Assembly: GCF_000009625.1 (NCBI RefSeq)
Contig: NC_002679.1
Location: 1-64,000 of the forward strand
Origin: Mesorhizobium japonicum MAFF 303099
Lineage (GTDB): Bacteria > Pseudomonadota > Alphaproteobacteria > Rhizobiales > Rhizobiaceae
Reading direction: 5' to 3'
DNA: 64,000 nt
Within the stretch, counting starts at the first letter, position 1; each line of letters starts with the position of its first letter. Below are positions 1 to 64,000 of the stretch, one piece after another. The position numbers were made by a program, and so were the translations under genes. The notes under the pieces were generated by a model that was not told the origin of the DNA, ran no database searches, and saw only the letters and a program-made list of their open reading frames with translations.

Positions 1-2013
1 TTAATTAAGGCTTGCCGAAGAATTCGGAGATCGCCTCTGTTAGTACAAACTTCTTCCGTTATTTCCAGTGCTCTCGTTTCGAGCGCCATAGGATATGCCA
101 TAGGGTTTCCGGTTTCGAAGTTTTTCGACAGCAATATTCGGATGCGCTTGCTTATCGCGCCGGTCATCGGACTGGGAATATTCGGCGCTGCAGGTGTTTC
201 CATTTTTCATTTGTTACCTTTAACCGCGGTCAATCTTATTCTGATCGTCCTTGCGTTGTTCGCTGTCGCACTCTGGCTATCGAAAGGCGCCGTCGATCCG
301 CTGTTGCGCTCCCCGACCAATCCTGGCTTTTCCTGGTTCACTGTTGCATTTCTCCTCTGCCTTTTGCCAGCCTTCGCGATCATTCCGCAGCATTATGGGG
401 AAAGCGCCGGCGTCGGTGACCCGATCTGGGACCATGCTAAAATAGCTATTATAAATGAAATAGCTCAAAACGGCTTGCCTCCCGGCAATCCATACTATTC
501 CGAAGCAGGTACTCCCAGCACACTTATTTACTACTACGTCTGGCACTTCATCGCCGCATGTTCATCAGTCATCACCGGCGGTAGCGGCTGGGAGGCCGAT
601 ATTGCTCTTACCGGCATGACGGCGTTGTACTCGACGTTTGTCGTAACGTGGCTGGCAGTGGCACGAAGCAGAAGCTCAGATGCCGCTTGGTGGGTACTCC
701 CGCTCTTGCTTGCCAGTTCCCTTAAGCCAATCGTGCGATTTGTCTCAGGTACGTGGCTCGACACATGGATGGTACAGCAATACAGTTTCGACGCGTGGAT
801 TATTCAAACCTCATGGGCACCCCAGCACGTATTTTCTGGATCCATAGCCTTAATTGCCATCATGGCATACATACGAATTCTACATTGTAACGCCGGGCGT
901 GATCTCAGCTTGGCAGTGGTTACGGGGGCGATGCTTGCTTCTGCTTATGGCAGCTCCATGTGGGCAGGCGGCCTCTCACTGCTTTTGATATTACCCATTG
1001 TGGGGGGGCTGTCGATTTCTGATGTTGCAAGGGCCAAACGGCTGCTTCAAGTCCTCATATTACTTTCAGTCGCTGTTAGCATAGCCGTACTCTGCGCGGG
1101 CGTATTGGTCTACGAACAGGCTGTCATATTAAATGCCAGAAAAGCCGTGGAATTTTGGATATTTCCCATATTCGTGGGAATGGACGGGCTTATGGATCTT
1201 CCAGGCTTCTGGCTGTTCTTGCTTATCATCGACCTCAGTATTCTGTATGCCTCATTTCTTATTTGGACATTATCGATATCACCTGGCGATGTCGCAGCAT
1301 ACTCCCACATCGACCGGGCGATCTTTGTCACCGTTCTCGCGCCACTATTTTGCGCCCAGTTTATGCACAGCGTCATTCTGTATAATGACTTGGGGTGGCG
1401 TGTGATAATTCCATCATTGCTAGTTATGATCGCGGTTACAGCTACGCTGTTCTCCTCGCAAATTGGCAAAAGCACGTTAACCGGGCGTCTAACGACTATA
1501 ACAGCAATTGTATTCCTGGCGCCTTCAATTTTGGCCGGCGCTCAGTTTGTATACTTGTCCGACTTCCAATTTCGAGTTCAAGGACCCGAAACATTAGAGG
1601 GCACAGCTTTCAGAGCATCTCCTGAAATGTGGAAAGCTGTTCGGCAATTAACGCCATCAGATGAAGCGGTCGCCAACAATCCGCTCGATTTTGCAAACGT
1701 GACATATCGACCAGGGAATATTTCTTGGGCAACATTGTCACAAAGGCGAAATTGCGCAACGACACTGGGGTTTTTACGCTCCTATGCAGCTCAACTTACG
1801 CCAAATCAGGCATCAGAAGTCTACAACCTCTTCGTCGAAGCGTTCAGAGGTGAGGTTTCCGAAAGTCATCTTAGAGTTATGAAAGAAAAGTATCTTTGTA
1901 AGACTCTTGTGGTTACAGCGCGAGATGGTTTATGGGATAAACCGGCGCTGAACAACAGTTCAGTATACAAGCTCGTGTCCGAGAAAGAAGGGAAGTGGCG
2001 GATTTATCGATAA
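1..2013 (+). CDS. Polytopic membrane protein, GT-C-like (5' end outside window)
   Basis: The reading frame is open from the first base, so the gene probably starts upstream; the first internal ATG is at 142. The visible part is a hydrophobic protein with about ten or more membrane segments. A long first outer loop carries an Asp-His pair (WDHA, about residue 100 counted from the ATG at 142), then GLPPGNPYY and LIYYYVWH. An acidic loop followed by a Tyr-rich segment is typical of membrane glycosyltransferases of the GT-C fold that use polyprenyl-linked sugars. The C-terminal ~150 residues are soluble-looking. No family is recognised with certainty. The gene ends just before the IS110 end at 2025. 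A role in envelope glycan or glycolipid synthesis is inference. Confidence 0.6.
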   Translation, partial: LIKACRRIRRSPLLVQTSSVISSALVSSAIGYAIGFPVSKFFDSNIRMRLLIAPVIGLGIFGAAGVSIFHLLPLTAVNLILIVLALFAVALWLSKGAVDPLLRSPTNPGFSWFTVAFLLCLLPAFAIIPQHYGESAGVGDPIWDHAKIAIINEIAQNGLPPGNPYYSEAGTPSTLIYYYVWHFIAACSSVITGGSGWEADIALTGMTALYSTFVVTWLAVARSRSSDAAWWVLPLLLASSLKPIVRFVSGTWLDTWMVQQYSFDAWIIQTSWAPQHVFSGSIALIAIMAYIRILHCNAGRDLSLAVVTGAMLASAYGSSMWAGGLSLLLILPIVGGLSISDVARAKRLLQVLILLSVAVSIAVLCAGVLVYEQAVILNARKAVEFWIFPIFVGMDGLMDLPGFWLFLLIIDLSILYASFLIWTLSISPGDVAAYSHIDRAIFVTVLAPLFCAQFMHSVILYNDLGWRVIIPSLLVMIAVTATLFSSQIGKSTLTGRLTTITAIVFLAPSILAGAQFVYLSDFQFRVQGPETLEGTAFRASPEMWKAVRQLTPSDEAVANNPLDFANVTYRPGNISWATLSQRRNCATTLGFLRSYAAQLTPNQASEVYNLFVEAFRGEVSESHLRVMKEKYLCKTLVVTARDGLWDKPALNNSSVYKLVSEKEGKWRIYR

Positions 2014-2137
2014 TACGCCTTTAAAGGTAAGACCTTATGTCCTTTTGGTTGCCGGCTGTGAGGTGGTTCGCCCTACACTGGCAGTGTTGAAACGAGGGTT
2101 GCTCGTGGAGCCTATCCTCATGCCAGGAGGACGAACC

Positions 2138-3256
2138 ATGGAAGATTATAGCGAAATTTTCGTAGGATTGGATGTTTCGAAGGATCGGCATGCTGTTGCT
2201 CTCGCCGAGAGCGGGCGTAGCGGCGAGGTTCGATATGTCGGAGAGATATCCTCCGATAGTGCGTCAGTACGCCGCCTCGTCCGCAAGCTCGGACGCCCGG
2301 GTGTGCGATTGAGATTCTGCTATGAGGCTGGGCCCACCAGATACGGTCTGAAGCGGGAGATCGAAGCGCTTGGCCACGAGTGCGCCGTGATTGCTCCGTC
2401 CCTGATCCCGCGCAAGCCTGGCGATCGGGTCAAGACGAACCGCCGCGATGCCGAGAAACTTGCCCGGCTGTTCCGTGCCGGTGAGCTGACGGAGATCTGG
2501 ACGCCGGACGCTGCTCATGAGGCTATGCGTGACCTGATCCGCGCCCGCGAGGCTGCGGTGAAGGATCGAACCCGCAAGCGGCATGAGATTCGATCCTTCC
2601 TGTTGCGACATGGCAAGATTTATCCGGGCCTGAAGGCCTGGGGGACGAAGTATCTCAGATGGCTGCATGGACTGAGTTTCTCATATCGTAGCCAGGAAGC
2701 TGTCTTGCAGGAGTTGATCCTCGCAGAGTCGCAGTGCCGAGAAAGAGTAGTGCGCCTGGAAAAGGCAATCGAAGACGGCCTGCTCGACTGGCCACTCGCG
2801 CCGGTAGTCGAACGCTTGCAGGCTTTGCGTGGGGTTCAGCTCATTTGTGCGGCTACCTTCATGGTCGAAATCGGCGATGTACGCCGCTTTGCCAACCCGC
2901 GACAACTGATGGCTTATCTCGGACTTGTGCCCTCGGAGCGCTCGACCGGGGACGCCGTGCGACGGGGTGGTATCACCAAGACTGGGAATGCCCGAGTGCG
3001 CCGCGTCTTGGCCGAGAGCGCCTGGACTTACCGCTATCCGGCCAAACTGGGGAAAAGAAAATACTGCGAAAGCCGCCACATGCCAGAAGTCGTGCGAGAC
3101 ATAGCGTGGAACGCACAGGCGCGCTTGACCAAGCGCTACAGAGCCCTGATCGCGCGTGGCAAGCGCAGCACCGTGGCTGTGACCGCAATAGCTCGGGAAC
3201 TCGCTGCTTTCATGTGGGCCATCGCACGAGCGGATGAGCAGCAGGCAGGAACCTGA
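2138..3256 (+). CDS. IS110-family transposase (DEDD recombinase)
   Basis: This 372-residue protein has the N-terminal RuvC-like DEDD domain (VGLDVSKDRHAVAL near residue 8) and the C-terminal Transposase_20 domain with the conserved serine region GGITKTGNARVRRVL. The start is ATG 2138 because AGGAGG lies at 2125-2130, eight bases upstream; a longer open frame from 2045 has no such site. In the family the enzyme recombines a circular intermediate into short specific targets, guided by an RNA encoded in the element's non-coding end. About 390 bp of non-coding DNA follows the stop inside the inverted repeats. Confidence 0.93.
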   Translation: MEDYSEIFVGLDVSKDRHAVALAESGRSGEVRYVGEISSDSASVRRLVRKLGRPGVRLRFCYEAGPTRYGLKREIEALGHECAVIAPSLIPRKPGDRVKTNRRDAEKLARLFRAGELTEIWTPDAAHEAMRDLIRAREAAVKDRTRKRHEIRSFLLRHGKIYPGLKAWGTKYLRWLHGLSFSYRSQEAVLQELILAESQCRERVVRLEKAIEDGLLDWPLAPVVERLQALRGVQLICAATFMVEIGDVRRFANPRQLMAYLGLVPSERSTGDAVRRGGITKTGNARVRRVLAESAWTYRYPAKLGKRKYCESRHMPEVVRDIAWNAQARLTKRYRALIARGKRSTVAVTAIARELAAFMWAIARADEQQAGT

Positions 3257-3650
3257 TCCTCGGTCGCGACGAACAATCATCGCGCCTATCGGCGGGGACG
3301 TGGCATTCAAGGGGGAATTCCCGGCACCGCTTTGTGGCCGGCAATGCCGACGCCCGTTGTAAGAGAGGACCAGCCCCGGACGAATACATGGACATGCGGT
3401 AACCAACCCGCGCATCAGAGCTTGTTCACCCGCGTCCCAGGCCACGTCTCCACCGATAGGCGCTCCGTCGATGAGAAACCGACCGAGGAAATCGGTGTCG
3501 GGTGGAGTACTGCGCAGATCGCGCTTGCAAAAAGACATGCGCGTGCAGCAACGAAGGCTGTGGAGTTGCAACGAGAAGCGCGTTGGTCGACCTGGCGAGT
3601 GCGGCGGGGTCGTCGGTGACCTAGGTCGCGGAAGCGTTGGCGTAGCTCCG
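3257..3650. other. Non-coding right part of the IS110 element (candidate guide-RNA region)
   Basis: No convincing gene lies between the transposase stop and the right inverted repeat; the overlapping minus-strand frame 2681-3685 is a shadow of the transposase. IS110-family elements are known to encode a structured bridge RNA in their non-coding ends. This is the longest non-coding stretch in the element, so it is the natural place to look. The RNA itself is inference. Confidence 0.35.
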
Positions 3651-3826
3651 CGAACCACCTCACAGCCGGTAGCCAGAAAGGACATAAGGTCTTACCTGCA
3701 AGGCTCGCCAATGCTGCGTCAGCACTCCCAACACTCTGCTCAGCCTTAAAACCGGCAATCTGGCCGGTCTTAGTGTCTGTTCCAACAAGAGGTGAGTGAT
3801 TTCAGCGGGTTGTGATTCTGTCGGAG

Positions 3827-4616
3827 TAACCGGGGCAGATTTCCGGGTGGAGGGGGTTTGCGGGCGAGCACGTTCGTGATTCACCATCTGCGTGACGCTA
3901 CCACCGACTGATTCGCTTGAAGGCCTGTCGCTCGCTCAGTTCCACGGGCTGGTTGCTGCGCTGATCGGCGAAGTGCGCGGTCTTCAAACCCGGTCAGGAT
4001 CGCCACCGAAGGGGCGATGTGGGGGGCGATCCGCCACCACGGCTTCTCGCCGATACCGTCGTCGTATCCGATGATGCCGGCCAGTTCCGCATTGGCGAGC
4101 ATGCGCTGTGCTGGGTCCACGCCGAGCGGCTCGTCCACAAATTAATACCCATAACCTCGACCGCCGCCGCGTCGTCGACATCATGCGCCAGTTGATCTGG
4201 TGGTTCTATCGCGACCTGAAGAGCTACCGAGCTGATCCATGCCCCCAAGGGCAGCCGCACTGCGGGCCCGCTTCGAGCACCTGTTCAAACGCTGGCCCGG
4301 CTGCATCGCCGCAAGCATGAACTCCTGAGCGTTCTCGATCGTCTCGAGATCCCACTCCACACCAACGGGTCCGAAAACGACATCCGCGCCTTAGTCACCA
4401 AGCGCAAGATCTCCGGCGGAACCGTCAGTGAGGCAGGCAAGAACGCCCGCGACGTCCTGCTCGGCCTGATGAAGACCTGCATCAAGCTCGACATCTCATT
4501 CTTCCGCTATCTCGGCGGCCGCCTCGGCATACACGCACAACCGCCGATTCCACCGCTCCCGGATCTCGTTAGGCAAGCCGCTCAAGCCTGACTGCCCGGA
4601 AATCTGCCCCGGTTAC
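3827..4616 (+). mobile_element. Decayed IS66-like element with perfect 22-bp inverted repeats
   Basis: Perfect inverted repeats of 22 bp lie at 3827-3848 and 4595-4616, starting GTAACCGGGGCAG. Between them are pieces of an IS66-type transposase in different frames. An N-terminal piece starts near 3892 (SLAQFHGLVAALIGEVRGLQ), and a C-terminal piece runs from about 4363 to 4590 (TNGSENDIRALVTKRK, then DVLLGLMKTCIKLDISFF). The middle is deleted and frameshifted, so it cannot move by itself. A third copy of this terminus is at 54116. Confidence 0.7.
4363..4590 (+). pseudogene. IS66-like transposase, C-terminal remnant
   Basis: The frame encodes the C-terminal end of an IS66-type transposase: TNGSENDIRALVTKRKISGG, which in intact proteins holds the last acidic residue of the DDE triad (here E in SEND), followed by the tail LGLMKTCIKLDISFFRYLGG. 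It has no start and is separated from the N-terminal piece near 3892 by a deletion and frameshifts. Flanking perfect inverted repeats identify the parent element. Confidence 0.65.
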
Positions 4617-4624
4617 CGCAGGTT

Positions 4625-6148
4625 TTAGTTTCTGTCTCTTGCGGCTGACCGGGCGCGTTCTTGTGCGGAATGACAGAGTGCTGCTTCCGCGGCCCGGAAC
4701 GCCAGGGCCATGATGGTCATTTGAGGATTGACGCCGGGCGCTTCCGGAATGAGGCTGCCATCAGCGACAAAGAGGTTTTCGACGCCACGCACCCGTCCGT
4801 AACTGTCGACCGCGCAAGCATCCCGATGCTCGCCAGGCGGGCAGCTCGAAAACAGGTGTATGGACATCAGGTTGGTTGCCTGTTTGGGCAAAGGCTTGTT
4901 CCAGTACTCATGCACCTGATTAGGGCTCGTCCACCCTTCATGGCCGGATATGCCCGGGAACACCTTGCGGGCGCCGGCCTCAAACATGACTTGGCCAAGA
5001 CGGGTGAGAACTTGGCACAAAGCGATCCAGTCGTCAGGGGCGAGTTTGAAACCAACAAGCGGCTCATTGATGCCGGGAAGCGGCCTCACCGAGCCAACTC
5101 CGCGAGGCCGTATCATGCCGTAATATGAGCCGCAAAAACGCCAGTTCCGCATCAGATCGCCGCGATTGGTCCAGTCTTCCGCAAGCGAGAGGCCAAAGAT
5201 CGCGGGCGTAAATACTGATCCACCGATCCGCTGTTCCGGCATGAATTCGGTAATCGCCGTCAGAGGGAGCCGCGACTGATGCGCATCGACCGGCTCATCA
5301 AACAGCGCCGTTGCCCTGATTGTCGGGTGAACGCGCAGCGTATTGCCAATGCATTTGCGCGGGCCGGATCGGCGCAAAAGCGCCGGGGTGTGAATTGCAC
5401 CTGCGCACACAAACACCATGCCGGCTTTTACGCGCACTGCCATGGCATGTCCGCCTGGATCGCGTGAACGGGCAAGGACTTCTGTGGCACGGCCCTTTTC
5501 AATTCGTATGTTGTCCACCCGCGTTTGCGTCAGCAGACGCATACCGCGGTCCACTGCCTTTGGCAGAAGGGTAATCGCCATGGACTGCTTGGCGCCGTTC
5601 GGACAAACATAAGAACAGCGGTTGGCGCCCTTGCAGCCACGTTGCCCCCGTTTCAGTTCCGACACTTTCCAGCCGAGCGCTTCGCCCCCCTTCCGCAGAA
5701 TGTCGGTGGCACGTCCGAGCGGACCGGGGGTCAAGCTTGCATTTACCGCCGTCTCCGCGCGCTCGTAATATTGCGCCAATTCATCCGGCGTAAAATTCTC
5801 GATCTTATAGAGCTCGCGCCATTGATCAATGAGATTGCTATCGGCTCGCTGGGTAATAGCGCTGTTGATTTCTGTTCCTCCCCCGACGCAGCGGCCTTCG
5901 GCATAGTTAATGGGGGGGCGCCCAATCGCGGCGGTTAGTCCTCCGCTGCGCCAGGCTGCTAAAAATGCCTCGCTTGCGATAGGAGAAGCTGATGATGACG
6001 GAATATGCTTACCTTCTTCAAGCATGATTACAGAAATGCCAGCAGCTGTCAGCACATCTGCTACGCTGGCACCACCCGCGCCAGAGCCGATAATCACCGC
6101 ATCTGCTTCCAGTTGCAGTGCGTTGCCCGGTTGAAAACGGCCTTTCAT
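4625..6148 (-). CDS. GMC-family FAD-dependent oxidoreductase
   Basis: This 507-residue flavoprotein has the N-terminal dinucleotide motif GSGAGG at residues 21-26. It has the GMC signatures GRCVGGGTEINSA and a C-terminal block VDSYGRVRGVENLFVADGS followed by GVNPQMTIMALA. The catalytic pair would be His in MSIHLFSS and Asn in GVNPQ. A Cys cluster (CKGANRCSYVCPNG, about 171-184) resembles the subgroup of GMC oxidases acting on long-chain or sterol-like alcohols. It is the last gene of a minus-strand operon after an epimerase, a small transporter and a small protein that may be its partner subunit. Its substrate is unknown; an alcohol group on a lipid or isoprenoid is inferred. Confidence 0.88.
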   Translation of the reverse strand: MKGRFQPGNALQLEADAVIIGSGAGGASVADVLTAAGISVIMLEEGKHIPSSSASPIASEAFLAAWRSGGLTAAIGRPPINYAEGRCVGGGTEINSAITQRADSNLIDQWRELYKIENFTPDELAQYYERAETAVNASLTPGPLGRATDILRKGGEALGWKVSELKRGQRGCKGANRCSYVCPNGAKQSMAITLLPKAVDRGMRLLTQTRVDNIRIEKGRATEVLARSRDPGGHAMAVRVKAGMVFVCAGAIHTPALLRRSGPRKCIGNTLRVHPTIRATALFDEPVDAHQSRLPLTAITEFMPEQRIGGSVFTPAIFGLSLAEDWTNRGDLMRNWRFCGSYYGMIRPRGVGSVRPLPGINEPLVGFKLAPDDWIALCQVLTRLGQVMFEAGARKVFPGISGHEGWTSPNQVHEYWNKPLPKQATNLMSIHLFSSCPPGEHRDACAVDSYGRVRGVENLFVADGSLIPEAPGVNPQMTIMALAFRAAEAALCHSAQERARSAARDRN

Positions 6149-6157
6149 GTCAAGGCC

Positions 6158-6532
6158 TTAATTCCCTGCAGGCCGTACGTATAACAGTCTTGCCGCCACG
6201 GGCATCTGCTCATAAAATGCGAGCAGCGTCATCGATCGATAAAGGCGCACGACGGATGTGATGGGACCGGGCGATCTCTGCAGAAGATTATAAAACCTGT
6301 CTGCGCGAAGCGCGCTTGCCAACGGACCGCCCGCGCCGGCTGAAATCAAGAAGACGCAAAGGCTCAGGAAGATCGAAACGCTTCGAACCGCCAAGCGAAT
6401 ATGAAAGGGCGCACCTGCAATGGCTCGGGTGACGCTCGGTACGACTTCAGTTACTACGGCTGATTTTTCTTCTCCGTCGAGTAGTGGCCACGCAGGTATC
6501 AGTGTTGCCACAATCACTCGATCGAATACCAT
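6158..6532 (-). CDS. Small protein, possible GMC oxidoreductase partner subunit
   Basis: This 124-residue protein starts at ATG 6532, one base after the preceding transporter gene ends (6534). An upstream open extension is the other frame of that gene and is rejected. The sequence shows VATLIPAWPLLDGEEK near the start, one hydrophobic segment near residue 50 (SIFLSLCVFLISAGAG) and a C-terminal block with RFYNLLQRSPGP and LLAFYEQMPV. GMC dehydrogenases are often encoded next to a small helper (the gluconate 2-dehydrogenase subunit 3 type). Its position 9 bp before the GMC gene fits that. The assignment is inference from layout and weak sequence resemblance. Confidence 0.55.
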   Translation of the reverse strand: MVFDRVIVATLIPAWPLLDGEEKSAVVTEVVPSVTRAIAGAPFHIRLAVRSVSIFLSLCVFLISAGAGGPLASALRADRFYNLLQRSPGPITSVVRLYRSMTLLAFYEQMPVAARLLYVRPAGN

Positions 6533-6533
6533 T

Positions 6534-6887
6534 TCAGTCTCCTCGAGCCAGAAGAATAATACCGGCCAAGACAAGACTGAGACCAATCCGTTTGGACAGA
6601 TGGAACGGTTCTCCAAAAATGTAGTATGATGCAACCGCCAGCATCGCAAACGCGGAACCCGCCAAAATCGGATAGGCGACGGACACCTCCATGGAGTCGA
6701 GAGCCTTTGCAAAAAACACCACGTTGATGCCGTAAAATAGCAATCCGCCTATAAAGCTAATTGAGAGAAACTTATCGGTTGGTCCAGCGTCGGTAGGCAG
6801 GGAGATCCTGCTCCATTTCAGCAACATATTGCCGATACAGGAATTCAAACCCGCAGCAAGAACCATGATCACAGGTGGCGTATTCAT
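6534..6887 (-). CDS. SMR/EamA-type small membrane transporter
   Basis: This 117-residue, four-helix membrane protein resembles EmrE/ArnE-type transporters: VSVAYPILAGSAFAMLAVAS in helix 3 and LSLVLAGIILLA at the end. Such half-size proteins work as dimers, exporting cationic drugs or flipping polyprenyl-linked sugars across the inner membrane. The start overlaps the stop of the upstream epimerase gene by four bases (ATGA), so the two are translationally coupled. With a sugar-nucleotide-type epimerase beside it and a GT-C-like protein at 1-2013, flipping of a glycolipid is plausible, but the substrate cannot be read from sequence. Confidence 0.75.
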   Translation of the reverse strand: MNTPPVIMVLAAGLNSCIGNMLLKWSRISLPTDAGPTDKFLSISFIGGLLFYGINVVFFAKALDSMEVSVAYPILAGSAFAMLAVASYYIFGEPFHLSKRIGLSLVLAGIILLARGD

Positions 6888-7933
6888 CCCGGGGCCATCC
6901 GCAATACGTAAGGAACCAGTGCCAGAATTTGCTGCTTGACCGGCGACTTATGGCGTGACGCTCTGCCTTTGCTCAGAGAGGCCTTATTGGCCTGATACCA
7001 ATCATAAGTTTCGATGATCATCTGAGAATTAGAATACTTCGGCATAAAATCAAGTTCTCTCTGTGCTTTCGAAATATCGAAATACATCGAGCGCCCGTAC
7101 ATAAGCGAATGGTAGGGACCCAAGGGAGAAAGCCCGAGCGTACTTGCTAAATTCGCTGCAAGGGCAGTCGGCCTCATTGGAATAGACTTGATACGGCTTT
7201 CGGTTCCAGTATGGTCAATTACCGTCTGCAGAAGTTCACGCATTGTGCCAAATTCGGCCGCCCCAATATTGTATTCCGCAAATCCCCGCATATCCGATGC
7301 TGCAATGCATGCCCAGGCCAAATCATCCGAGTGAACGAACTGATATCTGTTATTCCCGCCAGCAAAAACTGGAATGTCGAGGCCCCGTTCTATCCAGTCA
7401 AAGAGAATTTGGACGATGCCAAGGCGGCCGTGTCCGAGAATGGTCCGCGGGCGCACAATCGCCACATCCAGACCATGGCGTTGCATTGCCTCCTTGCAAA
7501 TCATTTCTCCTGCCAATTTTGCGCGTCCGTAGTCTTCAGCAGGATTGGTCACTGTATTTTCTGTGACGGGATTCGCTTTGGGGACGCCAAAAACAGCGCT
7601 GGAAGAAGTATAGATCAGCTTCACGACTCCTGCCGCAACCGATTCGTCGGCAAGGATCTGAGTACCGTCCTTGTTGATGGACCAGAATAGGTCCACATCC
7701 TTGGCTAAAGGCACTTGGGCAACGTTGTGGAACACCTTTTTGACGCCGGAGACTGCTTGTTTGACCGCGTTACGGTCCAGAATCGTGCCTTTGAAAAATT
7801 CCAGATTAGGATGACTGAAGCCAGGGAAATTTAGGTCGAACACGCGAACGTGGGTTCCTTGCTCAAGTAACTGTTTGGTCAACAATTCCCCAAAATATCC
7901 CGAACCGCCGGTAACTAGAGCTGTATTCACCAT
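6884..7933 (-). CDS. NAD-dependent epimerase/dehydratase (extended SDR)
   Basis: This 349-residue protein of the extended short-chain dehydrogenase family has the Rossmann motif TGGSGYFGE at residues 8-16. The first catalytic residues are in YTSSSAVFG, and the YxxxK pair is DYGRAKLAGE. It is close in type to sugar-nucleotide epimerases and 3-beta-hydroxysteroid dehydrogenase-like enzymes. The C-terminal ~30 residues are basic and end in VPYVLRMAPG, possibly a membrane contact. It is the first gene of the four-gene minus-strand operon, with its promoter in 7934-8170. Whether it acts on a nucleotide sugar or on a lipid-linked hydroxyl group is open. Confidence 0.85.
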   Translation of the reverse strand: MVNTALVTGGSGYFGELLTKQLLEQGTHVRVFDLNFPGFSHPNLEFFKGTILDRNAVKQAVSGVKKVFHNVAQVPLAKDVDLFWSINKDGTQILADESVAAGVVKLIYTSSSAVFGVPKANPVTENTVTNPAEDYGRAKLAGEMICKEAMQRHGLDVAIVRPRTILGHGRLGIVQILFDWIERGLDIPVFAGGNNRYQFVHSDDLAWACIAASDMRGFAEYNIGAAEFGTMRELLQTVIDHTGTESRIKSIPMRPTALAANLASTLGLSPLGPYHSLMYGRSMYFDISKAQRELDFMPKYSNSQMIIETYDWYQANKASLSKGRASRHKSPVKQQILALVPYVLRMAPG

Positions 7934-8744
7934 CTCTGACCTACAAAAAGCTGAAACCCAATTTCAAGAAACTGCTGAGACCACTTGTCAGCCTTTCGTT
8001 CGTGCGGACCGCTATCATGCGGTTCAGTGCAAAACCTAGTCCCTTACTGCGATGCATTTGCTGCTAATCAAGCATGTTCCGTGCCAAAGGGAAAAATGTT
8101 TTGTATCAGAACGATAGCGCCATAACTGCCGTGTCGCATATTCGACATCGTTAGATTGCAGACAAAAACAGAATGCAGTTGTCTTTAGCAGTGTGGATCG
8201 ATTGGCCATGTACGGAGAACTGCTCTTTGGTTGCCCGAGCCATGGAGTCCCAGCAGGTTAGGAACAGCATGAGCAAAAGACACGGCCTGGATGCCGATGC
8301 CGCGGGCTGTCACCCAAGTGCCTCTTGCGGGTTCTGGCCGGCCCAAGGAAGCGGACTGGGCGGCGGGGATGAGGACGAACTGGCAGTCGCGCGATTAAAA
8401 CACCGAGGCCTATAAGTGTTTTGATGGCGGGAAGGCAGCTCATCCGCGGCGCCCCCTCGGTTCGGCTGTTCGCCCTTGTCGCGCAGTGCGAGTTCTTCGG
8501 ATGACAGGATGTCAAGGGCCGCCGAGGCCAAGAATTCCCTGGTCGGGACGACGCACGACATGACCGCGCGCCTCCAGAGCGCGGTATCTTCAGCCAACCA
8601 AGCTATGGCGGATTCGATCGATCGTGGATGCTCCGTCGTCAAAGACAGCGCTCAAGGTTCTCTCTCCCGAGCCATGAAAGGCCGGCGGCGTAGCCGCTGG
8701 GCTTTCACTTCGGAATCTACCTGCCGATTAACGGAACTGCTTGT
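7934..8744. other. Intergenic stretch with no supported gene
   Basis: This stretch holds the upstream region of the epimerase operon (7934-8170) and about 570 bp with only weak overlapping frames on both strands. The best is a minus-strand frame at 8310-8642 starting MTTEHPRSIESAIAWLAEDT, which turns low-complexity in its second half (Ser/Pro runs). It may be the decayed head of a gene, but I recognise no family. Confidence 0.4.
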
Positions 8745-9230
8745 TCAATTGAAGGCGCGTGCCACCGAAGACACCACGGCGGCGAAAGTTATTTGAGAGC
8801 TGATCCCTAACCTCCAACCCAACTTACGGTTGGAGTGGATCCACTCATGAAAGCGCTGGAGTGACACAAGGGGCTCTCGTGGATGGATGCTATGCACGAA
8901 CTGCAGCGGATCCGCCAAGATTGCGGCGACGGCGCCGAGCGAGACAACCCAAGCTGAAGAAGGTGTAGCAAACAGCCACATCGCGAGCGCTAGGCCTGCG
9001 CAGGCGTCAACACCAATGCAGATCAGATCGATTACTACGTCTCGGTTCAATCTAAGGCGCCGATTGTCGGCACCCTCCCCAACTGAGATCGACCGAAGCG
9101 GGTAGTCCCAATGCGGAATGGCATCGATCGCAAAATGGCTCGCAAAGCCAGCCACGGCTACCAGGATGGGATCGGAAGGAAATAGACTGGCAATCGCGCC
9201 GCCAACGACTGCATGTGTGCTCAAAATCAT
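8745..9230 (-). CDS. Predicted membrane protein of metal-dependent hydrolase type
   Basis: This 161-residue protein starts MILSTHAVVGGAIASLFPS and continues FASHFAIDAIPHWDYPL, HExx-free but with the His/Asp pattern H-x(n)-HFAIDxxPHWD of small membrane proteins related to the YdjM-type predicted metal-dependent hydrolases. About three to four hydrophobic segments follow, and the C-terminal part is polar. The conserved His and Asp residues near the membrane suggest metal binding. It is a single gene with no operon partners. It may be an intact host gene in otherwise eroded DNA; its function is unknown. Confidence 0.55.
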   Translation of the reverse strand: MILSTHAVVGGAIASLFPSDPILVAVAGFASHFAIDAIPHWDYPLRSISVGEGADNRRLRLNRDVVIDLICIGVDACAGLALAMWLFATPSSAWVVSLGAVAAILADPLQFVHSIHPREPLVSLQRFHEWIHSNRKLGWRLGISSQITFAAVVSSVARAFN

Positions 9231-9608
9231 TGGGAAGCATCTCCGCGCTGGTTTTCGTTGTCACGAATTAAGCCTAGACACGATATAGCTCCGCCTGACC
9301 TCTGGCCCGACTATCTGGCTTGTTCCGCATATTTTATGCGGGGACACTTTTTCGGTGTCTCTTTGTCCAGTTGGGTCAAGCCGCTTCCAGCAGTCGGCTC
9401 CTGAGAAGTGGATCGGGGGCGCCCGTACATCGATCGTCTTGAGGCGGTTGATCTTGGCCTTCGACCGGGCTCATGCTCCAGGGGCTGGGTGATTGCCGCC
9501 CGCACAGCTCAATGTACTGCAGGGGCTCGCGATCCTGTGTCTCCTATCAAATTGTAGTGAGCAGGGGCTTCCATCTCCATATCTCTCCGCTCTGACAAGG
9601 TTGCCAGC
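9231..9608. other. Intergenic stretch with a palindrome
   Basis: No gene is supported here. A perfect 7-bp palindrome with a 3-base spacer (CCGCATA, 9325-9331, paired with 9335-9341) sits beside GGGGACAC. Such A/T-centred palindromes occur at ends of some IS21-type elements, but there is no transposase fragment to confirm this. Confidence 0.3.
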
Positions 9609-10427
9609 TTAACTGGCAATCGAAACATCGTGTGGGTTCATCGTGCGTTCGATTTCGTCGATTTCACGTCGCAGAATCTGAACGAAGTCGCCTACGCTGC
9701 ACCTCCGCAGCCTTGCGCTAGTCATGTTGATGGCGAGCGCGCCTGCTACATTTCCGCTTTCTAGGATGATTGGCACCGCTATCGCTGAAATTCCTTCCAC
9801 AAGGTGCCCGTCATCCACGGCATAGCCGCGCCCGCGGATCTCTGGCAGCGCATGCCGGATTTCGTCCGCTGTCAATCCATGGTAGCGCTCGAATTGTGGT
9901 GCGTTGGTTTCTAGAATGACCTCGGCTTGGTTTGGTGGCAGCATGGCCAAGATCGCCTGGCTGGCGGGACCCACCCCAAGGGGTATCTGGCCACCGACCT
10001 GTCCGGTGAGGCTGTCGATTCGGTAGCCGCCGTCCTGTCGGTCGACACAGACGGTGTTGAAGCCGTTGCGAGCCATAAGAAAGACAGTATCACCCGTTTC
10101 GGCCGCAATTCGTAGCAAAGCAGGATGACAAACGCGTCGCATACCCGTCGTGTCCGCAGCTTTCGCTCCGAGCGCAAACAGGGCTAGCCCCAGTCTGTAC
10201 CGCTTTGTAGTGTCGTCGCGCTCGATGTAGCGATGTCGCTCCAGGCCGCTGATGATGCGATGTGCCGTCGACATATTTAGGCCGAAGGCTTCAGCAATCT
10301 CGGAAACCCGCGCACCGCCGCGGCCGAGCTCTCCAAGATGATTCAAGATAGCGATGGAACGGTCCAGCAATTGGGTTCCAGTCGCCTTCTCCTTCTTTTC
10401 GTTCGTCTTCACGTGCACCTCGATCAA
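9609..10427 (-). CDS. IclR-family transcriptional regulator
   Basis: This 272-residue regulator has an N-terminal winged helix-turn-helix (about residues 18-80; RVSEIAEAFGLNMSTAHRII) and a C-terminal IclR effector domain of GAF type (GIPLGVGPASQAILAMLP-like segment, then GYAVDDGHLVEGISAIAVPI). IclR proteins bind short inverted repeats and respond to small acids or catabolic intermediates. It lies 77 bp downstream of the MmgE/PrpD gene on the same strand and opposite the importer and enzyme genes that start at 12307. It is the likely regulator of the whole 9.6-22.0 kb catabolic locus; the effector is unknown. Confidence 0.9.
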   Translation of the reverse strand: MIEVHVKTNEKKEKATGTQLLDRSIAILNHLGELGRGGARVSEIAEAFGLNMSTAHRIISGLERHRYIERDDTTKRYRLGLALFALGAKAADTTGMRRVCHPALLRIAAETGDTVFLMARNGFNTVCVDRQDGGYRIDSLTGQVGGQIPLGVGPASQAILAMLPPNQAEVILETNAPQFERYHGLTADEIRHALPEIRGRGYAVDDGHLVEGISAIAVPIILESGNVAGALAINMTSARLRRCSVGDFVQILRREIDEIERTMNPHDVSIAS

Positions 10428-10504
10428 CCGGCCGACGGATCAAAACAATCCGCAAGATCGTCACCCAACTATCACGACCGCTCTCAACGTGGCTAGCGAC
10501 AGGG

Positions 10505-11878
10505 CTATTGGCAGTTGGCCTCGAGCGCTGGCTCATCTATCGAGACAAAGCGCGGAATTGGTCGTTGCAAAGTCTCCATTAGGCTCCCTAGCTCGCCATC
10601 TCGAAGATCCCGAAATGCCACCAGAAACATTTCCAGATGCTGCTCGTCCAGTCTGGGCCGTGCCACGTTTCGAAATTTGTTCTCCAAGGTAGCCCAGCCC
10701 ATCGGGTTTGTGGGCTCACCCAGTGGGGCGAGAACCTCCTTAGACAGCCGTTCGTTCTTCGTCCTCATTATCACGCGTGCTGGAACGGACTGCGGGAATG
10801 TCGCGTCAAAGCCGCGATCAACCCGCAACTGAATTCGCCTCGCAAGTGCGATCGTATCGGAATCAGCTAAGTCCCTGTTGGTGATCTGCAAAAGCGCCTC
10901 GGCTCCTTTTGTTAACGCCATGGCCACGCAGAAGGGGACGCTATACTGGGCGGATTCCGTTGTGCGTGGCGCCACTTCGTTGTTCAGACGAAGTGCCCAT
11001 GAAAACGTTTCTATTTCTATCGCCTGTATTTCGGTGGCATGCAGCCCATGCTCAGCCTTAAGAGCCAAGACGGCATCAATCGCAGAATGCGCCCAACGGC
11101 AACAACCGTAAGGCTTGAAATAAATGCCGCTGATTGCCCACTCGGTTCCAAGCCCATCGAGGAGGCGACCGCGGTCGAAGACCCTTTCGTTATCCAGCAG
11201 GTCGTCCGGCCCGGTAAAGCCCTGGGCCGCGAGTTCGACCGCAGCGAGAGCTGCAGCGGTTGCCCATGGGATACCCTCTTTCACGTGGTTGCCCATAACC
11301 TCCGAGTAGGCGATCGCGGAAAGGTTCGGCGCAGTCGAGCCGGCTATAGCGATGGCCTGCTCGATTGCGCGGGGCTCGAGACCGCGCAACCACGCTGCCG
11401 CCGCGGCAGCGCCGTAGCCAACCCATGGGCCTGAAACGAGTGTCGTCAGAGTTCCAAAATCCCGCGAGGCAGCCACGCGGACGGCGATTTCATAGCCGAG
11501 CGCGATCGCGGGTAGTATCCGGTTGGTCGGACATTTGAATTCCGCTGCTGTGGCCATAACAGCGGGAATGATCGACGCCCCGGGATGCCCGGCCGCCGCT
11601 CGATGACCATCATCAAGATCGAGGCTCGACGCACTCGTTGAATTAACGAAGGCCGCGCCGGCCGCACTGGTGCGATGCTTGGTGAACCAAATTGGGGCAT
11701 TTCCATGCTGCCAGATCATCAAGGCCGCATTTCGTGCTGCGACTGTCGCATCTTCATTGACGCCGGCGAGCGCAGCTGTCGCCAAATCCAGAACCGCCGC
11801 TTTCACTTGTTCAACAGCGAGATCGTTGACCTCGCGTACCTCGGAAAGGAAATCTGCAAAATGTCGGGCAATGGTCAT
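10505..11878 (-). CDS. MmgE/PrpD-family protein
   Basis: This 457-residue member of the MmgE/PrpD fold spans the usual full length. Landmarks are SSLDLDDGHRAAAGHPGASI (about 85-104), the segment HVKEGIPWATAAALAAVELA, and YFKPYGCCRWAHSAIDAVL with conserved Lys, Tyr and His. Known members include 2-methylcitrate dehydratase, cis-aconitate decarboxylase and iminodisuccinate epimerase, so the reaction should involve a carboxylic acid carbon next to a carboxylate. It starts at 11878, divergent from the DoeA-like hydrolase gene, and is followed by the IclR gene. No 2-methylcitrate synthase gene is nearby, which argues against propionate metabolism. Confidence 0.86.
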   Translation of the reverse strand: MTIARHFADFLSEVREVNDLAVEQVKAAVLDLATAALAGVNEDATVAARNAALMIWQHGNAPIWFTKHRTSAAGAAFVNSTSASSLDLDDGHRAAAGHPGASIIPAVMATAAEFKCPTNRILPAIALGYEIAVRVAASRDFGTLTTLVSGPWVGYGAAAAAAWLRGLEPRAIEQAIAIAGSTAPNLSAIAYSEVMGNHVKEGIPWATAAALAAVELAAQGFTGPDDLLDNERVFDRGRLLDGLGTEWAISGIYFKPYGCCRWAHSAIDAVLALKAEHGLHATEIQAIEIETFSWALRLNNEVAPRTTESAQYSVPFCVAMALTKGAEALLQITNRDLADSDTIALARRIQLRVDRGFDATFPQSVPARVIMRTKNERLSKEVLAPLGEPTNPMGWATLENKFRNVARPRLDEQHLEMFLVAFRDLRDGELGSLMETLQRPIPRFVSIDEPALEANCQ

Positions 11879-12306
11879 GGAGCTGATGCCACCTGTGAAC
11901 GGATTGAAGGCTTTTTGATATAGGAACTATCATTATATGAAAGATATCACTTGTAAATCCCACAATATGGATGTACAGGTTAACTGTGGATGTCGAGTTG
12001 GCTGGCTGGGACCAATGGCAGATCGCGCTTTAAAGCAGTTGGAAAGGTTGCGGGCGGCCGTTGCTGCCTCTGACCAGCATCCAATCGTCATTGATGAAGT
12101 TGGGACATCCAGACGACAAGCTTATCCCAGGTCGCGCAACCGGGATCAGGCCGGGTGCTCGTCGGCGGCGAGCGGCGGCTCAGGCGGCCTTCACGGATCG
12201 CATGGTCAGGACGGCACCCTCCCGCCGACTACACCTCGTTCCGCGAAGGCCGCCACTTTCGGCTCTATATTTCGACACTTTAAATGCACATACATGGGAT
12301 GAGCAC
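11879..12306. other. Divergent regulatory region of the IclR locus
   Basis: A 428-bp spacer separates the divergent MmgE/PrpD and M24 genes; the overlapping frames in it look non-coding. The AT-rich part at 11911-11960 contains TGATATAGGAACTATCA (11916-11932), with 5-bp inverted arms, and a GATATCA at about 11951. These are candidate operators for the IclR protein, placed about 40 bp upstream of the minus-strand start. Exact operator assignment is tentative. Confidence 0.4.
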
Positions 12307-13443
12307 ATGACCGCGAACCGGCAAGCGTTTACAACTGAGGAATTTAAGACGCGCGTGGCGCGAGTGCAGTCAGAAATGTCGGTGCGGGGAATCGATATTC
12401 TCTTGCTGCACGCTCCAGAGAATATCTACTACCTTACCGGCCACCAGACATCGGGTTATTTCGCCTACCAGACCGTCGTTCTCGCTCAGGCCGGTGACCC
12501 GCAACTACTGTTGCGCTTTCTGGAAAAGGGGAATGTCGACGAATATTCGTGGCTCCCGGATGCCTCCACTTGGAAGGAAGGCGATGACGTTGTGGAAAAA
12601 ACGCTCGCCCTGGTGCGCGGTTTCGGTGCCGCCGGCAAACGCATCGGACTGGAGAAAAGGTCCTGGTTTTTGACGTCTGCAATCGCAGATGCGCTGACCA
12701 ATGGACTTAGCGATGCCACGATTGTGGATGCGAGCTTGCTTGTCGATCGCGTTCGCGTGATCAAATCACCCGCCGAGGTCGGCTACATCCGACGTGCAGC
12801 ACAGATCGCCGAAATCGAGCAGCAGGTCGCGTTTGCGACCATTTGCGATGGAGCCACGGAGGCCCAGGTTGCTGCTGCCGTTTTCGCGGCAGGCGTGAAC
12901 GCCGGCTGCGAATATACCGGCCTGCCACACCACATCATGTCCGGATACCGCTATAATGTGTGCCACGCGAACTGGAGTCCGAAGATCATCCGCCGTGGCG
13001 AATTGGTGCTCTTCGAGTTCTACGGATGTCTCGAACGCTATCATGCAACGCAGATGCGTACCGTGGCCATCGGCCACGCTTCGGACGAGGTAACCCGGGC
13101 CGCCGACATCGTTGTTGCCGCTCAGGATGCCGGCATTGCTGCTATGAAGCCCGGAGCTTCGGCCCGCGAAGTCGATGCGTTGGTGCGGCAGCCAATCCGC
13201 AAGATCCGGCCCGAGTATTACAATCGAACCGGCTACTCGACCGGCATCGGATTCCCGCCGAAGACTGCAGAGTGGGAAGCGCTCGACTTCAATGAACAGG
13301 AAGATTGGGAACTAAAGGAAGGCATGGCCTTCCACATGCTGGCGCTGGCCTGTGGGTTTGGCATCAGTGAAACTGTCGTCGTAACGAGCAATGGGGTTGA
13401 GCGCCTCACCGGTTCGAACGGGCGTGCACTTCTGATCAAGTGA
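12307..13443 (+). CDS. Creatinase/aminopeptidase P-like hydrolase, DoeA-like (M24)
   Basis: This 378-residue protein has an N-terminal creatinase-type domain (ENIYYLTGHQTSGYFAYQ, about 38-55) and a C-terminal pita-bread domain. Where metallopeptidases of family M24 carry their first Asp ligands, this protein has VLFEFYGCLERYHATQMRT; the Asp positions are not conserved. Creatinase itself works without metal, and ectoine hydrolase DoeA belongs to the same branch. I chose ATG 12307, where alignment with the family begins; the frame upstream is open from 12061 but low-complexity. It heads the plus-strand operon before the ABC importer. It probably hydrolyses an amidine, ring or amide bond in the imported compound. 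Confidence 0.82.
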   Translation: MTANRQAFTTEEFKTRVARVQSEMSVRGIDILLLHAPENIYYLTGHQTSGYFAYQTVVLAQAGDPQLLLRFLEKGNVDEYSWLPDASTWKEGDDVVEKTLALVRGFGAAGKRIGLEKRSWFLTSAIADALTNGLSDATIVDASLLVDRVRVIKSPAEVGYIRRAAQIAEIEQQVAFATICDGATEAQVAAAVFAAGVNAGCEYTGLPHHIMSGYRYNVCHANWSPKIIRRGELVLFEFYGCLERYHATQMRTVAIGHASDEVTRAADIVVAAQDAGIAAMKPGASAREVDALVRQPIRKIRPEYYNRTGYSTGIGFPPKTAEWEALDFNEQEDWELKEGMAFHMLALACGFGISETVVVTSNGVERLTGSNGRALLIK

Positions 13444-13483
13444 TCAGAAACTAAGAGGGGTCCTAACAAAGGGAGTAAAGAGC

Positions 13484-14587
13484 ATGACAGACAAAATCTT
13501 CAATATCCGCGTTGACCGCAGAAGCTTTCTTGCTGGCTCGGCTGCAATTGCAGCTTCAACGCTGCCATCACCTCTGATCAGATCAGCCTCTGCACAGGAG
13601 TTTGCGGGAAAGCAGATTAGGGTCCTTACGTGGTCCGATCCGACTGGCCAGGCCGCCGTAAAGAACATTATGCAAACCTTCGAGGCAAAGACCGGCGCCA
13701 AGGTCATTGCCGACCTTACCGGTAGCACATCAGATATGATTGCGAAGATCAAGGCGTCCGCATCCAAGCCGCAATATGATGTCGTCGTCCTATCGGGGTT
13801 TGGCGCGGACTCTTTGGCCGAAGCCGGGCTTCTAGAAAAGCCCGATACTAGCGCAATCGCCAACCTTTCCCGGGTCGATCCCAAGTATCAAACCGGTGCC
13901 AATGGTCATGGGATCGGCTACTTCCTTTGGAGTGACGGCCTTATCTACAATACGAACCGCTATACCACCCCACCGAAATCCTACGATGTAATCTGGAACG
14001 CGGCCAATGAGGGTAAGATCGTACTTCCCACACCGGATAATCTCGGTGCGCTTGAACTAATAATTGTCGCAGCGAAGGCCGCTGGCGGTGACCTCAAGAA
14101 TCCTGACCCAGGATTTGAACTGCTGAAAAAGATGAAGGGTAAGGCCTTGGCCGTCACAACGAACTCGAACCAAATCGCCGACTTGTTTCGTTCGAACGCC
14201 GTGAATGCAGCAGGTGTAATGTCTCCTTTAACTTTCTCGACATTCATCCCGAACCCGGAGTTCAACATTGGTGGCACGTATGATCTCGCCGAAGGTTTCT
14301 TCGTGGATCTTCAGTACATGGTCATCCCGAAAGGCCACCCAGGCGATGCTGCAACCGTGAATGCATTCCTTAATCACGCTCTTGATCCAGTGGTGCAAGG
14401 TAAGATGGCCGAAGAGGTCTGGTACGGTCCAATCAACCAAGATGCAATTTTGTCGGACAAGGCAAAACAGAGCCCGTTCATTCCAAGCCCCGCAGTGATC
14501 AAGGAACGCGCCAACAGGTTGGATTCTGGCTTCCTTGCTTCGGTGCGTGACGACTGGATCCAGCGCTACACGGACGCAGTAATGTAA
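13484..14587 (+). CDS. ABC transporter substrate-binding protein, spermidine/putrescine type
   Basis: This 367-residue periplasmic binding protein has a twin-arginine signal (RRSFLAG at residues 12-18) and a likely cleavage after SASA near residue 38. The mature part is of the PotD/extracellular solute-binding family 1 or 6 type: KQIRVLTWSDPTGQAA at the start and YFLWSDGLIYNTNRYTTPP in the middle. It is the first gene of an importer completed by 14669-17471. A perfect 10-bp hairpin follows the stop (14597-14628), the usual way to keep the binding protein more abundant than the membrane parts. The substrate is not determined; the locus enzymes suggest an amide- or amine-containing compound. 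Confidence 0.88.
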   Translation: MTDKIFNIRVDRRSFLAGSAAIAASTLPSPLIRSASAQEFAGKQIRVLTWSDPTGQAAVKNIMQTFEAKTGAKVIADLTGSTSDMIAKIKASASKPQYDVVVLSGFGADSLAEAGLLEKPDTSAIANLSRVDPKYQTGANGHGIGYFLWSDGLIYNTNRYTTPPKSYDVIWNAANEGKIVLPTPDNLGALELIIVAAKAAGGDLKNPDPGFELLKKMKGKALAVTTNSNQIADLFRSNAVNAAGVMSPLTFSTFIPNPEFNIGGTYDLAEGFFVDLQYMVIPKGHPGDAATVNAFLNHALDPVVQGKMAEEVWYGPINQDAILSDKAKQSPFIPSPAVIKERANRLDSGFLASVRDDWIQRYTDAVM

Positions 14588-14596
14588 GATCAGGTT

Positions 14597-14628
14597 CGGT
14601 GTTGGGTCGGCCACTTGGCCCAACACCG
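14597..14628 (+). terminator. Intercistronic hairpin after the binding-protein gene
   Basis: Perfect 10-bp inverted arms (CGGTGTTGGG, 14597-14606, and its complement, 14619-14628) enclose a 12-base loop 10 bp after the stop codon. No U-tract follows, so it probably stabilises the upstream mRNA or gives partial termination, not full termination. Confidence 0.6.
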
Positions 14629-14668
14629 GCCCGCCTCATCTTTCACAAGTGCAATCTTCTGAGGTGAC

Positions 14669-15748
14669 ATGGAACAGAATCCTGTCCTTGAGATCCGCAA
14701 CCTCTCACGCACCTTTGCTCATGGTGCTGTGAGGGCAGTCGACCATATCGATCTGGACGTGCTACCGGGCGAGATCATGTCAATCCTCGGTCCCTCCGGC
14801 TGCGGCAAGACGACGATCATGCGCATCATTGCGGGATTGGATTCGCCGACTTCCGGAGAGGTTCGCATTCTCGGCAAAGACGTTGCGGGAAAGCCGCCGC
14901 ACAAGCGCAATGTCGGTTTGGTCTTCCAGTCGTTGGCAATCTTTCCTCACATGAGCGTCAAACAGAATGTCGCCTTTGGCCTGCGCATGAAGGGTCTCGC
15001 CAGCAACCTGATCGAAACCAAAGTCGCCAAAGCGTTGGAACTCGTACAGCTTTCGCCGGAAAGATTTGCAGGACGACGGCCAAGCGAGCTGAGCGGAGGG
15101 CAGCTTCAGCGGGTAGCTTTGGCACGGACATTGGTGACTGAACCGGCGCTGGTCCTTTTCGACGAGCCAATGGCGGCACTCGACCGGCGCCTTCGCGATT
15201 ACATGGCGGTGGAACTCAGGGCTATCCAAAAGCAGCTCGGCATTGCGGCAGTCTATGTTACGCACGACCAGGAAACGGCTTCTATGATGTCGGACCGCGT
15301 CATCATCATGAGTGCCGGCAAGATCCTGCAAGCCGGGACCCCGGAGGAAATCTACGAGGCACCGAATTCTAGGTTTGTTTCCGATTTTCTCGGCGACACC
15401 AACACCCTTCGCATCGCGCGCGTGCTCCATCAGGCGGACGGGACATCGCTGGTACAGACCGATGCCGGGCTGGCAATTCGTGTCGCAAACTGCAGCGACA
15501 TAGCTGAAGGAGCGTTTGTGATTTTTCGACCCGAGCAGACAATCGTTCATTCCGCCGACCCCGGCGGCGCTTTTGAGGGCAGGGTGGTGTCGTCGCAATT
15601 TCGCAGCGGTCTCCACCGCTGGCAGATCGCACTTCCCGGTGGCAACACGCTCATTGCGCAGTCGACCGAAAACAGACTTGCCTCATCCGCCGGCGAGACC
15701 GCTTGGGTTACGATTGACTCCGGCAAAGCGAGAATCGTTAGCCAATGA
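14669..15748 (+). CDS. ABC transporter ATP-binding protein (PotA-like)
   Basis: This 359-residue ATPase has Walker A GPSGCGKTT (about 43-51), Q-loop VFQSLAIFPHM, signature LSGGQLQRVALAR (about 146-158), Walker B VLFDEPMAALD, and H-loop YVTHDQE. A C-terminal TOBE-type domain (about 250-359) is typical of the polyamine, iron and maltose importer branch. It follows the binding-protein gene after 81 bp containing the hairpin and overlaps the next permease gene by ATGA. It energises import with the two permeases downstream. Confidence 0.93.
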   Translation: MEQNPVLEIRNLSRTFAHGAVRAVDHIDLDVLPGEIMSILGPSGCGKTTIMRIIAGLDSPTSGEVRILGKDVAGKPPHKRNVGLVFQSLAIFPHMSVKQNVAFGLRMKGLASNLIETKVAKALELVQLSPERFAGRRPSELSGGQLQRVALARTLVTEPALVLFDEPMAALDRRLRDYMAVELRAIQKQLGIAAVYVTHDQETASMMSDRVIIMSAGKILQAGTPEEIYEAPNSRFVSDFLGDTNTLRIARVLHQADGTSLVQTDAGLAIRVANCSDIAEGAFVIFRPEQTIVHSADPGGAFEGRVVSSQFRSGLHRWQIALPGGNTLIAQSTENRLASSAGETAWVTIDSGKARIVSQ

Positions 15749-16638
15749 CCGCGATCGAGAACCCCGTCGCTCCGCTCCCGTCGAGGGAAAAAGACGCGCC
15801 GATCCGCAAGCCGCCGATCAGGCTTCTTCTTCTTCCGGCTGGCACGCTGATCGGTCTCCTCTTGGTCTGCGCCCTGGTCGTCCTGCGCATGAGCGTCGGA
15901 GAGCGGAATGCCGAATGGACAGGCTGGAGTTTGAGGGCCTACATGCAATTGGCCAGCTCCAGAAACCTCGGCATCATAATAGACACTATCTGGATGGCGC
16001 TGCTGAGCGCTCTGATTACGACGCTCGTAGCCTTCCCCATCGCGCTTTTCCTGACACGGACGACATCGCCAATCGCCCGACGGCTGGTGCTGATTGCAAT
16101 CCTCTTGCCGATGATCATCAGCCTGCTCGTGCAAAGCTTCGGCTGGATGGCTATTCTCGGGCCGAATGGGCTCCTCAACCAAGCGATTTCAGCCGCAACC
16201 GGAATCGAACGGCCTTTTTCGCTGCTCTTCAACCGCGCGGGTGTCATGCTCGGGCTCGTACAGACGAGCATCCCGCTCGCCGTCTTGCCCGCCGCCGCCG
16301 CGCTGCGCTCAATTCCTCTATCGCTTGAAGAGGCAGCAAATGTTCTTGGAGCAAACCGGATCAGAACCTATCGGCACATAATTCTGCCGTTGGCCTGGCC
16401 GGGCATGGCTGCGGGGGCCATTCTTGTCTTCGGGTTCAACACGGGTGCGTTTGTCGTGCCGTTGCTGCTGGGCGGGTTGAAGGTGACGACGATTGCGGTC
16501 GTAATCCGCGATCAGATGGGCTCGCTTTCCAACTGGCCGCTCGGTGCAGCACTATCGGTTTTGCTGATCCTGTTGGCACTCGCCGTGCAGTCGCTCAACC
16601 GCCTCATCGTCCGCACCAACGTGGAGATCAAGGGATGA
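15745..16638 (+). CDS. ABC transporter permease (PotB-like)
   Basis: This 297-residue inner-membrane protein has about six helices after a polar N-terminus. The cytoplasmic EAA loop reads EEAANVLGANRIRTYRHIILPL, which contacts the ATPase. It overlaps its neighbours on both sides by four bases (ATGA), so the operon is translationally coupled. With the second permease it forms the channel of the spermidine/putrescine-type importer. Confidence 0.92.
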   Translation: MTAIENPVAPLPSREKDAPIRKPPIRLLLLPAGTLIGLLLVCALVVLRMSVGERNAEWTGWSLRAYMQLASSRNLGIIIDTIWMALLSALITTLVAFPIALFLTRTTSPIARRLVLIAILLPMIISLLVQSFGWMAILGPNGLLNQAISAATGIERPFSLLFNRAGVMLGLVQTSIPLAVLPAAAALRSIPLSLEEAANVLGANRIRTYRHIILPLAWPGMAAGAILVFGFNTGAFVVPLLLGGLKVTTIAVVIRDQMGSLSNWPLGAALSVLLILLALAVQSLNRLIVRTNVEIKG

Positions 16639-17471
16639 GCATGCCGACCGCAACCGGGCGCTTCGGAATCGAGTGGCAGCTTGTCAATGGCATCACTTGC
16701 ATGCTGCTGGCGCTGATGCTTGCACCAATCTGTATGGTCCTGGTGATTTCGTTTACCAGCGGCGAGACGTTGCAGTTTCCGCCGCCGGCGCTTTCACTGC
16801 GCTGGTATCAGGAGGTCTGGACAATGCTGGTCGGTCCGGACGCCGGGATCGGGAGATTGCGGGAGTCACTGCTTGTCAGCCTGGAAATCGCGGCCCTAAC
16901 TTCGCTTGTGTGCGTGCTTGCTGGTGTCCCGGCTTCCTATGCGCTGGTGCGATATCGTTTCGCCGGCAAGACGCTTATCGAAGAGTTGATCGGTCTGCCG
17001 GTGGTATTTCCAGCCGTTGTGCTTGGAATTGCGTTGCTGGTTCTGGTAAGCGCCTCCGGTCTCGATTTTGGCATCTTTCAGATCGTCGTTGCCCATTCGA
17101 TCATCGGACTGCCGTTCCTCATGCGCAACTGCATGGCGGCGATGCGCGGCATTGATCCGATGTTGGAGGAGGCTGCGATGACGCTTGGTGCTTCCGCGCC
17201 TAAGGTCTTTCGGGAGATTGTCTTGCCGCTTGCCAGCGGCGGTATCGCCTCCGGCGCCATCCTCGTCTTCATCTTGTCTTTCAATGAATTCACGCTCAGC
17301 TATTTTCTCTACTCCGTCGATGTCTTCCCGCTCTCCATTTGGCTTTTCCAGCAGGCGAACACATCCTTTAGCCCGGCGGTGTTCGCCGTGTCGTCGCTCA
17401 TCGTCGTCGTCAACGTAGCGGCAGTCTTGGTCGTTGACGCGGTGATCGGAAGTCGCGGATCGGCCGCCTAG
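16635..17471 (+). CDS. ABC transporter permease (PotC-like)
   Basis: This 278-residue, six-helix permease has the EAA motif EEAAMTLGASAPKVFREIVL at about residues 177-196. It starts inside the stop of the PotB-like gene (ATGA) and ends 24 bp before the amidase gene. It is the second half of the heterodimeric channel. The C-terminal end is short and hydrophobic, as usual for this subfamily. Confidence 0.92.
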   Translation: MSMPTATGRFGIEWQLVNGITCMLLALMLAPICMVLVISFTSGETLQFPPPALSLRWYQEVWTMLVGPDAGIGRLRESLLVSLEIAALTSLVCVLAGVPASYALVRYRFAGKTLIEELIGLPVVFPAVVLGIALLVLVSASGLDFGIFQIVVAHSIIGLPFLMRNCMAAMRGIDPMLEEAAMTLGASAPKVFREIVLPLASGGIASGAILVFILSFNEFTLSYFLYSVDVFPLSIWLFQQANTSFSPAVFAVSSLIVVVNVAAVLVVDAVIGSRGSAA

Positions 17472-17494
17472 GAGCACACCAGAGGATTTGTTCA

Positions 17495-18895
17495 ATGATA
17501 TTTGACCCGTTCTGGTCAATCGAGCAACTATCGGAACGCTTCGCTCGGCGGGAACTGTCGTCCGTGGAAGCTGTAACGGAGCTCGTCAGGCGCATAGCGG
17601 CATTGGATGGCCGGCTGCACGCCTTTTGTCAGGTCGATGAGGACGGCGCGCTGGCACGCGCCCGAGCCGCGGACGAAGCACGAGCTAACGGAAATTCCAC
17701 GTCCCCTCTGCTCGGCGTGCCGTTAGCCGTGAAGGACATCTTCGATCAGGCCGGGCATGGCACGCATGCTGGCTCCAACGCTCTGAATGACAGGCTGCCA
17801 ATCCGATCGGCAAATGCCGTCGAAAAGCTCGAATCCGCAGGCATGATCGCCATCGGCCGCACCAACATGGTTGAGTTCGCCTATGGCGGATGGGGAACAA
17901 ACCAAGTTCAGGGCGCGCCGTGCAATCCCTGGGGTCTGGACACTCATGTCGTTGCAGGCGGCTCAAGCAGCGGCTCGGCAGTTGCGGTCGCTGGTGGATT
18001 CGCCCCAGCCGCTTTGGGTACCGATACTGGCGGCTCGATCCGCACGCCTGCCGCCTGGTGCGGAATCGTCGGCCTCAAGACTTCAGTCGGGCTAGTCGGG
18101 CGCGGCGGTGTCGTGCCGCTATGCCCGACACATGACAGCGTCGGACCGATGACCCGTACCGTCCGTGACGCCGCGCTTCTGTTGGAAGCTATGGTGGGGT
18201 CGGATCCTCGCGATGTCGCCACGTGGCACGTTCCCTCCGTGCGTTCCCTTACCACGATCGAGGACGGCGTGAAGGGCCTGCGGATCGGAATGCTCCACGA
18301 GCGGGATTTGGCAGGCGTCGAGCCCGACATCCGGATGCTGCATGATCGCGCAATCGCCGATCTGACAGCTCTTGGCGCCCAATTCCACAAAATCGCTCTG
18401 CCATTGTCCATCAGCGATTATCTCGGCCGTGGCGGCGACATTATGAGCGTCGAGAGCTATGCCTTTCTCAGCGCTTATGTCGAACATCCGGACAGCCCGG
18501 TGGATCCGGTCATTGCAGAACGCATCAGCCGCGGCCGCGACATCAGCGGACCGGCTTACTACCGCCTTCTCGAAACCCGCCGGCTGGCGCAGATCGGCTT
18601 TCAGGAAGCGGCAGCAGGATTTGACGCGTTCGTCGCGCCTGGCTCGCATCGAAGTCCAGTACCGCTTGGCGAGGTAGACGAAAGCCAGCCTCCCAATCAT
18701 TTTGGAAGACTGGTGAACTATCTCGATCTCGCCAGCCTAGTAGTCCCGGTCGGATTGACATCAAATGGCCTGCCAGCTGGCCTGCAGATTGTTGTCAGAA
18801 AATTCGACGATGCCTTGGCACTTCGCATCGGACGGACGTTGGAACGTGAGCGTGGTGGCCTGTTTGTGCCTGCGCCGGGGTTGCTGGCCCAATGA
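17495..18895 (+). CDS. Amidase (amidase signature family)
   Basis: This 466-residue enzyme has the Ser-cisSer-Lys triad regions of the amidase signature family: Lys in GVPLAVKDIF (about 78), the Gly/Ser-rich GGSSSGSAVAVAGGF (about 152-166), and the nucleophile region GTDTGGSIRTPAAWCG (about 173-188). Close relatives include GatA, nylon-oligomer hydrolase and many catabolic amidases. There is no gatB or gatC nearby, so a role in tRNA amidation is unlikely. It sits directly behind the importer genes and likely removes ammonia or cleaves an amide from the imported substrate. Confidence 0.9.
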   Translation: MIFDPFWSIEQLSERFARRELSSVEAVTELVRRIAALDGRLHAFCQVDEDGALARARAADEARANGNSTSPLLGVPLAVKDIFDQAGHGTHAGSNALNDRLPIRSANAVEKLESAGMIAIGRTNMVEFAYGGWGTNQVQGAPCNPWGLDTHVVAGGSSSGSAVAVAGGFAPAALGTDTGGSIRTPAAWCGIVGLKTSVGLVGRGGVVPLCPTHDSVGPMTRTVRDAALLLEAMVGSDPRDVATWHVPSVRSLTTIEDGVKGLRIGMLHERDLAGVEPDIRMLHDRAIADLTALGAQFHKIALPLSISDYLGRGGDIMSVESYAFLSAYVEHPDSPVDPVIAERISRGRDISGPAYYRLLETRRLAQIGFQEAAAGFDAFVAPGSHRSPVPLGEVDESQPPNHFGRLVNYLDLASLVVPVGLTSNGLPAGLQIVVRKFDDALALRIGRTLERERGGLFVPAPGLLAQ

Positions 18896-19048
18896 AGTCC
18901 ATGGCTGATTTCCACAACCTGGCGAGCTCTCTCATTTACCCATGCCAATACCGGGCCCAACCGGATTGCGAGGGCTTTTGAAAACACTGCAGGTGGCTTG
19001 TGGCCCCGCCGGACAAGTACTGAAGCGATAGACTGGCAGAGCGAGAAC

Positions 19049-20047
19049 ATGAAGAAGCTGATCAACAGTCCTGAGAAATATGTGGATGAAGCGCTGGCGG
19101 GGATGAGTTTGGCGCACCAGGGTGCCTACAAGATTTCCGGCAGCAACGGCCGTGTCATTGAACGGGCCAAGAAAAAGGCTTGGGGCAAGGTTGGAGTTGT
19201 TTCCGGCGGTGGCTTTGGGCACTTGCCGCTGTTTGCCGGATATGTCGGAGAAGGACTGCTGGATGCCTGCGCAGTCGGGCATGTGTTCGCCGGCCCGTCC
19301 TACGACGACATATCCGAGGCCTTGAACGCGGCTGACCACGGCGGTGGCGTTCTATCGGTCATTGCCAATTATGGCGGCGACACCATGGTGTTTGGCATGG
19401 TCAATGACACGTTGATCGCTGAGGGCAAGGACTGCGCCACCGTAATTGTGGCCGATGACGTTGCAAGTGCAGACAAGGATCGAGCCGACACGCGTCGCGG
19501 CGTGGCTGGGATCATCTTCGCATTCAAAGTTGCTGGAGCCGCAGCGGAAAGGGGACTCAGCCTACATGAGGTGAAAGCTGTGACTGAAAAGGCCATGGCT
19601 GGTTGCCGGTCCATAGGGGTTGCACTATCGGCCTGCACAGTACCCCAGGCGGGCGAGCCGACCTTTCATCTCGAAGAAGATGCCATTGAAATGGGCATGG
19701 GCATTCACGGTGAGAAAGGATTGTGGCGCGGGTCGCTTAAACCCGCTGACGAAATTGCCGCAGAGATGGTCGAACGCTTGTTGGCTGACCTCAAACCCGC
19801 ACAGGGGTCTAGCGTGGCGGTTCTGGTCAACGGCCTGGGTGCAACACCGCTGGAAGAACTCTACATTCTGTACCGCAAAGTGGCCCACCTGATCGAGGCA
19901 GCGGGTCTGAAGATCGCCTACTCACTTGCTGGTGAATACGCGACTTCAATGGAAATGGCGGGCGCCTCGGTGAGCGTTATGCAGGTCGACGATGAATTGC
20001 TCGGTCTGTTGAATGCCCCTGCCCAATGTCCCCTGTGGAGAGCGTGA
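19049..20047 (+). CDS. dhaK: Dihydroxyacetone-kinase-type kinase, DhaK subunit
   Basis: This 332-residue DhaK-type protein has SGGGFGHLPLFAGYVGEG in the substrate domain and the conserved covalent-binding His in MGIHGEKG (His220). ATG 19049 is chosen because homology starts there; the upstream frame from 18998 is not family-like. Its stop overlaps the start of dhaL (TGATG). DhaK binds a short keto-sugar as a hemiaminal on the His, and DhaL supplies the phosphate. No DhaM or PTS component lies beside it, so the donor is unclear. In catabolic loci such pairs also phosphorylate other trioses and tetruloses, so dihydroxyacetone is only one candidate. Confidence 0.88.
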   Translation: MKKLINSPEKYVDEALAGMSLAHQGAYKISGSNGRVIERAKKKAWGKVGVVSGGGFGHLPLFAGYVGEGLLDACAVGHVFAGPSYDDISEALNAADHGGGVLSVIANYGGDTMVFGMVNDTLIAEGKDCATVIVADDVASADKDRADTRRGVAGIIFAFKVAGAAAERGLSLHEVKAVTEKAMAGCRSIGVALSACTVPQAGEPTFHLEEDAIEMGMGIHGEKGLWRGSLKPADEIAAEMVERLLADLKPAQGSSVAVLVNGLGATPLEELYILYRKVAHLIEAAGLKIAYSLAGEYATSMEMAGASVSVMQVDDELLGLLNAPAQCPLWRA

Positions 20048-20694
20048 TGGAGACCGTCTTCACCGGAACAGATGTAGGCGCAGCCATGCGTCGCGTCGCG
20101 CTGGCGCTCGTCGAGAGCAAAGATCGATTTAACAAGCTTGATGCTGCGGGTGGCGACGGTGACATGGGCACTACCTTGGCGACTGTTTCACAGGCGTTGC
20201 TTGCCGACGAGACACTTTATCCGAATGACGTCGGCGAGAGTCTGATGCGGATTGCAAAAACAATTGCACGGACCTCAGGCTCCAGCCTGAGTGCCGTTGT
20301 AATGACAGGACTAATCACACTGGGAAAGACTTGGTCGGCGAAACACGAAGTTGCCTGGATCGAGATGGCGCCCGCGTTGTCAAATGCCCTTGATACCATG
20401 CAGGCCCGGTCAAAGGCCAGACTTGGCGACAAGACGGTGTTGGACGGAATAGCTCGGGTCGCAAGGAACATGGAGGGGATCTCAACTGCAGAAAAGATCA
20501 TGGCCACAGCGCAACAAGCGACCGCTGACGCGCTGGCGGAGTTTCGCTCTTGCCCGGCAATCATTGGGAGGCTGCGGCTTGAGCCATCCAAAGGGATCGG
20601 AACCGACGATCCGGGCATGGTTGCATTGCAGGTTGCCGTATCGGCCATGGCAGGGTCGCTGTCTGATCGAGTAGTGGGCGGATCCAACAAATGA
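20047..20694 (+). CDS. dhaL: Dihydroxyacetone-kinase-type kinase, DhaL subunit
   Basis: This 215-residue nucleotide-binding subunit has the Mg-ADP motif DAAGGDGDMGTT (about 40-51), the Ser-rich loop RTSGSSLSAVV, and a C-terminal GTDDPGMVALQV, where ATP-dependent forms keep the GxxDPGA-like turn. Translation is coupled to dhaK by TGATG. It overlaps the following FAD-oxidoreductase gene by ATGA, so the kinase and oxidase belong to one operon. The retained DPG turn hints at direct ATP use, but this cannot be settled from sequence. Confidence 0.87.
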   Translation: METVFTGTDVGAAMRRVALALVESKDRFNKLDAAGGDGDMGTTLATVSQALLADETLYPNDVGESLMRIAKTIARTSGSSLSAVVMTGLITLGKTWSAKHEVAWIEMAPALSNALDTMQARSKARLGDKTVLDGIARVARNMEGISTAEKIMATAQQATADALAEFRSCPAIIGRLRLEPSKGIGTDDPGMVALQVAVSAMAGSLSDRVVGGSNK

Positions 20695-22040
20695 CCGATC
20701 CGAGCACCGAATTTTCCTCCATCACACACCAAGTAAATCAGACGCCCAGGCCGATCCCCGCGAGAGCAGATGTTGTGGTGGTAGGCGCCGGCATCATCGG
20801 AACTGCCACCGCCCTGTTCCTTGCACTACGGGGGCTGTCTGTCGTCGTGTGTGAAAAAGGTCATGTCGCATGCGAGCAATCCAGCCGCAATTGGGGGTGG
20901 GTGCGCAAGATGGGGCGCGATCCAGCCGAGCTACCCATGGCTATCGCCAGCGCCAAGCTATGGGCTGGGATGAACGCGCTTACAGGCATCGAGACAGGAT
21001 TCCGCGAAACCGGCATCTACTATTTGTGCAAAGACCAGAAGGACATCCAAAAGTACGAAGAATGGCTAGCTTTCGCCAAGGTGCATGATCTCGATTCCTC
21101 CCTACTTAGGCAAAGTGGTTTGAAAGAGCGTTTCCCAACGCTCAAGGGTCATTGGGAAGGTGCGCTATTTACCAAAAGCGATGGACGCGCCGAACCTTCC
21201 ATGGCGACGCAAGCCATGGCGGCTTCATTACGCACACGCGGCGGGCAGATCATTGAAGATTGTGCTGTGCGTTGCATTGAAACAGCGGGGGGCTCGGTCC
21301 ATTCCGTCGTTACGGAGCATGGGGAGATTCGCTGCAAGTCCGTCGTCCTGGCGACCGGTGCCTGGACGAGACTATTCTGCGGCAACTTGGGCATCGATTT
21401 CCCGCAGTTGAAAGTCATCGGATCGGTCATGCGCACACAACGGCTCGACGGGCCTCCTGAGTGTGCGGTCGCCGGTCGGGATTTCGCTTTTCGCAAGCGC
21501 TTTGACGGTGGCTATACGATAGCCCAGAAGAACGCAAACATCGCGCAAATCGTTCCGGATAGCTTCCGTTTGTTCTTCCAGTTCCTTCCCGCCTTTCGGT
21601 CGGAAGGGAATGAAATACGACTTCGCTTCGGCAGTCAGTTCTTTAGGGAAATGAACATCCCGAAGAGGTGGCGATCGGATCAGGTCACCCCCTTCGAAAC
21701 AACCCGGATTCTCAACCCAAAGCCTTCGGAAACGATCCTTAACGCGGGGCTAAGCAACCTAAGGAAAGTGTTCCCTGAGTTTGGCAATGCGAAGGTCGAA
21801 GAAAGCTGGGGATGCGCTATCGATGTCACGCCGGATGCGGTGCCCGTGATCGACACGGTCGGCAAAACTCCGGGCTTGGTAATCGCCAGCGGTTTCTCGG
21901 GCCATGGATTTGGGATCGGGCCGGCGGCAGCCCATCTAGTCGCTGATATGGTCACGGCCCAAAGGCCTATCGTACCTGCAGAGCCGTTCAAATTGGCTCG
22001 GTTGAAGCAGGCCAGAAGGCAAGAGTCGGGCTCCACTTGA
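20691..22040 (+). CDS. FAD-dependent amine/amino-acid oxidoreductase (DadA-like)
   Basis: This 449-residue DAO-type flavoprotein has the dinucleotide motif VVVVGAGIIGTATALFLA at about 28-45 and the C-terminal FAD-binding block IDVTPDAVPVIDTVG...SGFSGHGFGIGPAAAHLV. Its length and layout fit D-amino-acid dehydrogenase, sarcosine oxidase and related enzymes that oxidise secondary or primary amines. SRNWGWVRKMGRDPAE near residue 65 is characteristic of one branch of these oxidases. It is the last gene of the operon, coupled to dhaL. It probably removes the amine from the substrate or its breakdown product. Confidence 0.88.
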   Translation: MTDPSTEFSSITHQVNQTPRPIPARADVVVVGAGIIGTATALFLALRGLSVVVCEKGHVACEQSSRNWGWVRKMGRDPAELPMAIASAKLWAGMNALTGIETGFRETGIYYLCKDQKDIQKYEEWLAFAKVHDLDSSLLRQSGLKERFPTLKGHWEGALFTKSDGRAEPSMATQAMAASLRTRGGQIIEDCAVRCIETAGGSVHSVVTEHGEIRCKSVVLATGAWTRLFCGNLGIDFPQLKVIGSVMRTQRLDGPPECAVAGRDFAFRKRFDGGYTIAQKNANIAQIVPDSFRLFFQFLPAFRSEGNEIRLRFGSQFFREMNIPKRWRSDQVTPFETTRILNPKPSETILNAGLSNLRKVFPEFGNAKVEESWGCAIDVTPDAVPVIDTVGKTPGLVIASGFSGHGFGIGPAAAHLVADMVTAQRPIVPAEPFKLARLKQARRQESGST

Positions 22041-22332
22041 CGCGGGCCACATTTCAAACAACGTGACGACGCCAGCACCACCCAAGCCTGCTGCGGGCGT
22101 TACGAAGATGGATATTTCAAATGCATCCAGACAACTGAGCGCCATGGGTCGGCGCCTCTAACCCAGGGCATGGTTGGGTTCCATGCGATCATCCATTCCG
22201 ATGAGGTGATGGCCCGCAGCATTCCGAGAATTAGCCGCCCAGGATTCCGGGACGCGATCGCGCGCAGTTCGGAGCTAATAACCTGATCCTTGGGGCATTT
22301 TTCAGTTGGGCAACGACTAGAGCGTGTTTCAC

Positions 22333-22605
22333 TTAGATTGAAGCATATCCGGCATTGACGAGATAGTTGGCGCACTCTGCGGGTTGAAAGCTTTCGAGGA
22401 GCGTTCCGATACGTCGCCATGTGGCCTCGACGGTCCGTTCCGCGGCCTTTCGCATGAGATGCTTGAGCTTGGCAAAGACCTGCTCGATCGGGTTGAGGTC
22501 TGGACTGTAGGGTGGCAGGTAGAAGAGCTTGGCTCCTGCCGCGCGAATGGCGCGACGAATGGCTTGCCCCTTGTGGCTACCAAGATTGATGGGGTTGTCT
22601 AATCG
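22333..22605 (-). pseudogene. IS630-family transposase, C-terminal fragment
   Basis: The frame encodes the end of an IS630-type DDE transposase: LGSHKGQAIRRAIRAAGAKL, then FYLPPYSPDLNPIEQVFAKL containing the final catalytic Glu, and the tail NYLVNAGYASI. Upstream of about 22605 the homology stops abruptly and the frame has a different composition, so the N-terminal half is missing. It lies just outside the left end of the Tn3 transposon. Confidence 0.8.
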
Positions 22606-22842
22606 CGGCTTGGGCGTCAAGGGTCTATCGCGTTGATACGGCGCTGCCGGGTGCATGGTTGTCTTCGCGGTCGACATCGGCCGCCGCATGATGGAGCTTC
22701 ACGGGACGAGCCTTCAATGTGGCCCAGTCGGCCCGAAGCTGCGATTTTGGCCAAGTGAAGAACGTTGTGGGAACCCCGCGGTGGTAGTTGACGGCTGACC
22801 TGGCGAGGAATGACGGTCCGCTCCGGCAAACGGAGTGGAACT

Positions 22843-25752
22843 ATGAGTTTTGGTCTTTCGAGTGGGGATCGGGTCGAGCGCTGGAGCCTGAACTCTTCCG
22901 ACATTGCTTTTGTGAACGGCATTCCGGAGCTGGCGCGGCTGGGGTTTGCGGTTCAGCTTAGGTTCTTCGCCTCGCACGGCTTCTTTGTGCAGGATCACGC
23001 GGCGATTCCCCCTGATGGCGTTTTGTATCTGGCCGAGCAGCTCGACCTCCAAGCGGAAGCTGTAAACCACTATGATTTCTCCGGTCGGACCGCCCGCCGA
23101 CATTGCGCGGAGATTCTGCGGCATCTCGGCTTTCGGCGTCTGAAGCGGGAAGATCGAGAGCAACTGACATCGTGGATCGCTGGTGAACTGTGCCCAACCG
23201 GGCAGTCGATTGGCGCCATGCTTGAGCATGTTTTCCTGTGGTGCCTGGACAGGCATATTTACGGACCTTCACGCAAGGAACTGGAGCGTCTGGTACGCTC
23301 GCAACGGCAGCACTATCTGGATAGCTGGCTGAGCGGAGTGCACGACCGGCTTTCAGCAAGCACGGTCGCTTTGCTGGAGGCTTCAATTGCCGAGCCGGAT
23401 GGTCAGACCGGGTTCAATACGATGAAAGGCGACGCTGGCCAGGCGTCGCTAGACAACATCCTCAGCATGACGGCGAAGCTCGCCTTCATCCAGAAACTCA
23501 ATCTGCCGCGGGACCTTCTCTCGGTGGCCGGAAAGGCTTGGGTAGAACAGGTTGTTCGTCGGGTCGGCGGCGAAAAGGCCTCGGAGATGCGCCGGCATGC
23601 ACCTGCGCGGCAGATCGGACTGTATGCGGTTTATCTTTTTTCCCGCGAGGCGCAGCTGACGGATGCGATGGTCGATCTTCTGATCGAGACGGTCCACAAA
23701 ATCGGCACACGCTCGAAACGCAAGGTCGTGGGTGATATCGCAAAGGATATTGAGCGGGTCTATGGAAAGGAACGGCTGCTGGTCGAGATCGCCAGCGCTT
23801 CGATCGAGGAGCCGTCCGGGCGCGTCTGCGATGTGATTTTCCCTATTGTCGGCAAGGACAAGCTGGCGGCGATCGTCAAGGAGAGCCAGGCGAAAGGGGC
23901 GCTCGATCGGCGTATATATAAGGTGATGCGGTCATCCTGGGCCAATCATTACCGGCGCATGTTGCCTGACTTGCTCTCGGTTCTGGAATTCCGGTCGAAT
24001 AACACGGTGTGGCGTCCGGTGCTTGCAGCGCTCGACTGGATTCGGAGCAAGATAGATGACGGTTGCCGGTTCGTACCGGCGAAGGACATTCCGATCGATG
24101 AGGTTGTTCCCGCCAGGTGGCGCAGTTCCGTCATCGATGACGATGGCCGAGTAAACCGGATCAGCTACGAGCTTTGTGTCCTCACCCAGTTGCGCGATCG
24201 CATTCGCTCCAAGGAGATCTGGGTCGTTGGCGCGGACCGTTACCGAAACCCGGATGACGATCTGCCCAAGGACTTCGGTATCCGGCGCGATGCCTACTAT
24301 TCCGGCCTCGACCTGACGCCGGACGCGAGGGAATTTACCTCAGCCGTTCGTGCGGAGCTTGAGCGGGAGCTGTTGCTTCTGAACGAAACGATTCCACAAA
24401 ATGACAAGGTCCGACTGCTGTGGCGCGGCGAAAACCGTATCTCGATCACGCCATTCAAACCTTCGCCAGAACCCAAGGGGCTCGATGCGATCAAAGGCGA
24501 GATCGGCGGGCGCTGGCCGATGACCGGGCTGCTCGACGTGCTGAAGGAGACTGCACTCGACACCGGTCTGTTGGAGGCCTTCGAAACATCAGCGTCGAGA
24601 GTTTCCCTGTCGAGGGGGATGCTGGATCGACGGCTTCTGTTGTGCCTCTATGCTCTCGGCACGAATGCCGGGCTCAAGCGGGTCGCGGGAGCGACGCCAG
24701 ATGTGAGCTACGAGGAATTGCTGCATGTTCATCGTCGTTTCATCCATGTACCGGCTCTGAGAGAGGCCTGCGCACGGGTCGCGAACGCGACGCTGGCGAT
24801 CCGCAACGCAGCCGTTTGGGGTGATGCAGGCACGGCCTGTGCATCCGATTCCACGAAGTTCGGCGCGTGGGACCGCAATCTCATGACGGAATGGCATGCC
24901 CGCTATGGTGGGCGCGGCGTCATGATCTACTGGCACGTCGAGAAACGCGCGACCTGTGTCTATTCCCAGCTCAAGCGGTGCTCGTCTTCGGAAGTCGCTT
25001 CCATGATCGAAGGCGTTCTCCGCCATTATACCGATATGGAAATCCAGCGCCAGTATGTCGACAGCCATGGTCAGAGCGCCGTCGGCTTCGCGTTTTGCCG
25101 CCTTCTCGGGTTCGAGCTCGCGCCGCGCCTGAAAGCAATTGCCCGCCAGAAGCTGGCGGTCCCAGAAGCGACGATACGTGCGCGATTGCCGAACCTCCTG
25201 CCGATTCTTTCCGGAGCGATCAGTTGGGATGAGATCGAGCAGCAGTATGACGAGATGGTCAAATACACCGCCGCGATGCAGACGAGAACGGCGGACCCGG
25301 AGGCGATCCTGCGCCGCTTTGCCCGTGCCGAAGTAATGCACCCGACCTACAAGGCGCTGAGCGAGCTCGGCCGAGCGGTCAAGACCATATTCCTGTGCCG
25401 CTATCTTCGGCAGGAGACGTTCCGCCGGGAAATCCACGAGGGGCTGAATGTCGTTGAGAACTGGAACAGTGCCAACGGTTTCGTGTTCTTCGGCAAGGGT
25501 GGCGAGATTGCCACCAACCGGCTCGACGAGCAGGAGATCTCCGCCCTCGCGCTGCATTTGCTGCAGGCGTCGCTTGTCTATGTGAACACCCGTATGCTTC
25601 AGACTGTTCTGGTGGAGCCGAAATGGGCGGGCCGGATGACGCCGGAAGATTATCGCGGCCTCACGCCGCTGATCTACAGTCACGTCAATCCTTACGGTCG
25701 ATTTGACCTCGACCTGAATAGTCGGATTGATTTTGGCCGGCTAGCGGCATGA
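22843..25752 (+). CDS. tnpA: Tn3-family transposase
   Basis: This 969-residue protein shows the Tn3 layout: a DUF4158-type N-terminal domain (about 1-165; [17 protein letters not shown]) and a C-terminal DDE catalytic domain. Catalytic Asp residues fall in [14 protein letters not shown] (about 668) and [14 protein letters not shown], and the Glu lies near [21 protein letters not shown] 22843 is used, with CGGAGTGG upstream; homology starts at MSFGLSS. The length is normal for the family and I see no frameshift, so the enzyme is probably active. Confidence 0.93.
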
Positions 25753-25896
25753 CCGAGGCAATCCCACCCATCACATTTGGGTGCACCTCAGCGTGACGAT
25801 CGAAAGTGACGTATGCTGCATGTCACAAAAGGGTGGATTCGTCAGCAATGTGACGATACAAGGAAGAAGCCACCCTAATGTGACGGATTCGCCCGT
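25753..25896. promoter_or_regulatory. Probable res site of the Tn3 transposon
   Basis: The 144-bp gap between tnpA and tnpR holds repeated GTGACG-type blocks in both orientations (near 25794, 25808, 25848 and 25880) and a paired GGGTGG/CCACCC around 25837 and 25871. Serine resolvases bind three such subsites next to their own gene, so this is the expected recombination site and shared promoter region. Confidence 0.55.
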
Positions 25897-26766
25897 ATGA
25901 CCCGCGTCGGATATGCCCGCGTCAGCACAACGGACCAGGATCTCGATATCCAAGTCGCCAGGTTGAAGGCCGCTGGCTGTGAGATCGTTCGTTCGGAAAC
26001 GGGATCGGGCGCATCACGAACCGGGCGCACTGAGCTTGAGACGATCATGCAGTTCTTGCGCGACGGCGACGAGCTTGTCGTCTTGCGTCTCGATCGGCTC
26101 GGCCGCTCCACACGCGATGTTCTGAACCTGGTGCATGAACTCGAAGAAAGAGGAGCCTCGCTGCGGGTGCTTGAGCCGGAGGTCACAACGGCCGGAAGCA
26201 TGGGAAGGATGGTGATCACCATCCTCGGCATGGTCGCCGACATGGAACTGAAGTTCATCAAGGATCGCCAGCGCGCCGGGATCGCAGCGGCACGAGCCGA
26301 CGGCGTCTACAAAGGCCGAAAGAAAAACGTCGATGATGACGAGATTCGACGCCGTGTTGCCGCCGGCGCCAGCAAGGCCAGCGTCGCGCGTGATCTGAAG
26401 GTCTCAAGAATGACCGTTTACCGGGCCCTCGACATTGTTCCGCAAAGGACAGCCTCACTCCCCGAAAAGCCGCCTGCCGCCAGTATCTCCTTGCACCTGA
26501 TCATCGAGAACTTCAACAAACACGGTCGCGGCAGGAAGCCCGCTCGCGAACGGATCGAGGAAATGCTGGAGCGCGAATACGCCATGGTGAAAACCGGCAA
26601 TTGCGACTACAGGCTGACGGTTGTCTACGACCGCGATCCGGAAGGTTCTGATCTCGATAGTGAAATCCAGCATCTTTATTCCGAAATGTTCAATATCGCC
26701 GAGAGCCACCGTTGCTCAATCGAGGCTGACATCCATGAGATCGGCGGAGAGGGGCGAAGCTGGTAG
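25897..26766 (+). CDS. tnpR: Serine resolvase/invertase
   Basis: This 289-residue protein has the catalytic domain of small serine recombinases, with nucleophile Ser10 in GYARVSTTDQD and Arg residues in LRLDRLGRSTRD. A helix-turn-helix follows (about 150-175; GASKASVARDLKVSRMTVYR). A further ~100-residue C-terminal extension (HLIIENFNKHGRGRKPARER onward) is longer than in classical TnpR proteins of about 185 residues and has no recognised domain. It resolves cointegrates made by the adjacent transposase at the upstream res site. Confidence 0.9.
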   Translation: MTRVGYARVSTTDQDLDIQVARLKAAGCEIVRSETGSGASRTGRTELETIMQFLRDGDELVVLRLDRLGRSTRDVLNLVHELEERGASLRVLEPEVTTAGSMGRMVITILGMVADMELKFIKDRQRAGIAAARADGVYKGRKKNVDDDEIRRRVAAGASKASVARDLKVSRMTVYRALDIVPQRTASLPEKPPAASISLHLIIENFNKHGRGRKPARERIEEMLEREYAMVKTGNCDYRLTVVYDRDPEGSDLDSEIQHLYSEMFNIAESHRCSIEADIHEIGGEGRSW

Positions 26767-26824
26767 GGACGTTCGTTTTTTGTTCTTCACTTGGCCAAAA
26801 TCGCAGCTTCGGGCCGACAGGGCC

Positions 26825-27949
26825 AAGTAGGCGCTCCAGGTTAGAAAAGCTGCCGGTATATCCACGCTCCTTGACGTCATGAAACAGATGCCGGCCGCAG
26901 CGATTCCCGTCTTTCCAGCACTGGGCCAAGAATTTCTCGAAGTACCAGGGCGCTCTCGGATTCAATGCCGCTCGACGCCTGTCCGGCGGCGTCTCGAATT
27001 TGAGCCACTTTGCCACGGTCCGCCGCTTGTAGCCGGTCCGTCGCTCGATCTCGCAATAAGATAGCCCTTCACTGTGCAATGAGTGGATCGTTGCGAACAC
27101 CTCATCTCGGGATTGCCTGTGTGCCAGGCGCGCGCGACGCCGATGGAGCGCGGCATCGACGTTGTCTTCCTCGGACAGAATAGACCTTCCGGTCGATCGT
27201 CCGGATAGGCTCATCTGCTCTTCGACCGCCAGACGAAGATTTTGAACAAGGTGAAACCGGTCAGCGATTTGTATTGCCTGCGGAGCCCCTTCCCGAACCG
27301 CCTGTGCATAAAGGCCGCAACGGTCGCGGCTTACCACCTCGACGGAAGGGTTCCTTCTCAGCCAGTGCGCGGCACTCTCGACGCTCCGGTCTTCCAGGAT
27401 GTCAACGACAGAACGTCGCTCGAGATCGACGACAATGGTGCCGTAGCGCCATGTCTTCCGCCAGCTCCAATCATCAAGTCCAATGATCCTGGCTGGCGGA
27501 GCGGCGCCTGCAGCGTTGTGTTTGAGGTGGCGCAAAATCGTGTCGTCGCTGACCGGCATTCCGAGACGCCGCATCAGACGCTCGGCAGGCCTTCCTCCAG
27601 TGGCATGGCCCAAGTGGCTGGCAATCTGCGCCGTCCGCGCTGTCCGACGGGCATGAGGAGCTGCAACAGAAACCTCATCGGAAAAGGTGCTGCGGCTACA
27701 GTCCTGAAATGTGCATCGCCAACGGCCGATGCGGAGTTCGACGGTTACTGTTTCCCCGTGCGCCGGGTAGTCCTGAAGGCGTCTAAGGCGCCAACCGTGG
27801 CGCCGGCGTGATCGTATCCCACAACCCGGACAGATCCCTTTTTCCGGTATCGAGGCATATACCTTCCAACCGTCCTTGCCCATTCGCACAACGCGCAAGA
27901 CCTTCACGCCGCTGCCCGGAGCCCAGTGCTTTTTCGAATGCATGATCAT
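26825..27949 (-). pseudogene. ISL3-family transposase, truncated by the Tn3 end
   Basis: The frame starts at ATG 27949 and encodes about 375 residues of an ISL3 transposase: the N-terminal zinc-finger region (CPGCGIRSRRRHGW, then CTFQDCSRSTFSDEV) and the DDE domain start IIGLDDWSWRKTWRYGTIVVD. Homology runs to GYTGSFSNLERLL and then enters the right inverted repeat of the Tn3 transposon; the frame continues as a meaningless tail to 26690. The C-terminal third, with the last catalytic residue, is absent from the window. Confidence 0.85.
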
Positions 27950-28359
27950 CCTTCATGAGTTTTGATCTCACAGGATAATCCCACCACACAAAGTGAGGCA
28001 GAACCTTAAGTGATTGGATTTGCGTAGAATATAGCCGCCCTTGTTGGTCAACCCGCTCACGGTCGACAACGGATTGGTCAACCCAAGACGACAAGATTGG
28101 TAAACCGGAGCAGCCCTATCGACCAAGGTTCAACTCTGCGCTTTCACTGTCAATATCGAGCGACAATCGGGACCAGTGTGCGACGCCGCCTGGCATCAGA
28201 CACGTCGGCCACGCCGCGACTCGACACGGTTTGACCAGCGCGCCAATAACGCACACGATCTTCTAAGCCCGGCATAATTCCGGACAGAGACAGATAATTC
28301 TGGACGGCACACTGACTATGCCAGTCGTCATTCGGCGTAGAAATGCCGTAGGCCACCCG
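27950..28359. other. Intergenic debris between ISL3 and the GntR gene
   Basis: I see no supported gene. GGTCAACC occurs near 28044 and GGTCAACCC near 28076, and the stretch 28272-28312 has two similar CATAATTCCGGACA / GATAATTCTGGACG blocks. They look like eroded IS ends but identify no family. Confidence 0.3.
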
Positions 28360-29049
28360 CTATGTGGATGGCCTGAATGCGTCCGCACTGGCGATTGCGT
28401 TGCCGGCTTCCTCCAAGTCCGCGACCAGGCTCTTGATGGCGGAGTCTTTGTCACCCTCCCGAACCGCATCAATTATCTCAGCATGGTGCCGATGCCCTGA
28501 GAAAGATATTGGTGTGGTCTTTAGCAGGCTGAGCAGCGGACCGTAGCGCATCCACAAAAGTTCAATGAGGTTTACGAGCTCCGGGTTGCCGCAACGCTCG
28601 TAAAGGGCAAAATGGAATCGGTGATTGAGCTGAAGATAGGTCCTTGTCCCCAGAGCGCCGCGGGCTGCTTCCACATCCATTCTGGCGTTGATTTGCGCCA
28701 AAATGTCCGCGAGGTTCGGAAGTCTCTGTGCGACTGTCATCCCAACGGCCTTGCCCTCAAGATCCGTGCGCAACGTCAAAAGGTTCCGAAGTCGCTCGAC
28801 ACTGGCGTCCGGGATGAACATTGAACGGCGCGGCGCTGACTCGAGCGCGCGTGCCATTACAAGGCGGTTGAGCGCTTCACGAACCGGCATGTGGCTCGTC
28901 CCAAAAGCGTTCGCAAGTTCCTCCAATTTTAGCTTCTGGCCCGGTGAAAACTCCGCCATCATTATCGACCGCTTCAGCTCCTCGTAGACGTGCTCGAGGT
29001 CCGAATTGGTCTGGCGCGGCTTCAGCGATGGTAAAGTGGTGGCAGGCAT
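28360..29049 (-). CDS. GntR-family regulator (FadR/VanR-type FCD)
   Basis: This 229-residue regulator has an N-terminal winged helix (EELKRSIMMAEFSPGQKLKL, then FGTSHMPVREALNRLV) and an all-helical FCD effector domain with metal-ligand type residues (HRFHFALYERCGNPEL, HRHHAEIIDAV). I use ATG 29049, since GGAG stands eight to eleven bases upstream; an ATG 21 bases earlier also exists. It is divergent from the hyuA operon. Two identical palindromes lie in the space between, the natural operators of this protein. A paralogue with nearly the same recognition helix is at 45238-45963. Confidence 0.92.
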   Translation of the reverse strand: MPATTLPSLKPRQTNSDLEHVYEELKRSIMMAEFSPGQKLKLEELANAFGTSHMPVREALNRLVMARALESAPRRSMFIPDASVERLRNLLTLRTDLEGKAVGMTVAQRLPNLADILAQINARMDVEAARGALGTRTYLQLNHRFHFALYERCGNPELVNLIELLWMRYGPLLSLLKTTPISFSGHRHHAEIIDAVREGDKDSAIKSLVADLEEAGNAIASADAFRPST

Positions 29050-29100
29050 TGTGACTCCAGGAGAAGACAAGGCCAGTCACACATATCGCGAACGCATTGC

Positions 29101-29115
29101 TTGATCAACGATCAA
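29101..29115. promoter_or_regulatory. Palindromic operator 1 for the GntR regulator
   Basis: TTGATCAACGATCAA is a perfect inverted repeat (TTGATC-AAC-GATCAA) 52 bp upstream of the regulator's start codon. The identical 15-mer recurs at 29190-29204, 89 bp away, so repression by looping or co-operative binding is possible. Confidence 0.75.
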
Positions 29116-29158
29116 AGAGAGTTTTCTTGACGCTAGCGGACAATCGCGAAAATTGGGA

Positions 29159-29187
29159 TTGACAGGCGCCATATTTTGACGGCAAAT
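29159..29187 (+). promoter_or_regulatory. Candidate promoter of the hyuA operon
   Basis: TTGACA (29159-29164) is followed after 17 bases by GCAAAT (29182-29187), just upstream of operator 2. Repressor bound at 29190-29204 would sit at the transcription start. The assignment rests on consensus only. Confidence 0.4.
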
Positions 29188-29189
29188 CC

Positions 29190-29204
29190 TTGATCAACGA
29201 TCAA
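29190..29204. promoter_or_regulatory. Palindromic operator 2 at the hyuA leader
   Basis: This is the second exact copy of TTGATCAACGATCAA, ending 12 bp before the hyuA start codon and directly before its AGGGGA ribosome-binding site. Its placement suits direct blocking of the operon. Confidence 0.75.
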
Positions 29205-29216
29205 AGGGGAACGTCA

Positions 29217-31226
29217 ATGTGGAAGGTTGGAGTTGATGTCGGAGGCACCTTTACCGATCTGTTCGCGGTTAACACTTTTACGGGAGAGGAGCGAACCGGC
29301 AAGGTTCTGACAACGCCCGAAGAGCGGTCTAAGGGCGTGCTCAACGCGATCGCCAATGCTGAGCTTAAGCCAAACGAGATTTCTCTACTCGTTCACGGAA
29401 CCACGACTGCAACAAACGCACTTATCGAGCGTAGCTTCCCTGATGCCGCGATGATTACGACCGAAGGTTTCCGGGACGTCCTGGAAATCGGCCGGATGCA
29501 TCGCGAGCACCTTTATCGGCCGTATCAAACGAAGCCGGCTCCACTGATCAGAAGGCGCTATCGATACGCGATAGCCGAACGAACCAATGCAAAGGGCGAG
29601 GTCGAAGAGGACATCGACGCCGCACAGCTCAAGCCGATCATCGCCTCGATCTCTGAAGCAGGCATTGGTTCGGTAGCCGTCTGTCTCATCAATTCGTACG
29701 CCAATCCGGCAAATGAGCGGAAGGTTGCGAAGATCCTATCGGAGGCGCTCCCGAATATTCGTGTGACGACTTCTGCTGACGTAAAGCCCGTCTTCCGGGA
29801 GCACACGCGTTTCACGCTAGCTTCAATCCGCGCAACCATTCTACCAGTAATGGCCGATTACTTCGAGCGGCTACAGGCTCGCCTACTTGAGGGTGGGTTC
29901 TCCGGCAACCTCATGATCCTCAAGAGCAACGGCGGGATGATGGGTGTCGACCAAGCCCGGCTGCGCGTTGAGGAGCTTGTGGAATCCGGTCCTGCTGGTG
30001 GTGTCGGGTACGCCACCGAGATAGCGCGCACGGCTGGTTTCCCGAACATTATTCACACCGACATGGGCGGAACCAGTTTCGACGCGTCCATCATCGAGGA
30101 CGGCCAGGGCCTCATCACTCGGGAGTACGAGATCGAATTCGATATGCCCGTCGCGGTTCCAATGCTGGACATTCGATCGATTGGTGCCGGTGGCGGTTCT
30201 GTCGGATGGGTTGATAGTGGCGGTTCGCTCAGGGTCGGCCCCATGTCGGCAGGTTCTGTGCCAGGTCCAGCTTGCTATGGACGCGGAGGTACGAGACCTG
30301 CGATTACCGACGCCAACCTAGTCCTTGGCCGGATCAGTCCAGATCTCTCAGGAAAGTTCAAGCTGGACGTTCAAGCTGCCCGCGACGCGATTGAAACGAT
30401 CGCAACCAAGCTCAATCTTACTATCGAGCAGTGTGCTGAGGGTATGATCCGGATCGCGACAGAAGCGATGGCGCAGGCCGTGAAGCTCGTGTTGGCGTCG
30501 CGTGGTCGCGATCCGCGTGACTATTGCTTTGCCAGCTTTGGTGGGGCTGGCCCCTTGCACGCTTGCGCAGTTGCGGAAGCGCTCGGCACGCCCACTGTCA
30601 TTGTTCCACGGTATTCCGGCGTAGCATCCGCATACGGGGCTCTGCGTCTCGCGATCAAACACGACGAAGAGGTGTTTCACTACGCGCCGCTGACGGCAGA
30701 GGAACTCGATCGGGTTGGTGTGAAACTGCAGTCGCTTGGCGAAGCCGCCGTCGATGCGCTGGTCGCCCAGGGCGCGAAGGCCGAGGATTTAAGGGTCAGT
30801 TTCGTGATGCGGATGCGGTACGCGGGGCAGACATTCGAGGTCGACGTTGTTCAAGATCGCGGCGCAATAGACGATCGCGATGTTCAACAGCTGGCCTCGG
30901 CATTTCACGAAGCGCACATGCGCGAATTCGGCGTGAGATCTGACGATTTTCCGGTAGAGATTGTGGCCTTGGCAGTAACTGCCGAAGCGCCTTCGCCCGC
31001 CGGCCCCCTGGAATCCGAGCAGAATTCGCAACTTGCTCCTTCACAGCAGAAAGGTCGCAAGGTGTGGTTTGGCGATTGGACCGAAGCTCTCGTCCATGAT
31101 GTCGCAGGTGCTCAGTTCGTGAGCGGTCCCGCTCTCATTGAGGATCCGCATACCAGCATTGTCATTCCTCCGGGTTGGGCCGCTCGGTTTGACTCAGCTC
31201 GAAACTGCATTCTGGAGAGGGCATGA
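29217..31226 (+). CDS. hyuA: Hydantoinase/oxoprolinase A subunit
   Basis: This 669-residue protein of the HyuA family shows GVDVGGTFTDLFAV at the start, then HGTTTATNALIER, SGPAGGVGYATEI and TDMGGTSFDASI, the nucleotide-binding landmarks of the ATP-dependent hydantoinase, oxoprolinase and acetone-carboxylase A subunits. Start ATG 29217 follows AGGGGAAC; a TTG at 29190 in the same frame lies in the operator and is rejected. It overlaps hyuB by ATGA. The A and B subunits together open a cyclic amide or carboxylate-activated bond using ATP. The substrate is unknown; neighbours suggest the product feeds a 3-hydroxy acid route. Confidence 0.92.
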   Translation: MWKVGVDVGGTFTDLFAVNTFTGEERTGKVLTTPEERSKGVLNAIANAELKPNEISLLVHGTTTATNALIERSFPDAAMITTEGFRDVLEIGRMHREHLYRPYQTKPAPLIRRRYRYAIAERTNAKGEVEEDIDAAQLKPIIASISEAGIGSVAVCLINSYANPANERKVAKILSEALPNIRVTTSADVKPVFREHTRFTLASIRATILPVMADYFERLQARLLEGGFSGNLMILKSNGGMMGVDQARLRVEELVESGPAGGVGYATEIARTAGFPNIIHTDMGGTSFDASIIEDGQGLITREYEIEFDMPVAVPMLDIRSIGAGGGSVGWVDSGGSLRVGPMSAGSVPGPACYGRGGTRPAITDANLVLGRISPDLSGKFKLDVQAARDAIETIATKLNLTIEQCAEGMIRIATEAMAQAVKLVLASRGRDPRDYCFASFGGAGPLHACAVAEALGTPTVIVPRYSGVASAYGALRLAIKHDEEVFHYAPLTAEELDRVGVKLQSLGEAAVDALVAQGAKAEDLRVSFVMRMRYAGQTFEVDVVQDRGAIDDRDVQQLASAFHEAHMREFGVRSDDFPVEIVALAVTAEAPSPAGPLESEQNSQLAPSQQKGRKVWFGDWTEALVHDVAGAQFVSGPALIEDPHTSIVIPPGWAARFDSARNCILERA

Positions 31227-32980
31227 TGGCTAATCCAATCGATCCTATCACGTTTGAAGTTCTGCGTAACACGTTTGAACACGTCTGCCGCCGGATGACG
31301 GTTATCCTCCAAAAGTCCTCCTTCTCGCCGATCCTGTCTGAGAACCTGGACTTCTCCAACGCTATCTACGATCCGACGTTGCGCTTGGTTGGACAGACGG
31401 CCAACTGCCCGGTGCACCTCGCCGCGATGCATTTCAGCGTCCAGGCGGTGGCCAGGAAGTTCGGCATCGAGACTTTGCGTCCTGGGGACGTGGTGATCCT
31501 CAACGACCCGTACGACGGCGGTACGCACATCAACGACGTGACGCTGACGATGCCTGTCTTCTACGAAAATGAGCTGATCGGCTTCGCGGTAAGTCGTGGC
31601 CACTGGATGGATCTTGGCGGAGGTGGCCCGGGCGGGCAGGGCTTTGGTACGCATGTCGCAGGCGAAGGTCTTCGACTGCCTCCTTTGAAATTGTATCGCG
31701 ACTACAAAGTCGATCAGGATCTGCTCGAAATCCTCCTTCGGAACACGCGAACGCCTCATTACGTCAAAGGCGACCTTCAGGCTCACATGGGCGCGCTACT
31801 TGCCGCTGAGGACGAGCTCCGCGCGACAGCTCGTAAGTACGGTCGGGCAACTCTTATCCAAGGAATGGGTGACATGATCGGTTACACCGAGCGCATCGTC
31901 CGGGCGGAGATCGAAAAAATTCCGGACGGCGTGTACGAAGGAGCCGATTACGCCGATTCCGATGGCATCACCGACCAGAAGGTTTGGGTTCGCGTCAAGC
32001 TCACGGTTTCAGGGTCCAACCTACATGTCGATTTCGCCGGCAGCGACCCACAGGTCGCGGGCGCGATCAACTCACCATTCGCGAACACAACTGCAGCGGT
32101 GTACACCGCTTTACAGTTCTTCCTCGCGCCCGATGCTCCGCCCAATGCTGGGATGTTCGCTCCGATTTCGTTGAGCCTGCCGGACGATTGTTGGCTGAAT
32201 GCTCGTTGGCCTGCTCCGGTAGTCGGTTGCACGACCGTCACATCGGGCAAAGTGCAGAGCGCCATCTGGCAAGCTGTCGCCAAAGCAATCCCGAGTCTGG
32301 CGATCGCTCCAACCTGCGCAGACGCAAATTGGTTCGTCGCCGCTGTCCGTGGCCCAGGAAACCGTATCGATGTGTTCTCAGACATCCCTGCCGGCGGCTG
32401 GGGCGGCACGCCATACAACGACGGGCTAAACGTCACGCTGGATCCTCTGGGCAACTGCACAAATATGCCGGCGGAGGCAGCCGAGCTCCTCTACCCGGTG
32501 AGAGTCGAGGCATTCGACTTGCGCCAGGATTCTGGCGGTCCGGGAGAGAACCGCGGAGGGTTGGGCGCAAGGTTCAAGTTCCGGTTCCTGAACGGTGGCG
32601 AACTCTCGATCGAAACATCCCGTACCATTGAGGGTAGCCCGGGCGTCAACGGCGGCGGTATAAGCCCCGTCCAGCTTCTCGTTCAAGAATACCAAGACGG
32701 TCGCCGGGAGATTATCGGCGGACCTCGTCCCGACGGAACGTGGCGCAGCCCGCTTCTGTCCTCGCACAAATTTGGACCCGGTGAGGCCTTCGAGTTTCTG
32801 TCGACCGGAGGTGGTGGCTGGGGCGTGGCTCAATCCCGGGACCCAGAGAGAGTTCGGCAGGACGTGATCGACGGCTATGTCTCGCTCCAAGCTGCCCGTC
32901 GCGATTATGGGGTCGCGCTGGATCCCAACACGTTCGAACTCCTTCACGATCAAACCTCAAAGTTGAGAAACCTGGCATGA
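31223..32980 (+). CDS. hyuB: Hydantoinase/oxoprolinase B subunit
   Basis: This 585-residue HyuB-family protein has NCPVHLAAMHFSVQA and GDVVILNDPYDGGTHINDVT, the conserved metal- and substrate-site region, and a Gly-rich C-terminal end (FLSTGGGGWG). Its length is normal. It starts in the stop codon of hyuA and its stop overlaps the start of the BKACE gene, both as ATGA. With hyuA it forms the ATP-dependent ring-opening or amidohydrolase complex. Carboxylase relatives need a third small subunit, which is absent here, favouring a hydantoinase/oxoprolinase-like reaction. Confidence 0.92.
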   Translation: MMANPIDPITFEVLRNTFEHVCRRMTVILQKSSFSPILSENLDFSNAIYDPTLRLVGQTANCPVHLAAMHFSVQAVARKFGIETLRPGDVVILNDPYDGGTHINDVTLTMPVFYENELIGFAVSRGHWMDLGGGGPGGQGFGTHVAGEGLRLPPLKLYRDYKVDQDLLEILLRNTRTPHYVKGDLQAHMGALLAAEDELRATARKYGRATLIQGMGDMIGYTERIVRAEIEKIPDGVYEGADYADSDGITDQKVWVRVKLTVSGSNLHVDFAGSDPQVAGAINSPFANTTAAVYTALQFFLAPDAPPNAGMFAPISLSLPDDCWLNARWPAPVVGCTTVTSGKVQSAIWQAVAKAIPSLAIAPTCADANWFVAAVRGPGNRIDVFSDIPAGGWGGTPYNDGLNVTLDPLGNCTNMPAEAAELLYPVRVEAFDLRQDSGGPGENRGGLGARFKFRFLNGGELSIETSRTIEGSPGVNGGGISPVQLLVQEYQDGRREIIGGPRPDGTWRSPLLSSHKFGPGEAFEFLSTGGGGWGVAQSRDPERVRQDVIDGYVSLQAARRDYGVALDPNTFELLHDQTSKLRNLA

Positions 32981-33867
32981 ACAACGAGATATTTATCACT
33001 TGCGCCGTAACCGGCGCTGGGCCGGGGCCGCGAAAGAACTCGAACGTTCCGGTCACTCCTGCGCAGATCGCCGAAGACGTGCTTGCCGTTGCTGAGGCTG
33101 GCGCCGCTATCGCCCACGTCCATGTTCGCGATCCGGAAACGACCGAGGGATCTCGCGATGTGAAGCTGTACGCGGAAGTACTCGAGCGCGTTCGCGACAG
33201 AAACAACGATATCATCATGAACATGACCGCAGGTATGGGAGGCGATTTGGTCCTCGGCTCCAATGACCCGACCCAGCCGCAACCTGGCACCGATCTGGTC
33301 AACCAGAAGACGCGCCTCCTTCATGTCGAAGCGTTGCGGCCAGATATCTGCACGCTTGATTGCGGTTCCTACAATGTAGGCGAGGGAAACCTCGTCTACA
33401 TCTCCACGCCGGAACAAATCCGCGAAGGTGCGCAGACCATTCGCGGGCTCGGCGTGAAGCCTGAACTTGAGGTCTTTGACCTTGGCCATCTAGACTTTGT
33501 GATGAAACTGATCGGGGAAGGCGCATTTGCCGGTCCGGCAATGATTCAGTTCTGCCTTGGGGTGAACTACGGAGCTCCTCCCACCACCACAGCGATGAAA
33601 GCGATGGCGGACGCGGTTCGAGGGTCGGACGTCGTCTGGTCGGCGTTCGGCGTCGGTCGGATGCAAATGCCGATGGTAGCGCAGGCAGTTCTTCTCGGCG
33701 GTAATGTACGGGTTGGTCTCGAAGACAATATCTGGCTCGACCGCGGCGTACCAGCGACCAATGTTTCGCTGGTGAAGCGGGCGCGTGAGATCGTGGAGCG
33801 GATGGGCGTGCGGATTATGTCCTCATCCGCAACGCGTGATCGCCTCGGCCTAGGTGCAGCCGCATGA
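32977..33867 (+). CDS. 3-keto-acid cleavage enzyme (BKACE, dehydrocarnitine type)
   Basis: This 296-residue TIM-barrel protein of the BKACE family (formerly DUF849) has zinc ligands in AHVHVRDPET (about 45-54). The body reads RPDICTLDCGSYN, ELEVFDLGHLDF, VWSAFGVGRMQMPMVAQAVL and GLEDNIWLDRGV. BKACE enzymes condense a 3-keto acid with acetyl-CoA, giving acetoacetate and a new acyl-CoA. The opening FITCAVTGAGPG and the GRMQMP stretch are those I associate with 3-dehydrocarnitine cleavage enzymes, so a substrate with a polar or cationic amine is likely. It is coupled by ATGA to hyuB and the SDR gene. Confidence 0.88.
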   Translation: MNNEIFITCAVTGAGPGPRKNSNVPVTPAQIAEDVLAVAEAGAAIAHVHVRDPETTEGSRDVKLYAEVLERVRDRNNDIIMNMTAGMGGDLVLGSNDPTQPQPGTDLVNQKTRLLHVEALRPDICTLDCGSYNVGEGNLVYISTPEQIREGAQTIRGLGVKPELEVFDLGHLDFVMKLIGEGAFAGPAMIQFCLGVNYGAPPTTTAMKAMADAVRGSDVVWSAFGVGRMQMPMVAQAVLLGGNVRVGLEDNIWLDRGVPATNVSLVKRAREIVERMGVRIMSSSATRDRLGLGAAA

Positions 33868-34640
33868 CTGCCCTTAAAGACAAGCGCGCGATCATAACAG
33901 CCGGCGCGAGTGGAATCGGTCGCGTAGTTACCAAGAAAATGATTGCAGCCGGCGCCAAGGTCGCCGTCTGCGACGTCGACGAAGATGCCGTCAACTCCTT
34001 CGCCGCCGAAAACCCTGACTCGACCGCGGTTGTATGCGATGTGGCCGATCCGACGAAGGTTCCAGAAGCAATCGAGACGATGTTGAAAGGCCTCGGCGGG
34101 GGTACTGACATCCTTTTCAACAACGCTGGAATCGCGGGACCGACGGCTGCTATCGAGGATATCTCTCCAGAAGAATGGGGCAGGACCCTCGATGTAAATC
34201 TTACGGCCCAGTACCTGTTCATTCGAGGCGTTATGGCTGGGATGAAGGCTCAGCGTTCAGGGGTCATACTGAACATGTCTTCGGCAGCTGGTCGTCTCGG
34301 CATGCCGATGCGCACGCCATACGCAGCGGCAAAATGGGCCGTGATCGGATTGACGCAATCCCTGGCGATGGAAGTCGGCAAGTTCGGAATACGGGTCAAC
34401 GCCATTCTTCCAGGGTCTGTCCGCGGGCCACGGATGGAGCGCGTAATGGCGGCCAGAGCCAAGTTGACCGGACGGCCACTCGCGGAAATCGAGGCTGAAG
34501 AAGTGGCAACGATGTCTTTGGGACGAATGATCGAGCCAGAGGAAATCGCTGACCTAGCGATCTTCGTCTCGTCTGACGCCGGTCGATCGATCTCCGGGCA
34601 ATCGCTGGGGGTGTGCGGCAACACCGAAATACTCAGATAG
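33864..34640 (+). CDS. Short-chain dehydrogenase/reductase (SDR)
   Basis: This 258-residue classical SDR has TAGASGIGR (cofactor), NNAGIAG, the catalytic Ser in LNMSSAAG, and YAAAKWA as the YxxxK pair. The Asp in VCDVDED at the end of the second strand favours NAD(H). It is coupled by ATGA to the BKACE gene. In the pathway it would oxidise a 3-hydroxy acid to the 3-keto acid that BKACE cleaves, taking the place of L-carnitine dehydrogenase, which belongs to another family. Confidence 0.9.
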   Translation: MTALKDKRAIITAGASGIGRVVTKKMIAAGAKVAVCDVDEDAVNSFAAENPDSTAVVCDVADPTKVPEAIETMLKGLGGGTDILFNNAGIAGPTAAIEDISPEEWGRTLDVNLTAQYLFIRGVMAGMKAQRSGVILNMSSAAGRLGMPMRTPYAAAKWAVIGLTQSLAMEVGKFGIRVNAILPGSVRGPRMERVMAARAKLTGRPLAEIEAEEVATMSLGRMIEPEEIADLAIFVSSDAGRSISGQSLGVCGNTEILR

Positions 34641-34675
34641 CTCATCTTGGGGAATCCAAAACTAGGGAGAATAAA

Positions 34676-35938
34676 ATGAACTTGATGACAAACGTAATTG
34701 TCGCTGGCGTTTTCGCTTGCGGGCTCACGGGATACGCGACTGCACAAGAAACCATTAATGTCGGCGTCGTCCAGCCTCAGGCCGGTGAATGCGCTCAATG
34801 GGGCGTGCCGATCACCCGCGGAGTGCAGATCTGGGCCGAAGAATTCAACGCAAATGGCGGCATTGCTGACTCAACAGGTAAGAAACACCAGATCAAGGTA
34901 ACTGCGTACGACAATAACTGCTACACGGCCGGCGATGAACTGACTGCCTTCCGGCGCGCAATCCTGGACGATAAGGTCAACTTCATTCTGCAAACCTTTA
35001 CGCCGGCTTCTCGGCAAGCCGTTGCGCAGATCGCGACGGAAAACAAGGTTCTGACGACAAGTTACGGTGCTGGCTATCTCAATGCCAAGTATCCCTTCCT
35101 GATCGGGACGGTGACTGGTTCGCCGGCCTCGTATATGTTGTTGGTCAGCCACCTTCTTGAGACCCGGCCCGACATCAAGAAAGTCGCCATCGTGACGGCG
35201 GATCATTCGTTCGGCCAGGCTGCGCTAGCCTATTACAAGGCAGGTATCACTCCCTACGCGAAGCGCGTCGAGATCGTCTACTCCCAGCCATATGATCCAG
35301 CAGCGACATCCGACATGCTCGGGCTTGCAACGCCGATTTTTGCGTCCAGCCCAGACCTGATCGTCGAACTCGGGTTCACGCCGGGACAGCAGGCGCTGTT
35401 TATCGAAGCGATGGAGCAGCTTGGATACAAGGGGCTCTATGGTAGCGAGGGTTGGACAATGGGCTTGGTTACCGAGCGTGTTCCTGCCGCCCAGCTCGCG
35501 GGTCGCGTTTTCAGCGCATACGTGGTTGACGCCTCTGAGCCGAGCTTCAGCCCTCGCGTCTCGAATTTCTACAAGTCGTATGTCGAAAGGTACGGTCAGA
35601 AAGAATGGTCAGTGCTGGCCTCTGTGGCCTACGCGGCAATGACTACGGTGGAAGCGGGCATTCAGAAGGCATCTGCTCCCACTGGAGATGCAGTCAGACA
35701 GGCGCTGTTCGCGACCGATACGGTTGACCAGCCTCTGTTCGGCAAGTCTCGCTGGGGTGGTGCAGAAATGTATGGTGCCAACAATTGGCTGCTCACGCCG
35801 CTACCAGTCTACGTGACTGACGACAAAGGTGGCGTGAAAGTGGATGCGGTCGTCGACGTTGCCAAATGGTGGAACGCGAACAAGGACGCGGCGCTCCCGG
35901 TCCTCGCACAGGGCGGTCAGGTTCCGGCCAACAAGTAG
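34676..35938 (+). CDS. Branched-chain-amino-acid-type ABC substrate-binding protein
   Basis: This 420-residue periplasmic binding protein of the LivK/type I family has a signal peptide at residues 1-23 (FACGLTGYATAQ, cleavage after ATA) and a mature start ETINVGVVQPQAGECAQWG. ATG 34676 is preceded by TAGGGAGA. It opens the transporter half of the operon, 35 bp after the SDR gene, and is followed by an 11-bp perfect hairpin (35953-35980). Liv-type importers carry amino acids, amides, urea or aromatic acids, so the ligand is not given by family alone. Confidence 0.9.
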   Translation: MNLMTNVIVAGVFACGLTGYATAQETINVGVVQPQAGECAQWGVPITRGVQIWAEEFNANGGIADSTGKKHQIKVTAYDNNCYTAGDELTAFRRAILDDKVNFILQTFTPASRQAVAQIATENKVLTTSYGAGYLNAKYPFLIGTVTGSPASYMLLVSHLLETRPDIKKVAIVTADHSFGQAALAYYKAGITPYAKRVEIVYSQPYDPAATSDMLGLATPIFASSPDLIVELGFTPGQQALFIEAMEQLGYKGLYGSEGWTMGLVTERVPAAQLAGRVFSAYVVDASEPSFSPRVSNFYKSYVERYGQKEWSVLASVAYAAMTTVEAGIQKASAPTGDAVRQALFATDTVDQPLFGKSRWGGAEMYGANNWLLTPLPVYVTDDKGGVKVDAVVDVAKWWNANKDAALPVLAQGGQVPANK

Positions 35939-35952
35939 AAACCCCAGCAAGC

Positions 35953-35980
35953 GAAGTGGTCGCGCTGATGCGACCACTTC
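35953..35980 (+). terminator. Intercistronic hairpin after livK-type gene
   Basis: Perfect 11-bp arms (GAAGTGGTCGC, 35953-35963, and its complement, 35970-35980) with a 6-base loop, 14 bp after the stop and 25 bp before the permease start. No U-tract follows. It mirrors the hairpin at 14597 in the other ABC operon. Confidence 0.65.
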
Positions 35981-36005
35981 TACGCCGCAGAGGTGGTCGA
36001 CGCTC

Positions 36006-36869
36006 ATGCAAATCGTCCTGAATTGTCTCTCGCTCACGTCGTTCTACCTTTGCTTCGCCCTGGGCCTGGCATTGGTGTTCGGAGTGATGCGGATCATCAA
36101 CTTCGCTCACGGCGAGTTCTTCATGATCGGCGCCTACGCGACGTATTTGTGCGTCGCCACGCTTGCACCCCAAATCGGAGGACCAAGCGCCTGGCTCGTC
36201 GGCGCAATCGTGGCAGCAGGGATAACCGGGCTGCTAGGTGCCGTGCTTTACAGGACGGTGGTCGTTCCATTGGCTGACAAGCCGCTTGCGATTTTCATTG
36301 CGACGCTCGCGCTCTCGTACGTTCTGCAGACGATTGTCGTCCAGATATTCGGTCCGGTTGGCCTCTCCATCTCGCCCCCACTGCGCGGCGTCGTGAGCGT
36401 GGGAGGGGCAATCCTCCCAGCCTCGCGGGCAATGGTCATTGTAGCCGCGGCCGCCCTTTCAATAGGTTTATGGATCTACCTCATGAGAACTGAATCAGGT
36501 CGTCGCATCCGCGCGGTCGCTCAGAATCCTCGAGGCGCATTGCTGCAGGGCATTAAGACGCGGAATGTTGGCAATCTGACGCTGATTATCGGATCGGGGA
36601 TCGCAGGCATCTGCGGGGCAGCGATGGGACCGATAAGCCAGATATCGCCCTACATGGGTGGTCCTGCTCTCTGGAAAGCGTTCATCATCATAATTGTGGG
36701 CGGGATCGGCAATGTCTGGGGAGCGGTGGCGGCGGCGGCAATCTTTGGGGTGCTTGATACACTTATGTCGCAGTTCGGCGGCGGGCGCTTTCTTGCTCTG
36801 ACGAGTGCGGCCATCATGCTGTTCGTCCTTAGCGTAAAACCCTCCGGTCTATTCGGGGAAAAAGAATGA
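36006..36869 (+). CDS. Branched-chain-type ABC permease (LivH-like)
   Basis: This 287-residue inner-membrane permease has about eight helices. LVFGVMRIINFAHGEFFMIGAY near residue 25 is the LivH signature, and the conserved cytoplasmic loop is RIRAVAQNPRGALLQGI. ATG 36006 follows GAGGTGG; the longer open frame from 35844 overlaps the binding-protein gene and hairpin and is rejected. The stop overlaps the LivM start by ATGA. Confidence 0.92.
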   Translation: MQIVLNCLSLTSFYLCFALGLALVFGVMRIINFAHGEFFMIGAYATYLCVATLAPQIGGPSAWLVGAIVAAGITGLLGAVLYRTVVVPLADKPLAIFIATLALSYVLQTIVVQIFGPVGLSISPPLRGVVSVGGAILPASRAMVIVAAAALSIGLWIYLMRTESGRRIRAVAQNPRGALLQGIKTRNVGNLTLIIGSGIAGICGAAMGPISQISPYMGGPALWKAFIIIIVGGIGNVWGAVAAAAIFGVLDTLMSQFGGGRFLALTSAAIMLFVLSVKPSGLFGEKE

Positions 36870-37801
36870 TGGGCGCTCTGCATCGGGACATCGCAACCAT
36901 CATCGTTGTTGGGCTTGCACTTGTCGTCGGCGGGCTCGTCGGCACCCCATACATTCTGGCAGTCTTGGTCATCTTCGGCATGGTCTCAATTCTGGTCTTG
37001 TCCTATCGGACTATCACCACGATGGGTGGCTGGTCGTTCGCCCACGTCGCCCTCATGGGCATAGGGGGCTACTCAGTAGCTATCTTCTCCAAAGCGCCTT
37101 TTGAAATTCCAGTCCTCGCAGCGGTGGCGCTTGGCGGGGTGTTTGCTGCGTTCTTCGCCGCAATATTGTCTTGGCCTGTTCTTCGCACCCGCCAGTACTA
37201 CTTCTTCTTATCGACGTTCGCTGCGGGTGAAGCGCTGCGCCAGTGCTACATCCAAATCAAGGAAGTGACCGGCGGTACGGCGGGAATTGCTTTCATAGCC
37301 CGCCCTGGAGTCCTTCCTGATCCGTCATCAGCGTTTCAGTTTCTATGCCTTGTCGCGGTCATCCTCGTATTGCTGGGCCTGTTCTACGCAGCTCTGGACG
37401 CGTCCGACACCGGCAAAAAGATCAAGGCCGTCGGCGAGGACGAGGCCCTGTCGTCTTCGCTCGGTATAGACGCCTGGGCGCTTCGTGCACTCGCCTTCAT
37501 TCTCGGCTCGTTTGGGGCTGGCATCGCTGGTGGGCTTTTTGCGTCTTACAACGGCATCATGTCTCCCTCCGACATCAACGCCATGTTGATGTTCAAGATC
37601 GTGGCCGCGTGTGTGATTGGTGGCACCACCCGATTTTCAGGGCCGCTGCTCGGTTTGCTCTTTCTAACCCTGATTGAAGAGATATTCCGGTTTGTGCCTG
37701 AGTTCGTGCCGATGATCTGGGGCATGCTCGTCATCGCCGCCGTCATTTTCAGCCAGCGCACCGGCGGAGGCTTCAGGCTTCGTAAGGTGACAAATGCTTG
37801 A
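36866..37801 (+). CDS. Branched-chain-type ABC permease (LivM-like)
   Basis: This 311-residue permease partner of LivH has the family patterns GWSFAHVALMGIGGYSVAI (about residue 50-70) and AVGEDEALSSSLGIDAWALR in the ATPase-contact loop. It begins in the LivH stop and overlaps the LivG-like gene by eight bases. No cytoplasmic ATPase fusion is present. Confidence 0.92.
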   Translation: MMGALHRDIATIIVVGLALVVGGLVGTPYILAVLVIFGMVSILVLSYRTITTMGGWSFAHVALMGIGGYSVAIFSKAPFEIPVLAAVALGGVFAAFFAAILSWPVLRTRQYYFFLSTFAAGEALRQCYIQIKEVTGGTAGIAFIARPGVLPDPSSAFQFLCLVAVILVLLGLFYAALDASDTGKKIKAVGEDEALSSSLGIDAWALRALAFILGSFGAGIAGGLFASYNGIMSPSDINAMLMFKIVAACVIGGTTRFSGPLLGLLFLTLIEEIFRFVPEFVPMIWGMLVIAAVIFSQRTGGGFRLRKVTNA

Positions 37802-38552
37802 GGTAAGGGAAATCAGCCGTGCCTTCGGACGCCTCAAGGCAGTTGATGGGGTTACACTTTCGGTAACGAAGAACCAAATCCGCGGTCTTATCGGCCCCAA
37901 CGGATCGGGCAAGTCGACGACGATGAACCTAATCAGCGGCAGTCTTAAGCTTTCCGCTGGAAAAATCGAGCTCGAGGGGCAGCGAATCGAAGGCAAGGAG
38001 CAGCACCGAATCGCGCGGCTCGGCCTCATCCGAACCTTCCAACTGACCAGGGTATTCACGTCAGGTACTCTCCTAGACGCGGTCGCTCTCGGAGTCCGTG
38101 CCGCCAGTGGATCGCCGTGGAGTCCGGCCCGTTGGATCCCAGCGGGCGATCAGGCCGAAGTCAATCAAGCCGCGTTAGTTGCTTTGGAACGAATGGGGTT
38201 GGCACATCGCGCCAACGAACTCGCGGGCAATCTTCCTGGCGGTCTGCGACGGATCCTCAGCATCGCGACAGCGTTGGCAGCCAGGCCAAAGATCATGCTT
38301 TTGGACGAGCCGCTGGCTGGGCTGAACGCGACGGAAAAAGCGGAAGTTGCAAACAGAATCGAGAAGCTCAGGGCTGACGATGTTTCCATTCTGCTGGTCG
38401 AGCATGACATGAGGTCCGTCATGCGTTTGTGCGACCGAATTACAGTGCTGAACTTCGGCCAAGTCATTGCAGAAGGTACACCGGCCGAAATCGGAAGGCA
38501 CCCGGACGTGATCAAGGCCTACTTGGGTCAGAAGAGGGATCGCGATGCTTGA
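37794..38552 (+). CDS. ABC transporter ATPase (LivG-like)
   Basis: This 252-residue ATPase has Walker A GPNGSGKST (about 35-43), Walker B IMLLDEPLAGLN and H-loop LVEHDMR. The signature is degenerate: NLPGGLRRILSIA in place of LSGGQ-type (Leu-Pro-Gly-Gly). A change at that Ser is common in LivG proteins, so activity is still expected. It overlaps LivM and LivF by ATGCTTGA on each side. Confidence 0.92.
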   Translation: MLEVREISRAFGRLKAVDGVTLSVTKNQIRGLIGPNGSGKSTTMNLISGSLKLSAGKIELEGQRIEGKEQHRIARLGLIRTFQLTRVFTSGTLLDAVALGVRAASGSPWSPARWIPAGDQAEVNQAALVALERMGLAHRANELAGNLPGGLRRILSIATALAARPKIMLLDEPLAGLNATEKAEVANRIEKLRADDVSILLVEHDMRSVMRLCDRITVLNFGQVIAEGTPAEIGRHPDVIKAYLGQKRDRDA

Positions 38553-39249
38553 AGCGCAAAATATCGTGGTCGAGTATGGCGGCGTGCGCGCGCTGGATGA
38601 GCTGAGCTTCTCGGCTCAAATTGGGGACGTCACCGCTGTTGTGGGCAGCAATGGTGCTGGCAAGACCAGCCTAATGAACACCATCTGCGGCTTGATAAAA
38701 CCTGTATCAGGTGAGATCCGGCTGGATGGGGAGCGGATAGATAGTCTTGCTCCGGATGAAATCGTGCGCCGCGGCATTTCCTTGGTACCCGAGGGCCGAG
38801 AACTTTTTCCGCGTCTTTCGGTGCTCGAGAATCTGTTGCTTGGAGCGACAGTACGACCGGACCCCGCTACGAGGCGAACGACGCTGGGGCGGATATACGA
38901 ACTATTTCCAGTGCTAGCGAACCGACAGAACCAGAAGGCTGGCCAGTTGAGTGGCGGCGAGCAGCAAATGCTAGCGTTTGGCAGGGCGCTGATGTCGTTA
39001 CCGAAGTTGCTCCTGTTGGACGAGCCATCGATTGGCCTTGCGCCCATGGTCGAAGAGCAGCTCATCTTGGCGATAAGGGACTACTCGCTTGAACACGGGA
39101 TCGGCGTCTTAATTGTGGAGCAGAACGCGATGCTCGCGTTGGAATACGCGCAACACGCGTTCGTGGTCGAGCAGGGCAGGGTTGCACTCTCAGGACCAGC
39201 GGCAACCGTCAGAGACGATCCGGCAGTCATCGCAGCGTATCTCGGCTAG
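38545..39249 (+). CDS. ABC transporter ATPase (LivF-like)
   Basis: This 234-residue ATPase has Walker A GSNGAGKTS, signature LSGGEQQMLAFGRALM, Walker B LLLLDEPSIGLAP and the LivF-type ending VIAAYLG. It overlaps the LivG-like gene and ends 29 bp before the thioesterase gene. With 34676-38552 it completes a five-part importer. Confidence 0.92.
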   Translation: MLEAQNIVVEYGGVRALDELSFSAQIGDVTAVVGSNGAGKTSLMNTICGLIKPVSGEIRLDGERIDSLAPDEIVRRGISLVPEGRELFPRLSVLENLLLGATVRPDPATRRTTLGRIYELFPVLANRQNQKAGQLSGGEQQMLAFGRALMSLPKLLLLDEPSIGLAPMVEEQLILAIRDYSLEHGIGVLIVEQNAMLALEYAQHAFVVEQGRVALSGPAATVRDDPAVIAAYLG

Positions 39250-39278
39250 CACCATTGCTGGCGGTCGTCCAAAACCGC

Positions 39279-39755
39279 ATGGAGTTCCGATTGAACACTC
39301 ACCACGCAAATCTGCTTCGGCAACCCAACCTGACCGCCGGTGTAGTGCATCCATGGCATTTGGACCAGTTCGGTCACATGAATGTTCGCGGCTATGCGCC
39401 CTTCTTCGATGACGCTTCCTTCTTGTTTTGGCATCAGTTGCAGCTGAGCCAGCAGAAGATGATCGATGAGTTCGGCGTTCATTCCGTGACACTCCGAGCT
39501 TCCACGGAATTCAAAGCCGAGCTGAAAAAGGGCGACTGCTTCTCAATCGTTGGCTGCGTTCAAAAGGTTGGCAATAAGAGCGTCATGCTCCAATTCTCTA
39601 TGGTGGATCAGAAGAGTGAAACACTTTTCGCTGTCTATGAGACCATCGAGGTATTCGTCGAGGCGGAAGGCGGATCGTCGGTCACAATTCCGCAGCCAAT
39701 ACGTGACCGGTTATTGAAGTTCCACAAGGAGGCCGGCGTCGCTGGCACAATTTGA
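39279..39755 (+). CDS. Hotdog-fold acyl-CoA thioesterase (4HBT-like)
   Basis: This 158-residue hotdog protein has HPWHLDQFGHMNVRGYAPFF, the catalytic Asp/His-containing loop-helix of the 4-hydroxybenzoyl-CoA thioesterase family. The beta strand RASTEFKAELKKGD and SMVDQKSETLFAVYETIEVF follow. Start ATG 39279 is preferred to an upstream TTG at 39255, though neither has a strong ribosome-binding site. In carnitine catabolism a hotdog betainyl-CoA thioesterase follows the BKACE step; here it is the last gene of the same operon as BKACE, so it likely frees the acyl-CoA made by that enzyme. Confidence 0.85.
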   Translation: MEFRLNTHHANLLRQPNLTAGVVHPWHLDQFGHMNVRGYAPFFDDASFLFWHQLQLSQQKMIDEFGVHSVTLRASTEFKAELKKGDCFSIVGCVQKVGNKSVMLQFSMVDQKSETLFAVYETIEVFVEAEGGSSVTIPQPIRDRLLKFHKEAGVAGTI

Positions 39756-40398
39756 CTATGAGCAGCGGCACGGAAGAAAATCGGGTGAAGAATGCGCCTC
39801 ACGCCGTCATGGGTGGCGCGTTCTCCTGGATTGACGTTGCGGCTGGTCACTCAGATCCAGATAGCTCTTGGATCGAGATTCTAGGTTCTCTCCTATCGAA
39901 GATCTGGCTCCGCCGTCGTCAGTCAGTCGATGAACTGGAGGGCAAGCCTTCGATAGCTGCTTGCGCCCATCCTATCCTAGCAGTCGCGCCCGATTGCATC
40001 GTTTGCGTAGACCGTCCTGGGCCGGGTTGAAAAGCCCGATCGTTTTACAAAACTCGATTCTCGGAGAGCTCGCCCGTGACGTGACTCTCGCGCTAGCTTC
40101 GTTGCGTGCCTGTGAACTGGAGGGCTCCGTGTAGTCGCGGGCGCCATTGCGCGGGCGCGCGCGGGTCGCGACTACATTGAAGCCTGATTGAACTGAACTG
40201 CGGAATCCTGGCGGGGCCATGGGGTTTTGGGCTCGGCTGTATGCCCGAGGCGCCGGAGCGGCCTCGCTGATCGCTCTTGGGCGGTCGCCCGTCGTCGCGA
40301 CGCGGGATGATGGCGACGCGAGAGTCGGCGCCATTGGGTCATTGATGCTGAGGTGCAGCGTTTATGGCGATGGCATTGGCTGGCGGCGCGCAAAGTTC
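39756..40398. other. Intergenic stretch downstream of the hyu-liv operon
   Basis: Frames here (such as 39752-40030) lack ribosome-binding sites and family resemblance. A GC-rich alternating stretch (GCGCGGGCGCGCGCGGG) lies at 40150-40168. I see no gene. Confidence 0.4.
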
Positions 40399-40545
40399 GG
40401 GGCAGCAAGAGGATTTGTGGGCGCGCTCGCACGAAGTATGTCGTCACCGTTGAATTTTGACGGGGCCGGGCGGATGTGAAAAGGGCACGAGCTGCGACGA
40501 ATCTGCCGGAGACGCGGCAGCCTCGGAGTGCGCATTTCGCACAAG
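40399..40545 (+). repeat. Left-end remnant of the IS found complete at 59916-60351
   Basis: About 145 bp from GGGGCAGCAAGAGGATTTG match the left terminus at 59916 onward: the inner part ATGTCGTCACC(G/A)TTGAATTT and the coding start MKRA(K)RAAT are shared. The similarity stops near 40545, where the IS110-type element begins. It marks an earlier IS end cut by a later insertion. Confidence 0.6.
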
Positions 40546-40557
40546 CCGGACAACGAT

Positions 40558-41675
40558 GGAGTGATGATGTGGACGCCTCCACCACCGGCGTCAGCAAGCA
40601 TGATATGTGTTTTGCTGTTGCCTCCCGGGAAAGCGTAAGACCTTATGTCCTTCCTCGCAACAAAAATGATATGGCCGATGCCGAAGCCATCTGCGAAGCG
40701 GTGACGAGGCCGAACATGCGCTTCGTTGCCGTGAAGACAGCAGCCCAACAATCGGTTCTGATGCTGCATCGCTGTCGAGCTCTTTTGGTCCGGCAACGAA
40801 CCATGCTGGCGAACGCAATTCGCGCGCACCTGGCAGAATTCGGCATCGTCATGCCGCAAGGAATTCGTACTTTGCTGACGGCCCTAATCGCGCCGAAAGA
40901 TGAAGTAAACGACCTTCCCCATCTCGTCCGGGTTGCACTCGCTCCCATGGCAGCAAACCTCATCGAGCTGGGTCAGCGCATCAAAGGACTGGAAATCGAG
41001 ATTGCGCGCGAACATCGCGGCAACGAGACCAGTCGTCGATTGGAAACTATTCCCGGATTTGGTGTCATGACATCAACAGCGATGGCAGCGACAGTGGCAG
41101 ACCCGACAGCCTTCAAATCGGGCCGTGAATTCGCCGCCTGGCTCGGCCTGACGCCAAGAGAGAGTTCATCGGGCGGCAAGCAACGGCTCGGAGGCATCAC
41201 CAAGATGGGCGACGGATATCTTCGAACATTGCTTGTTGTCGGAGCGACGGCGGTGATCCGCTTCGCCCGCGAGGAAGGATCCGCCAAGACGGCGTGGATC
41301 CGCAAGCTCATGGAGAAAAAGCCTGCGAAAGTCGTGGCGGTTGCGCTTGCCAACAAGATGGCGCGCATAGCCTGGCCGCTGATGACGAGAGGAGAGGTTT
41401 ACCGTGTCATCCCCGCTTGAATTCGCGTGGGCTTGAACGCGACAACGAGTTGGTGAGGACGAAAGACACTTGACGAGAACCGGTCAGGGGCCGGGGGTTG
41501 GAAAGCCCGAGGGGTGCAGCGACTTTGAGCGCGCTGGAGTGTTTAAGGATCCAATCCGCGGAGATTCATCAGGGCCAGCGGATCAACATACCGCATCGAA
41601 GGCCGAACATATGGCTGCAACCGACCGATCTGAGAATGGTGCCGCTTTCGTCTTGCCAAGGAGGCGTCCACATAT
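40558..41675 (+). mobile_element. IS110-family element, IS1111 type, rearranged
   Basis: A 13-bp perfect inverted repeat (TGTGGACGCCTCC near 40568-40580, complement at about 41661-41675) flanks the transposase gene, as in the IS1111 subgroup with sub-terminal repeats. The right part after the stop (41421-41660) is non-coding. The left part lacks the first ~80 codons of a normal transposase, so the element is a defective hybrid. Confidence 0.6.
40611..41420 (+). pseudogene. IS110/IS1111-family transposase, N-terminus lost
   Basis: The frame is intact from RPYVLPRNKNDMADAEAICE (40638 onward) through VKTAAQQSVLMLHRCR, ETIPGFGVMTSTAMAATVAD and the serine region GGKQRLGGITKMGDGYLRTLL. The first DEDD Asp and the ~80 residues before RPYV are replaced by an unrelated leader shared with another IS, so it should be inactive. 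The 18 bp 40635-40652, encoding VRPYVL, exactly equal the outer part of the inverted repeats at 2025 and 3697. Confidence 0.75.
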
Positions 41676-41799
41676 GCACCCCCAGACTGAGACAAGGAAA
41701 ATCGCGGACAGTTTTACGGTGTCGGTTCTCGGGTGCCTTGTGCCTTGTTGCGTTCATGGATGATTGATTTCGCCGTTTTCGACGCCGGTCAAGTTTCTC
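41421..41799. other. Non-coding IS1111-type right end and spacer
   Basis: The first ~240 bp belong to the right end of the IS110-type element and could once have encoded its guide RNA. The rest shows no gene. Confidence 0.35.
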
Positions 41800-42466
41800 G
41801 GCATTGCGGTGCACCCGCAGACTTGCCTGGACGATCACCGCTCATAGCGATGAGCGACGGCTATTCCGAGATGGCAGGCCGGGACAGGCGCTCCGGTTCT
41901 TCGAACAGCTCTACCGGGTTGAAAGGCAGGCCCCGGAACGAAATCCCCGCCGACGGGGAAACGCGAGATCACAGCATCGCCGCTTCCGCCAGCAACATGG
42001 TGTCCCCATCCTCAATGCTCTCAAGGTATGGCTCGGCGACATCGTCGCAAGTGTCTTGCCGGACAGCAAGCTCGGCAACGCCGTCTCCTACACCTGAACC
42101 AATGGGAATATCTGACGCGTTACACCGAGGACGGCAGCATGCTGGTCGACAACAACCTCCTGGAGCGCGACATCAGGATTTTCGCCACTGGCCGGAAATT
42201 CAGCGATACCGCCGACAGAGTCAGGGCCAGCGCCATCGTCTACAGCTTGGTGCTGACCTGACGCGCCTCATCCGTCGAGCAGCTCGCATGGTTGCGCCAC
42301 GTTCTCACCGAACTGCCTCATCGCGCTTTCGATACTGATATCGACGATCTGCTGCCCTTCAACTTCGCCAAAACCGCTGCAGCCTGATCTGCCGGACGCG
42401 TCCGTCTGAAAGCGACCGTCGTTGACAAGGGCGGTGTCAGCGTGCGGGGAAATGGGCGCTTACGTT
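41800..42466 (+). pseudogene. IS66-family transposase (TnpC) C-terminal remnant
   Basis: Pieces of an IS66 DDE transposase lie in shifting frames: VPILNALKVWLGDIVASVLP (from about 42001), then NQWEYLTRYTEDGSMLVDNN and LLERDIRIFATGRKF (42100-42200, containing the last catalytic Glu), then YSLVLT and the tail ending near 42387. The terminal CGCTTAC at 42459-42465 is the complement of GTAAGCG, the usual IS66 end. The N-terminal half and the left terminus are missing. Confidence 0.75.
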
Positions 42467-42721
42467 GTTGGCGATGAGCAGCCGTCCTTAGTTCATCCGG
42501 TTGTTCGCGCCCCCCGCAAACCCTAACCAGCCGAACCGGCGCTTGGAACACATCACCAGGCTCACATCATGGCGCGGGGCCAATGGCACAAGCCACTGCT
42601 TCGGACTAACCGTAAAAAGTCGAGCGTAATAAATCCGTAACATAAATTAACAAATTTATAATATTTGCTAAAAAAGTATCATGATAGAAATGCGCCATAG
42701 GTATAGAATAGAGGCGAGAGG
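42467..42721 (+). promoter_or_regulatory. AT-rich upstream region of the phosphopantetheinyl transferase gene
   Basis: After the IS66 end, 42608-42712 is far richer in A/T than its surroundings, with TTAACAAATTTATAATATTTG at its core (42646-42666). GAGGCGAGAGG (42711-42721) abuts the start codon. This is where the promoter of the biosynthetic locus should lie; a nucleoid-silencing protein could also bind. Confidence 0.5.
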
Positions 42722-43477
42722 ATGGCTGCTATTTCCGACCCCGAACTAGCGACTCTTTCTGCTCGTTCACGTGGATTTTTCACGCACGCTGAGTTATTTG
42801 CTCCCGGCTTCCCCGATGCGATCTTGGTGCGCGGCAGGTTTGATCACGAAAGCTATACAGATGACCTATTTAACCTGCTAGCGTTACACTGCCCCGCCAG
42901 TCTGTCTGCAGCGGTGTCCATGCGCCGTGCTGAGTTCTTAGCCGGGCGAGCGATGGCATACGCGGCATTGCGGGCGCTGGGTCAAGCCGCTGCTGAGATT
43001 CCAATCGGCCCAGGCGGGGCTCCACTCTGGCCCCCGTCTTCCGCTGGTTCAATAACCCATACGCGTGGGCATTGCGCTTGTTTCGCCATCGCCGGTGGGA
43101 ATTGGCGGGTAGGTGTCGACGTTGAGGCGCTGGCCAGCGGTGATGCTCTGGATGCGATTCTAAACATGACCACCAATGAGGATGAACGTGCCTTGATCGC
43201 TAGACAAGTGGTCCTCGCTCCAGACTGGCTGGCGAGCCTGGTTTTTTCGGCCAAAGAAACACTCTTCAAAGCGCTCTATCCTGTGGCAAGGCGCTTTTTC
43301 GGATTCGACTGTGCAGAGTTACGAACGACGCCCAGAAACGGGCAACTCCGACTGCATCTAACACAAACTATCTGTCCCGAATTGATCGAGGGTCAGCACT
43401 ATGACATTCGTTTTAGCATCGCTGCTGGCCATGTGTTGACCTGGTTGGCAGTAACACACCAGCATGTGTCAATGTAG
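42722..43477 (+). CDS. 4'-phosphopantetheinyl transferase (EntD/Sfp type)
   Basis: This 251-residue protein has the two catalytic motifs of the family: WRVGVDVEAL (GxDxE, about 136-145) and FSAKETLFKALYP (KExxxKA, about 178-190). An N-terminal part with RRAEFLAGRAMAYAALR is also typical of the EntD branch. It transfers phosphopantetheine from CoA to the Ser of carrier domains. The only carrier domains in the window are in the adenylation-PCP protein (46443-48380) and the PKS (48469-53811), its obvious clients. An IS110 insertion now separates it from them. Confidence 0.9.
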   Translation: MAAISDPELATLSARSRGFFTHAELFAPGFPDAILVRGRFDHESYTDDLFNLLALHCPASLSAAVSMRRAEFLAGRAMAYAALRALGQAAAEIPIGPGGAPLWPPSSAGSITHTRGHCACFAIAGGNWRVGVDVEALASGDALDAILNMTTNEDERALIARQVVLAPDWLASLVFSAKETLFKALYPVARRFFGFDCAELRTTPRNGQLRLHLTQTICPELIEGQHYDIRFSIAAGHVLTWLAVTHQHVSM

Positions 43478-43630
43478 CGGACTCCGGCTGATACATTGTT
43501 AAGACTCCAGAAGCTTCGGAACCAGGGCCCTAGGCGGCTGCCGTCCGCCGCCGCGCCCGTCGATCAGGATAGCGCGTCTCCAGCAATACCACGCGGTGGT
43601 ATGAGATACCTTGTGTCCAGCCTTTTTTTT

Positions 43631-44833
43631 TCACGCCGTGATTTTGATGGCCGCGCGACGCTGTTGAGGGTCGTAGAGCGCCTTGTTGCGCCACGCCCTC
43701 CAGAGGACTTGAAGCCATGCTCGGGCGAGAATTCGAACAGCGTGCGGGTGCTTGCAGCCACGGTCACGGGCTTTGCGATAGACGGCCGCGGCCCAAGCGG
43801 AGGCGTGACGGGAGTTGTCGGCAAAGCAGGTGAACGCCAATCTCAGGTTCTTGTTGCAGGCCCATCGGAACACAACGCCTCGGCTTTTGCCGGAGGCGTG
43901 GGTCACGGGACAGACGCCGGCCTCGGCGGCAAGTTGGTCCTGCATCAGGAAGCGCTCGCGCACGTCGCCGAGCTCAGCGAGGATCTGGGCGGCGCAAATG
44001 CGGCCTGCGCGCGGGAACGACATGACGATCTTGCCGTCGGGCAATTGGGCGACGGCGTGCTCGATGTGCGAGGACAGCTTGGCGATCTCGCAGACGAGGC
44101 GTTCGGGAATGGCGACCAATGCGCCGGCCAGCTCGCCTTTGGCGCCGGCCTCGGCGTCACCGGCCAGCCCTGTCGGCGCGGCTCGCAGTCGGGCCAGCAG
44201 GTCGGCCGGCGAACGGCGCCCACGGTCGGCGTGTTGCGCCATGAAGCTAGCCAGACGTTTCTCGCCCAGGCGGCTGGCGCTGTCGGGAGTGGGATAGCGA
44301 CCGACGAAGGCGAGCGCGATCGGGCTGTCGATGGCGGCGAAAATGGCGACTGCCCCTGGCCAGAAGCCTTCGAGCAGATTGCGGAGCTGGTTTGCCAATG
44401 CGACACGCTGGGCCACCAGGTCGTCGCGGCCGCGGACCAGGGCGCGCAACGCCAGGAAGTCATCGGAGACCGGCACAAGAGGCCGGAAGCGATGTCCGTC
44501 GGTGCGCAAGATGTCGGCCAACATGAAGGCATTGCCCGGATCGCTTTTGCCACCGGCGGCGTGGTACCGCGGCCTGCAGGCCTTGACGACGTTCGGATGG
44601 ACCGGGATCACGGGATACCCGGCCTCTACCAAGGTATCGACGACCAGACCGGGTCGCTCGATGGCAATACGCAGTTCGGCTGGCGCCGCCACGCGCTTGG
44701 GCCGGCCTACCATGTCAGCCAGCCCAGCCGAATCGTGGCGGACATCGAGACGCACGAGGACCGGGTCGACGCCGTCAATAACGCACATGGCATGGCTTAC
44801 GCCGCCCCAGTCCAAACCTGCGTGAAATGGCAT
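43631..44833 (-). CDS. IS110-family transposase
   Basis: This 400-residue transposase has the DEDD start HAGLDWGGVSHAMCVIDG and the C-terminal Transposase_20 region AEAGVCPVTHASGKSRGVVF. Its helix-rich middle is normal in length. The plus-strand frame 43496-45049 across it is a GC-driven shadow. About 200 bp of non-coding DNA upstream (44834-45050) is where the IS110 subgroup carries its guide RNA. The element sits between the phosphopantetheinyl transferase gene and the GntR gene of the biosynthetic locus. Exact element ends were not found. Confidence 0.9.
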   Translation of the reverse strand: MPFHAGLDWGGVSHAMCVIDGVDPVLVRLDVRHDSAGLADMVGRPKRVAAPAELRIAIERPGLVVDTLVEAGYPVIPVHPNVVKACRPRYHAAGGKSDPGNAFMLADILRTDGHRFRPLVPVSDDFLALRALVRGRDDLVAQRVALANQLRNLLEGFWPGAVAIFAAIDSPIALAFVGRYPTPDSASRLGEKRLASFMAQHADRGRRSPADLLARLRAAPTGLAGDAEAGAKGELAGALVAIPERLVCEIAKLSSHIEHAVAQLPDGKIVMSFPRAGRICAAQILAELGDVRERFLMQDQLAAEAGVCPVTHASGKSRGVVFRWACNKNLRLAFTCFADNSRHASAWAAAVYRKARDRGCKHPHAVRILARAWLQVLWRAWRNKALYDPQQRRAAIKITA

Positions 44834-45237
44834 ATGACCTTCTCGGATTGCTTAAAACTCACCCGAGCTGGGAGATCGTACGGATCGCTCACTGACAGGC
44901 GCTCTGCTGGCCAGCACTGGCGCTTCACCCTGTGGTCCCTCGCGGTCTCCCGGCACCTGCCGCGCGGCGGTCTCACACGGGCCGTCAACCGGCAAGCGCG
45001 CTTGGCCGTCACTGCAGATGCTCGGGCTGGCGGATGCTACGCCTCTTGATCGCTTCGCACCCGCCAGCCCTGCTGTGCCACGCGTTTGCGATGCGGCCGC
45101 ACTTCGTGCGTGGACCAGCGGACCAGGGTTCGGGTGGGCTGGTGCCCCGCCGTTTTGATGCAGCGTGAAACGTGTTCACAGAGGCTTTCGAAGCACCCAT
45201 TCCTGATGTCATCCCCAGTATTTGGAGATCATGCCAA
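44834..45237. other. Non-coding stretch between IS110 and the GntR gene
   Basis: The part nearest the transposase (44834-45050) probably belongs to the IS110 left end. The rest holds the promoter of the GntR gene. No gene is supported. Confidence 0.4.
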
Positions 45238-45963
45238 ATGGCGACAAAAACCTTGAAGTACCAGATACCACCATTGAACGCTTCCCCGAGTTCGGCGATT
45301 GAGCATGTCTATGCCGAACTGAAGAACGCTTTGATGTCCGGGGAATTTTCGCCCGGGCAGCCGATGCGTCTCGGAGAACTGGCTGTCGCATTCGGCACAA
45401 GCCACATGCCGATCCGCGAGTCGCTCAACCGGCTCAGCGGCATCGACATCCTCGAACGGGCGCCGCGTCAGTCCGCGCGCGTTCCAATAATCACTGCTAA
45501 AGGCCTACGCGATCTTCTGGAAGTGCGCCTTCTGAATGAAAGGCAGGCCATCATCTGGGGGGCAAAGAAATCTACCGGGAAGAGCCTGAACTATATCAGA
45601 GAAATCAATGTCAAGATGGATCAACTCAATCTGGGGAAGAACGCTGAAGTGAAGAAGTATCTGAAACTGAACCAACTGTTCCATTTTGCCGTTTACAACC
45701 TCTCTCAGAACAAAGTCTTGATGAACACGATCGAGACGCATTGGCTTCATGCGGGCCCGATCCTCAGCCTGAGGCGAAAGGAACCAAATTTTGCTCCGGG
45801 CCACCATAATCATCGCGAAATCATCGACCAGTTGGAGAAGGGCAACGGCTTGGCAGCCGCCGACGCCCTCGAGCGCAACATCATAGAAGCGCATGAGCAG
45901 ATTTTTGCGATTCTTGACAAGTCCGACCTGAAGGATCGTGCGGGAAATAGGGTCGGTGCCTAG
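45238..45963 (+). CDS. GntR-family regulator (FCD domain), paralogue of 28360-29049
   Basis: This 241-residue regulator has the winged helix AELKNALMSGEFSPGQPMRL and FGTSHMPIRESLNRL, nearly identical at the recognition helix to the regulator of the hyu operon. An FCD domain follows (LNQLFHFAVYNLSQNKVL, HHNHREIIDQL). ATG 45238 has GGAG 11 bases upstream; an ATG at 45231 is out of frame. It is 479 bp upstream of the adenylation-protein gene on the same strand and is the only regulator in the biosynthetic locus. No copy of the TTGATC-type palindrome was seen near it, so its operator is unknown. Confidence 0.88.
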   Translation: MATKTLKYQIPPLNASPSSAIEHVYAELKNALMSGEFSPGQPMRLGELAVAFGTSHMPIRESLNRLSGIDILERAPRQSARVPIITAKGLRDLLEVRLLNERQAIIWGAKKSTGKSLNYIREINVKMDQLNLGKNAEVKKYLKLNQLFHFAVYNLSQNKVLMNTIETHWLHAGPILSLRRKEPNFAPGHHNHREIIDQLEKGNGLAAADALERNIIEAHEQIFAILDKSDLKDRAGNRVGA

Positions 45964-46442
45964 CTTAGGTAGGAACGCGGAAGCGTGCCTCGGGATGGTA
46001 ACAGCTAGTATCCCTTGCTCGTCGAAGGCCATGCACGCAATTGCGGCTGTCGAATGCGGCCGGCATGGGGGAACCGATATTTCGGCGAAATCCAGCCGCC
46101 GCACGTCAGGCTGATCGCAACGTCATCGCCGCACCACCCCCTCTGGAAATGCGGTCGTTTGAAGCCTGCATCTGCATACCCATGGGACGGGCGGCCACCT
46201 GATAGACAAGTCTTCACCGAGTGGTTGTGGCGTAGCCACAAATACGGATGCGTCTTTCTTATGCCTTCGAGACCGGCAGCGAGCTGCCCCGAGGAAGGAC
46301 TACTGCATCCGGCGAAACTCGCACGCCTCGACCAAGATGTTAAACAAATGTGAAGTTTTGTTGAAAGGATTGACTGTGTAACTTGTCACGCATACACCGA
46401 AGCAAAGCCGTTTGGCAGTGTCCTCGCATTCTGAGTGAAAAG
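45964..46442. other. Upstream region of the adenylation/PKS genes
   Basis: No gene is supported here. The last 100 bp are A/T-richer and include TTGAAA and TTGACT candidates (46360 and 46370) for a promoter of the two synthase genes. Confidence 0.4.
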
Positions 46443-48380
46443 ATGCAGAGTTTAACAAGGGCCGCAGGTCCGTCAGATCGGACCATTGCAGCTTCCGTGC
46501 TTTGGTATGCATCCGAATTTCCTCGTCGTCCTGCTGTCATTTTCGGAACAGAGGCGATCAACTACATGGATTTGTGGCTGCGAGCCTGTGAGATAGCTCG
46601 TGCCCTAAAAACTGGACGTGAAGCGGGTTTGGACCGCGTGGCCCTTTATTTTCCCATCGGTATTGACCGGATCGCGGCGATCCTCTGCTGTCAAATCCTA
46701 GGTGTTTCCTACGTTCCTGTGGAACCAAATCTTCCAGCGAGTCGCATTCGCGAGATGCTTGCGCAAGCGGATCCGAGCGTGCTCCTCAGTTCATCGGCCA
46801 TCTGTTCGGCGATCCTCAAGGAGGTCTCGTCGTGCCCGACAGTGATGGTCGAGGAAGTTGGAGTGGGCGCCGCTGATCGTGGATCGTTGAGCCGAGATTT
46901 GGCGCTGCCGCCGAAGTCCGGTGGCTACGTTATCTTTACCTCGGGTTCGACTGGCAAGCCGAAGGCAGTCAACATGGGAGGAGCAGCACTTCAAAACCTC
47001 GTGGACTGGCAGATCGAACTTTCGACGCTGTCAGACAATGCGGCAACGGCTCAGTTCGCCCCCATTTCGTTCGATGTATCGTTTCAGGAGATATTCTCCA
47101 CGCTCTGTTCTGGTGGGAGTATCGTCCTCCTAGCGAATGAACAGCGGATCGACCCCGATTTGCTTTCGGACGAGATACTGCGTGCCCGGGTGGAGCGATT
47201 GTTTCTGCCATTTATCGCTCTCCAACAATTGGCGTCGAATTGTGTGGAGCGCAATTTGTTTCCCGACAGTCTACGGGAGATCCACACCGCCGGCGAACAA
47301 CTCGTGGTCTCTTCCGCTTTGCGCGAGTTTTTCATCAAGCTCCCCCAGTGTCGGCTCTTCAATCAATATGGTCCCTCCGAGACACACGTCGTCACCTGTC
47401 ACGAGCTTGATAGCAATCCAGCGGAATGGCCTAGGTTACCGCCTATCGGTCGGCCTCTACCGAATGTCGTACTGTTCATTTTAGGTGAAGATGGCCGACC
47501 GGTGAGGTTAGGAGAGGTGGGAGAGTTGTATATTGGTGGCGTCTGCCTCGCGCAGGGGTATTTCCAGGACAAGGAGCGAACAGACGAACGGTTCATGACT
47601 ATAGATATTAACGGCACGCTAACGAGATTGTATCGGACCGGCGACTTTGCGACATCAGATGAAAGTGGTTGTTTTTTCTTCTGTGGTCGCCGAGACCACC
47701 AAATCAAGATCGATGGCTACAGGGTTGAACTTGGGGAAATTGAGAGCGTTATAGCGGATCACCCAGACGTAGCCGAAGTCGCCGTGGTTTTCGATCGTGA
47801 TGCAAATGGAACGGGACGACTGATCGCCTGCCTGACGAGCAAAGATGGGGCGCCAACCGACTGTCTCGAGACAGTAGTTCGCGCCCATGTCCGTGAGAAG
47901 CTCCCTGGCTACATGGCGCCAGACCGTGTCCAGATCATCGGCGCGATGCCTAAAACTGCGAGTGGCAAGGTCGATCGGAAATCAATCGCGGAAAGGCTGT
48001 GTGCCGAAAAGGTCAACCCCTCGGCACCGCCTGTCGAGAAGCCAGCCTGTGCCACTACGAGCGGATCGGTGAAGAACAGCGATCTGTGCGGCGCGATCAC
48101 CTCTTACTGGCGGGAGCTCCTGGACCACCCCTTGCTCTCGGACTCGGATAATGTGTTCGATTTTGGCGCGCGTTCGATCATGGTCCCGGAGCTTCAACGC
48201 CGCCTTCGCCGTCAATTCGGGATTAGCATGCCCGCGATCTTGGTCTTCCGGCATCCTTCGCCGAGGGAGCTTGCAGACTTTTTATCGCGAAGATCGGTGA
48301 AGGGCGATGCATTGAACACTACGTTGGCTGGTCTCGCAAACCGGCGTGTGTCGACCAAAAGACGCGCTTCTCCGCGCTGA
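46443..48380 (+). CDS. NRPS adenylation-carrier protein (A-PCP), proline-like pocket
   Basis: This 645-residue, stand-alone A-PCP has core A3 YVIFTSGSTGKPKAV (about 162-176), A4 FDVSFQEIF (about 209), A5 NQYGPSETHVV (about 307), GELYIGG, YRTGDF, and A10 PKTASGKVDRK (about 503). The specificity residues read by the GrsA scheme are D V Q F H A Q V V K, close to published proline codes (DVQ...A.VVK) with changes at two positions. The carrier domain follows with the phosphopantetheine Ser in DFGARSIMVP (about 577). There is no condensation domain, so the aminoacyl group must pass to the KS of the next protein. ATG 46443 is preferred to a TTG at 46383. Confidence 0.9.
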   Translation: MQSLTRAAGPSDRTIAASVLWYASEFPRRPAVIFGTEAINYMDLWLRACEIARALKTGREAGLDRVALYFPIGIDRIAAILCCQILGVSYVPVEPNLPASRIREMLAQADPSVLLSSSAICSAILKEVSSCPTVMVEEVGVGAADRGSLSRDLALPPKSGGYVIFTSGSTGKPKAVNMGGAALQNLVDWQIELSTLSDNAATAQFAPISFDVSFQEIFSTLCSGGSIVLLANEQRIDPDLLSDEILRARVERLFLPFIALQQLASNCVERNLFPDSLREIHTAGEQLVVSSALREFFIKLPQCRLFNQYGPSETHVVTCHELDSNPAEWPRLPPIGRPLPNVVLFILGEDGRPVRLGEVGELYIGGVCLAQGYFQDKERTDERFMTIDINGTLTRLYRTGDFATSDESGCFFFCGRRDHQIKIDGYRVELGEIESVIADHPDVAEVAVVFDRDANGTGRLIACLTSKDGAPTDCLETVVRAHVREKLPGYMAPDRVQIIGAMPKTASGKVDRKSIAERLCAEKVNPSAPPVEKPACATTSGSVKNSDLCGAITSYWRELLDHPLLSDSDNVFDFGARSIMVPELQRRLRRQFGISMPAILVFRHPSPRELADFLSRRSVKGDALNTTLAGLANRRVSTKRRASPR

Positions 48381-48468
48381 TCCTGGGCAGCGATGACCCC
48401 TCCAGCAGATCAGATTAGCGCGCTCCGGAAGCCAAAAAGCAGATAAACGGACCAGCGACGAGGCAAAA

Positions 48469-51400
48469 ATGAACGGCCCCATTCACAGAGCTACCCCCAT
48501 CGCGATTATTGGAATGGCCTGCCGGTTCCCCAATGCTGATACGCCCAAGGCATTCTGGGAAAACATTGTTGCCGGGCGCGAGAGCGTTCGTGAGTTGTCG
48601 GATGTTGAACTCGCCGGCGCGGGCGTCGAGCCCGAGGAGTGGGAAGCGGACGATTATATCCGCCGCGGCGCCCCTCTTACGGGCCTCGGCTACTTCGACG
48701 CTGACTTCTTCAGCATCACGCCTCGTGAGGCGGCTCTCCTCGATCCGCAGCACCGACTATTCCTGGAAAACATTTGGCACGCCATCGAAGATGCTGGCTA
48801 CGCCGTCCGTTCGACCGAGATGACGACGGGCATCTATGCTGGCTCCGGCCCGAGCAGCTATTTCGCCAGATGCGTAGCCGGCTTGCATGATTTCCGCAAG
48901 GAAGGCATGCTCGACTCCATGTCCGGCTTCCAGGCCATGCTGGGAAACGACAAGGATTACCTGGCGACTCGGGCGGCCCATCGCCTCAACCTCATCGGTC
49001 CCGCCATCAACGTCCAAACAGCTTGTTCAACCTCACTCGTAAGTCTCCATCTAGCCTGCAGCGGTCTTCAGAACGGCGAATGCGACCTGGCGCTGGCGGG
49101 CGGTGTCACGGCAATCGTTCCCGACGGTGCTGGCTATCGCTATCAAGAGGGCATGATCTTGTCCCGCGACGGGCACTGCCGTCCGTTCGATGCCGATGCC
49201 AGCGGCACGGTGTTTTCGAGTGGCGTCGGTGTGCTTGCGCTTCGAAGACTCGATGACGCGCTTGCCGATGGTGATACCATTCACGCTGTTATTCGCGGTT
49301 CGGCGATCAACAATGATGGAAACGACAAGATCAGCTTCTCGGCGCCGAGCATCGAGGGCCAATCGAGCGTCGTCGCAAGAGCACTGATGAACAGTTCAAT
49401 CGCGCCGGAAACGATTTCCTACATGGAGACTCACGGAACGGGCACGAAACTGGGTGATCCGATCGAGATCGAAGCCCTCCGCGAAGTCTTCGCCGGCTTT
49501 CCGGCGGACGTCGCACCGATCACCCTTGGTTCGGTGAAGGCCAATATCGGCCATACGATCGCCGCTTCCGGCGTCGCGGGTGTTATCAAGACCGTCATGG
49601 CACTGAAGTCGCGAACCTTGCCGCCAGCGGTCAATTTCAAGACGCCCAATCCGGAAATCGACTTCGATCGCCTTCCCTTCGCCGTGCCGGCGAGCGCTGT
49701 GCCCTGGAAGTCCGAGGGTCCGCGACGCGCGGGCATCAGTTCGTTCGGCGTGGGCGGAACGAATGCCCATGTCATTTTGGAGGAAGCACCGGGCCAGACG
49801 AACGGTTCATCTCAGCCGGACGATACGCCGCACCCCCCCGACGTACCTCGTACGCTGAACATTTCGGCACGCACGCCACAGGCCCTGGCCACCGTGGCCA
49901 AGAGTTTTGCCTTGCGACTCGATATGGCACAGCCCGACGAGCGCGACACCATCTGCTTCACCGCGAACACCGCCCGCCGCGCTTTTGAGTATCGGCGTTT
50001 CGCGACCGGTCGGACAACTAGGGAGTTGGCCGAGAGTCTTCGCGCAAGCGATCATGCCCGCGTCGATGTCTCCAAACACGTGGTTCCCGCCGCCCTGTTC
50101 ACCGGACAGGGCGGCCAGGGCGAAGCTATGGGGCGCGGGCTCTACGAGAGCGATCCGATCTTCCGCAAAGTCTTCGACGCCTGTGACGCGGTGGTCGCAC
50201 CGCTTCGCAAACACGGATTGGGCGACATCCTTTACGGCGACGGGACGCTCGCCCATTTCGTTCACGACACCGAATATACCCAGCCCGCCCTGTTCGCGAT
50301 CGAACTCGCACTCGCCCGAGTTCTCGAGGCTAGGGGCTTCGTCCCAGAGATCGTCATGGGACACAGCATTGGAGAATACGTGGCGGCCCATCTTGCCGGC
50401 GTGTTCTCACTCGAGGACGGGCTAAAGCTGATCACCAAGCGCGGCGAACTGATGGGTCGGCTTCCTCGCAATGGCGGCATGGTCGTCCTGACGGCTGATC
50501 CGGACACAGCCACTCAGATGATCCGGGACAGCGAAGTCGAGCTCGCCATCGCGGCCGAGAACGGACCAACCAGTACGGTGGTCGCGGGCGAGACTGACGC
50601 ACTTGAAACGCTGATCAAGGTCGCCAAGGAAAAAGGCGTCCGCACGGCGCAGTTGAAGGTCTCGCACGCCTTTCATTCGCATCTCATGGATCCAATCCTC
50701 GAACAGTTTGAGGCGTTCGCGAGCACCCTCGATTTTTCCAAGCCCGACGGCCGACTGATAAGCGCGAAGACTGGCAAGGTCGCCGGCGAGGAAGTCGCCG
50801 ATGCGCGCTATTGGACCGACCACGTTCGCCAGCCCGTCCTGTTCCATCAGGGCATGATGACTGCGCAGGAAATTGGGGCGAATCTCTTCCTCGAAATCGG
50901 ACCGCACCCGGTCCTCACGCCGATGGCGCAGGCGGCCCTAGATGGCATTGCCTCGCAGTCGCAATTCGTCTCGAGCCTCAATCGCACCCGCAACGACGAA
51001 GAGGTTCTCGCCGAGACGGCGGGCCGCCTTTTCCTCGCCGGCCTTACGATCAATACGCTCATCGATCTGCCGGATAATGAACGCCGGCTCGTCGATCTTC
51101 CGCTCTATCCCTTCGAACGTCAGCATCACTGGATCGAAACGAGAGCGAGCGACCGGCTGGCATGGCACTGCCGCCGCGAATGGCACGCGGAAAAGCAGTC
51201 AGCGCCGCAACCGCCGAAAGACAAGGCCCTCTGGATTATCCTGGGCAATGCCCTTGGTCTCGCCGGACGCTTAGCTCAGGCGATCGAGAAGCGGGAAGGG
51301 CCGGAACAGACAGCGGTCGTTCTTTCGAATGTCGACACAGGTCTCACAGGCGGTGTGCTCGACGCGCATGTCGCGGGGATCATCGTCACCCCTGAGAGCG

Positions 51401-53811
51401 CGGAAGGCGCGTCAAGTGGACAGATCGGCGAGGCGGCGCACAGCCACGCCGCCACCCTCATGCAGTTCGTCCAGACGGTTCAGGCAGCCACTAAGAATGG
51501 CAATCTGGCGAAGGCGAAGATTTGGGTCGTCGGCCAGTCCGGCCGTGCCGTGCCGCAAACAGACACACCAATTCCGTACGCCGCTCGTCCAGCCTCACTG
51601 GTCAGCGCCTCACTGCATGGCATGGCGATGGTGCTCGCGAGCGAACATCCCGATCTGTGGGGGGGCGACATCGATCTCGGCGCGGAGCCGAGCGACGCAG
51701 AAATCGCGGTCGCGATCGGCATTCTCGTCGGTGGCTCTGGGTCGGAGACCGCCTACGCCGTGCGCGGCGAGGAACGCTACGTCCTGCGCCTCAGCGAAAG
51801 CGGCGATGTCGGTACGGATTGCCCGGTCGATCCGCAGAAGATCTATCTCGTCACCGGCGGGCTTGGCGCTCTCGGATCGCTAATGGTCGAATGGCTGATC
51901 AATCGCGGTGCGCGCCGCCTCGTGCTTCTCAACAGGGACGTCGCGGACGGGGCCAAACAGGAACGGCTTGAAGCCCTGCGCCGTTTAGGCGCTGAGATCG
52001 CGGCGCATGCGGTTGACATCGCCGACCAAGTCGGAGTCGAGCGAATCCTGGGCGATCTCTCGGAGGCGGGCCATCAACTCGGCGGGATCATCCACACCGC
52101 CGGCGTCGTTCAGGACGCCACGCTCGGGTCGATCAAGGAGGCGAGCGAACTCGAACATGCACTCCGGGCTAAGCTCCAGGGTACACTCATTCTCGACAAG
52201 GCGAGCCGTCGCTTCTCACCCGACTTCTTCGTCTGCTTCTCCTCGGTTAGCGCGCTTCTCGGTATGAAGGGCCAGGCGGCTTACGTGGCGGCCAATGCCG
52301 CCATGAACCGCATCGTCGAGGGCCGCAACGCCGAGGGGCTGCCAGGTGTCAGCATCGAATGGGGCCCGTGGGCGGAAACCGGTATGGCATCCGGACTCGA
52401 CGAGCGTCTGCGCAAGCGCCTAACCGATTTCGGCCTGCTCGCGATCCGCAACCGGGAGGCGCTCGAGCGGCTGGAGAGCCTGTGCGCCTCAACTGGGACG
52501 CTCACCGCAGCGCCGATCCTGTGGCGACGTTTCTGCAAGAAGCAGTACGGGCAGACGCCGGCTTGGCTCACGCCTCTGTCGAATGTGCAGAAGAATCCCC
52601 AGGCGGCCAATGACGACGAGGCGACAGATCCACTTGCGCGGCTCTTCGGCCCGGTCGCACCGAGCGATCGCAGTCAGGCGATCGAAAGCTTCCTACGCGG
52701 AGAGGTCGCCCGTGTGCTCGGCATCGCCGATCCGGACTGCCTGCCGATGGACGAAGCGCTCAACCAGATGGGATTCGACTCCTTGGCTACAATTGAGTTC
52801 CGCAACGAACTTGCCAAGACCGGCATCAAGGTCTCGCTCCAGAAGCTCGTGATGGGTGCCTCAATCGCGGAGATCGCGGCCGATACTGAGACGCAGGTGA
52901 CCGCCGCTGTCGGGGGCGATGCGGATGGCGAGGCGGTACCAACCGCGCCGTTCTTGGCCGACAGTGCCCAGGGCTACGACAAGAGCGCGGTGATCATTCC
53001 GCGTCCGAAGCCCGACGCGCCGATCCGCCTGATCGGCTTTCCCTATGCCGGCGGCGGCCCGCTCGTATTCCAGCGCTGGATCGACAGGATGCCGGATCAC
53101 ATAGAGTTCGGCATCCTGCAGATGCCAGGCCGCAGCGCGCGCCTGGAAGAGGGCTTCTGGATGCGGATGGAGGACATGGTCGACGGCATCGTGCCGGAGA
53201 TGCTGCCCTTCCTTAAGGAAAAACCCTTCGCCTTCCTCGGGTTTTGCTATGGCGGCGTCCAGGCCTTCGAGATTGCCCAGCGGGTGCGCCGCGATCACGG
53301 GCTGGAGCCGGAACACTTCTTCGTGGCCGGTGGTCGCTCGCCACAGATTTACAATAACGACCAGTTCGCCATCGACGTCCAGCAGTTCAATCACGAGACC
53401 GGCAAATCCGAACACGAACTCGACGAGAGCGCGTTCGTCGAGATGCTGAAGGAGGTAAATTTCGCCAACAACAAGGCGCTGTTCGAAGATCCCGAATTGC
53501 GCGCGATGATGCTTCCGATTATCCGAGCGGACTACGAGATAAACAACGCCTATCGCTACGGTTTCCATCCTCCGCTCGACGCCCCAATCACAGCGATAGG
53601 AGGCCGCATCGACCCCTATGTTACGGGCGACCACATTATCGGCTGGAAAGAGCATACCACGAAGCAGTTCAAGGCGCATTTTTGCGCCGGCGGTCACTTT
53701 TTCATGGAACCCCAGATCGAACTCCTTACGCGCATCGCGATCGAAGACCTCGAGCCAGTCGTCCAGCGTCTGGCCGCAGATGGCGAGCGCCAGCTGGCTG
53801 TGATGAGCTGA
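48469..53811 (+). CDS. Type I polyketide synthase, one module KS-AT-KR-ACP-TE
   Basis: This 1780-residue protein has, in order: KS (about 8-435) with Cys186 in QTACSTS, His322 and His362; AT (about 540-860) with Ser633 in GHSIGEY and the HAFH motif for malonyl-CoA; a reductase-type region (about 900-1300) with TGGLGALG and catalytic Ser and Tyr in FSSVSALLG and AAYVAANAAMN; ACP with Ser1438 in MGFDSLAT; and a thioesterase (about 1515-1780). The thioesterase motif is GFCYG, so the nucleophile is Cys1593 in place of Ser; Asp in RIDPYV and His in GGHFFME complete the triad. No DH or ER. It is 88 bp after the A-PCP gene and likely adds one malonate to the aminoacyl starter, reduces it to a hydroxyl and releases it. 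Confidence 0.93.
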   Translation: MNGPIHRATPIAIIGMACRFPNADTPKAFWENIVAGRESVRELSDVELAGAGVEPEEWEADDYIRRGAPLTGLGYFDADFFSITPREAALLDPQHRLFLENIWHAIEDAGYAVRSTEMTTGIYAGSGPSSYFARCVAGLHDFRKEGMLDSMSGFQAMLGNDKDYLATRAAHRLNLIGPAINVQTACSTSLVSLHLACSGLQNGECDLALAGGVTAIVPDGAGYRYQEGMILSRDGHCRPFDADASGTVFSSGVGVLALRRLDDALADGDTIHAVIRGSAINNDGNDKISFSAPSIEGQSSVVARALMNSSIAPETISYMETHGTGTKLGDPIEIEALREVFAGFPADVAPITLGSVKANIGHTIAASGVAGVIKTVMALKSRTLPPAVNFKTPNPEIDFDRLPFAVPASAVPWKSEGPRRAGISSFGVGGTNAHVILEEAPGQTNGSSQPDDTPHPPDVPRTLNISARTPQALATVAKSFALRLDMAQPDERDTICFTANTARRAFEYRRFATGRTTRELAESLRASDHARVDVSKHVVPAALFTGQGGQGEAMGRGLYESDPIFRKVFDACDAVVAPLRKHGLGDILYGDGTLAHFVHDTEYTQPALFAIELALARVLEARGFVPEIVMGHSIGEYVAAHLAGVFSLEDGLKLITKRGELMGRLPRNGGMVVLTADPDTATQMIRDSEVELAIAAENGPTSTVVAGETDALETLIKVAKEKGVRTAQLKVSHAFHSHLMDPILEQFEAFASTLDFSKPDGRLISAKTGKVAGEEVADARYWTDHVRQPVLFHQGMMTAQEIGANLFLEIGPHPVLTPMAQAALDGIASQSQFVSSLNRTRNDEEVLAETAGRLFLAGLTINTLIDLPDNERRLVDLPLYPFERQHHWIETRASDRLAWHCRREWHAEKQSAPQPPKDKALWIILGNALGLAGRLAQAIEKREGPEQTAVVLSNVDTGLTGGVLDAHVAGIIVTPESAEGASSGQIGEAAHSHAATLMQFVQTVQAATKNGNLAKAKIWVVGQSGRAVPQTDTPIPYAARPASLVSASLHGMAMVLASEHPDLWGGDIDLGAEPSDAEIAVAIGILVGGSGSETAYAVRGEERYVLRLSESGDVGTDCPVDPQKIYLVTGGLGALGSLMVEWLINRGARRLVLLNRDVADGAKQERLEALRRLGAEIAAHAVDIADQVGVERILGDLSEAGHQLGGIIHTAGVVQDATLGSIKEASELEHALRAKLQGTLILDKASRRFSPDFFVCFSSVSALLGMKGQAAYVAANAAMNRIVEGRNAEGLPGVSIEWGPWAETGMASGLDERLRKRLTDFGLLAIRNREALERLESLCASTGTLTAAPILWRRFCKKQYGQTPAWLTPLSNVQKNPQAANDDEATDPLARLFGPVAPSDRSQAIESFLRGEVARVLGIADPDCLPMDEALNQMGFDSLATIEFRNELAKTGIKVSLQKLVMGASIAEIAADTETQVTAAVGGDADGEAVPTAPFLADSAQGYDKSAVIIPRPKPDAPIRLIGFPYAGGGPLVFQRWIDRMPDHIEFGILQMPGRSARLEEGFWMRMEDMVDGIVPEMLPFLKEKPFAFLGFCYGGVQAFEIAQRVRRDHGLEPEHFFVAGGRSPQIYNNDQFAIDVQQFNHETGKSEHELDESAFVEMLKEVNFANNKALFEDPELRAMMLPIIRADYEINNAYRYGFHPPLDAPITAIGGRIDPYVTGDHIIGWKEHTTKQFKAHFCAGGHFFMEPQIELLTRIAIEDLEPVVQRLAADGERQLAVMS

Positions 53812-54115
53812 CCACGACCACCGGCTTCAGTCCCGCTCGGCAAGCCATGTCCGCGGCGCCGGCCTGGCACTCCCAGGGGCGAACTCGGGTCAACTGGATT
53901 GTTTACCGCTCACTGCTTCATGGAGAGACCGGTCCTTCCATCGCTCGCCGCCATTGCCTCCGCATTGGGGATGTTTCATCATTCTGGATCGCAGGGCGCT
54001 CGCCGATCGCACACCGCGAGGCATCTTGCTCGGCCTGAGTGACGAGCCCGGGCTTTAGTGAGCGAGCTCCCTCGGCCGTAGTCGCTACGGCTTCTCGGGT
54101 TGGGCAAAGGTGCCA
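53812..54115. other. Region downstream of the PKS
   Basis: No gene or clear terminator is seen in these 304 bp. The frames present are short and change strand. Confidence 0.35.
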
Positions 54116-54155
54116 GTAACCGGGGCAGATTACCGGGCGGTGGGGGTTTGCAGGC
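54116..54155 (+). repeat. Solo left terminus of the IS66-like element of 3827-4616
   Basis: GTAACCGGGGCAGATTACCG and the following GGGGGTTTG match the left end at 3827-3860 with few mismatches. No transposase follows, because the IS6-family element begins at about 54156. Confidence 0.7.
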
Positions 54156-54963
54156 GGCGCTGTCACGTTATCTAAGGTTGGACGTGAAGGGACCGCTGAC
54201 AGGGATATCAGGCGCGGGCTCGGGTCACGGCTTTCCATTCCGCCATAGCGTTGAGGCGATGGAGATGGAGCTGAAATGCGGAGCGTTTTTAGCGGGCTGG
54301 GACGAAGAGATTGCGGAAGGCTGAGAAGATCGAGACGAAGCGCTGCAGGCTTCCTGGCGAACGGAAGCCCTGCATCGTCCGCTCCCGCTTTCGCAGCGGC
54401 ACGTGGGAATTCTCGGTCCTGTTGTTGAGGCCCTTGTGCGCGCGGTGCTCGACATCCGGCATGACCTGCCGTTTCGCCGCTCCATAGGAACGCAGCTTGT
54501 CCGTGATCATGCGCTTTGGTGCGAGGCCCTGTTTCGTCAGCAGCCTGGTGAGCAGGCGCTTGGCGGCCTTATTATTGCGGCGGTTCTGGACGATCTCATC
54601 GAGAACATATCCATTCTGGACGACAGCCCGCCACAACCAATGTTTCTTGCCGGCGATGGTGATGAGGACTTCGTCCAGGTGCCAAACATCATTGGGGCTG
54701 GGCCGCTTCCTGCGCAGTCGGCGAACATACTCCGGGCCGAACTTCTTCCCCCAACGCCGGATCGTTTCGTAGGAGACGACGATGCCGCGCTCCAGCAGCA
54801 TTTCCTCGACCAGGCGCAGGCTCAAGGGAACCGGTAATATAGCCACACCGCATGGGCGATCATCTCGGCAAGAAAGCGGTGGCGTTTGTAGCTGATGAGC
54901 GCGTCGTTCATGAGCCGGCGTCTACCCCAGCGCCTCCTCACAAGAAGTTACCGTGACAAAGCC
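54156..54963 (-). mobile_element. IS6-family element (~808 bp)
   Basis: Imperfect ends GGCGCTGTCACG (54156) and GGCTTTGTCACG (read inward from 54963) lie at the spacing expected for an IS6-family element of about 0.8 kb. The single transposase gene inside is frameshifted. The flanking 8 bp differ (TTGCAGGC against CTGCCAAC), so no target duplication remains. Confidence 0.6.
54289..54911 (-). pseudogene. IS6-family transposase with a one-base deletion
   Basis: Translation from ATG 54911 gives MNDALISYKRHRFLAEMIAH and reaches YYRFP, then TGA. The adjacent frame continues LSLRLVEEMLLERGIVVSYE and the DDE domain (WHLDEVLITIAGKKHWLWRA, then NNRTENSHVPLRKRER) to 54289. Intact relatives read through this point with one more base, so a single deletion near 54828 splits the gene. 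The DDE residues themselves are present. Confidence 0.8.
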
Positions 54964-55096
54964 CTGCCAACTACGAACGGTGCCGGTCTCAGTGACCCCT
55001 GGGGCGGCAAGCTCAACCGCGACAAGGACGGAAGACCGTGTGAAAGTTCGTGCTGAAACCTCGAGGACCGGCCAAACCCATTTTGATCTCGACTGT

Positions 55097-56821
55097 CTAC
55101 AGCAACCCTTCAGAAAGCCCATGTTCCTTGGGGACTGCGGTCGGGTTGAAATGCACAACCGCGTCCTTTCCGTCGCCGATAAAGCTGAATGGGAACTCAG
55201 GTGCGGTTGGGTCCGGACGCCTCGGTTTCTTGCTCTTTTCAGGTTTGGAAGATTGGCGGAAAAATTCCCGTGAGAGATGCCCAAGCGAAGGGATAGTTGG
55301 GCGCTCCCCATTGAACCAGCGCTCGATTGAAACGATCTGCAATCTGGGCAGGTGACCGTGGGCAGTATCGACAAAGCCGAAGGACGCGGCTTCCGAACGC
55401 ATGTCGCGCGTGGGTTCTCGGAGGCAGATGAATAAGCCCATTTCCGCGCGTTCACGATCGATCACAGCTTTGAACTCACGCACATCTTTGGTGCCGATAT
55501 GCTGACCGCCTTTAACGGATGTCAGCACACGCCCCCAGCCGCGCGGCCCGTTCATGAAATACATTTGACCGTCGATACCACGGTCCGGGCCTTTTCGAAT
55601 TTCCTTTAGCGCTTGGACGCCAACCAGGTAGTTGGCCCACCATTGAAATTGGTATTTGTCCCGCTCGGCGAGACGGGCAGCACTGGCGAAGTCGCGGGGG
55701 ATGCCGCCAAGATCATAGTCAATCTTACCAGGCATATCGGCCAAGCGGTCTTCGATCACACGGATGGCATGATACGCCACATCAATACCGATCCATTGAC
55801 GACCGGCCAACTGGGCAGCAGCAATGGTCGTTCCGCAGCCGCAGAATGGATCCAGCACCACCTCGCCCACATTGGCGGAAGACCGGAGTATTCTATCTAA
55901 CAGCGACACAGGTTTCTGAGTGGGGTAGTGCAATCGTTCCGCCGCTCGATTATGCAGCGGTTTGATGTCCGTCCAAATGTCCTGAAGCGCGACACCAGGC
56001 AGATCCTCGGGATACTGCCGGAGTCGCGGCATACCCCCCGCCTTCTTCGGCCAATGAACCTTCCCAGCAAGATCAAGGGCGTCAAGTTGGTCAGGCGACG
56101 TCGACCAATGCCTTCCCTTGGCCGTAATGTCGATGCCGCGCCAAGGTTTACCAGTTTCGCCATTCCTCTTTCCCGCACCGGTAAGATCAGTGCGCTTCCA
56201 ACGCCGGCCGTCAGCGTCCTCCTGATCAAAAAAAGTGTCCAAATATTCTGCGTCGTAAGGCTGATACTGAGCATTCCAGCAATGCCGTTCACCACGCGAA
56301 TAGAACAGCAAAACGTCATGGATTGGCCCGTAACGTCGTGCGCTACTATGTGCGCTAGTTCTTTTCCAGATTACCTCGTTCAGAAAATTCGTCGGGCCGA
56401 AAATCGCGTCGAGAATGATCTTGAGGTAATGGCTCGCCGTTGGATCGCAATGCAAATAAAGGCTTCCTGTTGGCCTTAGAACGCGTCGTAACTCGTGCAA
56501 CCGTTGCGCCATCATGACCAAATAGGCCATCATATCGCTGTCACCGAGCGCTGCATGCAGAGCATGCACAATCGGCGTGACACCACCGCCAGTATGCATA
56601 ATCTCATCGAAAGCCCACTTGGCCTCTGGCCCCCAAGTCCACGTATCTCGGAATGCCTCTACTTGAGCGCTGGCGGCATCTTCATCGGGAGTTCGAAAGA
56701 GGACGTTGTAGTTGACTTGGCTGTTAAACGGCGGATCGAGATAGACGAGATCCACGCTTTCGTCTGCAATTTCTTCCCGGAGAATCGTCAAATTATCTCC
56801 GAACCAAAGCTGATTTTTCAT
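55097..56821 (-). CDS. DNA methyltransferase fused to an Mrr-like nuclease domain
   Basis: This 574-residue protein has an N-terminal N4/N6 methyltransferase of beta type. Motif IV is VYLDPPFNS (about 27-35), then LYLHCDPTASHYLK, the target-recognition middle, HYPTQKP, and motif I DPFCGCGTT with WIGIDVAYHAI (about 345-370). The C-terminal ~150 residues carry GPDRGIDGQMYF and VLTSVKGGQHIG, an acidic-x(n)-xxK arrangement of the PD-(D/E)xK nuclease type. Start ATG 56821 is where homology begins. No separate restriction or specificity gene is adjacent, so this may be a single-chain modification-restriction or DNA-processing enzyme. Fusion proteins of this kind are widespread but not well characterised, as far as I know. 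Confidence 0.85.
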   Translation of the reverse strand: MKNQLWFGDNLTILREEIADESVDLVYLDPPFNSQVNYNVLFRTPDEDAASAQVEAFRDTWTWGPEAKWAFDEIMHTGGGVTPIVHALHAALGDSDMMAYLVMMAQRLHELRRVLRPTGSLYLHCDPTASHYLKIILDAIFGPTNFLNEVIWKRTSAHSSARRYGPIHDVLLFYSRGERHCWNAQYQPYDAEYLDTFFDQEDADGRRWKRTDLTGAGKRNGETGKPWRGIDITAKGRHWSTSPDQLDALDLAGKVHWPKKAGGMPRLRQYPEDLPGVALQDIWTDIKPLHNRAAERLHYPTQKPVSLLDRILRSSANVGEVVLDPFCGCGTTIAAAQLAGRQWIGIDVAYHAIRVIEDRLADMPGKIDYDLGGIPRDFASAARLAERDKYQFQWWANYLVGVQALKEIRKGPDRGIDGQMYFMNGPRGWGRVLTSVKGGQHIGTKDVREFKAVIDRERAEMGLFICLREPTRDMRSEAASFGFVDTAHGHLPRLQIVSIERWFNGERPTIPSLGHLSREFFRQSSKPEKSKKPRRPDPTAPEFPFSFIGDGKDAVVHFNPTAVPKEHGLSEGLL

Positions 56822-57013
56822 CTCGGGCCCCACTGCTGCGAATGATACTTTGCAGGAACTTCGCTGATAAGCGGTTAACCATTGCCCGGGCCACCTGCCG
56901 CCCTGGTCGGCCGCTCCCGCCGCAATGCGTGCACGGCTCATCGATACGCGGACTCAACAAGCCTCTGGACTTCCGTACAGAATTTGCGCAAGTATTTTTC
57001 CGGGGGGAAATCA

Positions 57014-57406
57014 ATGAAAATGATAGCGTTTCTTGCGAGCGGAGCAATCTTCGTCAGCGGCTGCAGCACGAGTGCCAGTGTCTCAGACAGCGACCTGACC
57101 GCCATGTACACCATAAATCTCTGCCACGCCCTCGCGAGCAGCACTGACGAACAATATCGAAGCCGAGTGGCGGCCCTCCTGGTACGCCGCCGTGCAACGG
57201 CGGAGAAGTGCACTAGGCTCATACAAACCGACAACGCCGTAGCGACTGGAATTGCTGTAGCGGCGGTAGGTGGCGCAGCGGTCGCGGTTGCCGCCAACAA
57301 TGGTGGTGGTGGATATTACCGTCCTCCTCCAGCGTACGGTGTCGCGTGGGACGAGTTCTACGGACAGAACTATGCTCTAGGTCGTGAACTCATAAACGCT
57401 GGATGA
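57014..57406 (+). CDS. Small lipoprotein with Gly-rich segment
   Basis: This 130-residue protein has a lipoprotein signal: FLASGAIFVSGC, lipid-anchored Cys at residue 17. The ribosome-binding site is GGGGGAAA. The mature part has a hydrophobic Ala/Gly/Val stretch (AVATGIAVAAVGGAAVAVAA, about 83-102), then a Gly/Tyr/Pro-rich segment and a C-terminal YGQNYALGRELINAG. It overlaps the next gene by ATGA. It is probably an outer-membrane or periplasmic lipoprotein; function unknown. Confidence 0.7.
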   Translation: MKMIAFLASGAIFVSGCSTSASVSDSDLTAMYTINLCHALASSTDEQYRSRVAALLVRRRATAEKCTRLIQTDNAVATGIAVAAVGGAAVAVAANNGGGGYYRPPPAYGVAWDEFYGQNYALGRELINAG

Positions 57407-57741
57407 TTGAGACGCTGGAAAGCAATCACCCGTCGGCTTACAGTCTGACTATGCCGTTTGCCCGCAAATTAATTCTTCACGTTCCGGTATCGGATGAGAC
57501 CTTGCTCGATGGCTTTGTTGAGCAATGTCTGAATGACGGTGTATCGCTCGTGGCCGTGGTCGGACCAGGCTGCGCGAGGGTTGAAGACATTATCGACGAG
57601 ATCGTCGTCGGTGACGGAAGCGACGAGACACGCTTTATATCCACGACTTCTCACCCCGATGAGCCATTTGAGGATGTGTTGAACATGGCTAGGGCGTGGG
57701 AATTCGAGCGCGGCGATCCCGTCGAAGAGGTCCGGCTGTAA
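57403..57741 (+). CDS. Hypothetical protein, coupled to the lipoprotein gene
   Basis: This 112-residue soluble protein starts in the stop codon of the lipoprotein gene (ATGA). Visible features are KLILHVPVSDETLLDGFVEQ, VAVVGPGCARVEDIIDEIVV and TTSHPDEPFEDVLNMARAWE. The alternation of strand and helix and the DEPxEE-like motif resemble small uncharacterised proteins that report on a threshold or immunity-like role, but no function can be given. It ends 62 bp before the IS5 element. Confidence 0.6.
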   Translation: MIETLESNHPSAYSLTMPFARKLILHVPVSDETLLDGFVEQCLNDGVSLVAVVGPGCARVEDIIDEIVVGDGSDETRFISTTSHPDEPFEDVLNMARAWEFERGDPVEEVRL

Positions 57742-57803
57742 GAGTCGTTGACCGCCCGCAATTTAGGCTTCCATACCACGCCGTTTTCTGATTCAGGCTC
57801 CAC

Positions 57804-58570
57804 ATGAGCCGATATGACCTGACTGACTTCGAATGGCGCGCGATCGAGCCGCTGTTGCCCAACAAGCCGCGAGGAGTGCCGCGCGTTGACGACCGCAGGG
57901 TGCTGAACGGCATCTTCTGGGTGCTGCGATCGGGTGCGCCATGGCGCGATCTGCCGGAGCGATACGGCCCGCGCACCACCTGCTACAATCGCTTCGTCCG
58001 ATGGCGGAAAGCAGGTGTGTGGGACCGCCTCATGGATGCCATCACCAAAGCCCATGACGGCACGGTGCAGATGATCGACACCTCCATTGTTCGCGTCCAT
58101 CAGCAGGGCGCGACGGCAAAAAGGGGGATCGAGATCATTGTCTCGGTCGTTCCCGAGGCGGGCTGACAACCAAAATCCATGCTCTTGTCGACGCCCAAGG
58201 CAGGCCGATTAAGCTGACGCTCACGGCAGGCCAGAAGAGCGACATCGCCTCCGCAGCGGACTTGATCAAGGAATTGCCGGAGGGTGCCATGCTACTCGCC
58301 GACAAGGGCTATGATGCCAACGCCTTGCGCAATGCTGTCACCGAGCGAAAGGCATGGGCCAACATTCCGCCCAAGGCCAACCGCAAGGACGCGATCTGCT
58401 TCAGTCCCTTCCTCTACAAGGCGCGCAACCTCGTCGAACGCTTCTTCAACAAGGCCAAGCAATTCCGTCGTATCGCAACCCGATACGACAAGCTGGCTGA
58501 GAACTATCTTGCCGCCCTCAAACTCGTCGCAATCCGCATCTGGCTACGCGGTAATGAGTCTACGTCCTAA
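57804..58570 (+). mobile_element. IS5-family (IS427-like) transposase, two-frame
   Basis: Frame 1 (57804-58166) encodes MSRYDLTDFEWRAIEPLLPN through the first catalytic Asp (MIDTSIVRVHQQGA). Frame 2, entered near AAAAAGGGGG (58118-58127), continues LGRSRGGLTTKIHALVD, LADKGYDANALR and NLVERFFNKAKQFRRIATRY to 58570. In IS427-type elements such a split can be bypassed by programmed frameshifting at a homopolymer run, so the pair may still make a full enzyme. Confidence 0.8.
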
Positions 58571-58575
58571 TATGG

Positions 58576-58671
58576 CGGTGCCGCGACAAGGCCACAGGGC
58601 GGTTCGTCGACGACTACTACTGCAACGGCGAGCCCCTGATCGACAGCACATGGCCAGGTTGGTCGGCCTAG
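58576..58671 (+). pseudogene. C-terminal fragment of a gene cut by the IS5 element
   Basis: The frame right after the IS5 copy encodes RCRDKATGRFVDDYYCNGEP and ends ...DSTWPGWSA at a stop. It has two Cys and no start codon, so it is probably the tail of a small host gene disrupted by the insertion. The family is not recognised. Confidence 0.4.
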
Positions 58672-58721
58672 GATGGCCGAACTGGCCGCCTTGCGGTGGC
58701 GCCTATCAATAGGAGGGGAGA

Positions 58722-58916
58722 ATGTTCGAAGTCGGAAGAGACTACCGGATCACCATGATCGTCGCGGTTCCGGGCGCCTGGAGCGATGAAACCAGCACTT
58801 GGACCGTGGCGGCAGTTGACGCGACCCTGGTGAAACTCACCAACCCATACAACCCCGACATGATCCTTAACACAGCTTCCTGGCATTTCGTACGCGCTGA
58901 GCTAGTGAAGGTGTGA
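58722..58916 (+). CDS. Small hypothetical protein (64 aa)
   Basis: A strong ribosome-binding site, GGAGGGGAG (58711-58719), precedes ATG 58722. The 64-residue product is beta-rich (RDYRITMIVAVPGAWSDETS, TWTVAAVDATLVKL) with Trp residues and no signal peptide, like small SH3-type or OB-like folds. Its stop overlaps the next gene's GTG start (GTGTGA context). Function unknown. Confidence 0.6.
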   Translation: MFEVGRDYRITMIVAVPGAWSDETSTWTVAAVDATLVKLTNPYNPDMILNTASWHFVRAELVKV

Positions 58917-59260
58917 AGCTCGCGCGCGCTGCGATCGGCCTCGTGCTCTTGTCGGCCTGCTCGGAAAGCAAGCCGGTGCAGCCAATGGTGATATTCTGCG
59001 AGAACGCGATCCGGGAAGTCATAGCTGCCCCATCCTCATATATGCAACTCGAAGCCGAGGAAGATTGGAACACCCAGAAGGCCCTAGTCGAATTCGACGC
59101 CCAGAACCCTTACGGAGCAACCGTCAGATCGATAGCTGCCTGTGGGTTTGATCGGGAGCTTGGCATCACGGCGATGGTGATCGATGGGCGTTCCGTTGAG
59201 GTTCCGCAACACCTTCGATCAACAGAGTGGAAGCCCGGTCCGCTGCCGAGTTTCGATTGA
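58913..59260 (+). CDS. Small lipoprotein
   Basis: A GTG start at 58913 overlaps the stop of the upstream gene. The product has 115 residues with a lipoprotein signal, AAIGLVLLSAC (Cys16). The mature part reads VIFCENAIREVIAAPSSYM...IAACGFDR, a pattern of two further Cys residues seen in small periplasmic proteins of rhizobia and phages. It follows the 64-residue gene in a two-gene unit. Function unknown. Confidence 0.6.
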   Translation: MKLARAAIGLVLLSACSESKPVQPMVIFCENAIREVIAAPSSYMQLEAEEDWNTQKALVEFDAQNPYGATVRSIAACGFDRELGITAMVIDGRSVEVPQHLRSTEWKPGPLPSFD

Positions 59261-59289
59261 AAACCGACCCGCGTCCGGTATCGGTGTGT

Positions 59290-59765
59290 CGGCCGCTGCT
59301 CCTGGTCAAGCCGGCCAAGGGCATCATCCAATACAGTGAGCACGTTGAGTGTGGCGGCGTCGACTTCTACACTGGCGTCGAGAAGTAGGGCCTAGAGGGC
59401 TTGGTCTCGAAGCGTCGGAACAGTCCCTATCGCAGCGGCCGTCCGACATCTGGGTCAAGACCAAATGCTGGGAGATCAGCGATTTCGAATTAGTTGGTCT
59501 GAAACGGGAGACCGGGCAGCAGACCGTTGGGCTCATGCCACGGGAGGGCAAATATGCCGGTCCCGCTACCATTGCGCTGACCAAACAGATGCGTGAACGG
59601 CTGATGGAGCGCGTTCGCAAGGGTAGACCACCAGAGGGTCTTCCGGAGGCGATCACGGGGCCAGAGGTGGAATAGCTCAAGCCTGCTATCAAAGCGCGGG
59701 TGCGCTATCTGCGTGGCGAGAACAAGCTGCGCCACGCTACGCTGCATGGGCTGCTGGACGACTAG
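59290..59765 (+). pseudogene. ATP-dependent DNA ligase (LigD-type), C-terminal remnant
   Basis: The sequence encodes GIIQYSEHVECGGVDFYTGV, then after a TAG (59386-59388) GLEGLVSKRRNSPYRSG. After a frameshift near 59440 it gives DIWVKTKCWEISDFELVGLK and TVGLMPREGKYAGPATIALT. After another TAG (59673-59675) it gives ARVRYLRGENKLRHATLHGL. These are the KASK-type motif and OB-fold of bacterial non-homologous end-joining ligases. Only the C-terminal third remains, with two stops and one frameshift. Confidence 0.85.
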
Positions 59766-59915
59766 TCGTGAGCTCTCAACGGAACCTAAAGTCTGTCAGC
59801 ATCCTATGGCGTCATGAGCACTCGTGGCACCAACTTCCTGTATCAGTGGATCTCGGCAATATGCCCGAGACGGTCGGCGCAGATATCATCTCGGGTGACC
59901 GTGACGCCGCTTGGA

Positions 59916-60351
59916 GGGGAGCATGAGGATTTGTGGGGCGGGCTGGAACGACGTATGTCGTCACCATTGAATTTCGACGGGACCGGCGGATTTGAAAAGG
60001 GCAAAACGGGCAGCGACGAAAACTGCCGGAGAGGCGGCAGCCTCGGAGGATGAGATTTTCATCCTGCAATTCCGCATCTGGCTGCACGACGTGAGCCCGA
60101 TGGTGTGGCGTATCCTCGGCCTTCGTCGAGGCAACCGTCAATGCCGTCATCAGCAAGCGGTTCGCGAAAAAGCAGCAGATGCAGTGGAGCAGGATCGGTG
60201 CGCATCTTCTGCTGCAAACCCGGACGCAGACCCTCGACGGCTCCCTGCGCTCGACCTTCCAGCAATGGTATCCCGGAATGGCGAACGACAATCACGAACC
60301 AGACGAAACAGCTCTCGCCGCATAACCGCCCCACAGTTCCTCATGCTCCCC
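59916..60351 (+). mobile_element. Internally deleted IS (436 bp), ISKra4-like
   Basis: Inverted repeats of 23 bp with two mismatches lie at 59916-59938 and 60329-60351 (GGGGAGCATGAGGA at each end). The left part encodes MKRAKRAATKTAGEAAASED, then ILQFRIWLHDVSPMVWR, as in pRiA4b ORF-3-type proteins. The right part encodes FVEATVNAVISKRFAKKQQM through QQWYPGMANDNHEP to a stop, which I recognise as the C-terminus of ISKra4-like transposases. The catalytic middle is missing. It is a non-autonomous derivative whose left end recurs at 40399. Confidence 0.7.
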
Positions 60352-60359
60352 AGCAGGCT

Positions 60360-60998
60360 TACACTCCTTCTCACCAACCTTTTCTTGACGTGGTCGCGCC
60401 GGCCGATGACCTGTCACGCTGGGGTGTCCTATTTCGCGGAGTCCCATGGGCGAAATTCGGTCGTATTCTGGTCTCCGCGCTGGTGCGCCCATGTGTTGCC
60501 AATCATTGCAGAACAACTGTCTGCATCATGGGGGACATTGCCGTTCGAACTCTCGGGATTGCCATGTCGTGCGACGGTCCTGTCGGCGCCCGACATGTTC
60601 TTCTTCACAATGCGGAGCATACTCTCCAGCTCGCCGTCTCTGGCGCCGATATCTTGCACCCTGTTTACCTCCGTACCGAGGCGATCTGGCCCGCCACGCT
60701 TTCCAAGCACCGCCTGAGGGCGCTCGAGTGCCCTAATGCTCTAAGTCTGGGTCAACATCTGCCCGCCCGCTTGTTTCCGCCGGAAAAACGCGGTCCCCGT
60801 CTAACCTTCGTTCTTCGTGCGCTCGACGGCGCACTTGCTGGGGCGTCACATCGCGAGCTCGCCGATGCTCTGGTTGGTCAACGGCGCGTCAATGCCGACT
60901 GGGGGGATCCTCGCGATCATCTGCGCGACCGCATTCGCCGCGCCGTCTCTCGTGGCCGCGCCCTCATGAATGGAGGCTACAAAGATTTCCTTCTTTAG
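60360..60998 (+). pseudogene. DUF2285-domain protein, frameshifted and truncated
   Basis: One frame (about 60410-60525) reads GVSYFAESHGRNSVVFWSPR, matching the N-terminal part of DUF2285 proteins. A second frame (from about 60570) reads HVLLHNAEHTLQLAVSGADI and then RLTFVLRALDGALAGASHRE, GQRRVNADWGDPRDHLRDRI, ALMNGGYKDFLL, the C-terminal part. A frameshift near 60540 joins them. The family occurs on alphaproteobacterial plasmids and integrative elements and has a regulator-like layout. Confidence 0.65.
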
Positions 60999-61823
60999 TG
61001 ACAGGCCGCTCTGCACGTCAGCCGGCGAACGGTCCGGAGCCAAATCCGGTCACCACCAGTTTGCGCTCGATGCCGGGAGGCACGGTCGGCATTGTCCTAT
61101 GGCCGACAATGTCAAGTACGCGACGTAGAGCAAGGCGACCCTCGGTTGTTTTTGGCTTGGCACGGGACATGCAAGCTATTGCGCAAAACGCACGGACTGA
61201 GTGGTCCCACGGCCACGAAAGTCGCTGACATACGCCACCTCCCAAGGCGTACCCCGGCCCGGCAGCGAGCTCAGTCTCCCTGCCGGGCATGCCTTTCAGA
61301 CATACTCGCGGCCGGAACTTCAAATTAGGCGCCGTAATGTCCGGCTGCAGAGGATTGCGAATGGAATATGAAGCCCGTTTCGAGAGCTCTCCGATGGCAC
61401 CTGGCGGGAGCGCGCTGGGAGCGTTCCTGTGCGCAAATGGTTTCACGCTCAGCTTGCTCGACGACATCCGACAATTGTGTCGACTTTGTCGGCTTTACGA
61501 CACGGCTTGGTTGGCCGGTGTCTTGGACGTTTTTTTCTAAGCCGCTGAAAGCAAACATACAATGGCTTTCCCCGGCGCCGTATCTAGATTGGCATGAATT
61601 TTGTTTTGTTCCGTTGAGAGAGCCGGAGCTGCTCGCCAGGGAATAGCGAAGCTGGCTCGGCAAAATTGAGGATCACTGATTTGTTGCGAATGAACACGTT
61701 GCCCGTCGGGTGCCATGCGTCTGCGGCGAGGGCCCCCAGAGGATTTGAAGATGCGGCGAGGGACTGCAGTACTCAATTCGACCGCAAATGATTTGCTGGC
61801 GGGTCAAAGAATGGACGTTGCAG
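60999..61823. other. Long intergenic stretch, no supported gene
   Basis: Competing frames occur on both strands (for example 61018-61467 minus and 61289-61540 plus) without a ribosome-binding site, signal or recognised motif. The minus frame ends GIERKLVVTGFGSGPFAG, which looks protein-like, so a decayed gene is possible. Confidence 0.4.
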
Positions 61824-62387
61824 ATGCGCATTGGCACGACGGCGGGTTTCGTCCTGTTCGTGATGGCATTCTTCGTCAGCGCGATGACTGCGAACGGACA
61901 GGAGACCAGCCTTGTCGGCATTTACCAGGGTTCGGAGCTAACCGCCGCCGCCAACCATCTGGGACGAGGCGGATACGAGCTGTCGGATGGAACCCAAGTG
62001 TCTTTCGACAAGTGGTACCATAGCAGCTGGGTCGATATGCGATTTGAAATGTTGACTCAGCTATCGGACGATTTCGGTATCCTGTGGGGCGCGAGCACCG
62101 GTCAGCGTGCCGAAAAGGTCCGAATCGAGCCGGGTGTGAAAGTCGGCTTTATTTTGCAAAAGCGACCGACAGCATCCACGACGCTTTCTCTCACCATCAG
62201 TTCAATTTTGGGCGGGAACCTGACGGAACGACCTTGCACAGCTGACTATGGCGCCATCGGCGGTGTGCAGATGGTGAATTGCCGGCTGGCCGCGTCGCAA
62301 CTGCGGCCCTCGGACAGTTTGAAATATCTGACAAACCTCGAGCCAAGCCGATGGAAATTCGACCTTCGGTTCAGGGGTGAATTCTAG
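61824..62387 (+). CDS. Secreted beta-rich protein, probably outer membrane
   Basis: This 187-residue protein has a signal peptide (GTTAGFVLFVMAFFVSAMTANG, cut near residue 24). Amphipathic strands follow (SSWVDMRFEMLTQLSDDFGI, TTLSLTISSILGGN, WKFDLRFRGEF with a C-terminal Phe). The terminal Phe and alternating pattern are typical of small outer-membrane beta-barrels. ATG 61824 is preferred to an upstream ATG at 61788 because the signal begins there. It lies 62 bp upstream of the subtilase gene in the same direction, so the two may form one secretion-related unit. Confidence 0.7.
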   Translation: MRIGTTAGFVLFVMAFFVSAMTANGQETSLVGIYQGSELTAAANHLGRGGYELSDGTQVSFDKWYHSSWVDMRFEMLTQLSDDFGILWGASTGQRAEKVRIEPGVKVGFILQKRPTASTTLSLTISSILGGNLTERPCTADYGAIGGVQMVNCRLAASQLRPSDSLKYLTNLEPSRWKFDLRFRGEF

Positions 62388-62449
62388 CGATGGTGCAAGG
62401 AAGGCCGTAGATTTCGTTGATGAAGAACAATCAGATAGGGAAGTTTATT

Positions 62450-63376
62450 ATGCACAAAACACAATTGTTCCCGACCGGTTTCGTTGCCGGTCTTGTAGCG
62501 TGCCTGTTGGCGGCCCCCGGTTTCGCGGATGATCTCGATGCCGGCGTCAGCGGCAAAGGAACGACCGTTACTCCAGCCGCGGAAAGCAGTAGCTCGGGCT
62601 GTCCACAAAATGCCGACGGCACATTCTGCTGGATGAGCCCGGATATTGGTGAAGCATGGACATCAGGCTTTATCGGTTCCGGCGTATCGATAAATGTCAT
62701 AGATGACTTCAAGGAACAGCCATTTGATGCAGACCTCGGTCGCGGTAGGCAGACGCAGCGACATGGAGATTGGGTCGCTGAAATTGCCGGCATGGTCGCC
62801 CCTGGCGCAAACATATTCAAGTATGACTATCTCGAGGGGTCTTCGATCGGGCTGCAGGACGGCCTCAATATCATCAATGCGAGCTACCGCATTATATAGC
62901 CACTGAGCCAGCATCCGCGCGAGCAGGCGATCGTCGATGCCGCCTGGGCGGGCACTGCCATCGTCACAAAGAGTGCCGACAACCGCAGCAACGAGGTAGG
63001 TAGGCCGCACGAAGGGGATTTCGATGAGCTAACCCTCGGGCTGATCGGGGCGCCATCGGCAATCTTTGTGGGTGCGCTCGACCATAATGGCACTCCCGGG
63101 AACAAGACACGGCTGGCCCGATACTCCAATTATCCCGGCTCAAATCCCGAAGTGCGGAACCAGTTCCTCACGGTGGGGGTCGAGAGTGACAAGACTGGGC
63201 TAACCGGCACGTCTTTTGCGGCGCCTGTAGTTGCAGGTTATGCCGCCATCCTTGGCAGCAAGTTCACGTCCGCAACTCCGACACAGATCACCAATCAGCT
63301 GCTGGATACAGCCAGGACCGACACGCTCGTCAACTATGATCCGGCGACTTATGGACGCGGGGAGGCCAGCCTTTAG
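62450..63376 (+). pseudogene. Secreted subtilisin-like (S8) protease interrupted by an amber codon
   Basis: A signal peptide (FPTGFVAGLVACLLAAPGFA, residues 6-25) follows ATG 62450. The catalytic Asp is in SINVIDDF, the His in TQRHGDWVAEIAG and the Ser in LTGTSFAAPVVAGYAA. The frame is continuous except for TAG at 62897-62899, after which it goes on unchanged through NQFLTVGVES to YGRGEASL and a second TAG (63374-63376). After that the same frame reads RALAPVS before a third TAG. All three residues of the triad are kept, so loss is recent, or the codon is read through. A sequencing error is the third possibility. Confidence 0.8.
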
Positions 63377-63623
63377 AGGGCACTGGCACCCGTTTCGATC
63401 AGGTAGACGAACAGTTCGATCGAGCAGCTGAATTTCTGGGAGGCGTTCAGAGCCACAAAATCACCTCCCAGAATTCGCCTCAGCAACTGTGCGGTTCCCG
63501 CGGATCCAATCGCAAACAAGGGGCCATTTCTGGCGACGTATCTGTTGCCGGCAAACAAGGCCGTATAGAGGTTCCGTTGCAAATTTTCATACCGGCACAG
63601 AAACTGAGGGGGCGGCAAGAGCT
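63377..63623. other. Spacer between the protease and the IS6 transposase
   Basis: A plus frame, an antisense frame (63373-63627) and a third frame with several TAG codons are all partly open, so coding content cannot be decided. The plus sequence may be the former 3' end of the protease gene. Confidence 0.3.
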
Positions 63624-64000
63624 TCACGCTGCGGCGATGATTTCAAACTGTTCAGCAATCGACGGATTTGGATTGTAGGCGTACCTCGCCTGCCGTTTGC
63701 GCATCATGTGGATCATCTCGACTCCAGCCAGTGTTGCAGTCGCGCTTGCGAATGACTTGAAACCGAGCATCGGCCGCACCCGGCGCTTGATACGCCGATG
63801 GTCCTGCTCGATGCGGTTGTTGAGATATCGGCTCTGGCGGATGCCAATCCGTTTGGGAGCGCGCCGGGAGGGACGGCGCAGTCGGTTTTCGGCATCGCAC
63901 GAGACGAGCGCCTCGCGGTTGGTCTGGCTGCCGTCGATGACCACACGCGCGGGCCGCCCATGGCGTTCAAGCGCTTTTCGGAAAAACCGTTTGGCCGCCA
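63624..64000 (-). CDS. IS6-family transposase, cut by window end
   Basis: The minus-strand frame is open from the window edge. It reads AAKRFFRKALERHGRPARVV, then IDGSQTNREALVSCDAENRL, RYLNNRIEQDHRRIKRRVRP with the final catalytic Glu and the HRR pattern, and FASATATLAGVEMIHMMRKR to a stop at 63624. It is the C-terminal ~125 residues of an IS6-family DDE transposase of the IS26 kind, different in sequence from the copy at 54289. An apparent GTG start at 63944 is internal. Confidence 0.88.
   Translation of the reverse strand, partial: AAKRFFRKALERHGRPARVVIDGSQTNREALVSCDAENRLRRPSRRAPKRIGIRQSRYLNNRIEQDHRRIKRRVRPMLGFKSFASATATLAGVEMIHMMRKRQARYAYNPNPSIAEQFEIIAAA

Follow-up and report, generated by a model that had tools for sequence, protein, structure and literature searches.

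In a 64-kb window of Mesorhizobium japonicum MAFF 303099 (the whole stretch of DNA that was analysed, 64,000 nucleotides), a minimal assembly line (block B) and a catabolic operon (block C, 28.3-39.8 kb) are linked, and their genes occur together in the same genomes (Table 1). We consider it quite possible, though short of probable, that the two blocks form a paired system in which block B makes a product from proline and malonate, while block C imports and degrades that same product. According to this proposal, the phosphopantetheinyl transferase (PPTase) would arm both carrier domains, the A domain would activate L-proline and load it onto its own PCP, and the KS would condense the prolyl-S-PCP with malonyl-ACP, the malonyl group being supplied by the AT. 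The KR would then give a beta-hydroxy acyl thioester, which the cysteine TE would release, most likely through attack of the pyrrolidine nitrogen, as the gamma-lactam 1-hydroxypyrrolizidin-3-one, or alternatively as the free 3-hydroxy-3-(pyrrolidin-2-yl)propanoate. In block C, the product would be taken up by the ABC importer, the lactam opened by hydantoinase A/B in an ATP-dependent reaction and the opened product oxidised by the SDR to a beta-keto acid, which BKACE would cleave with acetyl-CoA into prolyl-CoA and acetoacetate, after which the 4HBT thioesterase would convert prolyl-CoA to proline. The maker and user genes would be inherited together on accessory plasmids, as in the case of rhizopines and opines.

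Table 1. Features of blocks C and B in the window, with the models on which their naming is based.
Feature	Position	Strand	Basis
GntR/FCD regulator 2, divergent from the catabolic operon	28360..29070	-	Pfam
Two identical palindromes TTGATCAACGATCAA, putative regulator 2 operators	29101..29204 (at 29101 and 29190)		
Hydantoinase/oxoprolinase subunit A (HydA)	29190..31226	+	PF05378, PF01968, PF19278
Hydantoinase/oxoprolinase subunit B (HydB)	31223..32980	+	PF02538
BKACE beta-keto acid cleavage enzyme	32977..33867	+	PF05853, 308 bits vs cut-off 24.8
SDR dehydrogenase, FabG/3-hydroxybutyrate dehydrogenase-like	33864..34640	+	
Branched-chain-amino-acid-type ABC importer: binding protein, two permeases, two ATPases	34613..39249	+	PF13458 for the binding protein; other gene names from the near-identical record L001
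4HBT thioesterase	39255..39755	+	PF13279
PPTase, 4'-phosphopantetheinyl transferase (Sfp/EntD type)	42722..43477	+	PF17837 + PF01648
IS110-family insertion	43595..45070	-	PF01548/PF02371; transposase ORF 43631-44833
GntR/FCD transcriptional regulator 1	45172..45963	+	PF00392 + PF07729
Free-standing A-PCP, predicted to adenylate and load L-proline	46443..48380	+	PF00501, PF13193, PF00550
One-module PKS, KS-AT-KR-ACP-TE	48469..53811	+	Pfam domains

A sequence-only reading had described block B as a PPTase, a GntR regulator, a stand-alone A-PCP and a one-module synthase, and all four genes lie where it placed them, with their defining Pfam domains above cut-off; no condensation domain was found in the block B genes using Pfam, as it had also claimed. 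Block B has the parts of a hybrid NRPS-PKS system: an A domain with a carrier, a KS/AT/ACP module with intact catalytic motifs and an Sfp-type PPTase in the cluster. The predicted core chemistry, i.e., one amino acid, one malonate, one ketoreduction and release, is supported by the intact domains and by a pair kept across four genera; its product, given only as a beta-hydroxy-gamma-amino acid or its cyclised form, can be sharpened, with proline as the probable amino acid and the lactam as the favoured form. The expected co-occurrence of the A-PCP and the synthase in other genomes was borne out in Mesorhizobium, Sinorhizobium, Rhizobium and Breoghania. The dN/dS values against the orthologs were 0.21-0.36 for both genes, apart from the A-PCP of Breoghania, for which the saturation of synonymous sites left no ratio; the pair is therefore not a product of chance, and the biosynthetic genes are under purifying selection. 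Among the papers listed by full-text searches of an open-access library, to which most subscription journals do not belong, none was identifiable as describing this cluster.

The PPTase is one of three ACPS-family matches in the genome. It lies upstream of the GntR-A-PKS genes in L001, L002/G017, G024, G009 and L017/G089. In Rhizobium BT03 (L003) and Sinorhizobium 8-89 (L018, L145) the pair has no PPTase next to it, and we therefore rejected the PPTase as an obligate member of the cluster and treat its position as a Mesorhizobium arrangement only. Orthologs of regulator 1 (80-88%) adjoin the pair in BT03, L017, G009 and 8-89. Two features of the span had not been mentioned before. The first is the IS110 element, which interrupts conserved sequence that runs up to 43594 and starts again at 45071; the orthologous loci of G009 and L017 are without it, which marks it as a later insertion at about 43595-45070, outside the ancestral cluster. 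The second is an uncertain start of the A-PCP. Its ORF opens at TTG 46383; the match from Rhizobium BT03 (tblastn) begins at residue 21, which is ATG 46443, the Sinorhizobium 8-89 ORF opens at the equivalent ATG, and a start at the RefSeq position, which corresponds to 46566, would truncate the A domain.

Block C, which precedes block B by about 3 kb within the window and is co-inherited with it, had not been noticed earlier. HydA and HydB are nearest to the NCBIfam models for the caprolactamase alpha (464 bits) and beta (296 bits) subunits, both below the cut-off of 1000. BKACE matched PDB 3c6c with 265 bits and reached no NCBIfam equivalog cut-off, the SDR passed only the general FabG-type subfamily model, and the 4HBT protein matched the terminal thioesterase portion of carnitine 3-dehydrogenase weakly (20.9 bits, far below cut-off). 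The steps of block C are thus assigned by family and, on this basis, we infer its direction and substrate: it reads like the reverse of the block B pathway. Regulator 2 shares 41% identity with regulator 1 (tblastn). The palindrome pair, 89-90 bases apart, is also found in G009, G089, G051 and G017, the alignment having taken in four of these five genomes including the window; its 17-base form was observed twice against 0.19 expected, and one of 100 shuffles reached two. The listed HydA start, TTG 29190, falls inside the second palindrome, and hence the true start is probably downstream. An operator common to both blocks was considered and rejected, since the block B promoter regions contain no palindrome of regulator 2 (two mismatches or fewer); two forms with two mismatches lie inside block B genes, namely the PPTase and A genes.

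The synthase TE was found in seven of the 146 Mesorhizobium genomes (E <= 1e-40), in one of them as a 99-residue fragment only. Scored per genome on the best first-look candidates (at most 8 for HydA, 16 for BKACE and 11 for a control), which weak or many-paralog cases may escape, a HydA ortholog (82-100%) was present in exactly the six genomes that have more than the fragment, with two further matches at 53-54%; BKACE was present at 89-100% in the same six and at 77%, with a stop, in G045; and the control, an equally rare neighbouring gene of the window, was present in eight genomes, three synthase carriers and five others. The six carriers share ancestry, and so these are not six independent events. 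Blocks B and C are on one contig in five of the six carriers, and on different contigs in the draft G051; their order varies, and the distance between them is about 1-2 kb at its shortest and more than 120 kb at its longest. In Sinorhizobium 8-89, HydAB is flanked by regulator 1 and the A gene, and the BKACE operon and the pair are on different contigs. Rhizobium BT03 carries a BKACE-SDR-ABC-Hyd operon on the same plasmid as the pair, its HydA/B being of a different type (25-32%).

It is somewhat unlikely, in our estimation, that block B makes a proline-derived beta-hydroxy-gamma-amino compound while block C is an unrelated plasmid passenger that degrades a plant lactam or hydantoin. Such a reading would suit the related plasmids and the frequent transposase genes of the window (IS110 twice, IS240, ISL3 and Tn3), as well as the BKACE orthologs without a synthase in G462 and G045. 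Breoghania, which has the pair (A 44%, PKS 54%), likewise showed no block C gene in the 20.7 kb read at the pair, its best BKACE match being 47%, and the Agrobacterium vitis and Rhizobium etli records with the Gly-type cluster described below are without a close block C, no close BKACE having been found in the A. vitis genome or the R. etli plasmid. However, at 80% identity or more HydA tracks the synthase (6/6 carriers and 0/140 others), which the control gene does not; the linkage outlasts rearrangement, with HydAB even inside the cluster in 8-89; and every block C family fits one reverse step.

The A-domain pocket code was read by eye from an alignment with solved structures as DVQFHAQVVK. 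The best solved matches of the pocket region were 8p5o (GrsB, 102 bits) and 9bfd_B (TycB, 91 bits), both of which we take to be proline-activating, and the next match scored 58. The pocket is thus of the DVQ..A.VVK type and nearest to Pro domains, with H299 deviating. In the part of PMC9113097 available, a table gives DVQFVAQVVK as a Pro code, which differs from that of the window at one of ten positions, and V236/Q239 codes occur in 59 of 71 Pro domains according to the accessible part of PMC12283262. Together with the GrsB and TycB matches, the code makes proline the likely starter, and the amino acid is probably proline. That it is instead a relative (e.g., a hydroxyproline, pipecolate or an azetidine acid) appears unlikely. 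Positions 299 and 322 do differ from GrsB, H299 and Q322 are identical across the six window-type A domains aligned, and none of the Pro codes in the available part of the PMC9113097 table has His at position 299; the azetidine-2-carboxylate codes in the same part of PMC12283262 are DVQCLSEVTK and DMQLVSQQVK. Against this, Q322 is also found in the Pro codes DVQFVAQVVK and DVQFVSQVMK (PMC9113097, same table), and the GrsB and TycB matches stand well above the remaining ones.

The active-site motifs of KS, AT, KR, ACP and TE are kept in the eight synthases aligned, and the AT motif is HAFH, presumably malonyl-type, in all six window-type sequences. The TE carries Cys, not Ser, at its nucleophile position (GFCYGG), a feature that had been overlooked. 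Its nearest solved structures are 3qmw/3qmv, which we take to be RedJ, and RifR, with whose Asp-Pro site its Asp aligns. With proline as the predicted starter, we infer the free acid or its lactam as the product; the lactam is favoured because hydantoinase genes are co-inherited and their nearest named models are, below cut-off, caprolactamase subunits. A GxCxG nucleophile with a RifR-like Asp is also the configuration described for ObiF and SulM in the available portions of PMC6668435 and PMC11298585, respectively. ObiF and SulM terminate NRPS lines and form four-membered rings; the TE of block B ends a PKS module. By analogy with ObiF and obafluorin, the TE might close a beta-lactone, giving the reactive enzyme inhibitor 4-(pyrrolidin-2-yl)oxetan-2-one with block C as its detoxification, which we regard as quite improbable: a direct comparison with ObiF1 gave a weak match (E 0.0008), Cys is frequent, being found in 78 of the 84 TEs retrieved (with a search pattern that was itself biased towards Cys), and on chemical grounds the free gamma-NH should open a beta-lactone to the gamma-lactam.

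Very improbable is the reading of the A-PCP and synthase as fragments of a larger line, which the 23 A-domain-like matches in the genome and an NRPS gene about 7 kb behind the synthase in M. huakuii 583 might suggest, since the pair ending in a TE is kept in four genera and no further module is annotated among its neighbours in 131-2-5 or BT03. A sister cluster, which we call Gly-type, was found in A. vitis, R. etli 8C-3 and R. sullae. It shares a KS-AT-KR-ACP-TE synthase with a Cys-TE (38-39% full-length identity) and a nearby PPTase, and differs in its A-methyltransferase-PCP, whose pocket looks glycine-like by eye, its AT motif VASH/FASH and the addition of an OpuAC binding protein and an EamA transporter. 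Carnitine or GABOB, an idea that arose from this OpuAC protein and methyltransferase, was dropped as the product of the window because the pocket is proline-like and the window holds no OpuAC/EamA remnant; in the genome, the OpuAC protein of Breoghania had one match (22%). The VASH/FASH motif of the Gly-type clusters also argues against plain carnitine. In other phyla, the two candidates read for an A-PCP-PKS fusion (L023 and L028) were rejected, having no A domain by Pfam.

Among known systems, the detoxin/rimosamide-like NRPS-PKS hybrids (e.g., PipC, pseudotetraivprolide), on our reading of the available part of PMC12828459, also add one C2 unit to proline and ketoreduce it to a beta-hydroxy acid. 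They have trans-AT modules that use FabD and work with peptide modules that have C domains. Block B falls outside this family, as its AT is built in, a C domain is absent and the pair has no accompanying modules. The proposed paired system resembles in its logic the rhizopine (mos/moc) and opine systems, in which the synthesis and catabolism genes are co-inherited on accessory plasmids of plant-associated bacteria and consumers without producers are possible. Blocks B and C would likewise unite maker and user genes on accessory plasmids and may allow consumers that are not producers; rhizopines are inositol derivatives that are not known to be made by an assembly line. Carnitine breakdown uses a beta-hydroxy acid dehydrogenase, BKACE and a 4HBT thioesterase, and block C resembles carnitine and caprolactam catabolism in its SDR, BKACE and 4HBT set with a caprolactamase-like HydAB, but its scores lie below the equivalog cut-offs, those of CapAB included. 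We know of no system that pairs carnitine-type enzymes and HydAB with a co-inherited synthase.

If the paired system is real, it would be a rhizopine-like system based on NRPS-PKS chemistry, whose product may serve as a private nutrient or signal. The mini assembly line is tractable, with two catalytic proteins and one predicted product, and the candidate degradation enzymes independently predict the identity of that product. A broader and rather unlikely extension is that nodule bacteria have, on their plasmids, a self-contained nutrient or signal economy based on an assembly-line pyrrolizidinone, through which carriers would nourish or recognise fellow carriers exclusively. Should the link hold, the synthesis and catabolism of an unknown natural product would identify each other, opening a route to bacterial pyrrolizidine chemistry and offering a testable assembly-line counterpart of the opines and rhizopines in legume symbionts.

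Pfam detected in the 42.7-53.8 kb span a PPTase, a GntR/FCD regulator (regulator 1), an A-PCP protein and a KS-AT-KR-ACP-TE protein, with an IS110 transposase on the opposite strand, and found no condensation domain there. The sequence-only reading, which had placed these four genes together and had seen no condensation domain, describes a real finding and is correct at the domain level. The IS110 element is evidently a later insertion, because orthologous loci span its site without it. Apart from small changes, the active-site motifs were kept in all eight aligned synthases; in that of the marine Breoghania, the KR nucleotide motif deviates (TGASGALA vs. TGGLGALG). Comparisons with orthologs gave dN/dS values of 0.23-0.30 for the PPTase (two comparisons), 0.24-0.36 for the A-PCP protein (four usable of five) and 0.21-0.26 for the synthase (five), and these low values signify that the genes are under purifying selection. 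Some synthase copies are decaying: that of M. huakuii 583 is split by a frame break near residue 1065, that of Mesorhizobium LSJC280B00 is broken near residue 1377-1410 and that of the Mesorhizobium genome G119 is reduced to a remnant (table). It is very improbable that the A-PCP and synthase pair is a fragment of a larger assembly line with other modules elsewhere, although the large NRPS gene that follows the cluster in M. huakuii makes such a larger line slightly more probable.

The ten pocket positions of the A domain, which were picked by eye from an alignment with the GrsB and TycB chains, read DVQFHAQVVK, where the numbering and the last K follow the motif as we assume it to be. The pocket region scored highest against 8p5o (102 bits) and 9bfd_B (91 bits), which are presumably proline-activating modules, with the next chain at 58 bits. 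A published table includes DVQYIAHVVK, DVQYVAHVVK, DVQFVSQVMK and DVQFVAQVVK among proline codes, the last being one position apart from the window code (PMC9113097), and V236 together with Q239 was found in 59 of 71 proline domains in another study (PMC12283262). The odd residue, H at position 299, was the same in all six aligned window-type A domains, including that of Breoghania (44% identity). L-proline is quite probably the substrate.

The AT motif HAFH, which we take to be of the malonyl-CoA type, points to malonyl-CoA as the extender, and both the nucleotide motif and the Ser-Tyr region are present in the KR. The TE, which was modelled confidently (mean pLDDT 90), is closest to 3qmw/3qmv, presumably RedJ, and to RifR; it has a Cys as nucleophile and retains the Asp and His. 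The TEs of ObiF (PMC6668435) and SulM (PMC11298585), described as closing small rings, share the Cys nucleophile and the RifR-like Asp with the window TE. Among 84 loci, the nucleophile was Cys in 78 and Ser in six, which is no measure of rarity, as the search pattern favoured Cys and that search kept the best 80 of 155 relatives. The line is thus predicted to form a 3-hydroxy-3-(pyrrolidin-2-yl)propanoyl thioester, for which release as a lactam is favoured, with an acid or a beta-lactone as alternatives; the product is likely a beta-hydroxy compound derived from proline and malonate, or the bicyclic lactam of that compound. For the sister clusters (table), whose A pocket is glycine-like (DILQLGLIWK, by eye), the predicted product is an N-methylated beta-hydroxy-gamma-amino acid. 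Their AT motif is VASH/FASH, so that their extender may be other than malonate.

The second block, a putative catabolic operon, was defined by Pfam for its regulator, enzymes and binding protein and by annotation for its permeases and ATPases. Its regulator (regulator 2) is, like regulator 1, of the GntR/FCD type (41% identity). The nearest NCBIfam models were caprolactamase alpha/beta for HydA/HydB; the SDR came closest to models of the FabG or 3-hydroxybutyrate dehydrogenase type, and the 4HBT protein weakly matched the thioesterase end of carnitine 3-dehydrogenase; among the models listed, the cut-off was passed only by the SDR, with a general FabG-type subfamily model (238 bits vs. 222). 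Taken in order, these families can be read as reversing the predicted product: the hydantoinase A/B would open the lactam, the SDR would oxidise the beta-hydroxy acid, BKACE would cleave the beta-keto acid with acetyl-CoA and the thioesterase would release the amino acid from CoA.

The synthase TE was found (E <= 1e-40) in seven of the 146 Mesorhizobium genomes, six of which (G000, G009, G017, G024, G051 and G089) carry more than the 99-residue fragment of G119; the synthases of G017 (M. huakuii 583) and G051 are frame-broken, and G000 and G024 are nearly identical in this region. Among the candidates scored, which were a subset of the first-look hits in each genome (<=8 for HydA, <=16 for BKACE and <=11 for the M24 control), HydA was present in 8/146 genomes (E <= 1e-180), at 82-100% in the six carriers and 53-54% in G059 and G067, and BKACE in 7/146 (E <= 1e-110), at 89-100% in the six carriers and 77%, with a stop codon, in G045. 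Such a match is one arrangement in C(146,6), or 8e-11, which is no p-value, the genomes being related. The single control gene, the M24 peptidase gene of the window, was found among the candidates scored in eight genomes, three with the synthase and five without, and so the shared plasmid region alone does not explain the match. In a sample of 397 genomes of the order, BKACE occurred in two, its own genome and G462 (76%); in an equally large sample from the order, the matches listed for the synthase TE were its own genome and G177 (36%) only. BKACE orthologs without a synthase match (table) could possibly be consumers lacking producers, or remnants.

As regards linkage through REARRANGEMENT, the window segments 28264-40460 and 41675-53815 acted as two sharp-edged blocks. 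The blocks adjoin in G009 and are on separate contigs in the draft G051; G089 has the catabolic block in reverse orientation, with its regulator <2 kb from the PPTase. In G017, they are ~185 kb apart along a 331-kb contig, or ~122 kb the other way if the contig is circular like the M. huakuii 583 record. Sinorhizobium 8-89 has its HydB and HydA genes placed between those for regulator 1 and the A protein, and carries on a different contig a second BKACE-SDR-ABC operon, whose hydantoinases are other ones; in Rhizobium sp. BT03, an operon of this second type shares the plasmid with the pair. Given these arrangements, compared with Breoghania, whose best BKACE reaches 47%, the link is strong in the rhizobia read but not universal. 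OpuAC and EamA genes, which in Breoghania directly follow the pair in one apparent operon, may have been lost where the window has the IS240-type transposase.

Two copies of the palindrome TTGATCAACGATCAA lie 89 bases apart before or at the start of HydA, likewise paired (89-90 bases) in G009, G089, G051 and G017; Sinorhizobium 8-89 has one at the start of HydA, and TTGATCAAAGATCAA precedes BKACE in the operons of 8-89 and BT03. The 17-base form (<=2 mismatches) occurred twice in the window compared with 0.19 expected, and 1/100 shuffles gave two, while two of the three exact 16-base forms in the genome are in the window; a 15-base form with two mismatches occurs also inside the PPTase and A genes. 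The promoter regions upstream of the biosynthetic genes contained no such palindrome. The paired palindromes at HydA are probably operators of regulator 2.

The genome has 7,596,297 bases in three contigs, and the window covers the opening 64 kb of contig C2, presumably plasmid pMLa. Plasmids of Mesorhizobium sp. 131-2-5 (99.9%) and M. huakuii 583 (99.2%) match it, and two thirds of it is present as an 89% version on the BT03 plasmid.

Coordinates of the blocks, neighbouring genes and related loci (L, fetched loci; G, sampled genomes; C, contigs)
Feature	Location	Content
Catabolic block	window 28.36-39.76 kb	Regulator 2 divergent from HydA, HydB, BKACE, SDR, ABC importer, 4HBT thioesterase
Second catabolic-looking set	window 10505-22040	MmgE/PrpD, M24 creatinase-like peptidase, ABC transporter, amidase, Dak1 domain, DAO oxidoreductase
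IS240-type transposase	window 54289-54846 (-)	Directly behind synthase; OpuAC and EamA at that place in Breoghania
DNA methyltransferase	window 55097-56941 (-)	N6/N4 type, carrying Mrr-like restriction endonuclease domain
Breoghania pair	L019 3353-12858	Window-type
M. huakuii 583 synthase	L002 18468-23806	Split
Genes behind M. huakuii 583 cluster	L002 29086-35815	MATE efflux gene (~5 kb behind), large NRPS gene (~7 kb behind)
LSJC280B00 synthase	L016 2-2819	Broken
G119 synthase	G119:C1 6285393-6285689	99 residues
KamA-type radical SAM genes downstream of pair	L016 2896-5234; L003 (BT03) 24838-26118	Proteins only 27% identical; amino acid permease alongside in L016
Sister clusters (Agrobacterium vitis, Rhizobium etli 8C-3, R. 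sullae)	L021 3599-14904; L013 8287-19457; L012 8289-19460; L020	EamA transporter, PPTase, KS-AT-KR-ACP-TE with Cys-TE, OpuAC (betaine-type) binding protein, A-methyltransferase-PCP
BKACE orthologs without synthase match	G462:C178 63536-64423; L148	76-77%

Of greatest interest among these results is the co-inherited block, which looks as if it were built to consume the predicted product. Together, the synthesis block and the putative consuming block would be a candidate counterpart of the rhizopine or opine systems, one that is built on an assembly line.
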